Assembly (NCBI RefSeq): GCF_011089885.1 | Contig: NZ_JAANBD010000025.1 | Location: forward strand, 310,001-374,000 | Direction: 5' to 3' | From: Thioalkalivibrio sp. XN279 | GTDB lineage: Bacteria; Pseudomonadota; Gammaproteobacteria; Steroidobacterales; XN24 | DNA: 64,000 nucleotides | In this document: one piece after another, positions 1 to 64,000 of the stretch | Layout of the letters: each line of letters opens with the position of its first letter | Position numbering within the stretch: position 1 is the stretch's first letter | Made by a program: the position numbers and the translations under genes | The notes under the pieces: generated by a model | The model's database searches: none | Seen by the model: only the letters and a program-made list of their open reading frames with translations | Told to the model about the DNA's origin: nothing

Positions 1-567
1 GCCCAGGTCCAGCGAGCCGGTGACGCCATAAAGGATCGAGGTGCCATAGAGAAAGCAGCCGGTCGCGATGCCGCCAAGGATGAAGTACTTCATCGCGGCC
101 TCCGCCGCCATCGGGCTCTCCCGGTTGAACGCCACCATCGCGTACAGGGACAGCGACATCAGCTCGAGGCCGATGTACAGGCTGAGCATGCTGTGCGCCG
201 AGATCATGACGAAGATGCCCAGGGTCGCGAACAGGCCGAGCACGTAGTACTCGCCCTTGAGCAACCCCCGAACCGCCAGGTAGTCGCGCGCGTAAAGGAA
301 CGTCACGGCGACCACGATGCAGGTGAAAAGCTTGAGCAGGTGCGACAGCGGGTCGATGACATAGGCGCCGTGCAGGACCACCATGCGGGCATCGGGGGCG
401 GTTGCCGTGAGCACGGTCGAGGTGCCGAGGATGGCGGCCAGCGCAAGGATATAGCTGGCCCCGCGGTAGCGCTGGGGCAGGAACAGGTCAGCCAGCAACA
501 CCACGCAGGCCGCACAGGCCAGGAAAATCTCGGCGCTCGCCGGCGCGAATTGGCTCAGGTCGTTCAT
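1..567 (-). CDS. nuoN: NADH-quinone oxidoreductase subunit N (partial, N-terminal part)
   Basis: This is one of the three antiporter-like membrane subunits of respiratory complex I, thought to carry protons across the inner membrane. Translation from the ATG at 567 begins MNDLSQFAP and shows successive hydrophobic helices plus the typical GLELMSLSLYAMVAF stretch of NuoN. The gene runs off the left edge, so only about 189 codons are present. Its ATG overlaps the nuoM stop as ATGA (564-567), which implies translational coupling. It is the last gene of the nuo operon. Confidence 0.93.
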   Translation of the reverse strand, partial: MNDLSQFAPASAEIFLACAACVVLLADLFLPQRYRGASYILALAAILGTSTVLTATAPDARMVVLHGAYVIDPLSHLLKLFTCIVVAVTFLYARDYLAVRGLLKGEYYVLGLFATLGIFVMISAHSMLSLYIGLELMSLSLYAMVAFNRESPMAAEAAMKYFILGGIATGCFLYGTSILYGVTGSLDLG

Positions 568-2078
568 AGCTTCGACTGCACCACGTGATCGGCAAGCCCC
601 TGCAGGGTGGTCGCCATGACATCAATGAGCGGAGCGGGCCACAGCCCGAGCAGCAGGACAGCCACCGCGAGCACGGCAAGCACCAGGAACTCGCGCCTGC
701 CGATGTCCCTGAGCGCTGCCACCTGGGCATTCGCGACCTCGCCGTAGAGCACTCGCTTCACCATCCACAGCGTATAGGCCGCGCCGAGGACCAGCGTCGT
801 ACCCGCCAGCAATGCGTACCAGAAACTGGCCTTGAAGCTGGCGAGGATGACGAGGAACTCGCCGACGAAGCCGGAAGTGCCGGGCAGGCCGGCGTTGGCC
901 ATGGCGAACAGCACCATGAATGCGGCGAACTTGGGCATGACATTCGCCACGCCGCCGTAAGCGGCGATGTCCCGGCTGTGCATGCGGTCGTACAGCACGC
1001 CGACGCAGAGGAACAGTGCCCCGGAAATGAGCCCGTGCGAGATCATCTGCACCATGCCGCCCTGCAGGCCCATGACGATCCCGTCCATGGCACCGGTGTT
1101 GTCGATGATCCGCCAGGCGAGGAAGAAGCCGAGCGTGACGAAGCCCATGTGCGCGATGGAGGAATAGGCGATCAGCTTCTTCATGTCCTGCTGCACCAGG
1201 GCGACGAAGCCGATGTAGACGATGGCGATGAGCGAGAGGCCGATCAGCAGCCAGTCCAGGGATTGCGACGCATCGGGCGTGATGGGCAGGCTGAAGCGCA
1301 GGAAGCCGTAGCCGCCCATCTTCAGCATGATCGCCGCCAGGATCACGGAACCGCCCGTCGGCGCCTCCACGTGCGCGTCCGGCAACCAGGTGTGCACCGG
1401 CCACATCGGCACCTTGACGGCGAAAGCCGCGAGGAAGGCCAGGAAAATCAGGGTCTGCGCCGTCATCCCCAGCGGCTGCTGGTGCAGCACGAAAATATCG
1501 TAGCTCCCGGCTTCGAGGCGCAGGTAGATCAGGGCCACCAGCATGAACACCGAGCCGAGAAACGTGTAGAGGAAGAACTTCAGCGTGGCGTAGACCCGCC
1601 GCGCGCCGCCCCAGATGCCGATGATGATGAACATCGGGATCAGCATGGCTTCCCAGAACACGTAGAACAGCAGCGCATCCACGGCCGCGAAGACGCCGAT
1701 CATCATGCCCTCGAGCACCAGGAAGGCGGCCATGTACTGTGCCGGTCGCTTCTGGATCACCTCCCAGCCCGCAATGACCACCAGCACGGTGATGAAGGTG
1801 GTGAGCAGGATGAGCGGCATGGAGATGCCGTCGACCCCGAGGTGGTACCAGGCGTCGAAGGCCGGGATCCATGCGGCCCGCTCGGTGAACTGCATCGCCG
1901 TGGTGTGCGGATCGAAACCGCGCCACAAAGGCAGGCTGGCGATGAACGTGGCCAGGGCCACGAGCAGCGCCACGACGCGAGCCACGGCAGCGCGCGCGTC
2001 GCCGACCAGGAGCACCGCCACGCCGCCGAGGATCGGCAGCCAGATCAGCAGGCTGAGGAGCGGGAAATCGATGGCCAT
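564..2078 (-). CDS. nuoM: NADH-quinone oxidoreductase subunit M
   Basis: Membrane antiporter-like subunit of complex I in the inner-membrane proton-pumping arm. The 504-aa product is almost wholly hydrophobic, with about 14 predicted helices. It carries the family signature LPDAHVEAPTGGS, with conserved Glu and Lys positions in the central helices. Length matches the family (about 500 aa). It starts at an ATG 6 nt after the nuoL stop, and its stop overlaps the nuoN start. No irregularities were seen. Confidence 0.97.
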   Translation of the reverse strand: MAIDFPLLSLLIWLPILGGVAVLLVGDARAAVARVVALLVALATFIASLPLWRGFDPHTTAMQFTERAAWIPAFDAWYHLGVDGISMPLILLTTFITVLVVIAGWEVIQKRPAQYMAAFLVLEGMMIGVFAAVDALLFYVFWEAMLIPMFIIIGIWGGARRVYATLKFFLYTFLGSVFMLVALIYLRLEAGSYDIFVLHQQPLGMTAQTLIFLAFLAAFAVKVPMWPVHTWLPDAHVEAPTGGSVILAAIMLKMGGYGFLRFSLPITPDASQSLDWLLIGLSLIAIVYIGFVALVQQDMKKLIAYSSIAHMGFVTLGFFLAWRIIDNTGAMDGIVMGLQGGMVQMISHGLISGALFLCVGVLYDRMHSRDIAAYGGVANVMPKFAAFMVLFAMANAGLPGTSGFVGEFLVILASFKASFWYALLAGTTLVLGAAYTLWMVKRVLYGEVANAQVAALRDIGRREFLVLAVLAVAVLLLGLWPAPLIDVMATTLQGLADHVVQSKL

Positions 2079-2084
2079 TGCGCC

Positions 2085-4049
2085 CTATCCCCTCGCCACG
2101 ACCAGCACCAGCCAGGCGAGCATGACCGCCAGGCCGATGAACATGCCGAAGGCATAGTGGTACAGGTACCCGCTCTGCAACTGGCGTACCACCCCGGAGC
2201 ACCAGCCCACCAGTCGCGCGGAACCGTTGACCAGCAGCCCGTCGATCAGCGCGCTATCGCCGCGACGCCACAGGAAACTGCCGAGACCTCGCGCCAGCGG
2301 CGCCAGCAGCTGCTCGTTGACCGCATCGAAGTAATACTTCTGCTCCAGCAGGGCGCGTGGACCAGGCAGCCGCGCCGCTATCCTTGCGGGCAGGTCCGGA
2401 CGCTTCAGGTAAAGGAACCATGCCGCGGCGAGCCCGCCGAGCGCGAGCCACAGTGTCGGCGTCACCAGGCTGTGCGCCAGCATCGCGCCGGGCGTCCCTG
2501 CCGTGGCGGCCAGAGGGCCCAGTGTGTCCTGCGACGGCAGCACGAATATGGCGTCGCCGAAGAAGGTGCCGAACAGCACGCTCTCCATGGCCAGCCAGCC
2601 CGCCAGCACCGAAGGCACGGCGAGCGCGACCAGCGGGCCGGTCACGACCAGCGGCGTCTCGTGCAGGTGGCTGCGCGTGTGGTCGTCGAAGCGCTCCGGG
2701 CCATGAAACACCAGGAAGAACATGCGGAAGCTGTACAACGCCGTGACGAACACGCCGGCCAGGACACAGGCGTAGGCATACCCGGCACCCGGGAGCTCGG
2801 CGTGATGCACGGCCTCGATGATGGCGTCCTTGGAGAAGAAGCCGGAGAAACCGGGAAAACCGATCAGGGCAAGCGAGCCCAGCAGGGCAGTCCAGTAGGT
2901 CACCGGCATGTAGCGCTTCAGGCCGCCCATCTTGCGGATGTCCTGCTCGTGGTGCATGGCAATGATGACGCTGCCGGCGGCGAGGAACAGCAGCGCCTTG
3001 AAGAAGGCGTGCGTGGCGAGATGGAAGATACCTGCGGCGTAGGCCGAGGCGCCGAGGGCCACCGTCATGTAGCCGAGCTGCGAGAGCGTGGAATAAGCCA
3101 CGACCCGCTTGATGTCGTTCTGCACCAGTCCGAGCAATCCCATGAAGAACGCCGTGGTCGCGCCAATCACCAGGATGAACGACAACGCCGTGGTGGAGAG
3201 CTCGAATAGCGGCGACATGCGCGCCACCATGAAGATGCCCGCCGTCACCATGGTCGCGGCGTGGATCAGCGCGGAGATCGGCGTCGGGCCTTCCATGGAA
3301 TCCGGCAGCCACACGTGCAGCGGCACCTGCGCCGACTTGCCCATGGCGCCGATGAACAGCAGGATGCAGACCAGCGTCATCGCCGACCAGGCGTGGCCGT
3401 CGAAAATCTCCACGGTGGCCCCGGCCACCTCCGGCGCGCGCCCGAACACCGTCGCGTAATCCAGGCTGCCGAACCAGAACAGCACTCCGGCAATGCCCAG
3501 CAAGAAGCCGAAGTCCCCCACCCGGTTCACCAGGAAGGCCTTCATGTTGGCATGCACTGCGGACGGTTTCTTGTACCAGAAGCCGATCAGCAGGTAGCTC
3601 ACCAGGCCGACGGCCTCCCAGCCGAAGAACAACTGCAGGAAGTTGTTGGCCATCACCAGCATCAGCATGGCGAAGGTGAACAACGAGATGTAGCTGAAGA
3701 AGCGCTGGTAGCCGGGATCGTCGCGCATGTAGCCGATGGTGTAGACGTGCACGCACAACGAGACGAAGGTGACGACGGTCATCATCAGCGCGCTAAGACG
3801 GTCGACCAGGAACCCCACTTCGAGGCGCACCCCGTCGACCACGGCCCACTCGTACACGGTGCCGTTGTAGGGCGCGATATTGCCCGCCAGCAGCGCCGCC
3901 AGCACCCAGGCGGACAAAACAAAGGACACGCCCACGCCGAGGATCGTCACGCTGTGCGCACCGGCGCGCCCGACCTGGCGGCCGAACAGGCCGGCGATGA
4001 CCGCGGCGGCCAGGGGAGCGAGGACGATGGCAAGGTAAACGTTTTCCAT
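2085..4049 (-). CDS. nuoL: NADH-quinone oxidoreductase subunit L
   Basis: Largest antiporter-like membrane subunit of complex I (654 aa). It is the distal proton-channel subunit and bears the long lateral amphipathic helix at its C-terminus. The sequence shows the NuoL signature HVWLPDSMEGPTPISALIHA and many transmembrane segments through to the C-terminus. Length is normal for the family (610-680 aa). The ATG at 4049 lies 3 nt downstream of the nuoK stop, and nuoM follows 6 nt after its stop. Confidence 0.97.
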   Translation of the reverse strand: MENVYLAIVLAPLAAAVIAGLFGRQVGRAGAHSVTILGVGVSFVLSAWVLAALLAGNIAPYNGTVYEWAVVDGVRLEVGFLVDRLSALMMTVVTFVSLCVHVYTIGYMRDDPGYQRFFSYISLFTFAMLMLVMANNFLQLFFGWEAVGLVSYLLIGFWYKKPSAVHANMKAFLVNRVGDFGFLLGIAGVLFWFGSLDYATVFGRAPEVAGATVEIFDGHAWSAMTLVCILLFIGAMGKSAQVPLHVWLPDSMEGPTPISALIHAATMVTAGIFMVARMSPLFELSTTALSFILVIGATTAFFMGLLGLVQNDIKRVVAYSTLSQLGYMTVALGASAYAAGIFHLATHAFFKALLFLAAGSVIIAMHHEQDIRKMGGLKRYMPVTYWTALLGSLALIGFPGFSGFFSKDAIIEAVHHAELPGAGYAYACVLAGVFVTALYSFRMFFLVFHGPERFDDHTRSHLHETPLVVTGPLVALAVPSVLAGWLAMESVLFGTFFGDAIFVLPSQDTLGPLAATAGTPGAMLAHSLVTPTLWLALGGLAAAWFLYLKRPDLPARIAARLPGPRALLEQKYYFDAVNEQLLAPLARGLGSFLWRRGDSALIDGLLVNGSARLVGWCSGVVRQLQSGYLYHYAFGMFIGLAVMLAWLVLVVARG

Positions 4050-4052
4050 GCC

Positions 4053-4358
4053 TCAGCCCTTCATCGAGTCCAGCTCGTCGACCTGCACACTCGGCCGGCT
4101 GCGGAACAGGACCACCAGGATGGCGAGACCGATGGCCGCCTCGGCCGCAGCCACGGTGAGGATGAAGAACACGAACACCTGTCCGGCGATATCGTCGAGG
4201 AAGCGCGACAGGATGATGAAGTTGAAATTCACCGCCAGCAACATCAGCTCGAGGCACATCAGCAGCAGGATCAGGTTGCGCCGGTTGATGAACACGCCGG
4301 CAATCGCCAGCGTGAACAACACGGCCGAGAGCGTGAGGTAATGAGACAGGCCGATCAT
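4053..4358 (-). CDS. nuoK: NADH-quinone oxidoreductase subunit K
   Basis: Small membrane subunit of complex I (101 aa, three transmembrane helices) with conserved intramembrane glutamates that belong to the proton path near the quinone site. The sequence has the typical [17 protein letters not shown] and [13 protein letters not shown] helices, each carrying the conserved Glu. The start ATG (4356-4358) overlaps the nuoJ stop as ATGA. Length and motifs match the family exactly. Confidence 0.96.
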
Positions 4359-4957
4359 TCTTCGCGCTCCGGCTTCATGCGCACCAGGCGCACGCGCTCC
4401 TCGCGCCGCACCGCGTGCTGGGCCGACACGTTTTGCACCTTCATGCCGGGACGCTTGCGCATGGTGAGCACGATGGCCGCGACGATGGCGACCAGCAGCA
4501 GCAACGCCGCCAGCTCGAAGGCATACACGTACTCGGTGTAGAGCACGGCGCCGAGGGCCTCGGTGTTGCTGGCGTCGGCCGGCGCGCGCGCCGGCGCTTG
4601 CAGCATGCTGAGCTCGCCCGGGCGGGTCCACAACACCAGGCCGAGCATCCCGACCACCAGCGCCACCACGCCCAGGCCCATGGGCGCGTACTGGGTGAAG
4701 CCGCCACGCAGGCGATCCGCCCCCACGTCCAGCATCATGACCACGAACAGGAACAGCACCATCACCGCGCCGACGTACACCAGCACCAGCACGATGGCGA
4801 GAAACTCGGCCTCGAGCAGCAGCCACAGGAAGGCGCTGGTAAAGAAGCACAGCACCAGGAACATCGCCGAGTGCACGGTATTACGCGAGGCGATCACGCC
4901 GATGGCGGCGCCCACCAGCACCGCGCCGAAGAAATAGAAAATGACCGCCTCGATCAC
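4355..4957 (-). CDS. nuoJ: NADH-quinone oxidoreductase subunit J
   Basis: Membrane subunit of complex I (200 aa, five predicted helices). It includes the [16 protein letters not shown] segment of helix 3, where the pi-bulge of this family occurs. Translation starts at a GTG (4955-4957) 9 nt downstream of the nuoI stop, and the stop overlaps nuoK. The C-terminal tail is charged and probably cytoplasmic. Length is within the usual range of 165-215 aa. Confidence 0.95.
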
Positions 4958-4966
4958 AGCGATTCC

Positions 4967-5454
4967 CTATCGATAGCCCGCATCGGCGGCCTTGTCCGCG
5001 GCGATCATCGCCTCGTACTTGTCACCGATGGCCAGCAATTTTTCCTTGGTCATGATGTTCTCACCCGGCTTTTCCATGTGGTACTCGTGGATGCGCGTCT
5101 CGACGATGGAGTCCACCGGACAGGCCTCCTCACAGAAGCCGCAGTAAATGCACTTGAACAGGTCGATGTCGTAGCGCGTGGTGCGCCTGAGGCCGTTCTC
5201 GCCGACATCGCTCTCGATGGTGATCGCCAGGGCCGGGCATACCGCCTCGCACAGCTTGCAGGCGATGCAACGTTCTTCCCCGTTCGGGTAGCGGCGCAGC
5301 GCGTGCAGGCCGCGGAAGCGCGGCGACTGGGGCGCCTTCTCCTCCGGGTAGTGCAGCGTCACCTTGCGTCGGAACAGGTTGCGGAAAGTCAGCCGCAGCC
5401 CGGCGAGGAGCTCGGTGAGGAAGAATGTCCGGGCGAGATTGCGCAGTGTTCTCA

Positions 5455-5455
<1 letters not shown>
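4967..5455 (-). CDS. nuoI: NADH-quinone oxidoreductase subunit I (2x[4Fe-4S])
   Basis: Ferredoxin-like subunit (162 aa) of the complex I connecting arm, passing electrons through two [4Fe-4S] clusters (N6a and N6b) towards NuoB. Both cluster motifs are visible: [12 protein letters not shown] near residue 63 and [12 protein letters not shown] near residue 102. An amphipathic N-terminal helix anchors it to the membrane. The ATG at 5455 shares one base with the nuoH stop (TGATG), so the two are probably coupled. Confidence 0.97.
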
Positions 5456-6497
<1,042 letters not shown>

Positions 6498-6501
<4 letters not shown>

Positions 6502-8669
6502 GTGCGCCGCCTCGCGCCAGCCTGGGCGATCAGTGTCTCCTGGAGCGGGCGCGAGCGACGCAACAGCATGTCCGTGGCATAGGGACCGGGCTCGCTCCAG
6601 GCACCTGCGTGGCGCAGCCTCACAGCGCGCAGCGGCACCTCGGGGGCCTCGACCTGTACAGTCTCCAGCCCTGCGCGCAGCTCCTCGCGCGCCTCCTCGG
6701 AGGACATGTAGTCGAACCCGTCCAGGCCGAGCTGCGTGCCGAGCACCCGCAGGACTTTCCAGGCCGGTCGCGCTTCACCCACCGGTCGCGCGGCACCGGC
6801 AAAGCTCTGCCAGCGACCCGCACAATTCACGAAAGTGCCCGAGGTCTCGTAGGCGGTACCCACGGGCAGCAGGGCGTCGGCGTATTCCTTCATGGCCGGT
6901 GTGGCGTACGGCGTCAGGCAGGCGACGAACCCGGCGCTGGCCAGAGACGCCAGGCTGGCCTCGCCGGCCGCCGTATCGTGTTCAGGCTCGCAGGACAGCA
7001 GCATGACCGCCTCGAGGCCGCTCGTGAGCATCGCGCCAGCGTGCAGTCCGGGCGTAGTGACGCCCTGCCCCCCTGCGGCACGATGCGGCAATGCCCCGGC
7101 CAGGCAGGCGCCGGTGCTGTTCGCACCTTCGCCAAGGTACCCGAGCCGGGCGCCGGTGAGGCGCGACAGGGCCGCAGCCAGCACCTGGAGTTCCGCGTAG
7201 CCGGGGTGGCGTTGCGCCGCCAGCCCCAGCCAGACCACGCGCGCACCCTCGCCCCTGAGCGCCTCCACCATGCGACGCGCTGCGACGTCGGGCGTGCGCT
7301 CACGCAGCTGGTCCGCAAGCTCCGCCGGGAGGTCGGCAGCGCCAGACTCCAGTGCCGCGGCCACGACGTCCGCAAGCCGGCCGGCCAGTGCGCTCGCATC
7401 GGCCACCAGCTCCGCTGCGACCGGGAAGCGCCACTGCAGCGGCTCCGGGTTGACGAAACCGACCTGCGCCCCGGCCAGTGCCGCCTTGCGCAGGCGATGC
7501 GCCAGCAGCGGCGCCTCGAGCCTGAGTTCGGAGCCGACCACCAACGCGGCATCCAGTGTCTCCACGTCCGCGAGCGGCAATCCCAGGCCAGGGAGGAGCG
7601 GATCCGCGGCCTGGGACGAGAAATCGCGCCGCTGCAGGCGATGATCGATATTGTCCGTGCCGAGCCCGCGCGCCAGCCGCGCCAGCAGGTAATGCTCCTC
7701 CAGCGTGGCGCCGGGGGCAGCAAGGAAACCCATGTTCTCCGGCGCGCAGGCCTTGAAACTCTCGCCGACGCGCAACAAGGCCTGTTCCCAGCTGGCCTCT
7801 TCCCATGCGCCTCGCTCGTTGCGGAGCATGGGCTTCTCCAGGCGGTCCTCGGCGTAGAGGCCGTGGCAGCCGAAGCGATCCCGGTCGGCGGCCCAGGTCT
7901 CGTTGATCTCCTCGCACTCGCGCGGCACGTTGCGCATGACCTTGCCGCGCAGCGTGTGCGTGAAGAGTTGCCCGCCCACGCAGTCGTGCGGCGACACCAT
8001 CTCGTGCTGGGTCATTTCCCAGGCGCGTGCACGGTAGCGGTAGGGCTTGTTGTTCAGCGCCCCCACGGGACAGACGTCGATGATGTTGCCGGACAGCTCG
8101 TGGTCGACGCTGTGCTCGATGTAGGTGCCGATGACCGTGTTCTCGCCGCGGCCCATGGTGCCGAGCTCCTGGATGCCGGCGATTTCCTGGCCGAAGCGGA
8201 CGCAGCGCGTGCAATGGATGCAGCGGGTCATGTCGGTGGAGACGAGCGGCCCCAGGTTCTTGTCCTTGACGATGCGCTTGCGCTCGGTGAAGCGCGACAC
8301 GTCCGAGCCGTAGCCCATGGCCAGGTCCTGCAGCTCGCATTCCCCGCCCTGGTCGCAGATCGGGCAATCCAGCGGGTGGTTGATCAGCAGGAACTCCATG
8401 GTCGCCTTCTGCGCAGCGATGGCGCGCGGCGACCGCGTGAAGACCTTCATTCCTTCCATCACCGGCGTGGCACAGGCCGGCAGCGGCTTGGGCGCCTTCT
8501 CGACCTCGACCAGGCACATGCGGCAGTTCGCGGCGATGCTCAGCTTCGGGTGGTAGCAGAAGCGCGGCACGTACACCGCGGCGGCATCCGTGACCTCGAT
8601 GATCATCTGGCCGCGCCGCGCCTGCATCGGCACGCCGTCGACCTCGATGTTGACCATGTCGTCGCTCAT
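6498..8669 (-). CDS. nuoG: NADH-quinone oxidoreductase subunit G
   Basis: Largest hydrophilic subunit of complex I (723 aa). The N-terminal 220 residues hold a plant-type [2Fe-2S] domain (CYHPKL, CRMC, CATP), the His/Cys N5-type cluster region ([17 protein letters not shown]) and a CIHCTRC cluster motif. The remainder is a catalytically inactive molybdopterin-oxidoreductase-like domain. The start [10 protein letters not shown] at 8669 shares one base with the nuoF stop. The C-terminal half is less conserved and rather Ala/Leu-rich, as is common for NuoG. Confidence 0.96.
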
Positions 8670-9976
8670 CAGGCGGCCTGCGTCCCTGTGGTGCTCTCCA
8701 GGATGCTGCGCCCCCGGTGCTGGATCATGTACTCGAATTCCGGGCGGAAGTGGCGGATGAAGCTCTGCACCGGCCAGGCCGCGGCATCGCCGAAGGCGCA
8801 GATCGTGTGTCCCTCGATGCGGCGCGAAACGCCGTCGAGCAGGTCCAGGTCCTCGCTGCGCCCCTGGCCGGCGAGGATGCGCTGCACGACGCGGTGCATC
8901 CAGCCCGTGCCCTCGCGACAGGGTGTGCACTGGCCGCAGGACTCCATGTGGTAGAAGCGGCAGATGCGCTCCAGGGTGCGCACCATGCACGTGGTCTCGT
9001 CCATCACCATGACCGCGCCGGAGCCGAGCATGGAGCCGGCCTTCTTGATGGAGTCGAAGTCCATCCGCGCCGCCATGACGGCCTCCGCCGGGAGCACCGG
9101 GGCCGAGGAGCCGCCCGGGATCACGGCCTTGAGCTTGCGTCCCTTCCAGACGCCCCCCGCGAGTTCCAGCAGCTCGGCGAAGGGGATGCCCAGGCCGACC
9201 TCGAAGTTGCCCGGCCGCTCGACGTGGCCGGACACCGAGAAGATCGCAGTGCCGCCGGAGCCTTCCACGCCCAGGTCCGAGAACCAGGCTGCGCCGTGGC
9301 GCAGGATGGTCGGCACGGAGGCGAAGGTCTGGGTGTTGTTGATGGTGGTCGGCTTGCCGTACAGGCCCTTGTTGGCCGGGAAAGGCGGCTTGAAGCGCGG
9401 CTTGCCCTGCTTGCCTTCCAATGACTCCAGCAGCGCGGTCTCCTCGCCGCAAATGTAGGCGCCGGCGCCTACAAAAGTGTAGAGGTCGAAGTCCACGCCT
9501 GAAGCGAGGATATCCCTGCCCAGCAATCCCGCCTCGTAGGCCTCGCGCACTGCAGCCTCGAAGCGGGGCACCGGCTCGGCGAGGAACTCACCGCGGATGT
9601 AGTTGTAACCGATCGTGGCGCCCATGGCGTACCCGGCGATCGCCATGCCCTCCACCACGGCATGCGGGTTGAAGCGCAGGATGTCGCGGTCGCTGCAGGT
9701 GCCAGGCTCGCTCTCGTCGGAGTTGCACACCACGTACTTCTGCAGCGCGGGATCCTTGGGCATGAAGCTCCACTTCAGGCCGGTGGGGAAACCCGCGCCA
9801 CCGCGCCCGCGCAGGCCGGAGGCCTTGACCTCGTCGACGATGCTCTCAGGCGCCGGCCGTTCGGCGAGGATCCGGCGCCAGGCCTGGTAGCCACCGAGCG
9901 ACTCGTACACCGACAGCGTCCACGAGGCATCATGAGCGAGCGGCGCGAAACAGACCTGGTTCAACGGCCGGGCCAT
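8669..9976 (-). CDS. nuoF: NADH-quinone oxidoreductase subunit F (NADH/FMN binding)
   Basis: Entry point of electrons into complex I. The 435-aa subunit binds NADH and FMN and carries the N3 [4Fe-4S] cluster. Visible are the glycine-rich NADH/FMN loop [10 protein letters not shown] (residues 57-66), the [14 protein letters not shown] flavin-site segment near residue 170, and the cluster motif [10 protein letters not shown] with a fourth Cys about 40 residues later. The start [10 protein letters not shown] overlaps the nuoE stop as TGATG; this start gives the usual family length. Confidence 0.97.
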
Positions 9977-10467
9977 CAGTCCAGTCCCTCCAGGATCTCG
10001 TCGATCTTCGCCGTCGTCAGGTTCTCGTGGTAGACGTGGTCCACCATCATCATCGGCGCGCCACAGCAGGCCGCGAGGCACTCCTCTTCCTTTTTCAGGA
10101 AAATGCGCCCGTCAGGCGTGCTCTCGCCCACCTTGATGCCGAGTTTCTTCTCGACGTGGCGCAACAAGTCGTCGGCGCCGCGCAGCATGCAGGAGACGTT
10201 GGTGCAGACGGATACGTGGTGACGTCCGCAGGGCTCGGTCTCGAACATGGAATAGAAAGTCGCCACCTCGTAGACCTGCACGGGCGGCAGGCCGAGATAA
10301 TCCGCGACGCCGTCCATCAGCGCCGGCGTGAGGTAGCCGTTATTCTCGTGCTGCGCCGCGCGCAGCGCCGCCAGCACGGCGGAGCGCTGCCGCCCCTCCG
10401 GGAAGCGCGCCACCCAGCGGTCGATCTCCTCGCGCACGTGTGCCGAGAGCACGTTCGTCCCGCTCAC
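9976..10467 (-). CDS. nuoE: NADH-quinone oxidoreductase subunit E ([2Fe-2S])
   Basis: Thioredoxin-fold subunit (163 aa) that carries the N1a [2Fe-2S] cluster beside NuoF. Four cluster cysteines can be seen in CTNVSC and, about 35 residues on, CLAACCG. The best start is GTG at 10467 (VSGTNVLS), because it overlaps the nuoD stop as GTGA and gives the usual family length. A longer reading upstream would run into nuoD. It belongs to the same tightly packed operon. Confidence 0.95.
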
Positions 10468-11717
10468 CGGTCCACCTCCCCGAACACCACGTCGATGGTG
10501 CCGATCATCGCCACCACGTCCGCCAGCATGTGGCCGCGCACCATTTCGTCCAGCGCCGCCATGTGCACGAAGCCCGGCGCGCGCAGCTTGACCCGGTACG
10601 GCTTGTTGGCGCCATCGGACACCATGTAGCAGCCGAACTCGCCCTTCGGCGCCTCCACGGCGGCGTAGACCTCGCCTGCGGGTGCGCAATAGCCCTCGGT
10701 GTAAAGCTTGAAGTGGTGAATGAGAGATTCCATGTCGCCTTTCATCTCCACCCGGCGCGGCGGCACGATCTTGTGGTTGTCTATCGAGATCGGCCCGGGA
10801 TTCTCCCGCAGCCATTTCACGCACTGGCGGATGATGCGGTTGGACTGGCGCAGCTCTTCCACGCGCACGAGATAACGGTCGTAGCAGTCGCCGTTCACGC
10901 CGACGGGGATGTCGAAATCCATCTGCCCATAGGCGGCATAGGGCTGCTTCTTGCGCAGGTCCCACTCGACGCCGGAGCCGCGCAACATCGGTCCGGTGAA
11001 ACCCAGCGCGACGGCACGCTCCGGCGACACCACGCCGATGTTCACGGTGCGCTGCTTCCAGATCCGGTTGTCGGTCAACAGCGTCTCGTATTCGTCCACG
11101 CAGGCCGGGAAGCGGTCGGTGAAATCCTCGATGAAGTCGAGCAAGGAGCCGGAGCGCGCCTCGTTCAGGCGCGCCGTCTCTTTCTTGCTGCGGAAGCGCG
11201 ACTCCTGGTAGCGCGGCATTTCCAGCGGCAGGTCGCGGTGCACCCCGCCGGGGCGGTAATAAGTCGCGTGCATGCGCGTGCCCGAGACCGCCTCGTAGCA
11301 GTCCATCAAATCCTCGCGCTCGCGGAAGCAGTACAGGAAAATGGTCATGGCGCCGATATCCAGCCCGTGCGCCCCCAGCCACATGAGGTGATTGAGGATG
11401 CGGGTGATCTCGTCGAACATGACACGGATGTACTGCGCGCGCAGCGGCGGCGTGACGCCGAGCAGGCGCTCGATCGCCATGACGTAAGCGTGCTCGTTGC
11501 ACATCATGGAGACATAATCGAGCCGGTCCATGTAGCCGATCGACTGGTTATACGGCTTGCTCTCCGCGAGCTTCTCGGTCGCGCGATGCAGCAGCCCGAT
11601 ATGCGGATCGGCCTTCTGGATAACCTCGCCGTCCATCTCCAGCACCAGGCGCAGCACGCCGTGGGCCGCCGGGTGCTGCGGACCGAAATTCATGGTGAAG
11701 TTGCGTATCTCCGCCAC
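10464..11717 (-). CDS. nuoD: NADH-quinone oxidoreductase subunit D (49 kDa)
   Basis: Quinone-site subunit (417 aa) of complex I, descended from the large subunit of NiFe hydrogenase. The N-terminus shows the hallmark [16 protein letters not shown], and later [12 protein letters not shown]; both line the quinone pocket. It begins with GTG (11715-11717), 4 nt after the nuoC stop. NuoC and NuoD are separate genes here, unlike the fused nuoCD of E. coli. Confidence 0.97.
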
Positions 11718-11721
11718 GGCC

Positions 11722-12402
11722 TCAGTCCTTGATTGCCGGGTCGTAGCGGTGATCGTCGCGGATCACCCGCGGCACCAGGGTGCGCGGCTCGATCTGCACG
11801 GGCTCGTACACCACCCGCTGCTGCGCCGGATCGTAGCGCACCTCGACCTGGCCGCTGAGCGGGAAATCCTTGCGGAACGGATGGCCGATGAAGCCGTAGT
11901 CCGTGAGGATGCGGCGCAGGTCGGGATGGCCGTCGAACAGGATGCCGAAAAGATCGAAGGCCTCGCGCTCGAACCAGTTGGCCGACGGCCAGATCCCGGT
12001 CAGCGTGGGCAGGCACGGCGGGTCGCCCGGCGGCGCATAGCAACGCAGGCGCAGGCGCTGGTTCAGGCTCAGCGACAGGAGCTGGCAGACGATGGCGAAG
12101 CGCCTGGGCGTATCCGGGGAGACCGGCGGCGAGCCGCGCCGCACGCCGCGACTGAAGCCGGAGGCGGTGGCCTGGAGCGTCTTCCACTCGTCCATGCCGT
12201 AAGTCAGGTAATCCACACCCGCCAGGTCGACCAGCATGGCGAACTCGAGCCCGGGCGCGTCGCGCAAGGCGGTGGCGGACTCGAGCAGCTGCTCCGCAGG
12301 CACGGTGATGCCGAGCTCGCCCCCATGCCCGATCACCTGCTCCAGGCTGTCGCCGAACAGTTCGTGCAGGCGCGCCGCCAGTGTTTCGCTCTTCCTGCTC
12401 AT
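11722..12402 (-). CDS. nuoC: NADH-quinone oxidoreductase subunit C (30 kDa)
   Basis: Peripheral-arm subunit (226 aa) that packs against NuoD. It contains the family signature [24 protein letters not shown] followed by [15 protein letters not shown] in the C-terminal half. The N-terminal region is variable. The ATG at 12402 overlaps the nuoB stop as ATGA. As an unfused gene it supports a 14-subunit proteobacterial nuo layout. Confidence 0.95.
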
Positions 12403-12899
12403 CGCGCGATGGTGTTGGTCCGCTTGATTTTTTTCTGCAGCTGCAAGATGCCGTACAGCAGCGCCTCGGCGGTCGGCGGGCAGCCCGGCACATAGACGTC
12501 GACCGGCACGATGCGATCGCAGCCGCGCACCACGGCGTAGGAGTAGTGATAGTAGCCGCCGCCGTTGGCGCAGCTGCCCATGGAAATCACCCAGCGCGGC
12601 TCGGACATCTGGTCGTACACCTTGCGCAGGGCCGGTGCCATCTTGTTGACCAGCGTGCCGGCGACGATCATGACGTCCGACTGGCGCGGACTGGGGCGGA
12701 ACAGGATGCCGAAGCGATCGAGGTCGTAGCGCGCCGCGCCGGCATGCATCATTTCCACCGCACAGCAGGCCAGGCCGAAAGTCATCGGCCACATGGACCC
12801 GGTACGCGCCCAGTTCACTACTGCGTCCACGGAGGTGGTGACGATGCCGGGCTTCTGGCTCTTCCCCAGCGTCTCTGGCAGCGGGGCGTTCAATCCCAC
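12399..12899 (-). CDS. nuoB: NADH-quinone oxidoreductase subunit B (N2 cluster)
   Basis: Subunit of 166 aa that holds the terminal [4Fe-4S] cluster N2, which reduces quinone. Cluster ligands are visible: the adjacent Cys pair in GLACCAVEM, the Cys of GSCANGGG and the Cys of [10 protein letters not shown]. The start chosen is GTG at 12899 (VGLNAPLPE), which overlaps the nuoA 3' end by 10 nt. A longer reading in the same frame extends inside nuoA and is unlikely to be used. Confidence 0.95.
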
Positions 12900-13246
12900 T
12901 CCAGCGCCCCTTTCTTCCACTCGTAGATGAAGCCCACGACGAGGATGAGCAGGAACACCGCCATGGCCAGCATGCCGAAGCCACCAATCACGTCGAGGGA
13001 AACCGCCCACGGAAAGAGGAAGGCGATCTCGAGATCGAAGATGATGAACAGGATGGCGACGAGGTAGTAGCGCACGTCGAACTTCATGCGGGAGTCCTCG
13101 AAGGCCTCGAAGCCGCACTCGTAAGGTGAAGTCTTGGCCTCGTCAGGCCGGCGGGGTCCGAGCAGGAAGCCCAGCGACAGGAGCACGCCGCCCAGCACTG
13201 CAGCGATGACCAGAAAAACAAGGATGGGCAGGTAATTCTCGAGCAT
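12890..13246 (-). CDS. nuoA: NADH-quinone oxidoreductase subunit A
   Basis: First gene of the nuo operon. It encodes a 118-aa subunit with three transmembrane helices and the conserved [21 protein letters not shown] loop, whose Cys reports the active/deactive state in homologues, followed by the LEIAFLFPW helix. The ATG at 13246 is about 60 nt downstream (in transcription direction) of the tRNA-Leu gene. It may therefore be cotranscribed from secG/tRNA-Leu or have its own promoter in that short gap. Confidence 0.96.
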
Positions 13247-13264
13247 TCCCGTTCCTGTTTTTCG

Positions 13265-13282
13265 CCGGCCCGGCCGGGCCGG
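13265..13282. repeat. GC-only perfect palindrome between tRNA-Leu and nuoA
   Basis: An 18-bp self-complementary run of C and G lies in the gap between the tRNA-Leu 3' end and nuoA. A further GGCCCGG copy follows at about 13290-13296. It has no T-run on the minus strand, so it is not an intrinsic terminator for the minus-strand transcript. It could be an RNA processing or mRNA-stabilising hairpin. Confidence 0.4.
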
Positions 13283-13308
13283 ATTCCCCGGCCCGGTGGG
13301 CGAGAAGA

Positions 13309-13393
13309 TGGTGCGGATGGTCGGACTCGAACCGACACGGCTTGCGCCACTGCCCCCTCAAGACAGCGTGTCTACCAGTTCCACCACATCCGC
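13309..13393 (-). tRNA. tRNA-Leu (anticodon GAG)
   Basis: The minus strand folds as an 85-nt class II tRNA with encoded CCA. The acceptor stem is GCGGATG/CATCCGC. The anticodon stem CTGTC/GGCAG contains one G-T pair, and the loop TTGAGGG gives anticodon GAG. A long variable arm follows, and the T arm is GTCGG-TTCGAGT-CCGAC. It sits directly downstream of secG, a common arrangement in gammaproteobacteria. Confidence 0.95.
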
Positions 13394-13425
13394 ATTAAGA
13401 CAGTGGTCGCCCCAGCTGCAGCCGC

Positions 13426-13815
13426 TTATTGCGGCGGCGGCGGCGGCTCTTCGGCCGGCGGCTCGGCTGCAGGCAATGCAGGCGTGTCGCCGTCCTGTGC
13501 CGGCACCGGGATGGCGGTCGGCGCTTCATTCCCGGCGGGCGCCGTCACCGGCACGCGCTCGAGAATGCTGTCCGGCTCGCTCCGCTGGCCAGCGAGGTAC
13601 GCGAGCCCGAGGCTCGTAATGAAAAACAGTGTCGCCAGCACGGCCGTCGACCTGCTGAGGAACGAGGTCGTGCCGCGGGAACCGAACACGGTCCCGGACG
13701 CGCCGGCCCCGAAGGCCGCGCCGGCATCCGCACCCTTGCCGCGCTGGAGCAGCACGAGCGCAATGATGGCCACGGCGAGGAAGACATGGCTCACGGTAGC
13801 TAGAGTCTGAAGCAT
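13426..13815 (-). CDS. secG: Protein translocase subunit SecG
   Basis: Small inner-membrane partner of SecYE that assists preprotein export. The 129-aa product has two hydrophobic helices (about residues 5-22 and 55-75). Between them is the typical cytoplasmic loop with [24 protein letters not shown] and TSFLSRSTA. The last 40 residues form an acidic, proline-rich tail that ends in a run of prolines; such tails vary between species. It lies between tpiA and tRNA-Leu on the same strand. Confidence 0.95.
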
Positions 13816-13835
13816 CTGGTCCTGGTATCCGTAAC

Positions 13836-14588
13836 TCAGCCGGCTGCGCGACAGATGCTCGCAAAGCCCTCGACCTCGAGCGAGGCGCCGCCCACGAGCC
13901 CGCCGTCGACATCCGGCATGGCAAAAATCTCGGCTGCATTGGCGGCCTTGACGCTCCCGCCGTACAGCACCTTCACGAAGTCGGCAATATTAGCATTTTC
14001 CGCGCGCAGTAGGCCACGGATAAATGCATGCACCGCCTGCGCCTGCTCCGGGGTCGCCGTGCGCCCGGTGCCGATCGCCCAGATCGGCTCGTAGGCAATC
14101 ACGGCCCGCGCAAAGGCCTCGATCCCGGCCGCCGCCAGCACCGCGCGCACCTGGCGTGCGACCACTTCCTCGGTCCGGTCCGCCTCTCGTTCTTCGAGGC
14201 TCTCGCCCACGCAGAGGATCGGCGCCAGGCCGTGCCGCTGGGCCGCCAGGAACTTGGCCGCCACCAGCGCGTCGTCCTCGGCGTTCAGGCTGCGGCGCTC
14301 CGAATGGCCGACGATCGCGTACCGGCAACCGATCTCCGCGAGCATCGCACCCGACACCTGGCCGGTGAACGCGCCCTCGTCCCGGTCCGAAACATCCTGG
14401 GCGCCCACCGTCACGGGCGTGCCCCCGGCCGCGCGACAGGCCTCCTCCAGGAACGGGAACGGCGGACACACCGCGATTTCGCACGGCGCCCCGTCGGCAA
14501 ACTCGGCCGCCAGGCCGGCCACCAGCGCGCGCGTCATGGCCCGCGAGCCATACATCTTCCAGTTACCAGCGACCAGCTTCTGTCTCAT
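13836..14588 (-). CDS. tpiA: Triosephosphate isomerase
   Basis: Cytoplasmic (beta/alpha)8 enzyme that interconverts dihydroxyacetone phosphate and glyceraldehyde 3-phosphate in glycolysis and gluconeogenesis. The 250-aa product keeps the catalytic set: Lys11 in AGNWKM, His in GHSERR near residue 95, and Glu in [11 protein letters not shown] near residue 166. The phosphate-binding glycines in LYGGSVK and GGLVGGASL are also present. Located just upstream of secG, as in many relatives. Confidence 0.97.
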
Positions 14589-14642
14589 CGCGGTCTCCCG
14601 TCCCGTGAAGGCGCGGCACTTTAGCCGCAGCCCCGGGGGAAA

Positions 14643-15980
14643 TCAATGTCCGGCTGCCGCCCGGACCACCTCGGCCAGCTGTTCCGCGGTCGTGCGCGCC
14701 TGCGCTGCGTCGCGCGCCTCCACCATGACCCGGATCACGGGCTCCGTGCCCGAGGCACGCAGTACCACCCGGCCGTCGTCCCCCAGGGTCTGCTCTGCCC
14801 GCTCCACCGACACGGCGACGCCGGCCTCGGCGTCGGGGCCGAGGCGCTGCGCGACCCGCACATTGATCATCACCTGGGGCAGCCTCGGCATGTCGCCGGC
14901 CAGGTCCGCAAGGCTGCGCCCGGTGCGGCGCATCACCTCGAGCACCTGCAGCGCCGTGGCCAGGCCGTCGCCGGTCGACGTGCGCGCCAGGTTGATGATG
15001 TGCCCGGAGGTCTCCCCGCCGAGCTGCCCGCCGGCCTGCCTGAGCATGGCCATGACGTTGCGGTCGCCGACCGCGGCACGCCGGAAGTCGATGCCGAGCC
15101 CCTCCAGGGCCTGCTGCAGGCCGAGGTTGCTCATCACCGTGCCCACCACCGGCCCCCGCAGCTCGCCGCGCTCGGCCGCGTCGCGCGCGAGGATGAACAG
15201 GATCTGGTCGCCGTCCACCAACTTGCCCTTCGTGTCCACGAGCACGCAGCGATCACCGTCGCCGTCCAGGGCGATGCCCATGCACGCGCCGACCCCGCTC
15301 ACGGTGGTGGCCAGCAGTTCCGGCTGGGTCGAGCCGCAGCCCTGGTTGATGTTGCGCCCGTTCGGGGAGCAGCCGATGGGAATGATCTCGGCGCCCAACT
15401 CGGCCAGCACGCGCGGCGCCACCTTGTAAGCCGCGCCGTGGGCGCAGTCGATGACCAGCTTGAACCCCCCCAGGTCCGTACCCTGCGGCAGCATGGTCTT
15501 GCAGAACTCCTGGTAGTCGATGCGCGCGTGATCCACGCGCCGCGCCCGCCCGAGCGCCGCCGACTCGCGCGTCAGCGGCGGCTCATCCAGCAGGGCCTCG
15601 ATCGCCTGCTCCTGCACGTCGCTGAGCTTCTCGCCCCCCGCGGCGAAAATCTTGATGCCGTTGTCGTCGTAGAGGTTGTGCGATGCGCTGATGACCAGCC
15701 CGAACTCGGCACCCAGTTCACGGCAAAGGTAAGCCACGCCCGGCGTGGGCAGCGGTCCGACCAGGAGCACGTCGACGCCCGCCGCGGTGAAGCCGGCCTC
15801 CAGCGCCGCCTCGAACATGTAGCCGGACAGCCGCGTGTCCTTGCCGATCAGGACGGTGCCCCCGTCGGGCGCCAGCACCCGGGCCGCCGCGCTGGCCAGC
15901 CGCAAGGCGAAGTCCACCGTCATGGGCGGTGTCCCCACCGTGCCCCGCACGCCGTCAGTGCCGAAATAGCGTCTGCTCAT
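14643..15980 (-). CDS. glmM: Phosphoglucosamine mutase
   Basis: Converts glucosamine-6-phosphate to glucosamine-1-phosphate for UDP-GlcNAc, peptidoglycan and LPS synthesis. The 445-aa product begins MSRRYFGTDGVRG. It contains the phosphoserine loop ISASHN near residue 100, the Mg-binding DGDGDR near residue 240, the sugar loop GGETSGH and the phosphate site RASGTEP near the C-terminus. The ATG at 15980 overlaps the folP stop, a conserved folP-glmM pairing. Confidence 0.97.
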   Translation of the reverse strand: MSRRYFGTDGVRGTVGTPPMTVDFALRLASAAARVLAPDGGTVLIGKDTRLSGYMFEAALEAGFTAAGVDVLLVGPLPTPGVAYLCRELGAEFGLVISASHNLYDDNGIKIFAAGGEKLSDVQEQAIEALLDEPPLTRESAALGRARRVDHARIDYQEFCKTMLPQGTDLGGFKLVIDCAHGAAYKVAPRVLAELGAEIIPIGCSPNGRNINQGCGSTQPELLATTVSGVGACMGIALDGDGDRCVLVDTKGKLVDGDQILFILARDAAERGELRGPVVGTVMSNLGLQQALEGLGIDFRRAAVGDRNVMAMLRQAGGQLGGETSGHIINLARTSTGDGLATALQVLEVMRRTGRSLADLAGDMPRLPQVMINVRVAQRLGPDAEAGVAVSVERAEQTLGDDGRVVLRASGTEPVIRVMVEARDAAQARTTAEQLAEVVRAAAGH

Positions 15981-16834
15981 CCCTGTTCTCCGTCGTCCCC
16001 TGTCGCCAACACTGCAGCCGTCACCTCGAGCGCATCGCGCGTGGCTTCGACGTCGTGGCTGCGAATAATAGCCGCCCCCGCCTGTGCCGCGAGTGTCGCC
16101 AGCGCGAGCCCGCCGGCGAGCCGCTCCGTCACCGGGCGGCCCGTGAGCGCGCCGATCATGGATTTGCGCGACACGCCGACCAGCAGCGGCACGCCCAGCC
16201 CGGCGAAACGCGCCAGCCCCCGCATCAGCAGCAGGTTGTGCTCGAGCGTCTTGCCGAACCCGAAGCCCGGGTCCACCACGATGCGTGCCAGCTCGATGCC
16301 GGCCGCGGTGCAAGCCTCCACCCGACGGGCGAGGAAGTCGTAGACCTCCGTCACAACATCGTCGTAGCGCGGCGCCTGCTGCATGGTGCGGGGCTCCCCC
16401 TGCATGTGCATCAGGCAGACGGCGCAGCCGCTTTCCGCCGCGGCCTGCAGCGCCCCGGGAGCCCGCAGGGCCATGACGTCGTTGATCATCTCGGCCCCGG
16501 CCGCCGCCGCTGCGCGCATCACCTCGGGCTTCGTGGTATCGACAGACACCGGGGGCGCCCCGGCCGCAACCAGCGCCTCGAGCACCGGCAGCACGCGCCC
16601 GAGCTCCGCCGCAGCCTGGACCGGCTCTGCGCCCGGCCGCGTCGATTCGCCGCCGATATCGAGCAGGGCCGCGCCCGCCGCCGCCATGGCCAGCGCATGC
16701 GCCACGGCGCGCTGCGTATCGTCGAAGCGCCCCCCGTCCGAAAAGGAGTCGGGCGTGACGTTGAGGATCCCCATCACCACGGGCCTGGAGAGATCGATCC
16801 CGCGGGTACGGAGCTGGAGGGCGCGGCCGGTCAT
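15977..16834 (-). CDS. folP: Dihydropteroate synthase
   Basis: Folate biosynthesis enzyme that condenses p-aminobenzoate with dihydropterin pyrophosphate; it is the target of sulfonamides. The 285-aa TIM-barrel protein shows GILNVTPDSFSDGG (loop 1), LDIGGESTRPGA (loop 2), the DPGFGFGKT motif and the C-terminal SRKSMIG plus IIRSHDV. Starts at ATG 16834. It lies between ftsH and glmM on the same strand, the usual ftsH-folP-glmM order of gammaproteobacteria. Confidence 0.97.
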   Translation of the reverse strand: MTGRALQLRTRGIDLSRPVVMGILNVTPDSFSDGGRFDDTQRAVAHALAMAAAGAALLDIGGESTRPGAEPVQAAAELGRVLPVLEALVAAGAPPVSVDTTKPEVMRAAAAAGAEMINDVMALRAPGALQAAAESGCAVCLMHMQGEPRTMQQAPRYDDVVTEVYDFLARRVEACTAAGIELARIVVDPGFGFGKTLEHNLLLMRGLARFAGLGVPLLVGVSRKSMIGALTGRPVTERLAGGLALATLAAQAGAAIIRSHDVEATRDALEVTAAVLATGDDGEQG

Positions 16835-16871
16835 CCGGGGATGATATCGCGACCCGGCCGCGCCGATGGTG

Positions 16872-18794
<1,923 letters not shown>

Positions 18795-18848
18795 CGAAAC
18801 TGCTCCTCAAGTCCCGGCACGGGTCATGCGCCCGTGACCGCTTAGACA

Positions 18849-19475
18849 CTACATGACGCCGTAGTTTCCTGCCACCAGGTAAAATTCCCGGCTCCTGTCC
18901 CTGGAAGCTTTCGGCTTGCGCTGGCGGACGGTTTCGAAAAGCCGGCGCGCCTCGGCCACCAGCGCGTCGCTGCCCTCGCCCTGGAACACCTTGATGACCG
19001 CGCCGCCTCCCGGCGCCAGGCGGCTGCGCGCAAATTCCAGCGCCAGTTCCGCGAGATACATGGCGCGCGGCTGGTCGACGCTGGACATGCCACTGATATT
19101 GGGGGCCATGTCGCTCAACACAAGTCCCACCCGGGAATCGCCCAACGCCGCCTCCAGTGCGGCCAGCGTCTCCTGCTCCCGGAAGTCGCCCTGGATGAAC
19201 TCCACGTCCCCCAGCGGATCCATGGGCAGCAGGTCCAGCGCGATCACCCGCCCGCGCGGGCCGACCAACTTCGCTGCGAACTGGCTCCAGGCCCCGGGGG
19301 CTGCGCCGAGATCGACCACGGTCATGCCCGGCTTGATGAGACGGTCTTTTTCCTGGATTTCCTGCAGCTTGTACACGGCCCGCGAACGCCAGCCTTCCTG
19401 CTGCGCCTTTTGCACGAATTCGTCGGCCACGTGCTCGTCCATCCAGCGCCGGCCCCGTCGCGTGCGCCCGCTCAT
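18849..19475 (-). CDS. rlmE: 23S rRNA (uridine-2'-O-)-methyltransferase
   Basis: Heat-shock-linked SAM-dependent enzyme that methylates the 2'-O of the conserved A-loop uridine (U2552 in E. coli) of 23S rRNA in the 50S subunit. The 208-aa product shows the SAM-binding [24 protein letters not shown] with the catalytic Asp, and the Lys of VIKVFQGEG. It is transcribed in the same direction as ftsH with a 54-nt gap, the standard rlmE-ftsH pair. Confidence 0.97.
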
Positions 19476-19586
19476 ATCGACCCCTTGCCCGGCGAACCCC
19501 GCCGGACTGCTAGACTAGCGTCCCGGCACGCAGCTGCGCAGCCACGCCCTGCCTCTAAACAAGAAATGACCTGAAGTATCACTTGT

Positions 19587-19880
19587 ATGCCATTGAATGA
19601 AAAACAGAAGAAGCACCTGCGTCGTCTTGGCCATGCACTTGAGCCCGTGCTCCTGACCGGCGGCGCCGGCGTGACCCCGGGGCTGCTGGCGGAGCTGGAC
19701 TCCACCCTGTCGCACCACGAGCTGATCAAGGTGAAGGTCCGGGCCGAGGATCGGGAGGCGCGTGACGCCATGATCGACGCCATGTGCTCGGCCTCGGGCG
19801 CCGAACTGGTGCAGCGCATCGGTCACGTCGCGCTGTTGTGGCGGCCCAATCCCGAGCGGCGGCGCGTGCCCCTGGCCTAG
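19587..19880 (+). CDS. yhbY: Ribosome assembly RNA-binding protein YhbY (CRM domain)
   Basis: Small RNA-binding protein (97 aa) made of a single CRM domain, associated with pre-50S ribosomal particles in E. coli. It shows the family pattern [36 protein letters not shown], with the GxxG-like loop, followed by HHELIKVKV. It is divergent from rlmE and convergent with greA. Its TAG stop and the greA stop share the same CTAG palindrome (19877-19880). Confidence 0.95.
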
Positions 19881-20349
19881 ATGTATTCAACCTTCAGGAT
19901 CACGTAGACCCGGTCGCCGCCCGGCGCCTGCACGCTCACCTCGTCACCCTCGTTCTTGCCGATCAGCGCCCTTGCGATCGGCGAGGCGATGGAGATGCGC
20001 CCGTCCCTGATGTCGGCCTCTTCCTCGCCCACGATCTGGTAACGCAGTTCGGCGTCGTCGGCCTCGGAGAACAGCTCCACGGTGGCGCCGAAGACGACGC
20101 GACCGGCGGCATTGATGGACGCAACATCGATGATGTCGACATGGGACAGCTTGTACTCGAGGTCGCGGATGCGCGCCTCGACCAGGCCCTGCTGCTCCTT
20201 GGCGGCGTGGTACTCCGCATTCTCCTTGAGGTCCCCATGGGCGCGCGCCTCGCCGATGGCGGCGCTGATGCGGGGCCGCTCCACGTTCTTCAGCCGCGTC
20301 AGTTCCTCGCGCAGGCGCTCGGCGCCGCGGGCGGTCATGGGCACCTTGG

Positions 20350-20353
<4 letters not shown>
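19877..20353 (-). CDS. greA: Transcription elongation factor GreA
   Basis: Cleavage factor (158 aa) that rescues backtracked RNA polymerase by stimulating transcript cleavage through its coiled-coil tip. The N-terminal coiled coil carries the acidic tip motif with [14 protein letters not shown], followed by the globular FKBP-like domain ending in [13 protein letters not shown]. The ATG (20351-20353) overlaps the carB stop, so greA is the last gene of carA-carB-greA, as reported for other gammaproteobacteria. Confidence 0.97.
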
Positions 20354-23566
<3,213 letters not shown>

Positions 23567-23574
<8 letters not shown>

Positions 23575-24700
23575 TCCGCACCCCCGCCATCATGGCAATG
23601 AACTTCCCGAACAGCGGCCGCAGGTCGTGCGGCCCCGGACTTGCCTCGGGGTGCCCCTGGAAAGAGAAGGCGGGACAGTCGGTGCGCTCGATGCCCTGCA
23701 GCGTGCCGTCGAACAGGGAGCGATGCGTGGGCCGCAGGTTCTCCGGCAGGGAGTCCTCGTCCACCGCGAAGCCGTGGTTCTGGCTGGTGATGAGCACCTG
23801 GCCGGTGTCGAGATCCTGCACCGGATGGTTGGCACCGTGGTGGCCGAACTTCATCTTCACGGTGCGCGCGCCGCCGGCGAGGCCGAGGATCTGGTGCCCC
23901 AGGCAGATGCCGAACACCGGCACCCCGGCCGCCATGCACTCCTGCGTCGCCTTGATCGCGTAATCGCAGGGTTCCGGGTCGCCGGGCCCGTTGGAGAGGA
24001 ACACGCCATCGGGCTTCATCGCCAGCACCTCGGCCGCCGGCGTCATGGCCGGGACCACGGTCACGGTGCAGCCCGCCTCCGCCAGCAGCCGCAGGATGTT
24101 GCGCTTGATGCCGAAATCCCACGCCACCACGCGGTGCAGGGCCTGCGGGCCCCGCGGCGTCTCGTCCTGTTCATGGCGCCACACGCCCTGGTCCCAGTCG
24201 TAGGCACGGGCGGTCGACACCACGCGCGCCAGGTCCATGCCTTTCAACCCCGGAAACTCGCGTGCCTTCGCCACCGCCAGGTCGCCATCGTCGCTCCCGG
24301 CGAGGATACAGCCGCCCTGGGCGCCTTTTTCGCGGATCAGGCGCGTCAGGCTGCGCGTGTCGAGGTCGGAGATCGCCACCACCCCCTCGCGCTGCAGGAA
24401 CTCGGGGAGCGACTCGTTGGCGCGGTAGTTGCTGGCGCGCGGCGGCAGGTCGCGGATGATCAGGCCTGCGGCGTAGACCCGGTCGGACTCGTAGTCCTCA
24501 GGGTTCGTGCCGGTGTTGCCGATGTGCGGATAGGTCAGCGTGACGATCTGGCGGGCATAGGAAGGATCCGTGAGGATCTCCTGGTATCCGGACATGGCGG
24601 TGTTGAACACCACCTCCCCCACGGTCTCGCCCGGCGCGCCAATCGAAAGGCCGCGAAAGACCGTGCCGTCTTCAAGTCCCAGGACTGCCGGCTGCGTCAC
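23567..24700 (-). CDS. carA: Carbamoyl-phosphate synthase small subunit
   Basis: Glutaminase subunit (377 aa) that releases ammonia for CarB. The class I amidotransferase domain holds the catalytic Cys in GICLGHQ and the His/Glu pair in [10 protein letters not shown]. The N-terminal small-subunit domain begins [11 protein letters not shown]. Start is GTG at 24700 with GGGAGA a few nt upstream. A terminator-like hairpin ends only about 32 nt upstream of this start, which limits where the carA promoter can lie. Confidence 0.97.
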
Positions 24701-24732
24701 TTCATCTCCCGGAGTTTTCTCACGCGCATGCT

Positions 24733-24769
24733 AAAAAGCGGGACGGGGCCGCGCTGGTCCCTTCCCGCT
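24733..24769 (-). terminator. Intrinsic terminator or attenuator between dapB and carA
   Basis: On the minus strand a 7-bp stem AGCGGGA/TCCCGCT closes a GC-rich loop of about 19 nt and is followed directly by five T residues. This is a plausible end for the dnaK-dnaJ-dapB transcript. It lies so close to carA that it could instead be part of a carA leader and act as an attenuator; the sequence alone does not decide. Confidence 0.6.
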
Positions 24770-24856
24770 CTTGACCCGGAGAAAGCCCCGGCCCTGCTGG
24801 ATGCAGGACCGAAATCCGTCCCGGGTGAGATCAGGCCAACGCCTGAATGCGACAGT

Positions 24857-25678
24857 TTACTGGCCGCCCGCCAGAGTGTCCACGCGTCCGAGGCCGAGGA
24901 CGTCGCCGAGGGTGTACATTCCCGGCTCGCGGCCGGCCAGCCAGGCGGCCGCCCGCAACGCCCCGCGGGCGAAAATCGCCCGGTCGGTCGCACGATGGGT
25001 GAGTTCGAGCCGTTCGCCCGGCCCGGCCAGCGTGACCGTGTGCTCACCGACCACATCGCCCAGGCGCTCTGCGGCGTAGGCCAGTCCGCCGGCCCTGAGC
25101 CGTTCGTCGGGCGCCGCCGCGGCGGGGGGCTGGCCCCGCCCTTCGACCACGGCCCGGCCAAGGGCCAGCGCGGTGCCGGAGGGCGCGTCCCGCTTGGCGG
25201 TGTGGTGCACCTCGTACACGCCGGCATCGAAGTCCGCCAGCGCCGCCGCCGCCAGCGCCGCGAGGCGCTCCAGCACGGCCACGCCGGCGCTCATGTTGGG
25301 CGCCCACAGTACCGGCACGGCCTCGGCGGCCTCGCGCAGCGCGGCCTCCGCGCGCGCATCCAGCCCGGTGACCCCGCACACCAGCCCCACACCCGCGGCA
25401 CGGCAGGCCGCTGCATTGGCCGCGACGGCCGCCGGCAGCGTGAAATCCACCGCCACGCGCGCGCCGCCCGCCAGGGCGCCGGCCGGGTCGTCATGCAGCA
25501 CGACGTCCATCGAAGCCAGCCCCACGGCCTCGCCGGCATCGCGGCCCGCCAGGCCGGTTTCGGCTGCGGTGGATGCACCGGCCAGCGCCAGCGCAGGAAA
25601 TTCCGGCAGGCAGCGCAGCAGCGTCGCGCCCATGCGACCGCTGGCGCCGAGAATGGCTACGGGGATGCGTTCGCTCAT
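24857..25678 (-). CDS. dapB: 4-hydroxy-tetrahydrodipicolinate reductase
   Basis: NAD(P)H-dependent enzyme of lysine and diaminopimelate biosynthesis. The 273-aa product has the N-terminal dinucleotide motif [11 protein letters not shown] and a middle [13 protein letters not shown] segment. The substrate site contains [18 protein letters not shown], with the catalytic His and Lys. The ATG lies inside the end of dnaJ (tcatga overlap at 25675-25680). The next feature downstream is the carA-proximal terminator. Confidence 0.96.
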
Positions 25679-26823
25679 GAGCCGAGCCTGTCAAAAAAGC
25701 CCTTGACCTTGTCCATCCAGCCCTGTTCGCGCGGGCTGTGGCTGCGCCCGCTGTCGCGCAGGCTGTCCTCGAAAGCCTGCAGCAGCTCTTTCTGCTGCTT
25801 GTTCAGGCCCACCGGAGTCTCCAACTGCACGTGCACCATCAGGTCGCCCTGCGGCCCCCCGCGCACCGGCCGCACGCCCTTGCCGCGCAACCTGAACACC
25901 TTGCCGCTCTGGGTACCCTCCGGGATCTTCAGCTTGACCGCGGATTCCTCTCCCAGCGCCGGCACCTCGACCTCGCCGCCCAGGGCCGCTGCAGCGTAGC
26001 CGATGGGCACCTCGCAAGCCAGGTCGGCGCCGCGACGCTCGAAAATGGGATGGGGGCGTACCAGGACTTCGACATAGAGATCGCCGGGCGGGCCGCCGTT
26101 GCGCCCGGCCTCGCCCTCGCCGCCGAGCCGGATCCGGTCGCCGCTGTCCACGCCGGGCGGGATCTTCACCGCGAGCGTCTTGGTCTCGCGCACCCGGCCC
26201 TCGCCGTGGCAATCCTCGCAGGGGTCCTCGACGACCGTGCCCTGCCCCTTGCAGGCCGGGCAGGTCTGCTCCACGGCGAAGAAGCCCTGTTGCATGCGCA
26301 CCGAGCCGCGTCCGCCGCAGGTGCGGCATCCGACTGGAGAAGAACCGGGCCGCGCGCCGCTGCCATGGCAGGTGGTGCATTCGACCGCCAGCGGCAGGCT
26401 GATGGTCACGGTGTCGCCGAACACTGCCTGCTCGAGGTCGAGTTCCAGCTCGTAGCGCAGGTCAGCGCCGCGGAACACGCGCGAGCGCCCGGCGCCGCGG
26501 CGTCCCACGCCGAAGATGTCGCCGAACACCTCGCCGAAGATGTCGCTGAAGGCGTCTTCGGGGCCGAAACCGCCGGGGCCGGCCCCGCCGCCGGGACCCC
26601 CCACGCCGGCATGGCCGAACTGGTCATAGGCCGCGCGCTTGCGTGGGTCCTTGAGCACCTCCCAGGCCTCCTTCACCTCCTTGAAGGCGGCTTCGGCCTC
26701 GGGATCCCCGGGATTGCGGTCCGGGTGGTATTTCATGGCCAGGCGGCGGTAGGCCTTTTTCAGCTCGGCTTCGGTCGCGTTGCGGGCCAGCCCGAGGACC
26801 TCGTAGTAGTCGCGCTTCGCCAT
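25675..26823 (-). CDS. dnaJ: Chaperone protein DnaJ
   Basis: Hsp40 co-chaperone that delivers clients to DnaK and stimulates its ATPase. The 382-aa product shows a J domain with HPD near residue 33, a Gly/Phe-rich linker (residues 75-105), and four zinc-finger repeats of the C-x-x-C-x-G-x-G type (CTTC, CRTC, CPAC, CEDC). The client-binding C-terminal domain follows. Start [12 protein letters not shown] at 26823 is standard. It is downstream of dnaK on the same transcript. Confidence 0.98.
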
Positions 26824-26850
26824 CCGGCGCTCCGTGGTTGTGCAAGACAT

Positions 26851-26883
26851 GGGCACGCCCCCCGGTATGCGGGAGGCGTGCCC
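26851..26883 (-). other. Hairpin between dnaK and dnaJ
   Basis: A long GC-rich inverted repeat (GGGCACGCC paired with GGCGTGCCC, plus inner pairs) fills the 75-nt gap between the dnaK stop and the dnaJ start. No T-run follows on the minus strand, so it is more likely an mRNA-stabilising or processing element than a terminator. This could help set dnaK above dnaJ levels. Confidence 0.5.
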
Positions 26884-26898
26884 GTGATTCAGCAGATG

Positions 26899-28830
<1,932 letters not shown>

Positions 28831-28885
28831 GTCAAAGTCTCCGTTTGCATTCTTGCGTTCGGCCGCAACGGCCCGCCTGTTCAGG

Positions 28886-28913
28886 AAATGGGGGCCGGAT
28901 CGCAGCTTTCAAG
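28886..28913 (-). promoter_or_regulatory. Sigma32-type heat-shock promoter upstream of dnaK
   Basis: Reading the minus strand, CTTGAAA (28907-28913) is followed after 13 nt by CCCCATTT (28886-28893). Both elements and the spacing match the sigma32 consensus of gammaproteobacteria. It lies 56 nt upstream of the dnaK ATG, so the leader would be roughly 45-50 nt long. Confidence 0.8.
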
Positions 28914-28951
28914 GGTTCGTCTCAAGTCCGTCCGGGCACAGTCGCCATTGC

Positions 28952-29512
28952 TCAAGCGTCAGGGGCCCGGGCCACGATGACCCGCGCCGGGCGCAGCAGG
29001 CGCTCGTGGATGCGGTAGCCGGGCTGCACCACGGTGACCACCGTGTCGGGCGCCGCCTCGGCCGTGGGCTGGGTCATGATGGCCTCGTGCGCCTCGGGAT
29101 CGAAGGGCTGCCCCTCGGCTTCCACCGGCGTGACGCCGAACTTCTCCAGCACCGACAGCAACAGGCGCAGCGTGGCGTCCATGCCTTCGGCCACGGCGCC
29201 GCCCTCGCCCGCATTACGCGCCGCCTCGCGACCCATTTCGAGGCTGTCGACCACCGCCAGCAGCTCGCGCGCGAAGCGCTCGACGCCGTAGCGGTGCGCG
29301 TTCTCCACGTCCCGGGCTGCGCGGCGCCGTGTGTTTTCCAGTTCCGCCGCGGCGCGCAGCACCTGCTCGCGGAGTTCTGCCGCGGCCTGCTCTGCCTGGT
29401 CCGCCCTGGCCGCGTGTTCGGCGCCTGCACCCGCCTCGCCGCCCTGGTCTCCCGTGCCGCCGGCCGCGGCCGTAATCTCTTCGGCTTGCAGGTCCTTGTC
29501 GTGCTCGCTCAT
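28952..29512 (-). CDS. grpE: Nucleotide exchange factor GrpE
   Basis: Exchange factor that releases ADP from DnaK. The 186-aa product has an acidic, Ala/Glu-rich N-terminus, a long coiled coil ([27 protein letters not shown]), and the C-terminal beta domain with [20 protein letters not shown] and [18 protein letters not shown]. The ATG at 29512 (MSEHDKDLQ) was preferred over an upstream in-frame start because it sits 28 nt below the -10 of the heat-shock promoter. Confidence 0.96.
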
Positions 29513-29539
29513 CGAGTGTTCTCCCTTGCAGTCAGGTTG

Positions 29540-29567
29540 ACTTGGGGGCCGTAGTGGAAATTTCAAG
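29540..29567 (-). promoter_or_regulatory. Sigma32-type heat-shock promoter upstream of grpE
   Basis: On the minus strand a perfect CTTGAAA (29561-29567) is followed after 13 nt by CCCCAAGT (29540-29547), close to the sigma32 -10 consensus CCCCATNT. The -10 ends 27 nt before the grpE ATG. No CIRCE inverted repeat was found around it, so HrcA control of this promoter is not supported by sequence. Confidence 0.75.
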
Positions 29568-29639
29568 CCCGCAAGCCAGGAAGTATCTCACCTGCCGTGG
29601 CAACCGGCCGGCATTGAATCCAGGCGGCACAGGATGCCC

Positions 29640-29651
29640 GAACACGTGTTC
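29640..29651. promoter_or_regulatory. 12-bp perfect palindrome, candidate operator of the fasciclin gene
   Basis: The palindrome GAACACGTGTTC lies 52 nt upstream of the fasciclin gene ATG in the divergent grpE/fasciclin gap. Its position fits an operator. The regulator is unknown; a resemblance to GAAC-N4-GTTC-type operators of other bacteria is noted but not used to assign one. Confidence 0.35.
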
Positions 29652-29703
29652 CGACCGGTCACGACAATCCATCCTAGCTCCCCACGTACAAGGAGATTCC
29701 CCG

Positions 29704-30213
29704 ATGTACAAGTTGACTGCCATGGTTGCTGCCGTCGCCGTGTTCGCCCTGGGCAGCGTTTCTGCCTCTGCCTACGAGAGTTCCAGCAAGAAGCCGGCCG
29801 CGGCTGATATCGTCGATACCGCCGTCGCCGCAGGTTCGTTCAATACGCTGGTGGCTGCCGTGCAGGCAGCCGGACTCGTCGACACCCTCAAGGGTGATGG
29901 TCCGTTCACCGTGTTTGCACCGACGGACGCGGCGTTCGCCGCGCTGCCCGCGGGCACCGTTGAATCATTGCTCAAGCCGGAGAATCGCGACCAGCTCGTG
30001 GCCGTGCTGACTTACCACGTGGTGCCCGGCAAGGTCACCGCTGCCGAGGTGGTGAACCTCTCCGAGGCGGGCACCGTCAACGGCGCCAACGTGACCATCT
30101 CGTCGAGCTACGGCAAGGTCAAGATCGACGGCGCCACTGTACTGCAGGCCGATGTCATGGCCAGCAACGGGGTCATCCACGTCATCGACCAGGTGATCCT
30201 GCCCCAGGGCTGA
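29704..30213 (+). CDS. Secreted fasciclin (FAS1) domain protein
   Basis: Exported protein of 169 aa. A signal peptide ([23 protein letters not shown]) precedes a single FAS1 domain of about 130 residues. The domain shows both hallmark segments: [15 protein letters not shown] (H1) and a C-terminal [14 protein letters not shown] (H2), with the YH motif in [12 protein letters not shown]1 domains are usually adhesive or cell-surface modules; the exact role is unknown. AAGGAG lies 8 nt upstream of the ATG. It is transcribed against its neighbours, between hrcA and grpE. Confidence 0.93.
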
Positions 30214-30249
30214 CGCGGCGCCGCCACCATCCTCTCGGTCCATTACGCA

Positions 30250-30278
30250 ACGGCGCCCCGCGGGGCGCCGTTTTTTTT
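30250..30278 (+). terminator. Intrinsic terminator of the fasciclin gene
   Basis: A perfect 20-bp palindrome of G and C (30251-30270) is followed by eight T residues on the plus strand, 37 nt after the fasciclin gene stop. The plus-strand T-run assigns it to that gene; there is no T-run for the minus-strand hrcA transcript. Confidence 0.9.
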
Positions 30279-30301
30279 GCACGGTGGAGGCTCGACCCAG
30301 G

Positions 30302-31360
30302 CTACTCGCGTGAATTCAGCGCCGAGCCCAGCAGGCGGGCCGTGATGTCCACGATGGGAATGATGCGGTCGTAGGCCATGCGCGTGGGCCCGATCACGCC
30401 CAGCACGCCCACCACCTCGCCTTCCACCGAGTACGGGCTGGCGACCACGCTGACGGATTCGAGGATGCGGTAGCCGGACTCCTCGCCGATGAAGATCTGC
30501 AGGCTCTCCGCTGCCAGGCACTTGTCCAGCAGGTGCAGGATGTCGCGCTGGCGCGCGAAGGCCTCGAACAGTCCGCGCAACCGCTCGACGTTGGAGAGCT
30601 CGGCGAACTGCATGAGATTGGTCTCACCGGCCAGCACGAAGCCCTGGCCCGGCTCGTCCACCGTCTCGAAGGCCTGGCGCGCCAGGCTGATGGCCTGCTG
30701 CATCATGCTGTTCATGGTCTCGCGGGTGTCGGCGAGGTCGGCGAGCAGCTTGTCGCGCAGAGAGGACAGCGTCTGGCCGGCGAATTGCTCGTTGAGGTAA
30801 TTCGCCGCCACGCGCAGCTCGTCGGCGCTGTAATCCCGGTCCATGTGCAGGATGCGGTTCTGCACTTCCTTCTCGTCGATCACCAGGATGGCGAGAATGC
30901 GACGATCAGACAGCGGCAGGAACTCGACCTGGCGCAATGCGGCGTGGCTGCGCCGCGGCACCGTAACCACGCCCGCCATGCGCGTCAGCGCCGAGAGCAG
31001 GTTCGAAGCGGAGCCGACGATGTCGCCGTCGCCACTGCGGATGGCGTCCATCTCCGCCTGCAGGCGCCGGATCTCGGCATCCGTCATCGGCTGCACCTTG
31101 ATCAGCGCGTCGACGAACAGGCGGATGCCCTTGGGCGTCGGCACCCGGCCGGCGGACGTGTGCGGCGCGACCACGAGGCCCATTTCTTCCAGGTCGGCCA
31201 TGACGTTGCGGATGGTGGCCGGCGACAGGTCGAGCCCCGAGTCCTTCGACAGCGTGCGCGAGCCCACGGGCTGGCCTTCACGCAAATAGCGCTCGACCAG
31301 CACCTTCAGCAGGTGCCGGGCGCGGTCCGACAGCTCAGGCTCGACGACACGGTTGGACAT
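30302..31360 (-). CDS. hrcA: Heat-inducible transcription repressor HrcA
   Basis: Repressor of class I heat-shock genes that normally binds CIRCE operators. The 352-aa product has an N-terminal winged helix (SDRARHLLKVLVERYLREGQPVGSRTL then LSPATIRNVMADLEEMGLV) and the long GAF-like and dimerisation regions, ending YDRIIPIVDITARLLGSALN. ATG at 31360 is preferred to a TTG three codons upstream. No perfect CIRCE element was seen near hrcA, grpE or dnaK. Confidence 0.95.
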   Translation of the reverse strand: MSNRVVEPELSDRARHLLKVLVERYLREGQPVGSRTLSKDSGLDLSPATIRNVMADLEEMGLVVAPHTSAGRVPTPKGIRLFVDALIKVQPMTDAEIRRLQAEMDAIRSGDGDIVGSASNLLSALTRMAGVVTVPRRSHAALRQVEFLPLSDRRILAILVIDEKEVQNRILHMDRDYSADELRVAANYLNEQFAGQTLSSLRDKLLADLADTRETMNSMMQQAISLARQAFETVDEPGQGFVLAGETNLMQFAELSNVERLRGLFEAFARQRDILHLLDKCLAAESLQIFIGEESGYRILESVSVVASPYSVEGEVVGVLGVIGPTRMAYDRIIPIVDITARLLGSALNSRE

Positions 31361-31474
31361 CCGGATCAAGTAAGCAACGCAAAAATTCCGGCGTCAAGGC
31401 GCGGTTTTGCGGCTGGCCCGCCCGGGGCGCTTCGTGCTACAAGAAACGCGCCGCGCCGATGCCACGGAAAACCC

Positions 31475-32383
31475 ATGAGCCGCAGCTTCAAGACCATCGC
31501 CCTGACCGGCAAGTACCGTGATCCCAGAGTCGGTGACTCGATGCTGATCCTGGCCCGCCACCTGGCTGCGGCCGGCGTGCGCGTGGTGCTGGATCCCGAA
31601 GTGCGCATGGATTTCCAGGAGGCACCGGTAGAGACATTGCCCGAGACGGAGCTCGGCGCGGCCGCCGACCTGGTCATCGCCGTGGGCGGCGACGGCACCA
31701 TGCTGTATGCCTCGCGTCTCGTGGCTGGGCGCGACGTACCCCTGCTCGGCATCAATCGCGGCCGCCTGGGCTTCCTCGCCGACATCACGCCGGGCGAGAT
31801 GCTGCGCCGCCTGGACGAGGTACTGGCCGGCGACTACGACGAAGAGCACCGCCTCATGCTGGAGGCCGTGATCGACAACGGCGACGCGCCGCCGCGTCGT
31901 GCACTGGCGCTGAACGACGTCGTGCTGCAAAAACGCGACACCGGGCGCATGCTCGACTTCGAGAACTGGATCGACGGGGTTTACGTGAATACGCACGGCG
32001 GCGACGGGCTGGTGATCGCCACGCCCACGGGCTCCACCGCCTACGCGCTGTCGGGCGGCGGACCCATCATCCACCCGAACCTGGATGCCATCACCCTGGT
32101 GCCGATCTGCCCCCACACCCTCTCGGATCGTCCCATCGTGGTGCGATCCGACGCCCGCATCGAGGTGCGCGTGCTGCAACGCCCGGACACGCGCGCGGAA
32201 GTGGCCTGCGACGGCTTGCCCCTGGGAGAACTCGGCTCCGGCCAGCGGCTGAGCGTGGCGGCCGCGAGCGAGCGGGTGGTACTGATCCACCCGCGCGGCT
32301 ACGACTATTTCCGCCTGCTGCGCTCCAAGCTGCACTGGGGGCGCGGCAGCCAGAGCCGTTTCGACGGTAGCCCGGACGGCTGA
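31475..32383 (+). CDS. nadK: NAD kinase
   Basis: Phosphorylates NAD to NADP with ATP or polyphosphate. The 302-aa product shows the signature GGDGTM near residue 73, LGINRGRLGFL, the catalytic NDVVL region and ATPTGSTAYALSGGGPI. Start MSRSFKTIALTG at 31475. It is divergent from hrcA and followed 5 nt later by recN, the conserved hrcA/nadK/recN neighbourhood of gammaproteobacteria. Confidence 0.97.
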   Translation: MSRSFKTIALTGKYRDPRVGDSMLILARHLAAAGVRVVLDPEVRMDFQEAPVETLPETELGAAADLVIAVGGDGTMLYASRLVAGRDVPLLGINRGRLGFLADITPGEMLRRLDEVLAGDYDEEHRLMLEAVIDNGDAPPRRALALNDVVLQKRDTGRMLDFENWIDGVYVNTHGGDGLVIATPTGSTAYALSGGGPIIHPNLDAITLVPICPHTLSDRPIVVRSDARIEVRVLQRPDTRAEVACDGLPLGELGSGQRLSVAAASERVVLIHPRGYDYFRLLRSKLHWGRGSQSRFDGSPDG

Positions 32384-32388
32384 GCATC

Positions 32389-34074
32389 ATGCTGACCAGC
32401 GTCTCGGTCCGCAATTTCGCCATCATCGACCAGGTCTCGCTGGAGCTGGGACCGGGCCTGACCGTGCTCACCGGGGAGACCGGCGCCGGCAAGTCCATCC
32501 TCGTCGACGCCCTGGGTCTCGTTCTCGGGGACCGGGCGGACGCCGGCGCCGTGCGCCATGGCGCGGAGCGCGCCGAGATCACGGCCACATTCGAGCTTGC
32601 CGGCCTGCCCGAAGCGGCCGCCTGGCTGGAGGAACACGAACTCGACGCCGACGACGAGTGCGTGCTGCGCCGGGTGATCGGCGCCGAGGGACGCTCGCGC
32701 GCCTGGATCAACGGCGCACCCGCCACGTTGCAGACGCTGCGCGAACTCGGCGAAATGCTGGTCGACATCCACGGCCAGCATGAACACCAGTCCCTGGGCC
32801 GTGCGGCCGCGCAACGGGAGCTGCTCGACGCGCGCCTGCCGGACAGCCGCCTGGTCACAGCGGTGCGGGACGCGTGGCAGGCCTGGCGCGACGCCAAAGA
32901 AGAGCGTGACCGGCTGCGCGGCGCGGCGCGCGATCGCGAACAGCGTCTCGACCTGCTGCGCTACCAGCATCGCGAGCTGGAGGCCTTCGCGCCGGAAGCC
33001 GGCGAAGCGGGCGGCCTGGAGACCGAGTATTCCCGGTTGGCCAATGCCGGCCGCCTCGCCGAGGGCGCCGGGGGCGCGCTGGAGCTGGTGTACGAGGGCG
33101 AGCATGGATCGGCGCACGGCGCCGTCAGCCGCGCCGCCGAGATGCTCGCGACGCTGCTGCGCCTGGACCCGCGCCTGGCAGCCCCGCAGCGGCTGCTGGC
33201 TGAGGCCGAGATCCAGCTGTCCGAGGCCGCCGCGGAACTGCGCAGCTACGTCGGCGACCTTGAAATGGACCCCGCCCGGCTGGATGCCGTGCAGGAGAGG
33301 CTGGAGGGGCTCAAGAGCCTCGCCCACAAGCACCAGGTCGAGGCGGATGAGCTGCCGGCACGCCGGGACGCCCTGGAGCGGGAGATCGAGGAACTGGAAC
33401 AGGCCGAGGTTCGGCTGGGCCGTGCCGATGCGCAGGTGGCCGCGGCCGAGCAAGCCTATCGCCGGGCCGCCGCCGCGCTGGGGGCAGCCCGCAGTGCCGC
33501 TGCCGGGAGTTTTTCTGCACAGGTCACTGCACTGATGCAGCAGCTCGGCATGCCCGGCGGCCGCTTCATGGTCGCGGTCGCGCACGACCCGCAAGGGGCC
33601 TGCCAGCCGCAGGGCCTGGACGACATCGAGTTCCGCGTCACGGCCAACCCGGGCCAGCCGCCGGCGCCGGTGGCGCGGGTAGCCTCCGGCGGCGAGCTGT
33701 CGCGCATCAGCCTGGCGATCCAGGTGGCCGCCAAGACCGCACGGCCCATCCCGGTGATGGTGTTCGACGAGGTCGACTCGGGCGTCGGCGGCGGCGTGGC
33801 GGAGATCGTCGGCCGGCGCCTGGCCGAGCTCGGCGCGCGCGCCCAGGTGCTGTGCGTCACTCACCTGCCGCAGGTCGCGAGCCAGGCCCAGCATCACCTC
33901 AGGGTGGCCAAGCTGACCGACGGCGAGACCACGCGTACCACGCTCAAGGCGCTCACCGAGGCCGAGAAGGTCGAGGAACTGGCGCGCATGCTCGGCGGGG
34001 TCGAGATCACCGGGACGACCCGGGCCCACGCCCGGGAGATGCGCAAGCGCGCGGCGCCCGGCGGCGCGGACTGA
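32389..34074 (+). CDS. recN: DNA repair protein RecN
   Basis: SMC-like ATPase involved in double-strand break repair. The 561-aa product has N-terminal Walker A GETGAGKS (residues 30-37), DIHGQHEHQSL typical of RecN, and a central coiled-coil region from about residue 155 to 365. The C-terminal ABC signature VASGGELSRISLA and Walker B VMVFDEVDSGVGG follow. No LexA-type operator was recognised in the short nadK-recN gap, so it is probably read from the nadK promoter. Confidence 0.97.
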   Translation: MLTSVSVRNFAIIDQVSLELGPGLTVLTGETGAGKSILVDALGLVLGDRADAGAVRHGAERAEITATFELAGLPEAAAWLEEHELDADDECVLRRVIGAEGRSRAWINGAPATLQTLRELGEMLVDIHGQHEHQSLGRAAAQRELLDARLPDSRLVTAVRDAWQAWRDAKEERDRLRGAARDREQRLDLLRYQHRELEAFAPEAGEAGGLETEYSRLANAGRLAEGAGGALELVYEGEHGSAHGAVSRAAEMLATLLRLDPRLAAPQRLLAEAEIQLSEAAAELRSYVGDLEMDPARLDAVQERLEGLKSLAHKHQVEADELPARRDALEREIEELEQAEVRLGRADAQVAAAEQAYRRAAAALGAARSAAAGSFSAQVTALMQQLGMPGGRFMVAVAHDPQGACQPQGLDDIEFRVTANPGQPPAPVARVASGGELSRISLAIQVAAKTARPIPVMVFDEVDSGVGGGVAEIVGRRLAELGARAQVLCVTHLPQVASQAQHHLRVAKLTDGETTRTTLKALTEAEKVEELARMLGGVEITGTTRAHAREMRKRAAPGGAD

Positions 34075-34097
34075 GACCCGGCGCCGGCCCGGAGAGA

Positions 34098-34550
34098 TCA
34101 GGCCTTGGCCGCTTCCTCGGCCTCGCGGGCGGCGAGGTGGGGGCAGTCTTCCTTGATGCAGGTGCCGTAGATCACCAGCGAATGGTCGGCGACGGTGAAG
34201 CCGTGCGCTGCCGCCGCGGCCTCCTGGCGGGCCTCGATCGTCTCGTCGACGAACTCTTCCACGTGGCCGCACTGCTGGCAGATGATGTGGTCGTGGTGAG
34301 CGCCGTCATCCAGCTCGAAGACCGCGCTGCCGCCTTCGAAGTTGTGCCGGCGCACCAGGCCGGCGGCTTCGAACTGGGTCAGGACGCGATACACGGTGGC
34401 GAGCCCGATGTCGGCCTCGGAATCCAGCAGGAACTTGTACACGTCCTCGGCGCTCATGTGACGCTCCGGGTGCGCCTCCAGGATCTCCAGGATCTTGAGC
34501 CGAGGCAACGTGACCTTGAGACCGACCTTCCTGAGTTCCTTGGATTCCAT
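34098..34550 (-). CDS. fur: Ferric uptake regulator Fur
   Basis: Fe(II)-dependent repressor of iron-uptake genes. The 150-aa product has the winged-helix N-terminus (MESKELRKVGLKVTLPRLKIL to YRVLTQFEAAGLV), the metal-binding HHDHIICQQCG and the C-terminal CIKEDCP, which together supply the Cys pairs of the structural zinc site. ATG at 34550 is chosen over an in-frame start nine codons upstream because GGAG lies 6 nt before it. Divergent from bamE, as in many relatives. Confidence 0.97.
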   Translation of the reverse strand: MESKELRKVGLKVTLPRLKILEILEAHPERHMSAEDVYKFLLDSEADIGLATVYRVLTQFEAAGLVRRHNFEGGSAVFELDDGAHHDHIICQQCGHVEEFVDETIEARQEAAAAAHGFTVADHSLVIYGTCIKEDCPHLAAREAEEAAKA

Positions 34551-34586
34551 GCGCTGCTCCAGAAGAATTCGCACTTGAGATTGGTT

Positions 34587-34615
34587 ATTATTGCCTACTA
34601 ATACCCGCCGTCCAA
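34587..34615 (-). promoter_or_regulatory. Candidate sigma70 promoter of fur
   Basis: On the minus strand TTGGAC (34610-34615) and AATAAT (34587-34592) are separated by 17 nt, giving a leader of about 30 nt before the fur ATG. The surrounding AT-rich stretch vaguely resembles a Fur box but the match is too poor to call autoregulation. Confidence 0.5.
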
Positions 34616-34628
34616 ATCGTGGCTTTCC

Positions 34629-35003
34629 ATGACACAGCTCCCCCGTCTCTTCCTGCTGCTCGCCATCGCCCTGCTCGGCGGCTGCAGCGCCCTGCAGGGC
34701 TTTTCCTTGAAGCCCTATCGCATGAACATCCAGCAGGGCAACTACTTGGAGGCGGAGGCGGTCGACCAGCTCGAGGTCGGGATGACCGAGAGCCAGGTGC
34801 GCTTTCTCATCGGCACCCCGATGATTGCCGACCCCTTCAATGCCGACCGCTGGGATTACGTCTTCTTCTTCAAGGTCGGGCGGACCCGTAACGAGGTCGT
34901 CAGCAGGCTCACGGTCTGGTTCGAGGACGGCCGCGTGGTACGCATCGACCGGCCGGAATCGCTTGAGGACGCCGAAGAGGCCCGGCCCGAATTCGACGCC
35001 TGA
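34629..35003 (+). CDS. bamE: Outer membrane protein assembly factor BamE
   Basis: Small lipoprotein of the BAM complex that inserts beta-barrel proteins into the outer membrane. The 124-aa product has a lipoprotein signal with lipobox LLGGC (Cys19). It shows the SmpA/OmlA domain pattern QGNYLEAEAVDQLEVGMTESQVRFLIGTPMIADPFNADRWDYVF. Divergent from fur. Length is normal for the family. Confidence 0.96.
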   Translation: MTQLPRLFLLLAIALLGGCSALQGFSLKPYRMNIQQGNYLEAEAVDQLEVGMTESQVRFLIGTPMIADPFNADRWDYVFFFKVGRTRNEVVSRLTVWFEDGRVVRIDRPESLEDAEEARPEFDA

Positions 35004-35006
35004 GGC

Positions 35007-35336
35007 TCAGTCCTCGTCCGCCCCGTCGCGCCCGCCCTTCCCCATGCTCTTGCCGGCAGCCGCCAGCTCACGGCGCGCGGCGCGCGGATCCGCCAGCAGG
35101 GGGCGGTAGATTTCGACCCGGTCCCCCGCGTTGAGCACGCGATCAGGCTTGCACAGCTTGCCGAACACGCCCATCCGGTTCTTGCCCAGCTGGATGTCGG
35201 GAAACTGCTCCTCGATGCCCGAGAGCCGGGCCGCCTCGATGGCCGTGGTGCCGGCGGGGACCTCCACGGTGAGGATCAACTGGCGCTCCGGGCGCGCGTA
35301 GGCGACCTCGACCTCGATGGTCTCCTGCGGTTCCAT
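35007..35336 (-). CDS. rnfH: RnfH/RatB family ubiquitin-like protein
   Basis: Small protein (109 aa) with a beta-grasp fold, UPF0125/RnfH family. It shows EVEVAYARPERQLILTVEVPAGTTAIEAARLSGI and the characteristic VFGKLCKPDRVLNAGDRVEIYRPLLADPR. The biochemical role is uncertain; in E. coli it is encoded next to the toxin gene ratA. Here the usual ratA neighbour is missing and a transporter gene occupies its place. It is convergent with bamE, with a 3-nt gap. Confidence 0.93.
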   Translation of the reverse strand: MEPQETIEVEVAYARPERQLILTVEVPAGTTAIEAARLSGIEEQFPDIQLGKNRMGVFGKLCKPDRVLNAGDRVEIYRPLLADPRAARRELAAAGKSMGKGGRDGADED

Positions 35337-35342
35337 GCGCGC

Positions 35343-36725
35343 TCAGGAAGTCGTGATGCCGAAGAAGTGGAGCAGGCCCGTGGCATGCAGGAACACCAGC
35401 AGGACGGCTGCCGGCGCGACCCAGCGCGCCAGGAAACGCCACAAGCGGTAGGCAGTCCCCGTGCCCAGGTCCAGCTCCTCCGCGGTCGAGTTCTTGCACA
35501 TCACCCAGCCGGCAAACACCGTGATGAACAAGCCGCCGAGCGGCAGCATGATGTTGCTGGAGAGATGGTCCAGGTTCTCGAACAAAGTGCGGCCGAACAG
35601 CTTGATGTGCTCGAACTCGTTGAAGCTGAGGATGGTGAGGAAGCCCAGCGCCCAGATGATGACGCCGATCACGGTCGCCGCGGCTGCGCGACTGCGGCCG
35701 TGGGTCTCGACGCTCCAGGCCACGGCCGGCTCGATGAGACCGATGGACGAGGTCCATGCGGCGAAGGTCAAAAGGACGAAGAACAAGGTCCCGAACAGGT
35801 GCCCGCCGACCATGTTGCCGAATGCCAGCGGCAGGGTCTGGAAGATCAGCCCCGGGCCGGCGGCCGGATCCATGGCATGGGCGAAGACGATGGGGAAGAT
35901 GGCCAGGCCGGCCAGCAGGGCCATGGCCGTGTCCGCGATCACCACCGAGATCGAGGTGTTGGTGATGGAGGTGCCCTCGGGCAGGTAGGCGCCGTAGGCC
36001 ATGATCGCGCCCATGCCGATGCTGAGGCTGAAAAAGGCCTGGCCCAGCGCGGCCAGCATCGCCTCGCCGGTCAGCTTGGAGAAATCAGGCTCCAGCAGGA
36101 AGGCCGCGCCGGCACGGAAGTCGCCGTTGATGATGGCGTAGCCGAGCAGCGCCACCATCAGCACCGCCAACGACGGCATCAGGAAGCGCACCGCGCGCTC
36201 CAGCCCGCGCTCGACGCCGCGTGCCACCACCCACACGGTGATGATCATGAACAGGGTGTGCCAGAACGCCAGCACTTTCCAGTTGCCCAGCATGCCGCCG
36301 AACAGCCCGTTCACCAGGTCCGCGTCCGCGCCCTCGAAGCGGTTCAACGCCGCATGGGCGATGTACGACAGCGACCAGCCGGCGATGACGCTGTAGAAAG
36401 AGAGGATAATGATGCCGGCGATCACGCCCATGATGCCGACCAGCGCCCAGCTCGGGCGGCTGCCCTCCTCCTCGCCGACGATGCGCATCGTGGCCACGGG
36501 GTTGCGCCGGCCGCGACGACCGATGAGGATTTCGGCCATCATGATGGGCAGGCCGATGAGCGCCACGCACAGGAGATAGAAGAGGACGAAAGCGCCGCCG
36601 CCGTTCGCGCCGGCCACGTAGGGGAACTTCCAGATGTTCCCGAGCCCCACGGCGGAACCGCTGACGGCAAGGATGAACGCCATCCGGGACGACCAGAGGC
36701 CGTGGAGCGAGGTACGCTTGGCCAT
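35343..36725 (-). CDS. Sodium-dependent transporter, NSS/SNF family
   Basis: Inner-membrane Na+-coupled symporter of the neurotransmitter:sodium symporter family, likely for an amino acid or related solute. The 460-aa product has 11 or 12 hydrophobic helices. The first contains the unwound substrate/Na+ site AVSGSAVGLGNIWKFPYVAGANGGGAF, and helix 6 carries FFSLSIGMGAIMAYGAYLP. Length is typical of bacterial NSS proteins. Substrate cannot be read from sequence. It lies 6 nt upstream of rnfH and is divergent from smpB. Confidence 0.94.
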   Translation of the reverse strand: MAKRTSLHGLWSSRMAFILAVSGSAVGLGNIWKFPYVAGANGGGAFVLFYLLCVALIGLPIMMAEILIGRRGRRNPVATMRIVGEEEGSRPSWALVGIMGVIAGIIILSFYSVIAGWSLSYIAHAALNRFEGADADLVNGLFGGMLGNWKVLAFWHTLFMIITVWVVARGVERGLERAVRFLMPSLAVLMVALLGYAIINGDFRAGAAFLLEPDFSKLTGEAMLAALGQAFFSLSIGMGAIMAYGAYLPEGTSITNTSISVVIADTAMALLAGLAIFPIVFAHAMDPAAGPGLIFQTLPLAFGNMVGGHLFGTLFFVLLTFAAWTSSIGLIEPAVAWSVETHGRSRAAAATVIGVIIWALGFLTILSFNEFEHIKLFGRTLFENLDHLSSNIMLPLGGLFITVFAGWVMCKNSTAEELDLGTGTAYRLWRFLARWVAPAAVLLVFLHATGLLHFFGITTS

Positions 36726-36838
36726 GGCGCGAAATCACCCTGCGCTTTCAAAGGCGGGCGATTTTGGATTAAATCCACGCCCCCGGCAACCGCGCCGTAA
36801 CCGACACTGCCGCCGCCGAGGATACGACCAGACACACC

Positions 36839-37327
36839 ATGAGCAGCAAGAACAAGAAAAGCGCGTCCGGCGACGGGACTTCGACCATCGCCCTGAACAA
36901 GAAGGCGCGCCACGACTATTTCATCGAGGAAAGCCAGGAAGCCGGGCTGGTCCTCGAAGGCTGGGAGGTGAAGAGCCTCCGCGCCGGCCGGGCACAGATC
37001 GCCGAGGCCTACGTGGTGGTGCGCGGCGGCGAGATCTGGCTGGTGGGGGCCAACATCACGCCGCTGACCTCAGCCTCCACCCATGTCCACCCCGACGCCG
37101 GCCGCAGCCGCAAGCTGCTGCTGCAACGGCGCGAGATCGACCGCCTCGTCGGCGCCGTGGAGCGTGCCGGGTACACCATGGTGCCGCTCAAGCTCTACTG
37201 GAAGCGGGGCCGGGCCAAGCTGGAGATCGGCCTGGCCAAGGGCAAGAAACAGCACGACAAGCGCCATGCCGAGCGCGACCGCGACTGGGAACGCCAGAAA
37301 TCCAGGATCCTCAAGCACGCCGGCTAG
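36839..37327 (+). CDS. smpB: SsrA-binding protein SmpB
   Basis: Binds tmRNA and delivers it to stalled ribosomes in trans-translation. The 162-aa product shows the OB-fold signatures [37 protein letters not shown] and [28 protein letters not shown], then the basic C-terminal tail that enters the mRNA channel. The partner RNA gene ssrA lies about 3.9 kb downstream in the same window. Confidence 0.97.
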
Positions 37328-37980
37328 GCCGGCAGGTGCCCCACCTTCACATAGATCGTGCAGCCTTCGCGGGTAAAGGGGCGATGCTGGCTCATGGACG
37401 GCGAGCGGAGCCAGCTGCCGGCAGGATATGAGCCGTGCTCGTCCTCGAAAGTGCCTTCCAGCACCAGGATCTCCTCGCCGCCGAAATGGGTGTGCGGCTT
37501 GAACACCGTGCCGGGCGCCCAGCGCACCAGCGCCACGTGCTCGGTCCCGAACTCGTGCAGCGGCATGACCGAAAGCCCGTCTACAAGGCCCGGCAGCCAC
37601 GGCTCCGACCGGGTATCGATGACCTTCTGCACCAGGTCGGCAGGGTCGAACTGCATGAGCTTCACGAACAGCGTGCAGCCCTCCTCGCTCCACGGCGCGT
37701 GCGAGGAACCGGGCGGATTTCGCACGTAGGTGCCGGCCGGGTACACGCCCCGCTCATCGGCGAACGTGCCCTCCAGCACGAGGAACTCCTCGCCCCCGCC
37801 GTGGGTGTGAGCCGAGAACCGGGAACCCGGTGCATAACGCACGATGCTGGTGGCGCGGGCCACCTCGTCGCCCACACGGTCGAGCATGAGCCGTTCCACG
37901 CCCGGCAGCGGCGACGGCACGAACGCTTCGTCACCGGGGCGAACGACGGCGCGGTCGCCAAAGTCAGATCGAATATCCAT
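37324..37980 (-). CDS. ChrR-like double-cupin protein
   Basis: The 218-aa protein consists of two consecutive cupin domains of the ChrR anti-sigma type. Each carries the metal-site pattern H-x-H-x(4)-[15 protein letters not shown] in the first half and [14 protein letters not shown] in the second. Both end with GSYPAG- or GVYPAG-like turns. No N-terminal zinc anti-sigma domain and no adjacent ECF sigma gene are seen, so an anti-sigma role is not supported. A metal-dependent dioxygenase-like or sensor role is possible. Its 3' end overlaps the smpB 3' end by 4 nt. Confidence 0.85.
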
Positions 37981-38087
37981 TCCTAAATAATATCTCTATG
38001 AAATAGTAAGTTCTGCCGTTTTCTTCATGCTCACTATCCGATCTCGCCGACGTCCTGACCAGGCCGCACCTGCGTCGATACCAGCTG

Positions 38088-40145
38088 TCACCGGTAAAGA
38101 TCCGCCTTGTCCGGCTTGCCCCAGGCCTCGTAGAGCGCCACCAGGGCCCCGGCGGTTGCAGCGACCCGCACGCTGCCTTCGCCGTCGGCCAGGACCGCCG
38201 ATTCATGGACCGCCAGCAGCAGCGGCTCGGCCTCACCATAGCGCTGCCGGGTGACCAGCAGCCCGCCCAACGCCTGGCGATAGGCGGCAAGCCCCGGGCT
38301 TTCCTCAGCAAAGGCCCGCTCGGCGATGGCGAGCGCGGTCCGCAACTCCGCTTCGGCCTGGTCGAGCTTGCCCCCGAGCTGCAGCACGTAGCTGAGGCTC
38401 CGGTGACCCGAGGCCACGTCCGAGTGGTCCGGGCCGTAGGCTCGCCCCATCCTCGCGACCGCGTCCCGGAGCGCCGCCTCGGCGCCCTCGAGATCCCCGG
38501 CCCTGCTCAGCACCATCCCGCGGTTGTGCAACGTGCGCGCGACCTCGGGGTTGTCGTCGCCGAGTCCCTCGCGGCGGATCGTGATCACCTCCGCGAGGAG
38601 CTCCAGGGTGCGATCGATGTTGCCGAGACGATAGTGGACGTTACCGAGGTTCTCGAGGGCCCTCGCGAGCTCCGGGTGCTGCGCCCCGCCGAGCCGGCGA
38701 TCGAGCTCGACGGCCTCCTCGAGAATCGGTTGCGCCTCTTCGAGCCGACCCTGGAGCATGACGAAGATGCCGAGATTGTTCAGCGCCGAGGCGGTCTCCA
38801 TGGTGTCCGCGTCGCTCACCGCCCGCCGGATCGCGATCTCCCGGCGGCTCAAATCCTCGGCAAGGGCGTAGTCCTGGTGGGCGATCTGCGCCAGGACCGC
38901 CTTGGTCTGGTAGCACGCGGCGACCTGGAGCGACCGCTCGCCATGTAACGCGAGGCTCATCGCGAGGGCTTCCTCCGTCACCCGCTCGGCCTCCTCGTAC
39001 TGCCCGGCGTCGGTCAGCAGCCGGCCGAGGAAATCCAGGGTCGTCCCGACCTCCGGACTCGGATCACCGAACACCCTGCGGCGAAGCTCGAGCAGCTCGT
39101 GCGCCTGAGCGATGGCCTCGTCGAAGCGCGAGTCCCGCCAGCCGAGCTGAGCGAGGGCCGCCAGCGTCTCGATGGTCTCCGGGTCCTCCCGGCCGAGAAG
39201 CCGGGTGCGCATATCCGCGGCCGCCTCGAGCAACGGCCTCGCGCGGTCGTAGCGCCCGAGGTTGTTGTAGGCATTGCCGATGGTGTGCCGCACCTCCGCC
39301 TCGACCCCGGGTTGCCCGACGAACGACAAGGCGATCTTGTCGGTTGCCTGGTCGAGCGCCTCGACCACGGAGACGTCGTAGCCCGCCCCCCACGGGTTGG
39401 CGGCACTCAGTGTGTCCCGCATGAACTGGTTGACGGCCCGCACCTTGGCCGCCTCGGCCTGGGCCTCCGCCCGCTGGCGCTCGGCCTCGCGCTGCCCCTG
39501 GATCGCGGCGACCGTGAGCACCGCCATCACGGCCACCAGCGCCAGCGACGCGCTGGCGACACCCAGCAGCCAGCGCTGTCGCCGGGCCGTCTCGCGCTGG
39601 ACGAGTGCATCGAGGGGCAGCCCGGTGAGGCCGGCGACCAGCTTCAGCTTGGCCATCCGTTTCCCGTCGGCACCGGGCCGCAGGTCGGCGGCCACCGGCT
39701 CGGTGGGGTTGCCGGTCAGCTGCCCTTCAGCATCCAGCCTGAAGCGGAGCGCCGGGGGAAAAACCCCGCAGGTGTCGCGTTCGCCGGGGTCGCCTGTCGC
39801 GATCAGCGCGAGCACTCGGGCTTCGCCGTGCATGGTCTTGAACAGGCGGACTTCCTCGTTCACCCAGCGGGAGCCCGCGGCATCGGGTGAAGCGATCACG
39901 ATAAGGAACATTGAATCCGCCAGCGCCTGGCGCAGCGTGTCCGACAGGTCAGCCCCCGCCGAGATCTCGTCACGGTCGCGAAAGATCGGCGTCAGCCGGG
40001 CGGGGACCGCGCCGATGCCGGTCTGCTCACCGACCAGCCGGGACGGCAGCCGAAAGCGCTCCAGGGCGCGATGGAGCCACTGGGCCACCGCCTTGTCCGC
40101 GTGGCTGTAGCTGATGAACGCCCGATAGCGCCACTTGTGAGCCAT
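38088..40145 (-). CDS. TIR domain - transmembrane - TPR protein
   Basis: A 685-aa protein. The N-terminal 150 residues form a TIR-like fold (YRAFISYSHADKAVAQWLHRAL, then FRDRDEISAGADLS and SRWVNEEVRLF). The Trp-x3-Glu of the last segment matches the catalytic-Glu region of NADase TIRs. A hydrophobic helix (about residues 192-214) and a coiled-coil linker lead to roughly 400 residues of tetratricopeptide repeats of the DPETIETLAALAQL/HPELARALENLGN type. Family knowledge suggests signalling or abortive-infection roles; none is shown here. Confidence 0.85.
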   Translation of the reverse strand: MAHKWRYRAFISYSHADKAVAQWLHRALERFRLPSRLVGEQTGIGAVPARLTPIFRDRDEISAGADLSDTLRQALADSMFLIVIASPDAAGSRWVNEEVRLFKTMHGEARVLALIATGDPGERDTCGVFPPALRFRLDAEGQLTGNPTEPVAADLRPGADGKRMAKLKLVAGLTGLPLDALVQRETARRQRWLLGVASASLALVAVMAVLTVAAIQGQREAERQRAEAQAEAAKVRAVNQFMRDTLSAANPWGAGYDVSVVEALDQATDKIALSFVGQPGVEAEVRHTIGNAYNNLGRYDRARPLLEAAADMRTRLLGREDPETIETLAALAQLGWRDSRFDEAIAQAHELLELRRRVFGDPSPEVGTTLDFLGRLLTDAGQYEEAERVTEEALAMSLALHGERSLQVAACYQTKAVLAQIAHQDYALAEDLSRREIAIRRAVSDADTMETASALNNLGIFVMLQGRLEEAQPILEEAVELDRRLGGAQHPELARALENLGNVHYRLGNIDRTLELLAEVITIRREGLGDDNPEVARTLHNRGMVLSRAGDLEGAEAALRDAVARMGRAYGPDHSDVASGHRSLSYVLQLGGKLDQAEAELRTALAIAERAFAEESPGLAAYRQALGGLLVTRQRYGEAEPLLLAVHESAVLADGEGSVRVAATAGALVALYEAWGKPDKADLYR

Positions 40146-40210
40146 GCGCCCTCCTTCGCGCTCAAGGATCGAACGGCAGCCCCCGGCTGCCGGTGCGAAA
40201 GAACAATTGC

Positions 40211-41083
40211 CTAAAAAATAGATACTTCAGTGGGTTTCTTAACGCCAGGCATCAGGTCCTGACCGCCCTTTCCGACGCCCGGTCCACGCCCTTCCCCCGG
40301 TGCGGAGGCGCGCAGGCCCAGCCACAATGCCAGCGCGCCCAGCCCGAGCCCGAGCGCCGCCACCACGGCGGTCGGCAGCTCCCCGATGCTGCGGAAGGCC
40401 GCCTGCCAAGGCGCCCACCCCGCGAGCCACTGGAAGGCGATGCTGGAAGTGACGAGGAACAGCGCCGCCATCAGGAAGGGCCGGCCATGTTTCGGCGCCT
40501 TCCAGTAAAGGCCAAGGGCGATGGCGAGCCCGATCGCGTTGCCAAGGTGAACGCCGATGACGAACAGGTGCATGTCTTCCGGACCGCGGACCTGCAACCC
40601 GGGGACGTAAAAATTGAACAGCCTGGAGGCGATCGGCGTGGACAGCAGCAGGACTGTTGCCAGCAGGTAGCGGGCGTGGAGCTGGACTCGGCGGCGGTGG
40701 CGCAGCGCGCCGTAGTAGAAGCCGGCGAAAAACAGCACCGCCAGCAGGTCGAGCAAGCCGAGGCCTGCGCCGAAGACCTGGTAGAACGGGTGGCCCGCAA
40801 AGGTCTGTTGCGCCATCGACTTCAACACCAGGAAGCCGCTGCCCAGAAACAGGGGCGCGAGAACGAAACTGCTCCGCCCGGCCGCCCGGTGGAGGGAGCG
40901 CCTGCCATGGTGAATCGCCCAGCTTTGGGCCATCAGCATCAGTAGCCACAGAGAGGCCGTGATGCCGTGGGCATGAAGTGTCCACGGCACCTCGCCGAGG
41001 CGGGAAAAATAGCCGGGCCAGAAGGCCAGCCCGACCAGCGGAATCAAGGCCAGCAGGTACCAGTGAGCGTGTGGATACGGCAT
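40211..41083 (-). CDS. Multi-pass membrane protein, DUF2306-like
   Basis: A 290-aa integral membrane protein with about seven hydrophobic helices and a polar C-terminal tail. Histidines near helix ends (HAHGITASLW, SWAIHHGRRSLHRAAG, QLHARYLLAT, DMHLFVIGVHLGNAIG) resemble heme- or metal-ligand positions in DUF2306-type proteins, but I cannot assign a cofactor. It is in the same orientation as the TIR-TPR gene with a 65-nt gap, and upstream of it. Function unknown. Confidence 0.7.
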   Translation of the reverse strand: MPYPHAHWYLLALIPLVGLAFWPGYFSRLGEVPWTLHAHGITASLWLLMLMAQSWAIHHGRRSLHRAAGRSSFVLAPLFLGSGFLVLKSMAQQTFAGHPFYQVFGAGLGLLDLLAVLFFAGFYYGALRHRRRVQLHARYLLATVLLLSTPIASRLFNFYVPGLQVRGPEDMHLFVIGVHLGNAIGLAIALGLYWKAPKHGRPFLMAALFLVTSSIAFQWLAGWAPWQAAFRSIGELPTAVVAALGLGLGALALWLGLRASAPGEGRGPGVGKGGQDLMPGVKKPTEVSIF

Positions 41084-41230
41084 CGCTCTCTCCCCTCCAC
41101 GTGGTTCCGGTTATTGTTTTTCTGCTGCGCGAGGCTTGAATATAGGCGCCCTCCTGCCACCCCGCCAGCCGGCCCCGATTGCTGGCGCGGCGGGAACCTT
41201 CAGCGTAGACTGCCGGTCTTACAGATCACT

Positions 41231-41592
41231 GGGGGCGACATGGCTTCGACGTGTGTCGCAAAACCCGGGGTGCATGCCGAGGTGCAGGGACCTCGTAAAA
41301 CACTTTGCAAACTTTAGTTGCCAACGACGACAACTACGCACTCGCCGCCTAAAACCCGGTAGGGTGCCGTCTGACTGGACGCGTGCTTGTGAGCACCAGA
41401 TTTCAGGCGTCATAACTCACAAGATCGCCGTGAAGCCCGCCCGGGGCGGAGCGGTTAAATTTCTCGAGGGATCGCCGTCTGTTTTCCCTGTCCGTCGGGT
41501 AGCAGCCGGTTAAAACAATAGACGCGAATAAGCATGTAGACCTCCGGGCGGAGGGCTCGCGGACGCGGGTTCGATTCCCGCCGCCTCCACCA
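41231..41592 (+). ncRNA. ssrA: Transfer-messenger RNA (tmRNA)
   Basis: A 362-nt one-piece tmRNA that rescues stalled ribosomes together with SmpB. The 5' end GGGGGCG pairs with CGCCTCC before A-CCA. The tRNA-like T arm is GCGGG-TTCGATT-CCCGC. The tag reading frame at 41320-41352 encodes ANDDNYALAA followed by TAA, a known gammaproteobacterial tag. Pseudoknot-forming sequence fills the middle. The 3' end is a frequent integration site for genomic islands, and a foreign-looking segment begins right after it. Confidence 0.96.
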
Positions 41593-41603
41593 CTTACCAA
41601 CCT

Positions 41604-41635
41604 AAGCCGCTGATTTTATTGGCGGCTTATTTTTT
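41604..41635 (+). terminator. Intrinsic terminator of ssrA
   Basis: A stem AAGCCGC (41604-41610) paired with GCGGCTT (41622-41628) encloses an AT-rich loop and is followed by a run of T residues. It lies 11 nt after the CCA end of tmRNA. Confidence 0.85.
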
Positions 41636-42038
41636 GGATTAGGCTCCAGAAGGCTGGATTCGGCTCGGTTTTGTCAGCATTTTGTCAGCCTCAGCAGAGG
41701 AGTAAGTTGCTGATATTTTGGCCGGCATGGAACCTCGGGGTTGGATTTTAGTCAGCCTCATCCACTTGAAGTCCAGCGCAAAACCGGCACTCGGCTTTCG
41801 CCGCCCACCAGTTCCGCGCCCGCCAAGTGCCTGGCTTCGTGATCTGCGGAATGTAACAGACGTCTGGTTCGTAGCTTGACGGCCACTCGCCTCTACTCTT
41901 TATGTATCCACGACATACGGCGATCTGGTGTCCCATAGATCGGATCGTTCCATCCCACCTCGTTAACTCGTTGATTCTTAGAGGCTCCGGATCCGGGATT
42001 GGGACGCTCGGCTCGGAGCTGCTCTCCCACCACCCGAC
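41636..42038. other. AT-richer gap at the left island edge, with a possible 62-aa minus-strand ORF
   Basis: No recognisable gene is found between the ssrA terminator and res. One minus-strand frame (41748-41936) could encode a 62-aa, Trp/Cys-rich peptide (a CRFC pair, several Trp) located 102 nt downstream of res. It may be a small gene of the island or a remnant. A short direct repeat, TTTTGTCAGC twice within 22 nt near 41670-41690, is next to the expected attachment site. Confidence 0.3.
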
Positions 42039-44723
42039 CTACAGCAAAATCCGATAGTCACGGTTGTCCGCGTCGCTCGACTTGATAATCCGGTACTCCA
42101 TTCCGCTGGCCACGGCGATCTGGTGGGCAAAGTCCTTCTTGGCCTGGACCACCGCTGCATCGATTTGGTTGTCGGCTTTGACCTCGACGATGACGTACTT
42201 CTCTGTACCATCAACCTCTTGGCGCAAGAAAACAAAATCAGGGTAGTAGCTGCGCACCGTCCGCGAGTCGGGATCGATGTACTGGATGAAGAAGTCGGAC
42301 TGGCCATGGGTTAGCATCCCAGTGAAATAAATTTTCTTCACGCGCTGCTCACGGAGGAGATCCCAGAACAGCTGGTTCTCCGACCCGGAATCGAAGCAGT
42401 ATGTATCTAAGTGGAAGCTCTTTGCGCGCTCCTCGTCCTTGATCACGCGGTCACCTCGGCGGACAATCTTGTCTCGGGCAGCGGTGACCTCGTAGTAGCC
42501 GTTAGACGGCACCTTAATCAATTCGACCTCATGCTCTTCGGTCTGCTGCGTCTCGTCCAGATCATAAAGCTGTCGGAACAGGCGAGGGATTATCTCGTCG
42601 TACAGCAACTCGTTGAACTCATTAGTCATCGCTACTAGTTCGTCCGTTCCTTCCTTGGTCGAGTCGAGCAGCTTCTCAAGCTCCAATGGGCTCCGATTCA
42701 GGTAGCGAGACACCTCCGCGACGAGGGTCATCCTGGAAAAGGTCCGCTTTTCACGAACAGCAGTCAGATCGAATGTTTGGCTAGCCGACGCGCGGGGGGC
42801 ATCGGCGGCGACGAAGCCCTCCCACTGGGTTTCGATGAGCCGGTACTTCTCCACCAGTGCATTCCACACGTCACTGTCGGACCGGTCGAGCCCAAGTGCC
42901 TGACCTGGTTTAAGCTTCTTTTCGCGCATGACGTACTGCTTCCGGACGCGCACCAGCTTGATCTTGACTGACGGCTCGACCACGCGCACTTCGACGCGCT
43001 CCTTATCCTTGCCGGTCTTCTGTAACTCGTCCGCGCTTATACGGAAGTTCTGCTCCAGCTCGTCGTTGAGCGTGTTGAGGTTGGCTTCCGAGAGGAAGAT
43101 GTGGCCGGTGTGCTGGGCCTGGCCAATGGCGCGCAGGCAACGCATCGTGGCCTGCAGGACAAACACCTTGGACTTCGGCTCGCGAAACAGGCCCACGCCG
43201 AATAGCGAACGGCAGTTCCAACCCTCACGCCCCTTGTTGACCAGCAGGATGAACTGCTTTTCAGAGCCTTCAGTGTCGAGCCGATTGAACTCGCGGATGT
43301 CGTCGTTGGTGGTGAGCTTATCGTCGCCAACGTTGACTAGGATGCGCGAGCTCGAGATGCCGTGCTTGAGCAGCGCGCGCTCCACGGCCGGTTTCAGCTC
43401 GCTGGTCAGCTCGTCGATGGTGGCGGCGAAGAACGCCATCTTCGGGGAAAGCCCCTCCGGCCGCAGCCCATCTGTTTCGTTTAGGAAACTCTCGATGGCG
43501 ATGTCGACAAACTCGTCGGTCCGGGTGTTGGCGTAGCCGTGCAACGTCACCTTCTTGAGGTAGGCCTTGTCGATGGCCTCTTTCAGGCCGTAGGCGTAGA
43601 CCACCTCGGGCAGCACCTCGCGCCCCACGTAGGGCGTGCCGGTGTAGTTGTAGCAGGCCACCACGCGCGTGCCCGCCGCACTCAGGCTGGCGGCGAGGAT
43701 GTCGATGGTCGTGCGCAGGCTGGTGTCGGTTTCCTTCGCGCCCAAGCCCATGTCCTTGGCCAATGCCTTGCCGAAGGCGTGGTGGGCCTCGTCCACGTAG
43801 ATGCCGAGCTGTTCAAGCCGGCGCAGCTTCTCAAAGCGCTGGTTGGTGGTCAGCTCGCCTTCTTCTTCCGGCTGGTCAAAATTGTAGAGGTCGGCGGCGT
43901 CGGCATAAACGCCGGTGGCCGCGAGGCTTTCGCCAGTCGCGCCGAACAGCTTGTCGACGGGGGATTTTTCCTTGTGCTGGCGCTTGAGGATGATCTTCTG
44001 CGTGTTGGAGACGATGATGTTGAAGCGCGAACGATCCAGCGTATCCAGGGAGGTGCCTGCCTCTTCTAAATAGTGGAAACGCAGGTGGGTGGTCAGGAAG
44101 TTGACGTACTCCGGCGGCACCACACGCGTCAGGTCGAACGACTCTATTTCCTTGAGCGAATGCAGCACCGTCTTGTCCGGTGCGAAGACCAGCGCGTTGT
44201 GGCAGTAGCGCGCATCCTTGCCAAACTTGTTGCCCAGCAGGAACTCATAGAAAATGCAGGTCGCCATGAGGATGGTTTTGCCAGTACCCATCGTCAGCGC
44301 GAAGATGTAGTTAGGGTAGACGCGCGAGTTTTTGCGCATCGCCGCGAATACGGCCTTGTATTGATCCTGGGTGATCTTGTCGAACAGGCCCACTTGCCCT
44401 GCACTGCCCGACACCACGCCGCCTTCCGCGCGATCTGCAAAGCGGCCTTGTTTTGCAAACCACTGCTCGAAGATCTCCTCGACCCTGGCGTTGCCGAGGA
44501 ACTCCTTAAGAAAGACATAAATTTCCAGCGCCTCGAACTGCGGCTGGCGCAGGAAGGCCTTGGGGTTACGCTCCGGATTGTTGAAATCAAGGAACTTGCG
44601 CGTCAGCTCCTTGTAGTGCGTGCGGATCGTGCCCCGGTTGGCTTGGTAGAACTGCCAGAGGAACTGGAAGAAGGCGAAGTCGAGCGACGCGCTGACCGCC
44701 TTGGGCTTGCGCTTAGTCGTCAT
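42039..44723 (-). CDS. Type III restriction enzyme, Res subunit
   Basis: Restriction subunit (894 aa) of a type III restriction-modification system: an SF2 translocase/helicase that, with Mod, cleaves DNA carrying inversely oriented unmodified sites. Visible are Walker A TMGTGKT (residues 144-150), DEAH (311-314), LVNKGREGWNCRSLFGVGL and the QATMRCLRAIGQ motif. A C-terminal PD-(D/E)xK-type nuclease site is YYPDFVF followed by VIVEVKAD near residue 850. Its start overlaps the mod stop by 11 nt. No lesion was seen. Confidence 0.93.
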   Translation of the reverse strand: MTTKRKPKAVSASLDFAFFQFLWQFYQANRGTIRTHYKELTRKFLDFNNPERNPKAFLRQPQFEALEIYVFLKEFLGNARVEEIFEQWFAKQGRFADRAEGGVVSGSAGQVGLFDKITQDQYKAVFAAMRKNSRVYPNYIFALTMGTGKTILMATCIFYEFLLGNKFGKDARYCHNALVFAPDKTVLHSLKEIESFDLTRVVPPEYVNFLTTHLRFHYLEEAGTSLDTLDRSRFNIIVSNTQKIILKRQHKEKSPVDKLFGATGESLAATGVYADAADLYNFDQPEEEGELTTNQRFEKLRRLEQLGIYVDEAHHAFGKALAKDMGLGAKETDTSLRTTIDILAASLSAAGTRVVACYNYTGTPYVGREVLPEVVYAYGLKEAIDKAYLKKVTLHGYANTRTDEFVDIAIESFLNETDGLRPEGLSPKMAFFAATIDELTSELKPAVERALLKHGISSSRILVNVGDDKLTTNDDIREFNRLDTEGSEKQFILLVNKGREGWNCRSLFGVGLFREPKSKVFVLQATMRCLRAIGQAQHTGHIFLSEANLNTLNDELEQNFRISADELQKTGKDKERVEVRVVEPSVKIKLVRVRKQYVMREKKLKPGQALGLDRSDSDVWNALVEKYRLIETQWEGFVAADAPRASASQTFDLTAVREKRTFSRMTLVAEVSRYLNRSPLELEKLLDSTKEGTDELVAMTNEFNELLYDEIIPRLFRQLYDLDETQQTEEHEVELIKVPSNGYYEVTAARDKIVRRGDRVIKDEERAKSFHLDTYCFDSGSENQLFWDLLREQRVKKIYFTGMLTHGQSDFFIQYIDPDSRTVRSYYPDFVFLRQEVDGTEKYVIVEVKADNQIDAAVVQAKKDFAHQIAVASGMEYRIIKSSDADNRDYRILL

Positions 44724-46710
44724 GGCTCACGCTCCCTTCCCACGACTCGGACAGCAGGTCGGTGATCTTCACGCGGATGGTGCCCGCATCCTGCGGCACC
44801 GTGTACGCGCCCTTGACCAGAGCGTTCTTGCCAGGGATGTCCACCACCGCCGGCTGCAGCACTGCGCCGTCGTAGTTCCAATCGATCAGCACCGCCTCGA
44901 CCAGCTCTTTCCAGTCCTCGACCGATTCCTTCTGTAGCGAGAGTTTCTGCAGCAGGTTCATGGGGTAGAACTTCTCGATGCGCAGTTCGCCCTTCTTGAT
45001 GGCCACCATGGCCTCCGAGTCGCGCTTGAACTCCAGATCGGCTTTGTCGCGCAGGATGTCCACCACCTCTACGTCGATCTTGAATGGCTTCGCAGCCAGT
45101 TCCAGTTGCGCGGCCAAGTCAGGTTCGTGGCCCATGCACACGAGGGTGATTTTCTCGACCGAGCGGTTTGGATTCTCGTTGTGGCGGTGCTGCCACGCCT
45201 TTTGGTCGAAGTTGTGGATCAGTTCGTTCAAATCGGCGCGTGTCGCGATGCGGTTTACGGGCATGATCTTAACCATGCGCCCGTCCTTCTCGCCGTCGAA
45301 CACGGTGCTGAACTCTAGTTTCTGCACCTCCAATGCCTCGATCAGCAGTTCCTTGGCCTGAACAGGATTGTGAAAGATGTCGTAGTGGTTGACGTTGTAT
45401 AGCTCGAAGCCGGTAAATTGTTTGGTCGCGCCACCAAGGGCTTTCTGGCGCAGGCCATCGGCAACGCCGATCAGGCGCTTGGTGGTCGTCTGGATTGCAC
45501 CAAGGTTGATATCAGCGCCGATGAAACGGCGACCGAGCTTCATGGCTACGGCTTGAGTTGTCCCGGAGCCCATAAAGCAATCGAGAACCGTTGCGCCAAC
45601 TGCCGAAGACGACTTGATGATCCGCGCCAACAGCTCCTCAGGCTTCTGAGTCGGGTAATCCTCGGACTCTGTAGAGTTGCTGGAAAGAGCTACAAAGTCT
45701 GTCCAGATCGATTGCAACTCCACACCGGGCATGTCATCCGAATACTGGATGGCGTTCGGGCGGCCCTGCCCATCCTTCGCCCACCGAATGCGGCCCTTCG
45801 CCTCAAGTTCGTCGAGCGCTTTCAGCGGGCTCTTTTTGGCATCATCGGACAAAAGGTGTTCGAGAAAACTCGGCACTGCCCAGTGCCTTCCTTTTCCAAT
45901 CGAACCGGGGTTCAGTCCTTTCCAAGTCGCTCCAGACTCACCGCTACGCAAACCTGGTGCTGTGATTGGACTCTCGCGGTAAAGTCGTCCCGAGTCATCG
46001 GGCTTGAAGTTTGACTCCAGGTACTCCTTGCTGTATGGCGTGTACTGCTGATCCCAAGAGAACGTGGGCGTCTTTGTGTAGAAGAAGATGGTGTCATGAA
46101 TGTGGTTGTAAGCGCCACTTCCCGATCGTGCAGTAGTCCGCCTCCACACAATTTCGTTCTGAAAGTTTGACGCACCGAATACCTCATCTAACGCGATTTT
46201 GAGGTAGTGCGCTCTTCGATAGTCGCAGTGGACGTAGATTGATCCCGTTCCCGAAAGCAGTTCACGCAACAGGATAAACCGCTCATACATGAACTGCAGA
46301 TACTCGTCGTTAGTCCAGATGTCTCCGTACTGCTTGTCCTCAAATGAGACGTAGTCAGATGCGGTACTTTTTCCTCGTACCTTGATGGTTCTGCGGTAGT
46401 CAGCGCCGGAGTCAAACGGCGGGTCGATATAGACGAGATCAACTTGTCCCCGAAACTCCTTCAGCAGGTGACTCATCACCTGCAGATTGTCGCCCCAGAA
46501 AATCTTGTTGCGCCAGCCATCCGCCTCCTCGCCGTGGACTTCCTTCAACTGCGCCGGGTAGTACTGCGTCGAGGTGAACGGACGCTTGCCGCGCCAGTTG
46601 AGCATCGGGTAGCCCTTGATAGGTTCAAACTCGTACTTCTCGACGTTGGTGGTGCCACCGTCGGACGTGGACAGTTGCAGGGTTTCCTGCGCGGATGTGT
46701 TCTTGCTCAT
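44713..46710 (-). CDS. Type III DNA methyltransferase, Mod subunit
   Basis: Adenine-N6 methyltransferase (665 aa) that also supplies sequence recognition for the type III enzyme. The catalytic motif DPPF (residues 96-99) precedes the SAM motif DCFMGSGTT (377-385), the order of beta-class enzymes such as EcoP15I Mod. The region between them holds the target-recognition domain. The ATG at 46710 (MSKNTSAQ) shares one base with the upstream helicase stop (TGATG), and the 3' end overlaps res, so all are coupled. Confidence 0.92.
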   Translation of the reverse strand: MSKNTSAQETLQLSTSDGGTTNVEKYEFEPIKGYPMLNWRGKRPFTSTQYYPAQLKEVHGEEADGWRNKIFWGDNLQVMSHLLKEFRGQVDLVYIDPPFDSGADYRRTIKVRGKSTASDYVSFEDKQYGDIWTNDEYLQFMYERFILLRELLSGTGSIYVHCDYRRAHYLKIALDEVFGASNFQNEIVWRRTTARSGSGAYNHIHDTIFFYTKTPTFSWDQQYTPYSKEYLESNFKPDDSGRLYRESPITAPGLRSGESGATWKGLNPGSIGKGRHWAVPSFLEHLLSDDAKKSPLKALDELEAKGRIRWAKDGQGRPNAIQYSDDMPGVELQSIWTDFVALSSNSTESEDYPTQKPEELLARIIKSSSAVGATVLDCFMGSGTTQAVAMKLGRRFIGADINLGAIQTTTKRLIGVADGLRQKALGGATKQFTGFELYNVNHYDIFHNPVQAKELLIEALEVQKLEFSTVFDGEKDGRMVKIMPVNRIATRADLNELIHNFDQKAWQHRHNENPNRSVEKITLVCMGHEPDLAAQLELAAKPFKIDVEVVDILRDKADLEFKRDSEAMVAIKKGELRIEKFYPMNLLQKLSLQKESVEDWKELVEAVLIDWNYDGAVLQPAVVDIPGKNALVKGAYTVPQDAGTIRVKITDLLSESWEGSVSHDD

Positions 46711-49625
46711 CAGTCGTTTTTCCTGAACTTCCAATTCTTGTTGTCGCAGTAGGCACGCATGTCGCAGCTCTGGCACAGCTTGGCCGGGCGTGCTTTGATC
46801 TGGTAGTCATGCCGCTCGATACGCGTGACGATATCGTCGAAGCGCGCGATGGTCTTGCCAATGGCGCGGTCGTCCTTGCTGAAGGAGACGTAGGGGTTGC
46901 CGCCGTCCTCGCCAGTGTAGTAAAGATGCATCCGGCTGACCTTTTGGCCGGTGCGCTCTTCCACCAAATGAGCGTACACTTCCAGCTGGCTCTGGTACTG
47001 ACGCAGGCGATCCCGATCCTTCTCCATATCGGGCTTCTTCTCCGACTTAAAGTCGATGATCTCGACCGTGTCATGCTCGCCACGAATCAGGTCGACGCTG
47101 CCCTTGAGGATATACTGGTCCTTGATCAGCGAAATCTCGACCTCGGCTTCCTTGATGCGACCCCAGTTGCCGTTCTCGCGCTCGTAGTAGCGCAACACGT
47201 GCAGCAGCGCCGCCTGCTGCGAGGATGGCGCAAGGTAGACGCGCTCCTTCTTGGAGATCATCGCGTAGTTTGCCGAGAACCAGCCTTTGATGGCGTCGAA
47301 ATTGATGGTGCCTTCCTCGCCGCGCAGCACGGTCTTGTGGATGTCCTCGATGGTCTGGTGCACCAGCGTGCCGAAGAGCATCGGGCTCTCACGGATGGGC
47401 GCGAACTCCAGATCCTTGAAGAAGCGATACTGCTCGGCGCAGTTCTCGAACACGTTGATGTGCGAAGTGAAAGAGTACTCGCGCTTGAGGTTGATCTGCT
47501 TGACGGCCTCGAAGGTCAGGGCTGAAAGATCGATGTCACGCCAACTGGGGAGCTCGTAAAACAGGCGCTCGAAATACTTCGACGGCGACTTGCCCCGGCC
47601 TTGCTTTTCCTGCGCCGCCAGCACGAGCAGGTTCTGCGCACGCGAAAAGGCCGTGTAGAACAACCGCCAGAAGTCGAAATTCTTGATGTGGTCGAGCGGC
47701 TCGAAGCGTCCCTTGGACAGGTGGCCACCATCCTCCAGGAGGACATCCAGCGTGCTGTACTGTTTGCGCGGCACCGCCTCCAGCGAGCCGCACACGACCA
47801 CCGGGAACTCCAGCCCCTTGGACTGGTGAATGGTCAGGAACGAGACGCAACCCTTGGGCGCGTATTCGGCTTCGTCCTCGTACTCGCCGATGCCGCCGTC
47901 CCGCAGGAAGCGCAGGAACTGGTTGAACAGATCACGCAGATTTTTTTCCAGCCACTCGGGGTTGAGCACGCTGACAAAGTGCAGGTACTCGAACTTGGTG
48001 AGCAATTTGGAGAAGGTCCCAAGGTTGCGCGCGGCGCGCCCTTTGTCCACGCCTTGCACAGCCTCCTCAGTGAGGAAGTGCGAGAACAGCGGGAACTGCA
48101 GCAGTTGGTAGAACAGTCCGGAGAAGGAGTAGTCGGTGTTCTGCGTGAGCACGGCGTGGCGCTTGGCCAGCGGACGTGCCCAGTCCAACAGCGGTTTGTT
48201 TTCCGGTTTGCGCAGCTCGTCGATGAAGGGCTTGAAGCACTGGTGGTCGTAAAAACCCCAAATGGGCAGCGTGACGCCTTCGGCCCATGCCCGCACCTTG
48301 GGGAACTGCGGGAACAGAAAGATCAGCGCGCCGATCATCAGGCGGATCTCCTCGCGCTCGAAAAACATGTTCGAGCGGGGGGAGAACACGGGCACGCCCT
48401 CGGCTTCAAGGAAACGTGCGAGCGCCACCACCTTGTCGTTCTTCACCGAGCGGAACAGGAAGGCCGCCTGATTCCAGTCCGAGAGCTTGCCGGATGCCTT
48501 CAGGCCGTTGAGGAAGGCCAGCACCTCGGCGTGCCAGTTGGTGCTGTCCCCGTTGTCGTTGCTGGCGGCCAGCCGCACCGCCGTGGGCATGTCGAGAAAG
48601 TCGTCCTCGCGCGGGACGATCTGCTTAGCGAAGCGGAAGACGCGTGTGCCGTCGTCCCAGGTCTGTTCCCGCATCCACTCGTTGTAGAAGCGGATGATGT
48701 CCGGGTGTGAGCGGTAGTTGACGGTCAGTTTGACCTGCTTGCATTGGCCGTCGTCGAACAGCGCGGGGAACTCCAGAATGTTGCGGATAGTGGCCCCGCG
48801 AAAGCGGTACAAGCCCTGGTCATCGTCTCCCACCACGCACAGATTGCGGCGTTCTCCGGCGAGCAGTAGGAGGATGCGTTCCTGGATGGTGTTGGTGTCC
48901 TGGTACTCGTCCACCATCAGGTAGTTGAGCTTGTCGCGCAGCTGCGCCAGCACCTCGGGTCGCTTCTCCAGTAGTTGCAGCGCCTCGTACTGGATGCCGG
49001 AGAAGTCCAGAGAGTTGTGCTCGTGCAGCAATTCCTGGTATTTGGCAAAGCAGGCGGCCAAGGCACGAATTTCCGGCTCTGGAGCCGCCGCCAACGTGGC
49101 GACGTCAAGCGCCTCCTCGCTGACCTTGTTGACCCACTTGAGCAGGTTCTCCGACTGTGCCCATCGGCCCGTCTTGTCATCGCACATGACGAGCTGGGCG
49201 TCGGGCAGATCGCGGAAGTCCTTGATGTGCTGGTAGATGAAGTACTGCTGGTCGAACTGATCGAACAGCGTGAAGCTGCGCTTGAGACGGGTGAACTCGC
49301 GGAAGTCCTGCAGCAGCCGCAGGCAGATCGAGTGGAACGTGCCAAGGTACATCTCGTTCAGGTTGAACTTGATGCCCAGATCGCTTAGCCGATTGGAGAT
49401 GCGGGTCGTCAGCTCACGCGCGGCCTTGTCGGTGAAGGTGACGACGAAGAGCGACTCTGGCGCGACAACCTTGTGCGTGATCAGGTAGACGACCCGCTCG
49501 ACGAGCATGAAGGTCTTGCCGGAGCCGGGCCCCGCAATGATGAGCACCGGGCCATCGGTAGCGAGGATGGCCTCAAGCTGTTGTGGGTTAGCCTTTGACT
49601 GGAGGGCGGCGGCGCTGCTGGTCAT
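46710..49625 (-). CDS. UvrD-like helicase with C-terminal RecB-type (PD-(D/E)xK, 4-Cys) nuclease
   Basis: A 971-aa SF1A helicase-nuclease fusion. Helicase motifs in order: AGPGSGKT (31-38), LMVDEYQDTN near 237, VGDDDQGLYRFRGA, and SFLTIHQSKGLEFPVVV near 600. The C-terminal domain has the nuclease motif EIIDFKSEKKPD near 860 and a terminal Cys cluster, CQSCDMRAYC, as in AddB/Cas4-like Fe-S nucleases. It overlaps the HTH gene upstream (ATGA) and mod downstream, an unusual fourth member of a type III operon. Confidence 0.9.
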   Translation of the reverse strand: MTSSAAALQSKANPQQLEAILATDGPVLIIAGPGSGKTFMLVERVVYLITHKVVAPESLFVVTFTDKAARELTTRISNRLSDLGIKFNLNEMYLGTFHSICLRLLQDFREFTRLKRSFTLFDQFDQQYFIYQHIKDFRDLPDAQLVMCDDKTGRWAQSENLLKWVNKVSEEALDVATLAAAPEPEIRALAACFAKYQELLHEHNSLDFSGIQYEALQLLEKRPEVLAQLRDKLNYLMVDEYQDTNTIQERILLLLAGERRNLCVVGDDDQGLYRFRGATIRNILEFPALFDDGQCKQVKLTVNYRSHPDIIRFYNEWMREQTWDDGTRVFRFAKQIVPREDDFLDMPTAVRLAASNDNGDSTNWHAEVLAFLNGLKASGKLSDWNQAAFLFRSVKNDKVVALARFLEAEGVPVFSPRSNMFFEREEIRLMIGALIFLFPQFPKVRAWAEGVTLPIWGFYDHQCFKPFIDELRKPENKPLLDWARPLAKRHAVLTQNTDYSFSGLFYQLLQFPLFSHFLTEEAVQGVDKGRAARNLGTFSKLLTKFEYLHFVSVLNPEWLEKNLRDLFNQFLRFLRDGGIGEYEDEAEYAPKGCVSFLTIHQSKGLEFPVVVCGSLEAVPRKQYSTLDVLLEDGGHLSKGRFEPLDHIKNFDFWRLFYTAFSRAQNLLVLAAQEKQGRGKSPSKYFERLFYELPSWRDIDLSALTFEAVKQINLKREYSFTSHINVFENCAEQYRFFKDLEFAPIRESPMLFGTLVHQTIEDIHKTVLRGEEGTINFDAIKGWFSANYAMISKKERVYLAPSSQQAALLHVLRYYERENGNWGRIKEAEVEISLIKDQYILKGSVDLIRGEHDTVEIIDFKSEKKPDMEKDRDRLRQYQSQLEVYAHLVEERTGQKVSRMHLYYTGEDGGNPYVSFSKDDRAIGKTIARFDDIVTRIERHDYQIKARPAKLCQSCDMRAYCDNKNWKFRKND

Positions 49626-49834
49626 TCCGCCCGCTCGTCGTCATCCACCATCGCCCTGCCGATGCGGCTGGCGATCCACTTGTCCAGGTCGCCGCGTCGG
49701 AAGCGCCAGGTGCCGCCCAGCTTGAATGCGGGAATCTTTCCGCTCGATGCGAGGCGGTAGACCGTGCGCTTGCCTGCCTTCAGGTAGGCGGCAACCTCGT
49801 CAATCGTGAGGATCTCATCCGGCTGGTCGCTCAT
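49622..49834 (-). CDS. Small excisionase/MerR-type HTH protein (HTH_17)
   Basis: A 70-aa DNA-binding protein with the classic pattern LTIDEVAAYLKAGKRTVYRLASSGKIPAFKLGGTWRFRRGDLDKWI, a winged helix of the helix_turn_helix_17/excisionase family. The ATG at 49834 (MSDQPDEIL) is preferred over one four codons upstream because GGGAAAG lies 6 nt before it. It is the first gene of the type III operon and may be its regulator, perhaps via the repeats upstream, or an excisionase. Confidence 0.82.
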   Translation of the reverse strand: MSDQPDEILTIDEVAAYLKAGKRTVYRLASSGKIPAFKLGGTWRFRRGDLDKWIASRIGRAMVDDDERAE

Positions 49835-49893
49835 CGGCTTTCCCATGTCATGTGTGCTGCGCTTGGTTCCTGCTATATGCTGTCATGATATTC

Positions 49894-49920
49894 CAAACTT
49901 ATGCAGACTTGAGCAAACTT
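49894..49920. promoter_or_regulatory. Three 10-bp-phased heptamer repeats in the divergent promoter region
   Basis: CAAACTT, CAGACTT and CAAACTT occur at 49894, 49904 and 49914, exactly one helical turn apart, between the HTH_17/type III operon (minus) and the GHKL ATPase gene (plus). Weak candidate promoters lie on both sides (TTGGTT with TGATAT at 17 nt on plus; TTGCTC with GAATAT at 17 nt on minus). The array would be bound from one face of the helix. It is a likely operator. Confidence 0.5.
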
Positions 49921-49957
49921 GGCATCAAGATTGGTGCCTGACCCAGAGGGAGTGCCC

Positions 49958-52900
49958 GTGGCGTCGAACTACGAAACAATTTGCGAGGAGAACCGGGAAA
50001 GCTACGGCACAAAAGGCGCTCAGAAGTCTGGGAAGCTGGCCGCTGGGCTGTACGACGACCGCACGCACTTCATCTTCGAGTTGCTGCAAAACGCCGAGGA
50101 TGCCCTCGGTCGGCGTGGCGAGTGGAACGGATCACGCAAGGTTACGTTCACACTAGCCCCGACCCGCCTGACGCTCTCGCATTTCGGTAAGCCGTTTGAC
50201 GAGGCAGACGTCCGAAGCATCTGCGATATCGCCGAAAGCACCAAGAACGAGTCCTCCATCGGCCGCTTCGGCCTCGGCTTTAAGTCCGTCTACACCGTTA
50301 CTGATCTTCCGGAGATTCACTCTGGCGATGAGGACTTCTCGATTGAGAACTATGTCTTTCCGAAGCGGTTGACACGTTCGGTGCGCGCGGCGGACGAGAC
50401 GCAGATCATCCTTCCCCTTAAGCCGGAGGACGCGAGCGCAGCGCAGGACATCACGGCGGGGTTCCGCCAGTTGGGCCCTAGCGCACTGCTGTTCCTGCGC
50501 CACATTGACGAAATCAACTGGAGCGTCGAGGGGGGCGCGTCGGGGTTCTATCTGCGCAACACTCCGGAATCGCTCGGTCCCAATGTCCAGCGCATCACGT
50601 TGATCGGCAACGAGGATGATCGGGAGGAAGTGGATCAGAACTGGCTGGTGTTCCACCGCGACATCTTTTCTGCCGAGGGGCACAAGGTAGGACGCGGGGA
50701 AATTGCCTTCTCGCTGGTTGCGGTAAAGGACACCCCTGGTCGCTGGGCAGTGCAGCCGCTGGCCAAGTCGGCGTTGGTGGTTTTCTTCCCGACGGTGGTT
50801 GAGAGCCACCTGGGCTTTCTCGTTCAGGGGCCGTATCGCACGACGCCAAGCCGCGACAACATCCCGCCCGGTGAGCCGTGGAACCTGCATCTGGTCAAGG
50901 AGACCTCCAGCCTCCTGGTGGAAGCGATGCGCTGGATGCGGGACAACGCATTGCTGGATATCGCGGCGCTGCGCTGCCTGCCGCTTGACCGTGGGAAGTT
51001 CCCAAAGGGGTCGCGGTTTGCGCCGATGTTTGACGCCGTCCGGCAGGCGCTTCAGGACGAGGAACTGCTTCCAACCTTCGATGGCGGGCATGTCACCGCC
51101 CGGCAGGCCAAGCTGGCGCGAACGCAAGAATTGCGCGAGCTGTTCAGCCCGGGACAGGTTGCGGCGCTGTTCGGTTCGGAGGCTGCCGCCTGGTTGTCAG
51201 GCGACATCACCCAGGACAAAGCACCCGAGATTCGCCAGTACCTGATGCGCGAACTCGACATCGACGAGATCACGCCGACAAAACTGGTATCGAGCCTTAC
51301 GAAGGCGTTCCTTGAGGCGCAATCCGACGAGTGGGTATTGCGGCTGTACGAGTTCCTGAGCGGCCAGGAGAGGGCACTGCGTCGCCATCTGGACACTATT
51401 CCGCTCATCCGCCTCGATGACGGGACGCACGTCGTCGCTCGCGAGAACGGAAAAGCCAAAGCCTTCTTGCCCGGCACCATTGCCACCAGTTTCCCGACGA
51501 TGCGCCGCGCGGTGTGTGCGACACCTGAGGTTCGCTTGTTCCTTATATCGCTGGGCATCAGCGAACCTGATCCGGTGGACGATGTTATCTGGAACCTCCT
51601 GCCGAAGTATCAGAAGCAAGAGGTGGATGTGGGCGACGATGCCTACGCCTCCGATATAGAGCGCATCCGTGCAGCTTTCAACACCGACTCAGCCGCGCAG
51701 AAGGAAAAGCTCCGGTCCGCCCTGCGCGATACCAACTTTGTTATGGTGGTCGACACCGGTGACGATGAAGCCTATGTCGCTAAGCCTAGCGAGGCTTACA
51801 TCGCGACCGACCGCCTGCAGCAGCTTTTCGCAGGCGTGCCCGACATCTTCATCGTCGACAACGAGTACGACTGCCTGCGCGGTGAAGAGATTCGTGACTT
51901 GCTGGTGTCGTGTGGGGCAAGCCGTTACCTCATTCCTGAAGCAGCACGATCGGGACTTGGGAATTCCGAGAAGGAGCAGATTCGCAGAGAAACAGGCCTT
52001 GAACGTGCGAGCTGGGAAAACCAGCCAGAGGACTTCACCCTTCGCGGACTGACAGAGCTGCTGGAGTTTTTGCCAAAACTGCAACCCAAAGATGCCGCAG
52101 CCCGAGCAAAGGTGCTCTGGGAGGCCTTGGCCGATCTGGAGGCGCGCGGCACTGCTGCCTTCTACGGATCCTACAAGTGGGGCTATTTCCACGAGGCAAA
52201 GACTGCTCGATTCGATGCCTCCTTCGTCCGGACGCTCAACCCGGTCGCCTGGGTGCCGAATGCCGACGGCGAACTTGTGCCTCCTGGGCTCGTCGTGTTC
52301 GATACCCTCGGCTGGAAGCCCAACCCGTTCCTGCAGACCAAGATCACCTTCAAACCACCGATCATCGATCAGCTTGCCAAGGAGGCAGGCATCGACCCGG
52401 CCATTCTCGATCTGCTACGAAGAGACCCCGCTATTGTAGCCGAGCTTACGTCCCGACTGAGCGCGAATCCGACGCCAGAGACCGACGAGCCGCTCGATGG
52501 CGACGTGTACGACGGTGCAAAAGATCTTTACGGCGATGATATGCCGGATATCCCGCCGGGCACCCCTGATCCGGACGATGGTGAGGGCGTGGGTACGGGT
52601 GCAGGAGGTGGTGGCCAAGGGCGCACTGGTGCGGGGGCTTCGCGCGGGGTTAGCCAGGGCGATGGGAGTGGCCACGGTAGCCGCGGAGACAAAGGCGGTG
52701 GCAAAGGCGGCGGGCAAGGAAAGAGGACACCCGGCCATGCCGGGGGGCGGCTGTTCATTTCCTACGTCGGCACGCACCCCGATGATGATGGCCCCGACCC
52801 CGATGGCCTCGATCAGGCAGAACGGATGGAGATCGAGGGCAATGCAATCGATCTGATCATTGGTCTTGAGCCAGGACTGCACCGCACGCCGGAAGGCAAC

Positions 52901-53185
52901 CGAGGTTTTGACCTCTTCGAGGCCGACAGTAGTGGCAGGCAGATTCGATGGATCGAAGTGAAGTCGATGACGGGCACCTTGGAAGATCGCCCCGTGGGAC
53001 TGTCACACACGCAATTCGACTGCGCGCGTAAAAAGGGCGATGCGTACTGGTTGTATGTGGTCGAGCGCGCAACCGATCCGGCACAAGCCCGCGTGCTCAG
53101 AATTCAGAACCCCGTTGGCCACGCCCGGACATTCACATTCGACCACGGCTGGCGCGAAATAGCACGAACTACTCCGGCCGGTTGA
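49958..53185 (+). CDS. GHKL (sacsin/HSP90-like) ATPase with C-terminal DUF3883-type nuclease fold
   Basis: A 1075-aa protein. Residues 1-200 are a GHKL ATPase with N-box ELLQNAEDA (41-49) and ATP-lid motif GRFGLGFKS (102-110), as in sacsin-type bacterial proteins. A long alpha-rich middle follows, then a Gly-rich linker around 850-920. The C-terminal domain holds NRGFDLFEADSSGRQIRWIEVKS, a DUF3883/restriction-fold motif with Asp, Glu and Lys. GTG at 49958 is chosen because AGGGAG precedes it; a TTG lies 13 codons upstream. Such proteins occur in defence islands; exact function unknown. Confidence 0.83.
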   Translation: MASNYETICEENRESYGTKGAQKSGKLAAGLYDDRTHFIFELLQNAEDALGRRGEWNGSRKVTFTLAPTRLTLSHFGKPFDEADVRSICDIAESTKNESSIGRFGLGFKSVYTVTDLPEIHSGDEDFSIENYVFPKRLTRSVRAADETQIILPLKPEDASAAQDITAGFRQLGPSALLFLRHIDEINWSVEGGASGFYLRNTPESLGPNVQRITLIGNEDDREEVDQNWLVFHRDIFSAEGHKVGRGEIAFSLVAVKDTPGRWAVQPLAKSALVVFFPTVVESHLGFLVQGPYRTTPSRDNIPPGEPWNLHLVKETSSLLVEAMRWMRDNALLDIAALRCLPLDRGKFPKGSRFAPMFDAVRQALQDEELLPTFDGGHVTARQAKLARTQELRELFSPGQVAALFGSEAAAWLSGDITQDKAPEIRQYLMRELDIDEITPTKLVSSLTKAFLEAQSDEWVLRLYEFLSGQERALRRHLDTIPLIRLDDGTHVVARENGKAKAFLPGTIATSFPTMRRAVCATPEVRLFLISLGISEPDPVDDVIWNLLPKYQKQEVDVGDDAYASDIERIRAAFNTDSAAQKEKLRSALRDTNFVMVVDTGDDEAYVAKPSEAYIATDRLQQLFAGVPDIFIVDNEYDCLRGEEIRDLLVSCGASRYLIPEAARSGLGNSEKEQIRRETGLERASWENQPEDFTLRGLTELLEFLPKLQPKDAAARAKVLWEALADLEARGTAAFYGSYKWGYFHEAKTARFDASFVRTLNPVAWVPNADGELVPPGLVVFDTLGWKPNPFLQTKITFKPPIIDQLAKEAGIDPAILDLLRRDPAIVAELTSRLSANPTPETDEPLDGDVYDGAKDLYGDDMPDIPPGTPDPDDGEGVGTGAGGGGQGRTGAGASRGVSQGDGSGHGSRGDKGGGKGGGQGKRTPGHAGGRLFISYVGTHPDDDGPDPDGLDQAERMEIEGNAIDLIIGLEPGLHRTPEGNRGFDLFEADSSGRQIRWIEVKSMTGTLEDRPVGLSHTQFDCARKKGDAYWLYVVERATDPAQARVLRIQNPVGHARTFTFDHGWREIARTTPAG

Positions 53186-53489
53186 TGTACCAGTCGGCCA
53201 AATTATCCAATTCACGCCCTAAAGGCCAAGGCGTCGCTATCTGGCTCAGGCTCGGCAAATGGACGCGGTTCAGTTCCGCGTTCCACCTGACACCGCTGGA
53301 GTTCAATAAGTCCTTAACCGCAACCCATCCAGGCGATCTCCTCGAGAACGGTCCGACAATCGGCAGGCAGATCATATCTTCTTCTGAGATATAGGTTTCG
53401 ACACCGTTGGGATGACCGGCACGTTTGATGATCCCGAAACACAGGTTACCTGTACATTGATTTCTGTACGCCGTCCTCGCTAAGCCCAT
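53169..53489 (-). CDS. Hypothetical protein, 106 aa, coupled to the Dna2-like gene
   Basis: No family recognised. The frame starts with ATG at 53489 inside the 3' end of the Dna2-like gene (10-nt overlap), a typical translational-coupling arrangement. The product contains ISEEDMICLPIVGPFSRRSPGWVAVKDLL and a C-terminal PWPLGRELDNLADWYIN segment, with ordinary amino-acid composition and no membrane segment. Its 3' end overlaps the GHKL gene tail-to-tail by 17 nt. The overlap and composition favour a real gene. Confidence 0.6.
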   Translation of the reverse strand: MGLARTAYRNQCTGNLCFGIIKRAGHPNGVETYISEEDMICLPIVGPFSRRSPGWVAVKDLLNSSGVRWNAELNRVHLPSLSQIATPWPLGRELDNLADWYINRPE

Positions 53490-56400
53490 CTGAACTCACC
53501 TGGGACATCGACGCGCCCGTTGCTGCCATGGTATCCAAGCGACATGGGTCTAACGTTGCCGCAGAAGGATTCAGCGAAGTACTTCAGCAGGCGCGATTCG
53601 CGCAAAACGGCGATGTCATGCGCAAGGTGACCGATCACCTCCTCCGACACCAGAACGACGAACTTCGCACGTGCACGAGATGCGATCACGTTGAAGCGAT
53701 TGAGGCTCATCAAGAACTCGTCCTCCTCGGCGATCTGGTCCGGGTCGCCGAGCGAGTAGGACGCAATAATGATGTCGCGTTGCTGTCCCTGAAAGCGCTC
53801 GACGGTGTCGACCGACTCGCGGATCGCTTCTGCGAGCGCACCCGTCGCGCCGAAAACCTGCAAGAGCCGCGTAACGATCAGCGCTTGCTGAGCACGGTGC
53901 GGTGTGACGACACCAACTGCCTTTCGGAAGAAATCAATCGCCGAGTAAGCCGTCGTCGTGGGCGGGATAGGCTGGCCAGTGCCCGCGTCGTTCTCGTTGC
54001 GGAGCTGATCCGCCATTTGGCCGTGTAGCAACAAAAGCATGGACGCGACGGCGTCCGCCTCGAAATCGTTCCGCTGGCTGCTCCTGCCGTCCTCATAGAC
54101 GAAGCACACTGCGGGCCGAGATGGGTTGAGAATGTCCGCCCACTCGTGCGTCCAGAACAGGCGCGCATCCCAGGTTGCAGGCTGTGCAGTAGGGGTGGGC
54201 GAAAGGAAGTTCAGCTCTAGCGCGGGTGAGTGACTCGTCAGCGTCGCTTGGTATCCGGACTGGCGAGCCAGACCCACAATGCAGTCGTTCGAGCGGTAAT
54301 TGACACTTAAAGGGCTCTCGGGAATCTGGTGTAGCTCCTTCCAGAAGCCGTAGATGGAACCGACGAAATCCTCGAGTCCCTTGGGTGCCTCGGCCTGCTG
54401 GATCGGCGAGAGCTGCAGCGGGTCGCCCGCGAGGACAACGCTGCCGCCGTTGGCGATACTAGCGATGGCCAAGATAGAGTGGGCCACGTCCATCTGCGAC
54501 GCTTCGTCGATGAGAATGAGGTCAAAGAATTCGCTGGTCGCTCTCCCGTTCTCGGTTGTCAGGAGGTTGTGCACTTGCTCCGACGTCGCACCGACAACGA
54601 CGACTCCATTCGGCTGCTGAAGCCGCGCGCGCAGCGCTCGCAGCACAAGCGAAGGGACGCCTTTGTTCAGTTCAAGGTCGATCGTCGGCGCGATGTTGCC
54701 CGGGTTCGCTTGGTAACGGGAGCGAACACGGAAAACATCGCACGCGCCCGGCGCGAGCGCTGCGAGATCGCGAGCGATCTCGAGTAGGACGTTGTCGATC
54801 GCCGTGTAGGTGAACGCCGAGACCAACACACGGAAAGGCCGGTTGCTTTCGAGTGCCTCGAGGACCGCGCCCACCGCGATCGCACGCACCGTACGGCTCT
54901 TGCCGGTCCCCGGCGGCCCCCAGACCAGGCGCGCCCGATGCGTGAGGGCATCCTGCCATGCCTGCCACTGCCCGTTGTTCAGGGTCAGCCCGTGCGTCGT
55001 GAGCTGCGCCCGGACGTTCCCAAGGCTCCGCGAGACCACTGATGTCGCTAGCGTGGCGGGGCTCCACAGGAACTCGGCGGCCGGGACCTGTTTACGCGAA
55101 CGACGAGCGCGCGCCCCTGCCTGCCCCGTAGCCCTCATCACAAGCGGTTTGCTAGAAGCGATGGTCGGGTTGCCGATGGCTTTCAGCGTCACGTCGAGCT
55201 TCTTGGTGAAGAAGTCGTTGTGGACCGGGTCGAGCACGACATTCTGCTCGAGGTTGACCAAGCCCGAGGCTTGGAACTCGTCGAGAGCCGTGGGCCAGTT
55301 CAAAGCGGAGGCGTCGAGGGCGATGAGGCCGTTGTTCCGGTCCAAGCCCGCGATGGTCACGCACGTCAGATCTTCAACGAGCGCGTGCCAGTAACGTTTG
55401 CCGAGACGCTGGTTCACTGTCGCGTCGAAGGCCGTGTTGCGTACGACGCCCGCGATCTTGCGGTCAAGGAGGCCCGGCGCGTTCTCGGGCACGAGCGCGA
55501 ACGAAAAGTCTCCGACCTTTGCCTTCACGTCGTGGGAGTCTGGCGAGAGCAGGTACACGCGTCGACCGACCTGCGGCACGAGCCCGAGTCTCGCGAGAGC
55601 GTCAGTTTCCGGCTGGCCGACGAGACGCTGGACCAGCCGGGCACTTCGGAACCGGGCTGCGCGTTCGTGCGCGGGCATCGCCCGCACATGCTGTACATCG
55701 AGTTCCTCGAGCGCCTTGCTCAGCTTCGTGAAGGCGAACCAGAGCTGGCCATCGGAGCTCGTACTCGGCTGACGAGACGGGGGGCCAATCTGGATCACCG
55801 GCGCGCTCTGCGTCAGGCGAGGCTTCAGGTCGGTCTCTAGCCGCTGTGCAACGGTCTCAAGGGCGGACAGTCGCTTTTTCACAGTCTCCACGTAGGTCTG
55901 CATCTGCTGTTGCCAATGCCGCGGCGTCGTGATTCGGGACCAGATCTCGTGTGCGCGCTCAGACGGAATCTGGTCGCTTAGCGACGTCGCGAAGAGTGGA
56001 TGGACGTTGAATGTCGCGACGCTCGCCGGCAGCGACGGCTGGTGGTACAGGCGAGCGACCTCGAAGAGGCTGTAGTAGTGGGGAATGGGCGCTGCCAGCA
56101 TCGAACGGATCACGTCCCGAACGATCGTGATCGGAGACCGGCGCACTATGGAATCGGGGTTCTCCAGCAGCTCCTCGGGCGGGAATAGCCAGGCTAGGTA
56201 GCTGAGGTTTTGGTTCGCGAGGATTGCCTGCAGATGACGCCCGATTACTCTTGTGAGGTGGTCGTACTGCAGAGAGTCCCATATATAGACCTGCAAGCTC
56301 GTCTGGTAGTCGGGGCGACGCTGAGGCGTGAGCCCCGCGAGGAGCGGGTTCTGCAGCGTCCGCGCGTCCTGCGTCTGACACCACTGGATGATGTCGTGGA

Positions 56401-57859
56401 TCTCCTGCAGGAAGGCGAGAAGCTCGTGCTCCTCGGAGGCGAGGTCGCGGTCGATGACGATGCGCGCGTTCGACCGCCAGGCTCTGTTCTGCCGCGGCGA
56501 AGTCAGCGGCGACTGAAACGCGCGCGGTTCGTGCCAGAATGCCTTCAAGCCGAACGCAACGGTGATGGCGCTTCCGATATCGAAGTCGACCGAGAGAAAG
56601 ATGCGAAGGTCCGCCCATTTCGGCATGGACGCAGATGAGCCCGTCTGAGCAGGGATCGTGACGGTGCCCGACTGAAGCGACGACGCACGGCCCGCGACGA
56701 CCGTGCGCGTCGCACGCAAGGTCTGGTGCGTATCGAACACGGGGTCCGTGCCCAAGCATTGCGCGAGCGATTTGACGTGCCCAACGCCGGCCTGGTTCAG
56801 GCTGAGGCGCGCGCCCTGCGACACGAATGCGACGCGGCTCAGGTGGTCCTGGGATAGGGCGAGCGGGAGGCAGTGGTTGTCGTGAGGGGCCACCTTGGGA
56901 TCGTGTTGACTCGGAGGACGATCCTCCCCGAGGTACTCACAGAACGAGCAGCGGTTGTCGACGTGGAATTCAAGCGCACTCCAGTGGCTGGCGAGCGCCC
57001 TCGGCAGGTCGGATTGGAAGAAGCGTCGGACGCGGAATGCGAAGACCTCGAATGGCGAGGTCTCGAGGTCCTCCTGCATCGCAGCCCAGAGCTGGGCGGT
57101 TGACGGCGTAACGCCCTGCCGCTGGGCCTGACGGCTCGCTTGGACGAGCTTCGAGGCCTCGTGGGTGCCGGGCCACACGGCGGCGTCGGGGACGACGACA
57201 AACTGCCCGGCCAGCCCCTGGTCATGGAGCCATCCGGCTAGTGCCATGCTGTAAAAGGCGACCTCGGCAAAGTACGCTGGCGATGGATCGGCGCTCAGCT
57301 TGATATCGATGATGCGAAGCTGCCGCCGGGCGTCCCCCGAGGGCAGAGACGAAATGCTCCCGTCCGCCGAAATGAACGAGGGGAACTTGGCAGCGGGCAG
57401 AACCTCGATGATGTCGGGGCGCAGCTCGCTGTACTGAAGCGAGTATTGCGTGGCGTGACCGACGACCCCTAGCGCCTGCTGGAACGTTTTCCCGATGCTG
57501 AGCGTCGACTCGACTATGAACTTCGTCGGCGTCGTCTTCGAGAGGTGCGCTGCGAGCTGGATCTGCTTATACCGGACCTGACCGCTCTGAAGCGTGTAGG
57601 CTGATCCGACGATCGATTGGGCCCCGAACGTCTGCGTGAGATCGTGGAGCTTCTCGGCCTGCCACTCGTCGCCTGCCCTCTGCACCTGCGGCAGCCCTGG
57701 CCGAGGCGACTGCGGGTACGGCATCTGGAGCTGTGCGCGCTTCTGCGCGTAGTCGTTGTTGTCGGGATAGAGGTTGAACGCCAACTGCCGAAGACAGTTC
57801 GTCCTTATGAACTGGCTCAGCGAGTGCTTCCCAACAACGGGTTCGGTTCGGTTCGGCAT
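53480..57859 (-). CDS. Dna2-like protein: Fe-S RecB-type nuclease fused to SF1B (UPF1-like) helicase
   Basis: A 1459-aa protein. The N-terminal third is a Cas4/Dna2-like nuclease: Cys22, nuclease motif RIIDIKLS near 183, helix EVAFYSMAL, then Cys about 305, 308 and 328 (CSFC...NHC), the one-plus-three Cys layout of Dna2 Fe-S nucleases. The C-terminal third is an SF1B helicase: GPPGTGKS near 981, LILIDEASQMD near 1116, AGDPLQLSPIQ, VDTVERFQGQQRD and NRFNVIASRARA. The methylase gene ends 12 nt upstream. Probably a DNA-degrading effector. Confidence 0.88.
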   Translation of the reverse strand: MPNRTEPVVGKHSLSQFIRTNCLRQLAFNLYPDNNDYAQKRAQLQMPYPQSPRPGLPQVQRAGDEWQAEKLHDLTQTFGAQSIVGSAYTLQSGQVRYKQIQLAAHLSKTTPTKFIVESTLSIGKTFQQALGVVGHATQYSLQYSELRPDIIEVLPAAKFPSFISADGSISSLPSGDARRQLRIIDIKLSADPSPAYFAEVAFYSMALAGWLHDQGLAGQFVVVPDAAVWPGTHEASKLVQASRQAQRQGVTPSTAQLWAAMQEDLETSPFEVFAFRVRRFFQSDLPRALASHWSALEFHVDNRCSFCEYLGEDRPPSQHDPKVAPHDNHCLPLALSQDHLSRVAFVSQGARLSLNQAGVGHVKSLAQCLGTDPVFDTHQTLRATRTVVAGRASSLQSGTVTIPAQTGSSASMPKWADLRIFLSVDFDIGSAITVAFGLKAFWHEPRAFQSPLTSPRQNRAWRSNARIVIDRDLASEEHELLAFLQEIHDIIQWCQTQDARTLQNPLLAGLTPQRRPDYQTSLQVYIWDSLQYDHLTRVIGRHLQAILANQNLSYLAWLFPPEELLENPDSIVRRSPITIVRDVIRSMLAAPIPHYYSLFEVARLYHQPSLPASVATFNVHPLFATSLSDQIPSERAHEIWSRITTPRHWQQQMQTYVETVKKRLSALETVAQRLETDLKPRLTQSAPVIQIGPPSRQPSTSSDGQLWFAFTKLSKALEELDVQHVRAMPAHERAARFRSARLVQRLVGQPETDALARLGLVPQVGRRVYLLSPDSHDVKAKVGDFSFALVPENAPGLLDRKIAGVVRNTAFDATVNQRLGKRYWHALVEDLTCVTIAGLDRNNGLIALDASALNWPTALDEFQASGLVNLEQNVVLDPVHNDFFTKKLDVTLKAIGNPTIASSKPLVMRATGQAGARARRSRKQVPAAEFLWSPATLATSVVSRSLGNVRAQLTTHGLTLNNGQWQAWQDALTHRARLVWGPPGTGKSRTVRAIAVGAVLEALESNRPFRVLVSAFTYTAIDNVLLEIARDLAALAPGACDVFRVRSRYQANPGNIAPTIDLELNKGVPSLVLRALRARLQQPNGVVVVGATSEQVHNLLTTENGRATSEFFDLILIDEASQMDVAHSILAIASIANGGSVVLAGDPLQLSPIQQAEAPKGLEDFVGSIYGFWKELHQIPESPLSVNYRSNDCIVGLARQSGYQATLTSHSPALELNFLSPTPTAQPATWDARLFWTHEWADILNPSRPAVCFVYEDGRSSQRNDFEADAVASMLLLLHGQMADQLRNENDAGTGQPIPPTTTAYSAIDFFRKAVGVVTPHRAQQALIVTRLLQVFGATGALAEAIRESVDTVERFQGQQRDIIIASYSLGDPDQIAEEDEFLMSLNRFNVIASRARAKFVVLVSEEVIGHLAHDIAVLRESRLLKYFAESFCGNVRPMSLGYHGSNGRVDVPGEFRWA

Positions 57860-57871
57860 TTCGTCTCCGAT

Positions 57872-59950
57872 TTACTGTCCGGCAGCAACTTCGAGGGCAT
57901 TCCGAAGGCGAATGCCTTGGGCGTCGTCAGCGTGGCCGTAGAGGCCCAGACTTGCGCCAACGAGCGACGCGCGGAACAAGTTGGCGAAGTCGGCGTCGTT
58001 GAACGGAAGCCTATCCTGGCGGCGGAACCGATCGCGCCAGCGACGCGCGTTGGCGCGCGCGGCGGCGATCTGTTCCTTGCTTAGGTTCTCGATCGGAGTC
58101 GTGGTGGGGCGCTTGCGGAACACGAGGACCGCGTCCCAGAGGCTCGTACCGTCGTGCGTGTGCAGCCCCATACCGGCCTCGCCGGGCATCGGGAGTACCT
58201 GCACGGGCTTCAGCCCGCCAAGCGCGAGCGCCTTCGCCATCGCGAGCCAACCCTCGGTCGTGCTGTGCCGGAACGTGAACGCGAGGAGCCCGTGCGGCTT
58301 GAGGACGCGACGGACTTCGCTGAAGGCCTCGCCAAGGTTCGCGGCGAACTCCTCGACGCTCTCCTCATTGTTTCGGCGTGCACTGAGCGCCCGCTTCACG
58401 AGGATGCGGCGCTTCGCAGCCTCGGGCACGAGCCCCATGTGCTCGAGCCACGGCTGGAAGAAGTCCGACAACTCCGAGTACGTGATGTTGTCGAAGTACG
58501 GCGGGTCGGTAAGCACCATGTCGACGGAGTTCGACTCGACGAAGGTGAGCTCGCGCGCGTTACCGCTGAACACTCTGGGTGCAGTCGTCGGCGCCACGGC
58601 CTCGACTTCGCGGAAACCGCCCCAGCGCGCGGGCTCCTTCGGCGCCTTGGCGAACGCCGACGCACGCAACACTTGACGGATCGCGTTCGGGAAGGTGCCG
58701 CGGCCCGTGCCCTCGAGCCACGGGTTCAACTCGACGGGGCGAGGCACGTGCCGGAACGCCCTGATGCTGAAGAGCGGCGTGAGACGTCGCCACCCAGCCG
58801 CGTAGGACGTGAGCATGCAGTTCGTCGTGAGATGGTTGCTGAACGCGAGCCCGAAGGCGCGGCGCTGGTCTTCGGAGAGCTTCTTGATCTCACGCGCAAG
58901 GCGACCGAGGTGGAGGAGCTGGCGATCGTTAAAGAGCTGGGACCACCGCCGGTAGCCGTAGTCAGTGAGGCGCGTGTCAGACCGGTACTTGTCCTCAATG
59001 CCGTGGAGAGGCAGGAACTCTGGGTCGGCCTCGATCTCCTGTCGGAGCGCCTTGGTGGCTCGCGCGACAGCCGCTTGATGAGCGGCGGCGGCCTTCAGGA
59101 AGACACGCTCTTTCATCGGCACGGAACGGCCCGTTGTGCGGGGGGTCGCCTCGATCGCGAACAAGCGCCACGTCGGCGGCACCTCCGTCTGACGCCCCAG
59201 TTTGATGAGCGGTGTCCGCTTGTCGCAGTGCGGGCAGGTGTACGTGCCGCTCTGCACGGGCGCTGAGTTGAGCACCGTCTTCGTCTCGCACGACGTGCAG
59301 GAGAAGCTCTTATGGATCGCCTTCAGCGAGTGGGGTTCGTGACACTTCCTGCAGAACGCCCACCGCTTCTGGCCAGCCTCCTCGGCGAGGATGTAGTTCG
59401 GATGAGCCTCGCCGACCTTCTTGCACGACGGGCACGCGACGATTTGGACCCAGAAGTAGTGGACAGCGGTTAGCTGCGTGCCGTCATGGCCCTTCACGGC
59501 ATACAGCGGTGCGAGCTTCTTGCCGACGCGCTCCTGGAGTGCGCACAGCGTCGGAAGCAGGTCCTCGAGAGTCGCGGCGGTAAGCTCGGCGGTCGTGACC
59601 GCGCAGGCGATGGGGTCGACGTCGACACCAATCGCCGATGCCCCGAGGCGTGCGGCCTCGACGACCGAAGTTCCGCCGCCGACGAACGGGTCGAGGACGG
59701 TGACACCCTGAAGGTTCCCTGTCTCGTAGTACGCCTTCCAAAAGTCGGCCGTCGGCTCTGAGATCGCGCCGATGAGCACGGCGCGGAACGAGCACCCGAG
59801 GCGCCTTGCGAACCACTTGTGGATCTGGTAGATCGGGCGCGGGCGGCGTCCTTCTCGAGCGGCGAATGCCGCGAGAGACGAGAACGGAAGAGCCCCAGCC
59901 TCCAAGAGCGTGCGTTTAGGGAGGCGAGAGTGAAGCGCTACGTTGGCCAC
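57872..59950 (-). CDS. Zn-ribbon adenine-specific DNA methylase, DUF1156/COG1743-like
   Basis: A 692-aa SAM-dependent DNA methyltransferase. The N-terminus resembles DUF1156 (RPRPIYQIHKWFARRLGCSFRAVLIG). SAM motif DPFVGGGTS (near residue 90) precedes catalytic LTDPPYFDN (near 480). Between them are four C-x-x-C pairs (CPSC, CRKC, CTSC, CPHC; residues about 170-245), two probable zinc ribbons. GTG at 59950 follows GGGA; a TTG four codons upstream is an alternative. First gene of an operon with the Dna2-like nuclease-helicase, so it likely marks self DNA. Confidence 0.87.
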   Translation of the reverse strand: MANVALHSRLPKRTLLEAGALPFSSLAAFAAREGRRPRPIYQIHKWFARRLGCSFRAVLIGAISEPTADFWKAYYETGNLQGVTVLDPFVGGGTSVVEAARLGASAIGVDVDPIACAVTTAELTAATLEDLLPTLCALQERVGKKLAPLYAVKGHDGTQLTAVHYFWVQIVACPSCKKVGEAHPNYILAEEAGQKRWAFCRKCHEPHSLKAIHKSFSCTSCETKTVLNSAPVQSGTYTCPHCDKRTPLIKLGRQTEVPPTWRLFAIEATPRTTGRSVPMKERVFLKAAAAHQAAVARATKALRQEIEADPEFLPLHGIEDKYRSDTRLTDYGYRRWSQLFNDRQLLHLGRLAREIKKLSEDQRRAFGLAFSNHLTTNCMLTSYAAGWRRLTPLFSIRAFRHVPRPVELNPWLEGTGRGTFPNAIRQVLRASAFAKAPKEPARWGGFREVEAVAPTTAPRVFSGNARELTFVESNSVDMVLTDPPYFDNITYSELSDFFQPWLEHMGLVPEAAKRRILVKRALSARRNNEESVEEFAANLGEAFSEVRRVLKPHGLLAFTFRHSTTEGWLAMAKALALGGLKPVQVLPMPGEAGMGLHTHDGTSLWDAVLVFRKRPTTTPIENLSKEQIAAARANARRWRDRFRRQDRLPFNDADFANLFRASLVGASLGLYGHADDAQGIRLRNALEVAAGQ

Positions 59951-60388
59951 GAGATGTCCCAAGAATCATTAAGAGATCTGCTGTCATGGAAGCTTAACTG
60001 CCCAACGCTCCGAATGAGCCGCGTTTGACGGCGACCGACCGGAGCGGCGGGAGGGAGTAATCAAGCGTCGGTCTCCATGCAAATTTTATATTTCAGGTAA
60101 TGGGGTGAAAGTCCAGTTTAAACTTCCGAAATTCCTTCTCGAACGTGGCAGAGTCCAATCCCGCGAGCTCCCGAAAGTCACCAGATCTATGAACTGCCCA
60201 GACGGCGCCCCCGTCACACTCCCTGTTTCCGCTGCTTCTCGCAACTTCGGCATCTACTATGTGCACCCATTTGCGTGCCCAGCGTTCACCAACCCAAGCT
60301 ACCTCGGACGTGCTCGCCAAACCGGGGCACTCCACGCACCTTGTCCCGGTGAGCGCGAAACCTGGGGCACGTCAATCGAACACTGGCG
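59951..60388. other. Gene-poor gap with a possible remnant ORF (60093-60335, minus)
   Basis: This stretch upstream of the methylase has lower GC. A minus-strand GTG-initiated frame (60093-60335) could encode 80 aa. Read 13 codons further back it includes a CVEC pair before the first stop, with WVGERWARKWVHIVDAE and an amphipathic C-terminus KEFRKFKLDF. No start with a good ribosome site precedes the CVEC, so it may be a small gene or the 3' remnant of a larger one. Methylase promoter must also lie here. Confidence 0.3.
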
Positions 60389-61870
60389 CTAGGTTACTCG
60401 CCCTAGAAGCTCTGCCGCCCGCCGGTGGAGCTTCCTCCATGGTCCGTTCTGAACGCGTTCCGTACGGTTGAGTAGTACCCTTAGCGTCTCCGGACCCAAG
60501 GCATCTAGACAACCATCGTTTACCTCCGCCCACCCATTCGGAAACGAAGCGGGCTGGTAGATCTCACATAGAGCCACATTGGCCAATCTTTCAGCTGGAT
60601 CCAGTTCGCACCACTCCTGAACCAGCCGGGGCAACGGATGAGCTCGTCTAGAGTCAACGACCTGCTCCCATCGCCTCCTGGCCTCTTCCGCCTGAACTCG
60701 CTCAGCCTGGGCAACCCTCTCTCGGTTTCGCTCGACGCGACGCTGCCACCGCAACCGGTCTCGATTGTCCGCCTCCATCTCGACACGTCGAGCCCGCTCG
60801 ATTTCGACCGCTTGTCTACATGCTTCGTGGAGTGCTGCCTTAAGCCGGGTGAGTTTATCCGAGCTAAAAGGATCTCCAGAGAGGAGGCCCAGTGCGAACC
60901 GTGCGAAATCCGGCATTGCCGGACTCACGAATTGGGGCGCTACGATTTCGCAAAGAAACTCCGCACCTAGCTCAGCATGAACGAAAGCCGCCAGTTCTTT
61001 AGCGGTCTTTTCGTCGTGGGCATCGATGCTTTGCTCAAGAGCCGGCCGGAAGTACTTCCTGACCCGACCAGGCCGAGGTGCTGCAAGCAAGTACGCAGGC
61101 AGTGCGGCCCGGTTATTCACATGCAGATTCCTGGCCACCTTGGGACCACGCAATGCCATTCCACCGACGGGAAGATTTCCCCGACAAAGGGCTTCAATGG
61201 CCTCACGTGGAACTCCCTGTTCAGCGCTCAAGAACTCGAGCGCTCCCCAAATGGTCGTCTCCAGGAGTCGACTAAGCTTCGTCTCGGCGTTCCTGACACC
61301 AGACTCCGGGGAGTCGACAAAATTTGAGCCACTGTCCCGGACCGAGGCCAAGACGCAAGCGGTCGAGCTATGTAGCTCCCTGACAAGTGAGTCTAGGATC
61401 GGCACCCACTCCACGGCGGATTGACGCGTCGGCCTCTGATTCCTCGCCGAGTGCGCGGTCTCGACGAGTTTTCCTACTACCGCAATAAGGACCTTCGCAA
61501 TGATCCATGGGTCTCCTGCGTAAAGGCTAGCGAGCCGATCTGGAGTCCGAGCACCAACGAAAAGTCGCGACAATAGGAAATCAAGTACCGGCGCCCCATC
61601 GGGATATGAGAGGGCCCAGCGTCGAGCGAGGGCGATCAAGTCACTCTTGTCGCTTGATTCGTCGACCAACACCCGCACGAATCTTTCGACCAGGTGGTCC
61701 GGAATGGTTGATGGGTCGACGGCGCCAATTGCCGCGAAGAACTCGCTTTCTGAGCAGGACGCCCGGGTTCGCTTTAGTAACTTGTCCAGGGTGCCGGGCC
61801 CAACGCAACATGGGCACAATTTCTCGGCAACCAAGAGTGCCGTATGGATTTCCGTGGTGATCCTTTTCAT
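60389..61870 (-). CDS. Unknown protein, 493 aa
   Basis: No family recognised. The N-terminus has MKRITTEIHTALLVAEKLCPCC, a closely spaced Cys set. A mostly alpha-helical middle follows, including VGGMALRGPKVARNLHVNNRAALPAYLLA. A basic, strongly charged coiled coil lies at about residues 375-425 (ERARRVEMEADNRDRLRWQR onward), and the final 70 residues are Trp-containing. ATG at 61870 is preferred (GAAGG upstream) over ATG 61900. It diverges from the XRE regulator through overlapping promoters, so its expression is probably regulated by it. Confidence 0.65.
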   Translation of the reverse strand: MKRITTEIHTALLVAEKLCPCCVGPGTLDKLLKRTRASCSESEFFAAIGAVDPSTIPDHLVERFVRVLVDESSDKSDLIALARRWALSYPDGAPVLDFLLSRLFVGARTPDRLASLYAGDPWIIAKVLIAVVGKLVETAHSARNQRPTRQSAVEWVPILDSLVRELHSSTACVLASVRDSGSNFVDSPESGVRNAETKLSRLLETTIWGALEFLSAEQGVPREAIEALCRGNLPVGGMALRGPKVARNLHVNNRAALPAYLLAAPRPGRVRKYFRPALEQSIDAHDEKTAKELAAFVHAELGAEFLCEIVAPQFVSPAMPDFARFALGLLSGDPFSSDKLTRLKAALHEACRQAVEIERARRVEMEADNRDRLRWQRRVERNRERVAQAERVQAEEARRRWEQVVDSRRAHPLPRLVQEWCELDPAERLANVALCEIYQPASFPNGWAEVNDGCLDALGPETLRVLLNRTERVQNGPWRKLHRRAAELLGRVT

Positions 61871-61918
61871 CCGACTACCCTTCGTGGAGCTCTCTAACAT
61901 TACCAACCGGCCCAAACT

Positions 61919-61971
61919 TTGACCGTGGCAAGCGGCTCAGTTAGTATGCACCGGTGTGCACCGGTACACAA
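61919..61971. promoter_or_regulatory. Overlapping divergent sigma70 promoters with a shared direct-repeat operator
   Basis: Plus strand: TTGACC (61919-61924), 17 nt, TAGTAT (61942-61947). Minus strand: TTGTGT (61966-61971), 17 nt, CATACT (61943-61948). The two -10 boxes overlap. Direct repeats TGCACCGGT at 61947 and 61957, 10 bp apart, lie in the minus-strand spacer and just below the plus-strand -10. A bound repressor would block both promoters. The XRE protein is the natural candidate. Confidence 0.65.
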
Positions 61972-61991
61972 TACAGCATGGGGACCCACTT

Positions 61992-62615
61992 ATGACGCGA
62001 CTTGGAGAGGCCATACGCTCAGAACGTAGAAGTTTGGGGCTATCGTTGAGGAAATTAGGAGATCTTTCCGGGCTCAATCATGGTTATCTGAGTCGCGTCG
62101 AACGCGGTGTAGTCCGACCCAGCCGCGAAAAGATCATTCGTATCTCCGATGCTTTTGTTCGTGCAGGGGACTCGCGGCTTGCAACACAGGAGCGAATCAG
62201 GCGCAAGATGCTGGTGGCGGCCGACTTATGGGACGAGTTTCTTCCCGACCCAGACGACACGAGAAACCGATTCGCTGCGTTACTCCGGCGTGAGGGATAT
62301 CAGGAAAAACAGATCGAAGCTGCTTTAGCATCCGTCTCACCCCAAACGATGAGCCGAGTTTTATCCGGCGAAGAACGGATTCAGAAATATCCAGTATCAG
62401 CCCTTACCAACCCGGAAGCGAAGTTGGACCTCTCTCAAGAAGCTGTTGTCATCCCGGACTTTTCGTATACGTTTGGGGCCGGGCTGCGTGCTCAAATCTT
62501 GGTTTCAGGCGAGTTGACCGACGAACAACAGCGCGTGCTGGAAACAGTCGCCAAACTGATCCATCAAATCCTGCCCCGACCGTCTTCCACGACCAGGAAA
62601 AAAGAAGCGCCCTAG
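61992..62615 (+). CDS. XRE-family transcriptional regulator
   Basis: A 207-aa regulator. The first 60 residues form a Cro/CI-type HTH (LGEAIRSERRSLGLSLRKLGDLSGLNHGYLSRVERGVVRPS). The rest is unassigned, mostly helical, with DTRNRFAALLRREGYQEKQIEAALASVS and a C-terminal region that could dimerise or bind a signal. ATG at 61992 is used because GGGGA lies about 8 nt upstream and the promoter lies before it. It likely controls itself and the divergent 493-aa gene. Confidence 0.85.
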   Translation: MTRLGEAIRSERRSLGLSLRKLGDLSGLNHGYLSRVERGVVRPSREKIIRISDAFVRAGDSRLATQERIRRKMLVAADLWDEFLPDPDDTRNRFAALLRREGYQEKQIEAALASVSPQTMSRVLSGEERIQKYPVSALTNPEAKLDLSQEAVVIPDFSYTFGAGLRAQILVSGELTDEQQRVLETVAKLIHQILPRPSSTTRKKEAP

Positions 62616-62697
62616 ATTCGGGATTCGCCCCACCGCGTTGAGCGCAGAAGTGTTTCGGGTCCAGAGACGACCTTCCTTTTCTTTAGAACGATAGCCG

Positions 62698-63723
62698 CTA
62701 TCCGCGCACCCGCACTGCAAAGCCTTCGCGACACATAGAGGCGATATCCGTGCGAGTCACCTCGTATGTCAGGGGCTTTCCCTGCGGCCGGCGCCAGCCT
62801 GTCGAACCCATGTGGTCGTGGAAGTCCGCCACCGATATCTCTCCCATTCTGGCAAGCTCGTGCCAGAAATCATGAATCGGCTGGTATTTGTACGAAGAAG
62901 AAGGTTTACGTGCCGCCCTGATCACGGTGTCTGGTCTGAGAGGCGGTTGCCGCCCCCCTCCGCCTGCACCAAGGCCTTGTGCTACGGCAGGAATCTCTGA
63001 ATCTGTGTCGACCGGAGTCTCATCTGGCACCTCAGGTCTCTCAGGTTGGCGACCAAATGCCGCCCCCAGCCATTCGGCCACGCGCTGCCACTCCACGTTC
63101 GACACGCGTGCTCCAGTGGGATGAATGATGCCCAAGACGGGGATCCCACAGGCAAACCCTGATGCGGCAATGCGCCGGCCTCCGGTTCCCGTGATTTGGC
63201 TCTCGGAGACACCAACCACCTGATCGAAGACCCCCAAGCCAAGAGCGAGAACGCGTCGTGGTTGCAAAACGGCCATGAGTTTCTCGCACTCGGCACTGCA
63301 ATAGGCCTCAAGGTCTCGCCTTATGGATGCCGGATTGTCCTGCCATCCCAAGCCGGTCGGATGACGCCCCAGGCTCTTGCTCTTGAAGAACAGCCGGTTG
63401 GTCCCGACTGACTGCGCGAGGGCGCCCGGGGCGCCTGCCGACTCGAAGAGCGATCGCAGCCGGACAGCCAGCGGCCAGTGCTTCGCCAGGTACTCGTTCT
63501 TTCTTGGCCAGGTAAGCACCTCCGCATCGTAAAGATCGCTGGTGTTGAAGCCCGGATTGCTCCCGATAATCATCAACTCTGGGTTCGCGACAGGAGGCCC
63601 GTAGAGGATGCTGTACCGGCACTCCCAGGTCGCATACCGGCCCTCCAGCCCTCGCCACAAGGTATAGGTGCGCTGGTAGAGGTCGGTGCAGTACTCACCC
63701 AACATGCTGCTGTCTGTTCTCAT
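62698..63723 (-). CDS. Uracil-DNA glycosylase-superfamily-like protein with C-terminal extension
   Basis: A 341-aa protein. Residues 1-220 resemble the UDG superfamily: LMIIGSNPGFNTSDLYD matches the GxNPG motif 1 of MUG-like enzymes, and LGIIHPTGARVSN matches the motif 2 HPSG/NPSG loop. A Gly/Pro-rich linker (about 225-265) leads to a C-terminal domain of about 75 residues, YKYQPIHDFWHELARMGEISVADFHDHMG, perhaps a winged helix. Function is inferred only; a base-excision or anti-phage role is possible given the island setting. Convergent with the XRE gene. Confidence 0.65.
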   Translation of the reverse strand: MRTDSSMLGEYCTDLYQRTYTLWRGLEGRYATWECRYSILYGPPVANPELMIIGSNPGFNTSDLYDAEVLTWPRKNEYLAKHWPLAVRLRSLFESAGAPGALAQSVGTNRLFFKSKSLGRHPTGLGWQDNPASIRRDLEAYCSAECEKLMAVLQPRRVLALGLGVFDQVVGVSESQITGTGGRRIAASGFACGIPVLGIIHPTGARVSNVEWQRVAEWLGAAFGRQPERPEVPDETPVDTDSEIPAVAQGLGAGGGGRQPPLRPDTVIRAARKPSSSYKYQPIHDFWHELARMGEISVADFHDHMGSTGWRRPQGKPLTYEVTRTDIASMCREGFAVRVRG

Positions 63724-64000
63724 CTATATGGAAACCTCGTTGAAGTCATGGGATCCGACTCATTCAATCGCTTCCTGCGGGACCGGCCCTAAGTTCCTGG
63801 GAGCAATCGAGCCCAATTAGTTCTGTGGATTCAAGGAACGTGGAATTGCTTCAATCCCGCCAGTTATTCAACCTGTCATGCGCCACATGACGTTGATCGG
63901 TTCTTGGCTTGCAAACGCCGGCCCGGCGCCAGCTGTCGTCTGAGGTCGCGCCCGGCGGCTTTGCCATGCGCGCTGCTAACGTGCTGCAAGAGGCGTCGAA
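63724..64000. other. Right-edge sequence, no gene recognised
   Basis: Upstream of the UDG-like gene the sequence becomes GC-rich again near 63900. No convincing frame, tRNA or integrase was found, nor a copy of the ssrA 3' end that would mark the right attachment site. The UDG-like gene promoter should lie in the first part of this stretch. Confidence 0.5.

Follow-up and report, generated by a model that had tools for sequence, protein, structure and literature searches.

A 10-bp-phased repeat array as probable operator of a MAD1-like HTH_17 protein at the head of a defence locus

Upstream of a small HTH_17 gene of Thioalkalivibrio sp. XN279, three CA(A/G)ACTT repeats follow each other at exact 10-bp spacing, which raises the question of which protein they serve and how they act on the surrounding genes. 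The window, i.e. the whole stretch of DNA analysed here, comprises 64,000 nucleotides (contig NZ_JAANBD010000025.1, positions 310,001 to 374,000). The repeats and their spacing, as described in the original prediction, are borne out by exact CARACTT matches on the plus strand at 49894-49900, 49904-49910 and 49914-49920 (CAAACTT, CAGACTT and CAAACTT, respectively). In the orientation of the HTH gene, they become CAAGTTTG, CAAGTCTG and TAAGTTTG, running from 49921 down to 49894 (Table 1). The motif CARACTT occurs 13 times in the whole window, with 6.98 copies expected, and the array is the sole 10-bp-spaced triple of 7-mers there (each 7-mer with at most one mismatch from the first and at least three different letters). 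When the 129-bp region was dinucleotide-shuffled, an equally spaced triple (8-25 bp) arose in 7 of 2000 cases and one at 10 or 11 bp in 1 of 2000; the 27-bp pattern, with up to three mismatches allowed, has a single match in the genome of 3,129,098 bases.

Table 1. Coordinates of genes and sequence elements in the window (identity: mean pairwise identity in 24 loci)
Feature	Position	Strand	Basis
HTH_17/MAD1-like regulator gene	49622..49846	-	Pfam HTH_17 9.7e-20; NCBIfam antiphage_MADS1 82.9 bits, cut-off 80
GHKL/sacsin-like gene, 1075 aa	49958..53185	+	Pfam SACS, NOV_C; PADLOC TmtA 6e-66
UvrD-like helicase with PD-(D/E)XK domain, first large gene of the HTH operon	46710..49625	-	relatives in 60 loci
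N6/N4 DNA methylase	44713..46776	-	Pfam N6_N4_Mtase 4.9e-48
ResIII-like protein with TnsA-like nuclease domain	42039..44723	-	domain matches
Ribosome-binding-like GAGGGAG of the GHKL gene	49946..49952	+	read from sequence
Putative operator unit 1, CAAGTTTG	49914..49921	-	at least 7/8 matches in 24/24 loci; 49913-49922 identity 0.87
Putative operator unit 2, CAAGTCTG	49904..49911	-	at least 7/8 in 18/24 loci, at least 5/8 in 24/24; 49903-49912 identity 0.72
Putative operator unit 3, TAAGTTTG	49894..49901	-	at least 7/8 in 1/24 loci (window alone); 49893-49902 identity 0.51
Possible GHKL promoter, TTGGTT 49863-49868, 15 bp, CATGAT 49884-49889	49863..49889	+	loose matrix score 5.5, weak
Further conserved block, of ATATTATGACA type when read along the HTH strand, probable promoter sequence	49881..49892		49883-49892 identity 0.69

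The HTH gene encodes 74 amino acids from the ATG at 49846, or 70 from the conserved ATG at 49834, which is the start common to most HTH relatives. The divergent GHKL gene matches PADLOC TmtA, a name that we take to stand for Tiamat. It most likely starts at the GTG at 49958 rather than at the TTG at 49919, because the GTG is kept in all 24 aligned loci, window included, and is preceded by the GAGGGAG listed in Table 1. For these comparisons, 60 loci were fetched by relatives of the helicase; 24 loci, the window among them, were alignable between the GHKL and HTH starts. The GHKL gene is divergent to the HTH gene in many of the 60 loci, and the core of helicase, methylase and Res genes also occurs without either. 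The idea that the repeats separate two distinct defence modules was not borne out: GHKL, HTH and the helicase-methylase-Res operon recur jointly and therefore look like a single recurring five-gene locus, with GHKL and HTH as an accessory pair to the core.

Downstream of the Res gene, a TIR-TPR protein is encoded at 38088-40145 (minus strand). A second candidate defence operon adjoins the GHKL gene (53480-63723, minus strand) and encodes a 1459-aa AAA_11/AAA_12 protein (PLuB_AAA, 7.1e-26), a 696-aa methylase-like protein (DUF1156_antiphage, 1.8e-31, below the cut-off) and two proteins of 508 and 341 aa without Pfam matches. A 30% relative of the 1459-aa protein lies near the same genes in the locus L063. 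This locus is a decayed copy, in which the helicase gene is cut after approximately 228 residues and directly followed by a 70-residue Res match (6001-6901), with HTH, operator and GHKL still kept.

The comparison of homologous loci supported the original prediction with respect to units 1 and 2, which are kept together with the 10-bp period, but not with respect to an equal weight of the three copies, given that unit 3 is degenerate in the relatives. Mean pairwise identity across the 24 loci declines from 0.87 in the stretch of unit 1 to 0.72 and 0.51 in those of units 2 and 3; for comparison, third codon positions in the HTH gene, evaluated in 23 loci, give 0.52, and the stretch towards GHKL, as far as the ribosome-binding region, gives 0.46-0.53. 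When the 24 sequences were matched to themselves and evaluated against 100 dinucleotide shuffles, a peak appeared at shift 10 (z 15.6), while no other shift from 5 to 25 exceeded 4.6. Unit 3 resembles the repeat at five or more of its eight positions in 15 of the 24 loci versus approximately 5% of all 8-mers in these regions, and for this reason reads as a weak third site, of which the window harbours the best copy. The label "iteron" given to the repeats implies plasmid replication and is abandoned here, since no sign of such a function was seen. Plasmid iterons were ruled out as the window proteins scanned include no replication gene and the repeats track the HTH gene.

The best operator matches are local. 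The two-unit operator was sought in 28 genomes that harbour these loci, and 14 of the 15 matches with at most one mismatch were situated at the locus, their places being calculated from contig positions. With up to three mismatches, the pattern was no commoner than its reversed control (119 versus 112). Ten off-locus sites chosen from these matches, one with a single mismatch and the rest with two or three, had no HTH relative nearby, so that no wider regulon is indicated; eight of them fall within ORFs that are 100 aa or longer.

The occurrence of the repeats follows the HTH gene rather than GHKL. With thresholds of E <1e-6 for the HTH protein and a score of at least 15 for the operator, 23 of 31 GHKL loci possess both, none has the HTH gene without the operator, one has the operator without a scoring HTH gene and seven have neither (Fisher p 3e-6, relatedness ignored). 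The same categories comprise 23, 2, 1 and 33 loci when all 59 loci used are counted, namely the window and 58 of the 60 fetched (L032 and L062, which lack a helicase start, were left out). The loci are related to one another, and on a GHKL tree of 30 rows the joint HTH/operator state amounts to four changes, at least three of which are forced by well supported branches. The locus L020 was scored among those with HTH, yet the match to its gene spans 34 residues and suggests a truncation; its first unit is still kept, and a strict count with L020 as HTH-negative changes the GHKL table to 22, 0, 2 and 7. The operator is also kept in L023 (Enterobacter hormaechei DSM 14563), where the HTH gene is apparently frameshifted. 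Among the GHKL loci with neither a scoring HTH gene nor a scoring operator, L007 and L034 retain one unit; L014 has a decayed HTH gene and decayed repeats; L025, L027 and L028 have neither HTH nor operator, a match of score 15.4 in L027 being located elsewhere (around 5217) inside the GHKL coding stretch. In L041, GHKL is 3.5 kb away from the helicase, and neither HTH nor operator is present beside it. The two HTH loci without a matching operator are L011, which has a different 10-bp repeat, and L057, in which no 10-bp repeat was seen. L021 and L030, both lacking the HTH gene, show an AT-rich stretch approximately 110-150 bp upstream of the helicase, in which the 10-bp phasing is partial and a GACAAAYATG block occurs; no HTH-like ORF was recognised there.

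These data bear on the explanation that the conserved sequence is a promoter or the site of another host regulator, with the HTH gene being incidental. The adjoining block at 49883-49892 is conserved as well and may be a promoter, and with a loose sigma-70 matrix the -10 element on the GHKL side falls within 49881-49892 in some loci. However, where GHKL is kept but no HTH gene is recognisable, the operator is missing in seven of eight loci, and HTH relatives that belong to other operons likewise show a 10-bp period upstream (see below). We consider this explanation very improbable. As for the promoters themselves, the region 49750-50060 yielded nothing in a strict scan for sigma-70 promoters and terminators, and the loose matrix revealed no single register across the 24 loci.

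Which type of binding is to be expected from the HTH protein? A PDB sequence search up to E 1 returned BldC (E 0.0083 and 0.016) and RdfS (0.2) alone. The AlphaFold model has a pLDDT of 82.8, and BldC-DNA complexes fill the top seven rows of the Foldseek result, with a weak best E of 4.1e-3. With VIA, Z was 7.7 for both 6ama_A (53 residues, rmsd 2.0) and 6amk_A (51 residues, rmsd 1.4), and BldC is among the top three rows, tied with another small protein at Z 8.0; a Z below 8 can reflect a mere common arrangement, and the lack of a family in VIA-align counts neither way. As predicted by the model, the protein of 70-74 aa is a BldC-like wHTH without dimerisation or effector domain. It resembles BldC of Streptomyces (6AMA, 6AMK), which has approximately 70 residues, consists of the wHTH only and uses direct repeats about one turn apart; the repeats of the window, as putative targets, also lie one helical turn apart. 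BldC protomers sit head to tail on direct repeats with one turn between them, and poor outer repeats are tolerated (PMC5859096), a further likeness to the putative operator described here. The residue equivalent to BldC Arg30, which is described there as reading a pyrimidine-guanine step (PMC5859096), is R in 48 of 62 HTH proteins, K in 5 and another residue in 4, with 5 unmatched by the simple pattern used. In contrast to BldC, the protein scores only 30.7 bits with NCBIfam HTH_BldC (cut-off 77), the units of the window are of the CAAGTTTG type instead of AATTXXXX(C), and the putative regulator is local to its operon, whereas BldC is global; some MADS1-type relatives have AATTTTCCC. On the reading favoured below, the HTH protein and its operator would represent a variation on BldC-type regulation.

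The score for the MAD1 equivalog (NCBIfam NF047737) surpasses its cut-off (82.9 versus 80 bits), but the operon in the window differs from that of MAD1 in the methylation-associated defence system. Of the eight window proteins scanned, the other seven gave no match to any MADS family at E values up to 0.001, and the operon as a whole was therefore rejected as a MADS system.

The protein also passes the excisionase-family profile TIGR01764 (64.5 versus 28.8 bits), and its predicted winged-helix fold is similar to that of the excisionases Xis, RdfS and TorI, of which two, RdfS and lambda Xis, assemble head to tail into oligomers or filaments. The repeats might accordingly be a recombination or excision site with the HTH protein as an excisionase-like directionality factor, and some plasmid relatives are indeed found near Tn7-like TnsE genes. 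Xis, RdfS and TorI go with integrases, however, and a Pfam scan of the 16 window ORFs between 35343 and 63723 found none; moreover, HTH gene and repeats head the same operon in loci of many taxa. This is the reading to which we give the least credence, and we regard it as highly improbable.

A closer functional parallel is RptR of E. coli, likewise a small regulator that heads a defence operon behind three direct repeats. The RptR paper describes an all-helical homodimer acting on 9-bp units with a palindromic TAGCTA core, and a repressor on three direct repeats at its own promoter that heads type I RM operons (PMC12255303). The HTH protein differs from RptR, as characterised there, in its fold and in its 10-bp-spaced CAAGTTTG-type units. 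None of the four published RptR core variants is present in 49820-49975, and no RptR chain was among the PDB matches up to E 1, with the reservation that the PDB copy may not contain 9R2Z. Membership in the RptR family was ruled out on the basis of the different fold, as given in its paper, and the absence of a core variant in this region.

RptR nevertheless serves as a precedent for another mode of binding. Given the partial dyad symmetry of the unit (CAA..TTG), one dimer per unit is possible, and the HTH protein could bind each unit as an independent symmetric dimer without forming a chain. This would agree with CAAGTTTG being palindromic at six of eight positions, as read from the sequence, and with the precedent of RptR, whose three direct repeats of 9 bp each contain a palindromic core (PMC12255303). 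On the other hand, both fold and sequence of the HTH protein match head-to-tail binders, i.e. BldC and Xis-type proteins, and the AATTTTC/ATATTCTC sites of some MADS1-type relatives are not palindromic. Independent dimers are therefore rated as improbable, though less so than an excision site or an incidental HTH gene.

Taken together, we favour the reading, which we hold to be probable though far from certain, that the repeats are the operator of the adjacent HTH_17 protein. One protomer would bind to each CAAGTTTG-type unit, and since the units are 10 bp apart, the protomers would be placed on one helix face with head-to-tail contact, as in BldC. Assembly may nucleate on the strong units 1 and 2 and spread over the weaker unit 3, so that the oligomer would cover the presumed promoter region of its own operon (HTH, helicase, methylase and Res) and that of the divergent GHKL gene. 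Autorepression is the likely consequence and would hold the whole locus at a low, steady level of expression, while a locus entering a cell without the regulator might undergo a burst of expression. The original prediction, which suggested phased sites of a cooperative regulator and the neighbouring HTH_17 protein as the binder, appears to be upheld in this respect: the repeats are conserved and are missing from seven of the eight GHKL loci in which no HTH gene is recognisable, a 10-bp period is found upstream of HTH relatives heading other operons, and the closest structures are those of BldC on direct repeats.

Two observations speak for repression: the repeats overlap with candidate promoter elements, and the published parallel, RptR, is a case of repression. 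The HTH protein could alternatively bind the repeats and activate its own operon, or act in opposite ways on the two sides, as C proteins of RM systems can. The overlap of the repeats with the -35 element of the best HTH-side promoter candidate in several loci would suit an activator as well, but the nearest functional parallel with three direct repeats, RptR, is a repressor (PMC12255303). We regard activation as unlikely, yet as the most serious of the alternatives to an autorepressing operator.

It was next asked whether the arrangement is confined to this locus. Among 398 sampled Pseudomonadota genomes, 24 gave a match to the MAD1 model at E 1e-12, including that of the window, and 12 scored above the cut-off. 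At 19 of 20 MAD1-matching places that were extended, the next large ORF lies on the same strand. Proteins scanned beside the HTH relatives match models for type I RM, type IIG, DrmD-like, HKD-Snf2, Mza and other systems, and some match none. No HTH relative was found in phage records at E 1e-5. Plasmid records with an HTH relative number 1275, of which 1082 are from Klebsiella. In seven of ten plasmid regions opened, the relative heads a heat-resistance island; in one it heads a DUF499/SIR2/DUF1156 operon, in another the first large protein of the operon is DrmD-like, and the tenth lies beside Tn7-like genes without an annotated HTH gene. HTH relatives are located downstream of Tn7-like TnsE, as the next annotated gene in L111, after two small genes in L112 and unannotated in L118. 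The orf1 of the heat-resistance island is an HTH relative with approximately 56-68% identity over the matched part, and the seven heat-resistance loci opened show a 10-bp self-match upstream (11-13 of 18 positions); unlike the HTH gene of the window, orf1 heads a heat-resistance operon and is preceded by a different repeat sequence.

For 13 representatives of HTH clusters, four of which are window-type loci (W, L013, L020 and L023), the 10-bp self-match in the upstream 150 bp reached z 6.9, the next best shift 2.4. Self-matches of at least 12 of 18 were present in 4 of the 13 as compared with 15 of 489 control regions, which derive from the same loci and may contain a few operators. For the nine representatives heading other operons, a z of 5.2 stands alone at 10 bp (next 2.3; 3 of 9 with at least 12 matches), and it rises to 7.3 when L073, L076 and L111, three loci first noticed by eye, are added. 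Five distant HTH_17 clusters had no 10-bp peak upstream. L074 and L082 (8 of 18 matches) showed no 10-bp signal, and the 10-bp rule is therefore not universal.

The sequence of the units varies. Of 38 other upstream regions of HTH genes, six reached p ≤0.01 with the operator matrix, among them two (L013 and L071) of the same locus type. Units are of the type ATTGGCAAC in L011 and L076 and AAATCTTGGC in L111; heat-resistance loci, for example L112, have the AAAGTCTTGC type, and some members of MADS1 type have AATTTTCCC/ATATTCTC. A consensus of the last type was detected within five mismatches in 7 of 17 upstream regions versus 0 of 489 controls; as it was read from L064, one of the seven, the zero mismatches of that locus are circular. 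In the heat-resistance plasmid L112, the phased repeats span -72 to -44, and the promoter of the heat-resistance island is reported in a review to lie 63 bp upstream of orf1 (PMC8290217). We tentatively propose, with slightly less than even confidence, that MAD1-like HTH_17 proteins constitute a portable cassette in Pseudomonadota, composed of a small gene and a 10-bp-phased operator of variable sequence and constant period. It would head unrelated defence operons and a stress island, coat the promoter head to tail and set expression by the number and quality of the units.

For the published regulators of defence operons BrxR/CapW, CapK/CapS and RptR, this combination of fold and operator is not described in the parts of the open-access literature available, and among the matches listed from that literature no paper on the HTH-operator arrangement was found. 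The aspect most likely to be novel is the 10-bp phasing upstream of a MAD1-like HTH family at the heads of defence operons. How defence islands are silenced and switched on is poorly known. If the operator type is general, a single reporter design could test type I RM, type IIG, DrmD-like, Mza-like and other operons together, and the operator could help to spot uncharacterised defence operons. If the proposed reading is true, BldC-style DNA binding would extend from development to phage defence and to the heat-resistance island that many Klebsiella plasmids carry.
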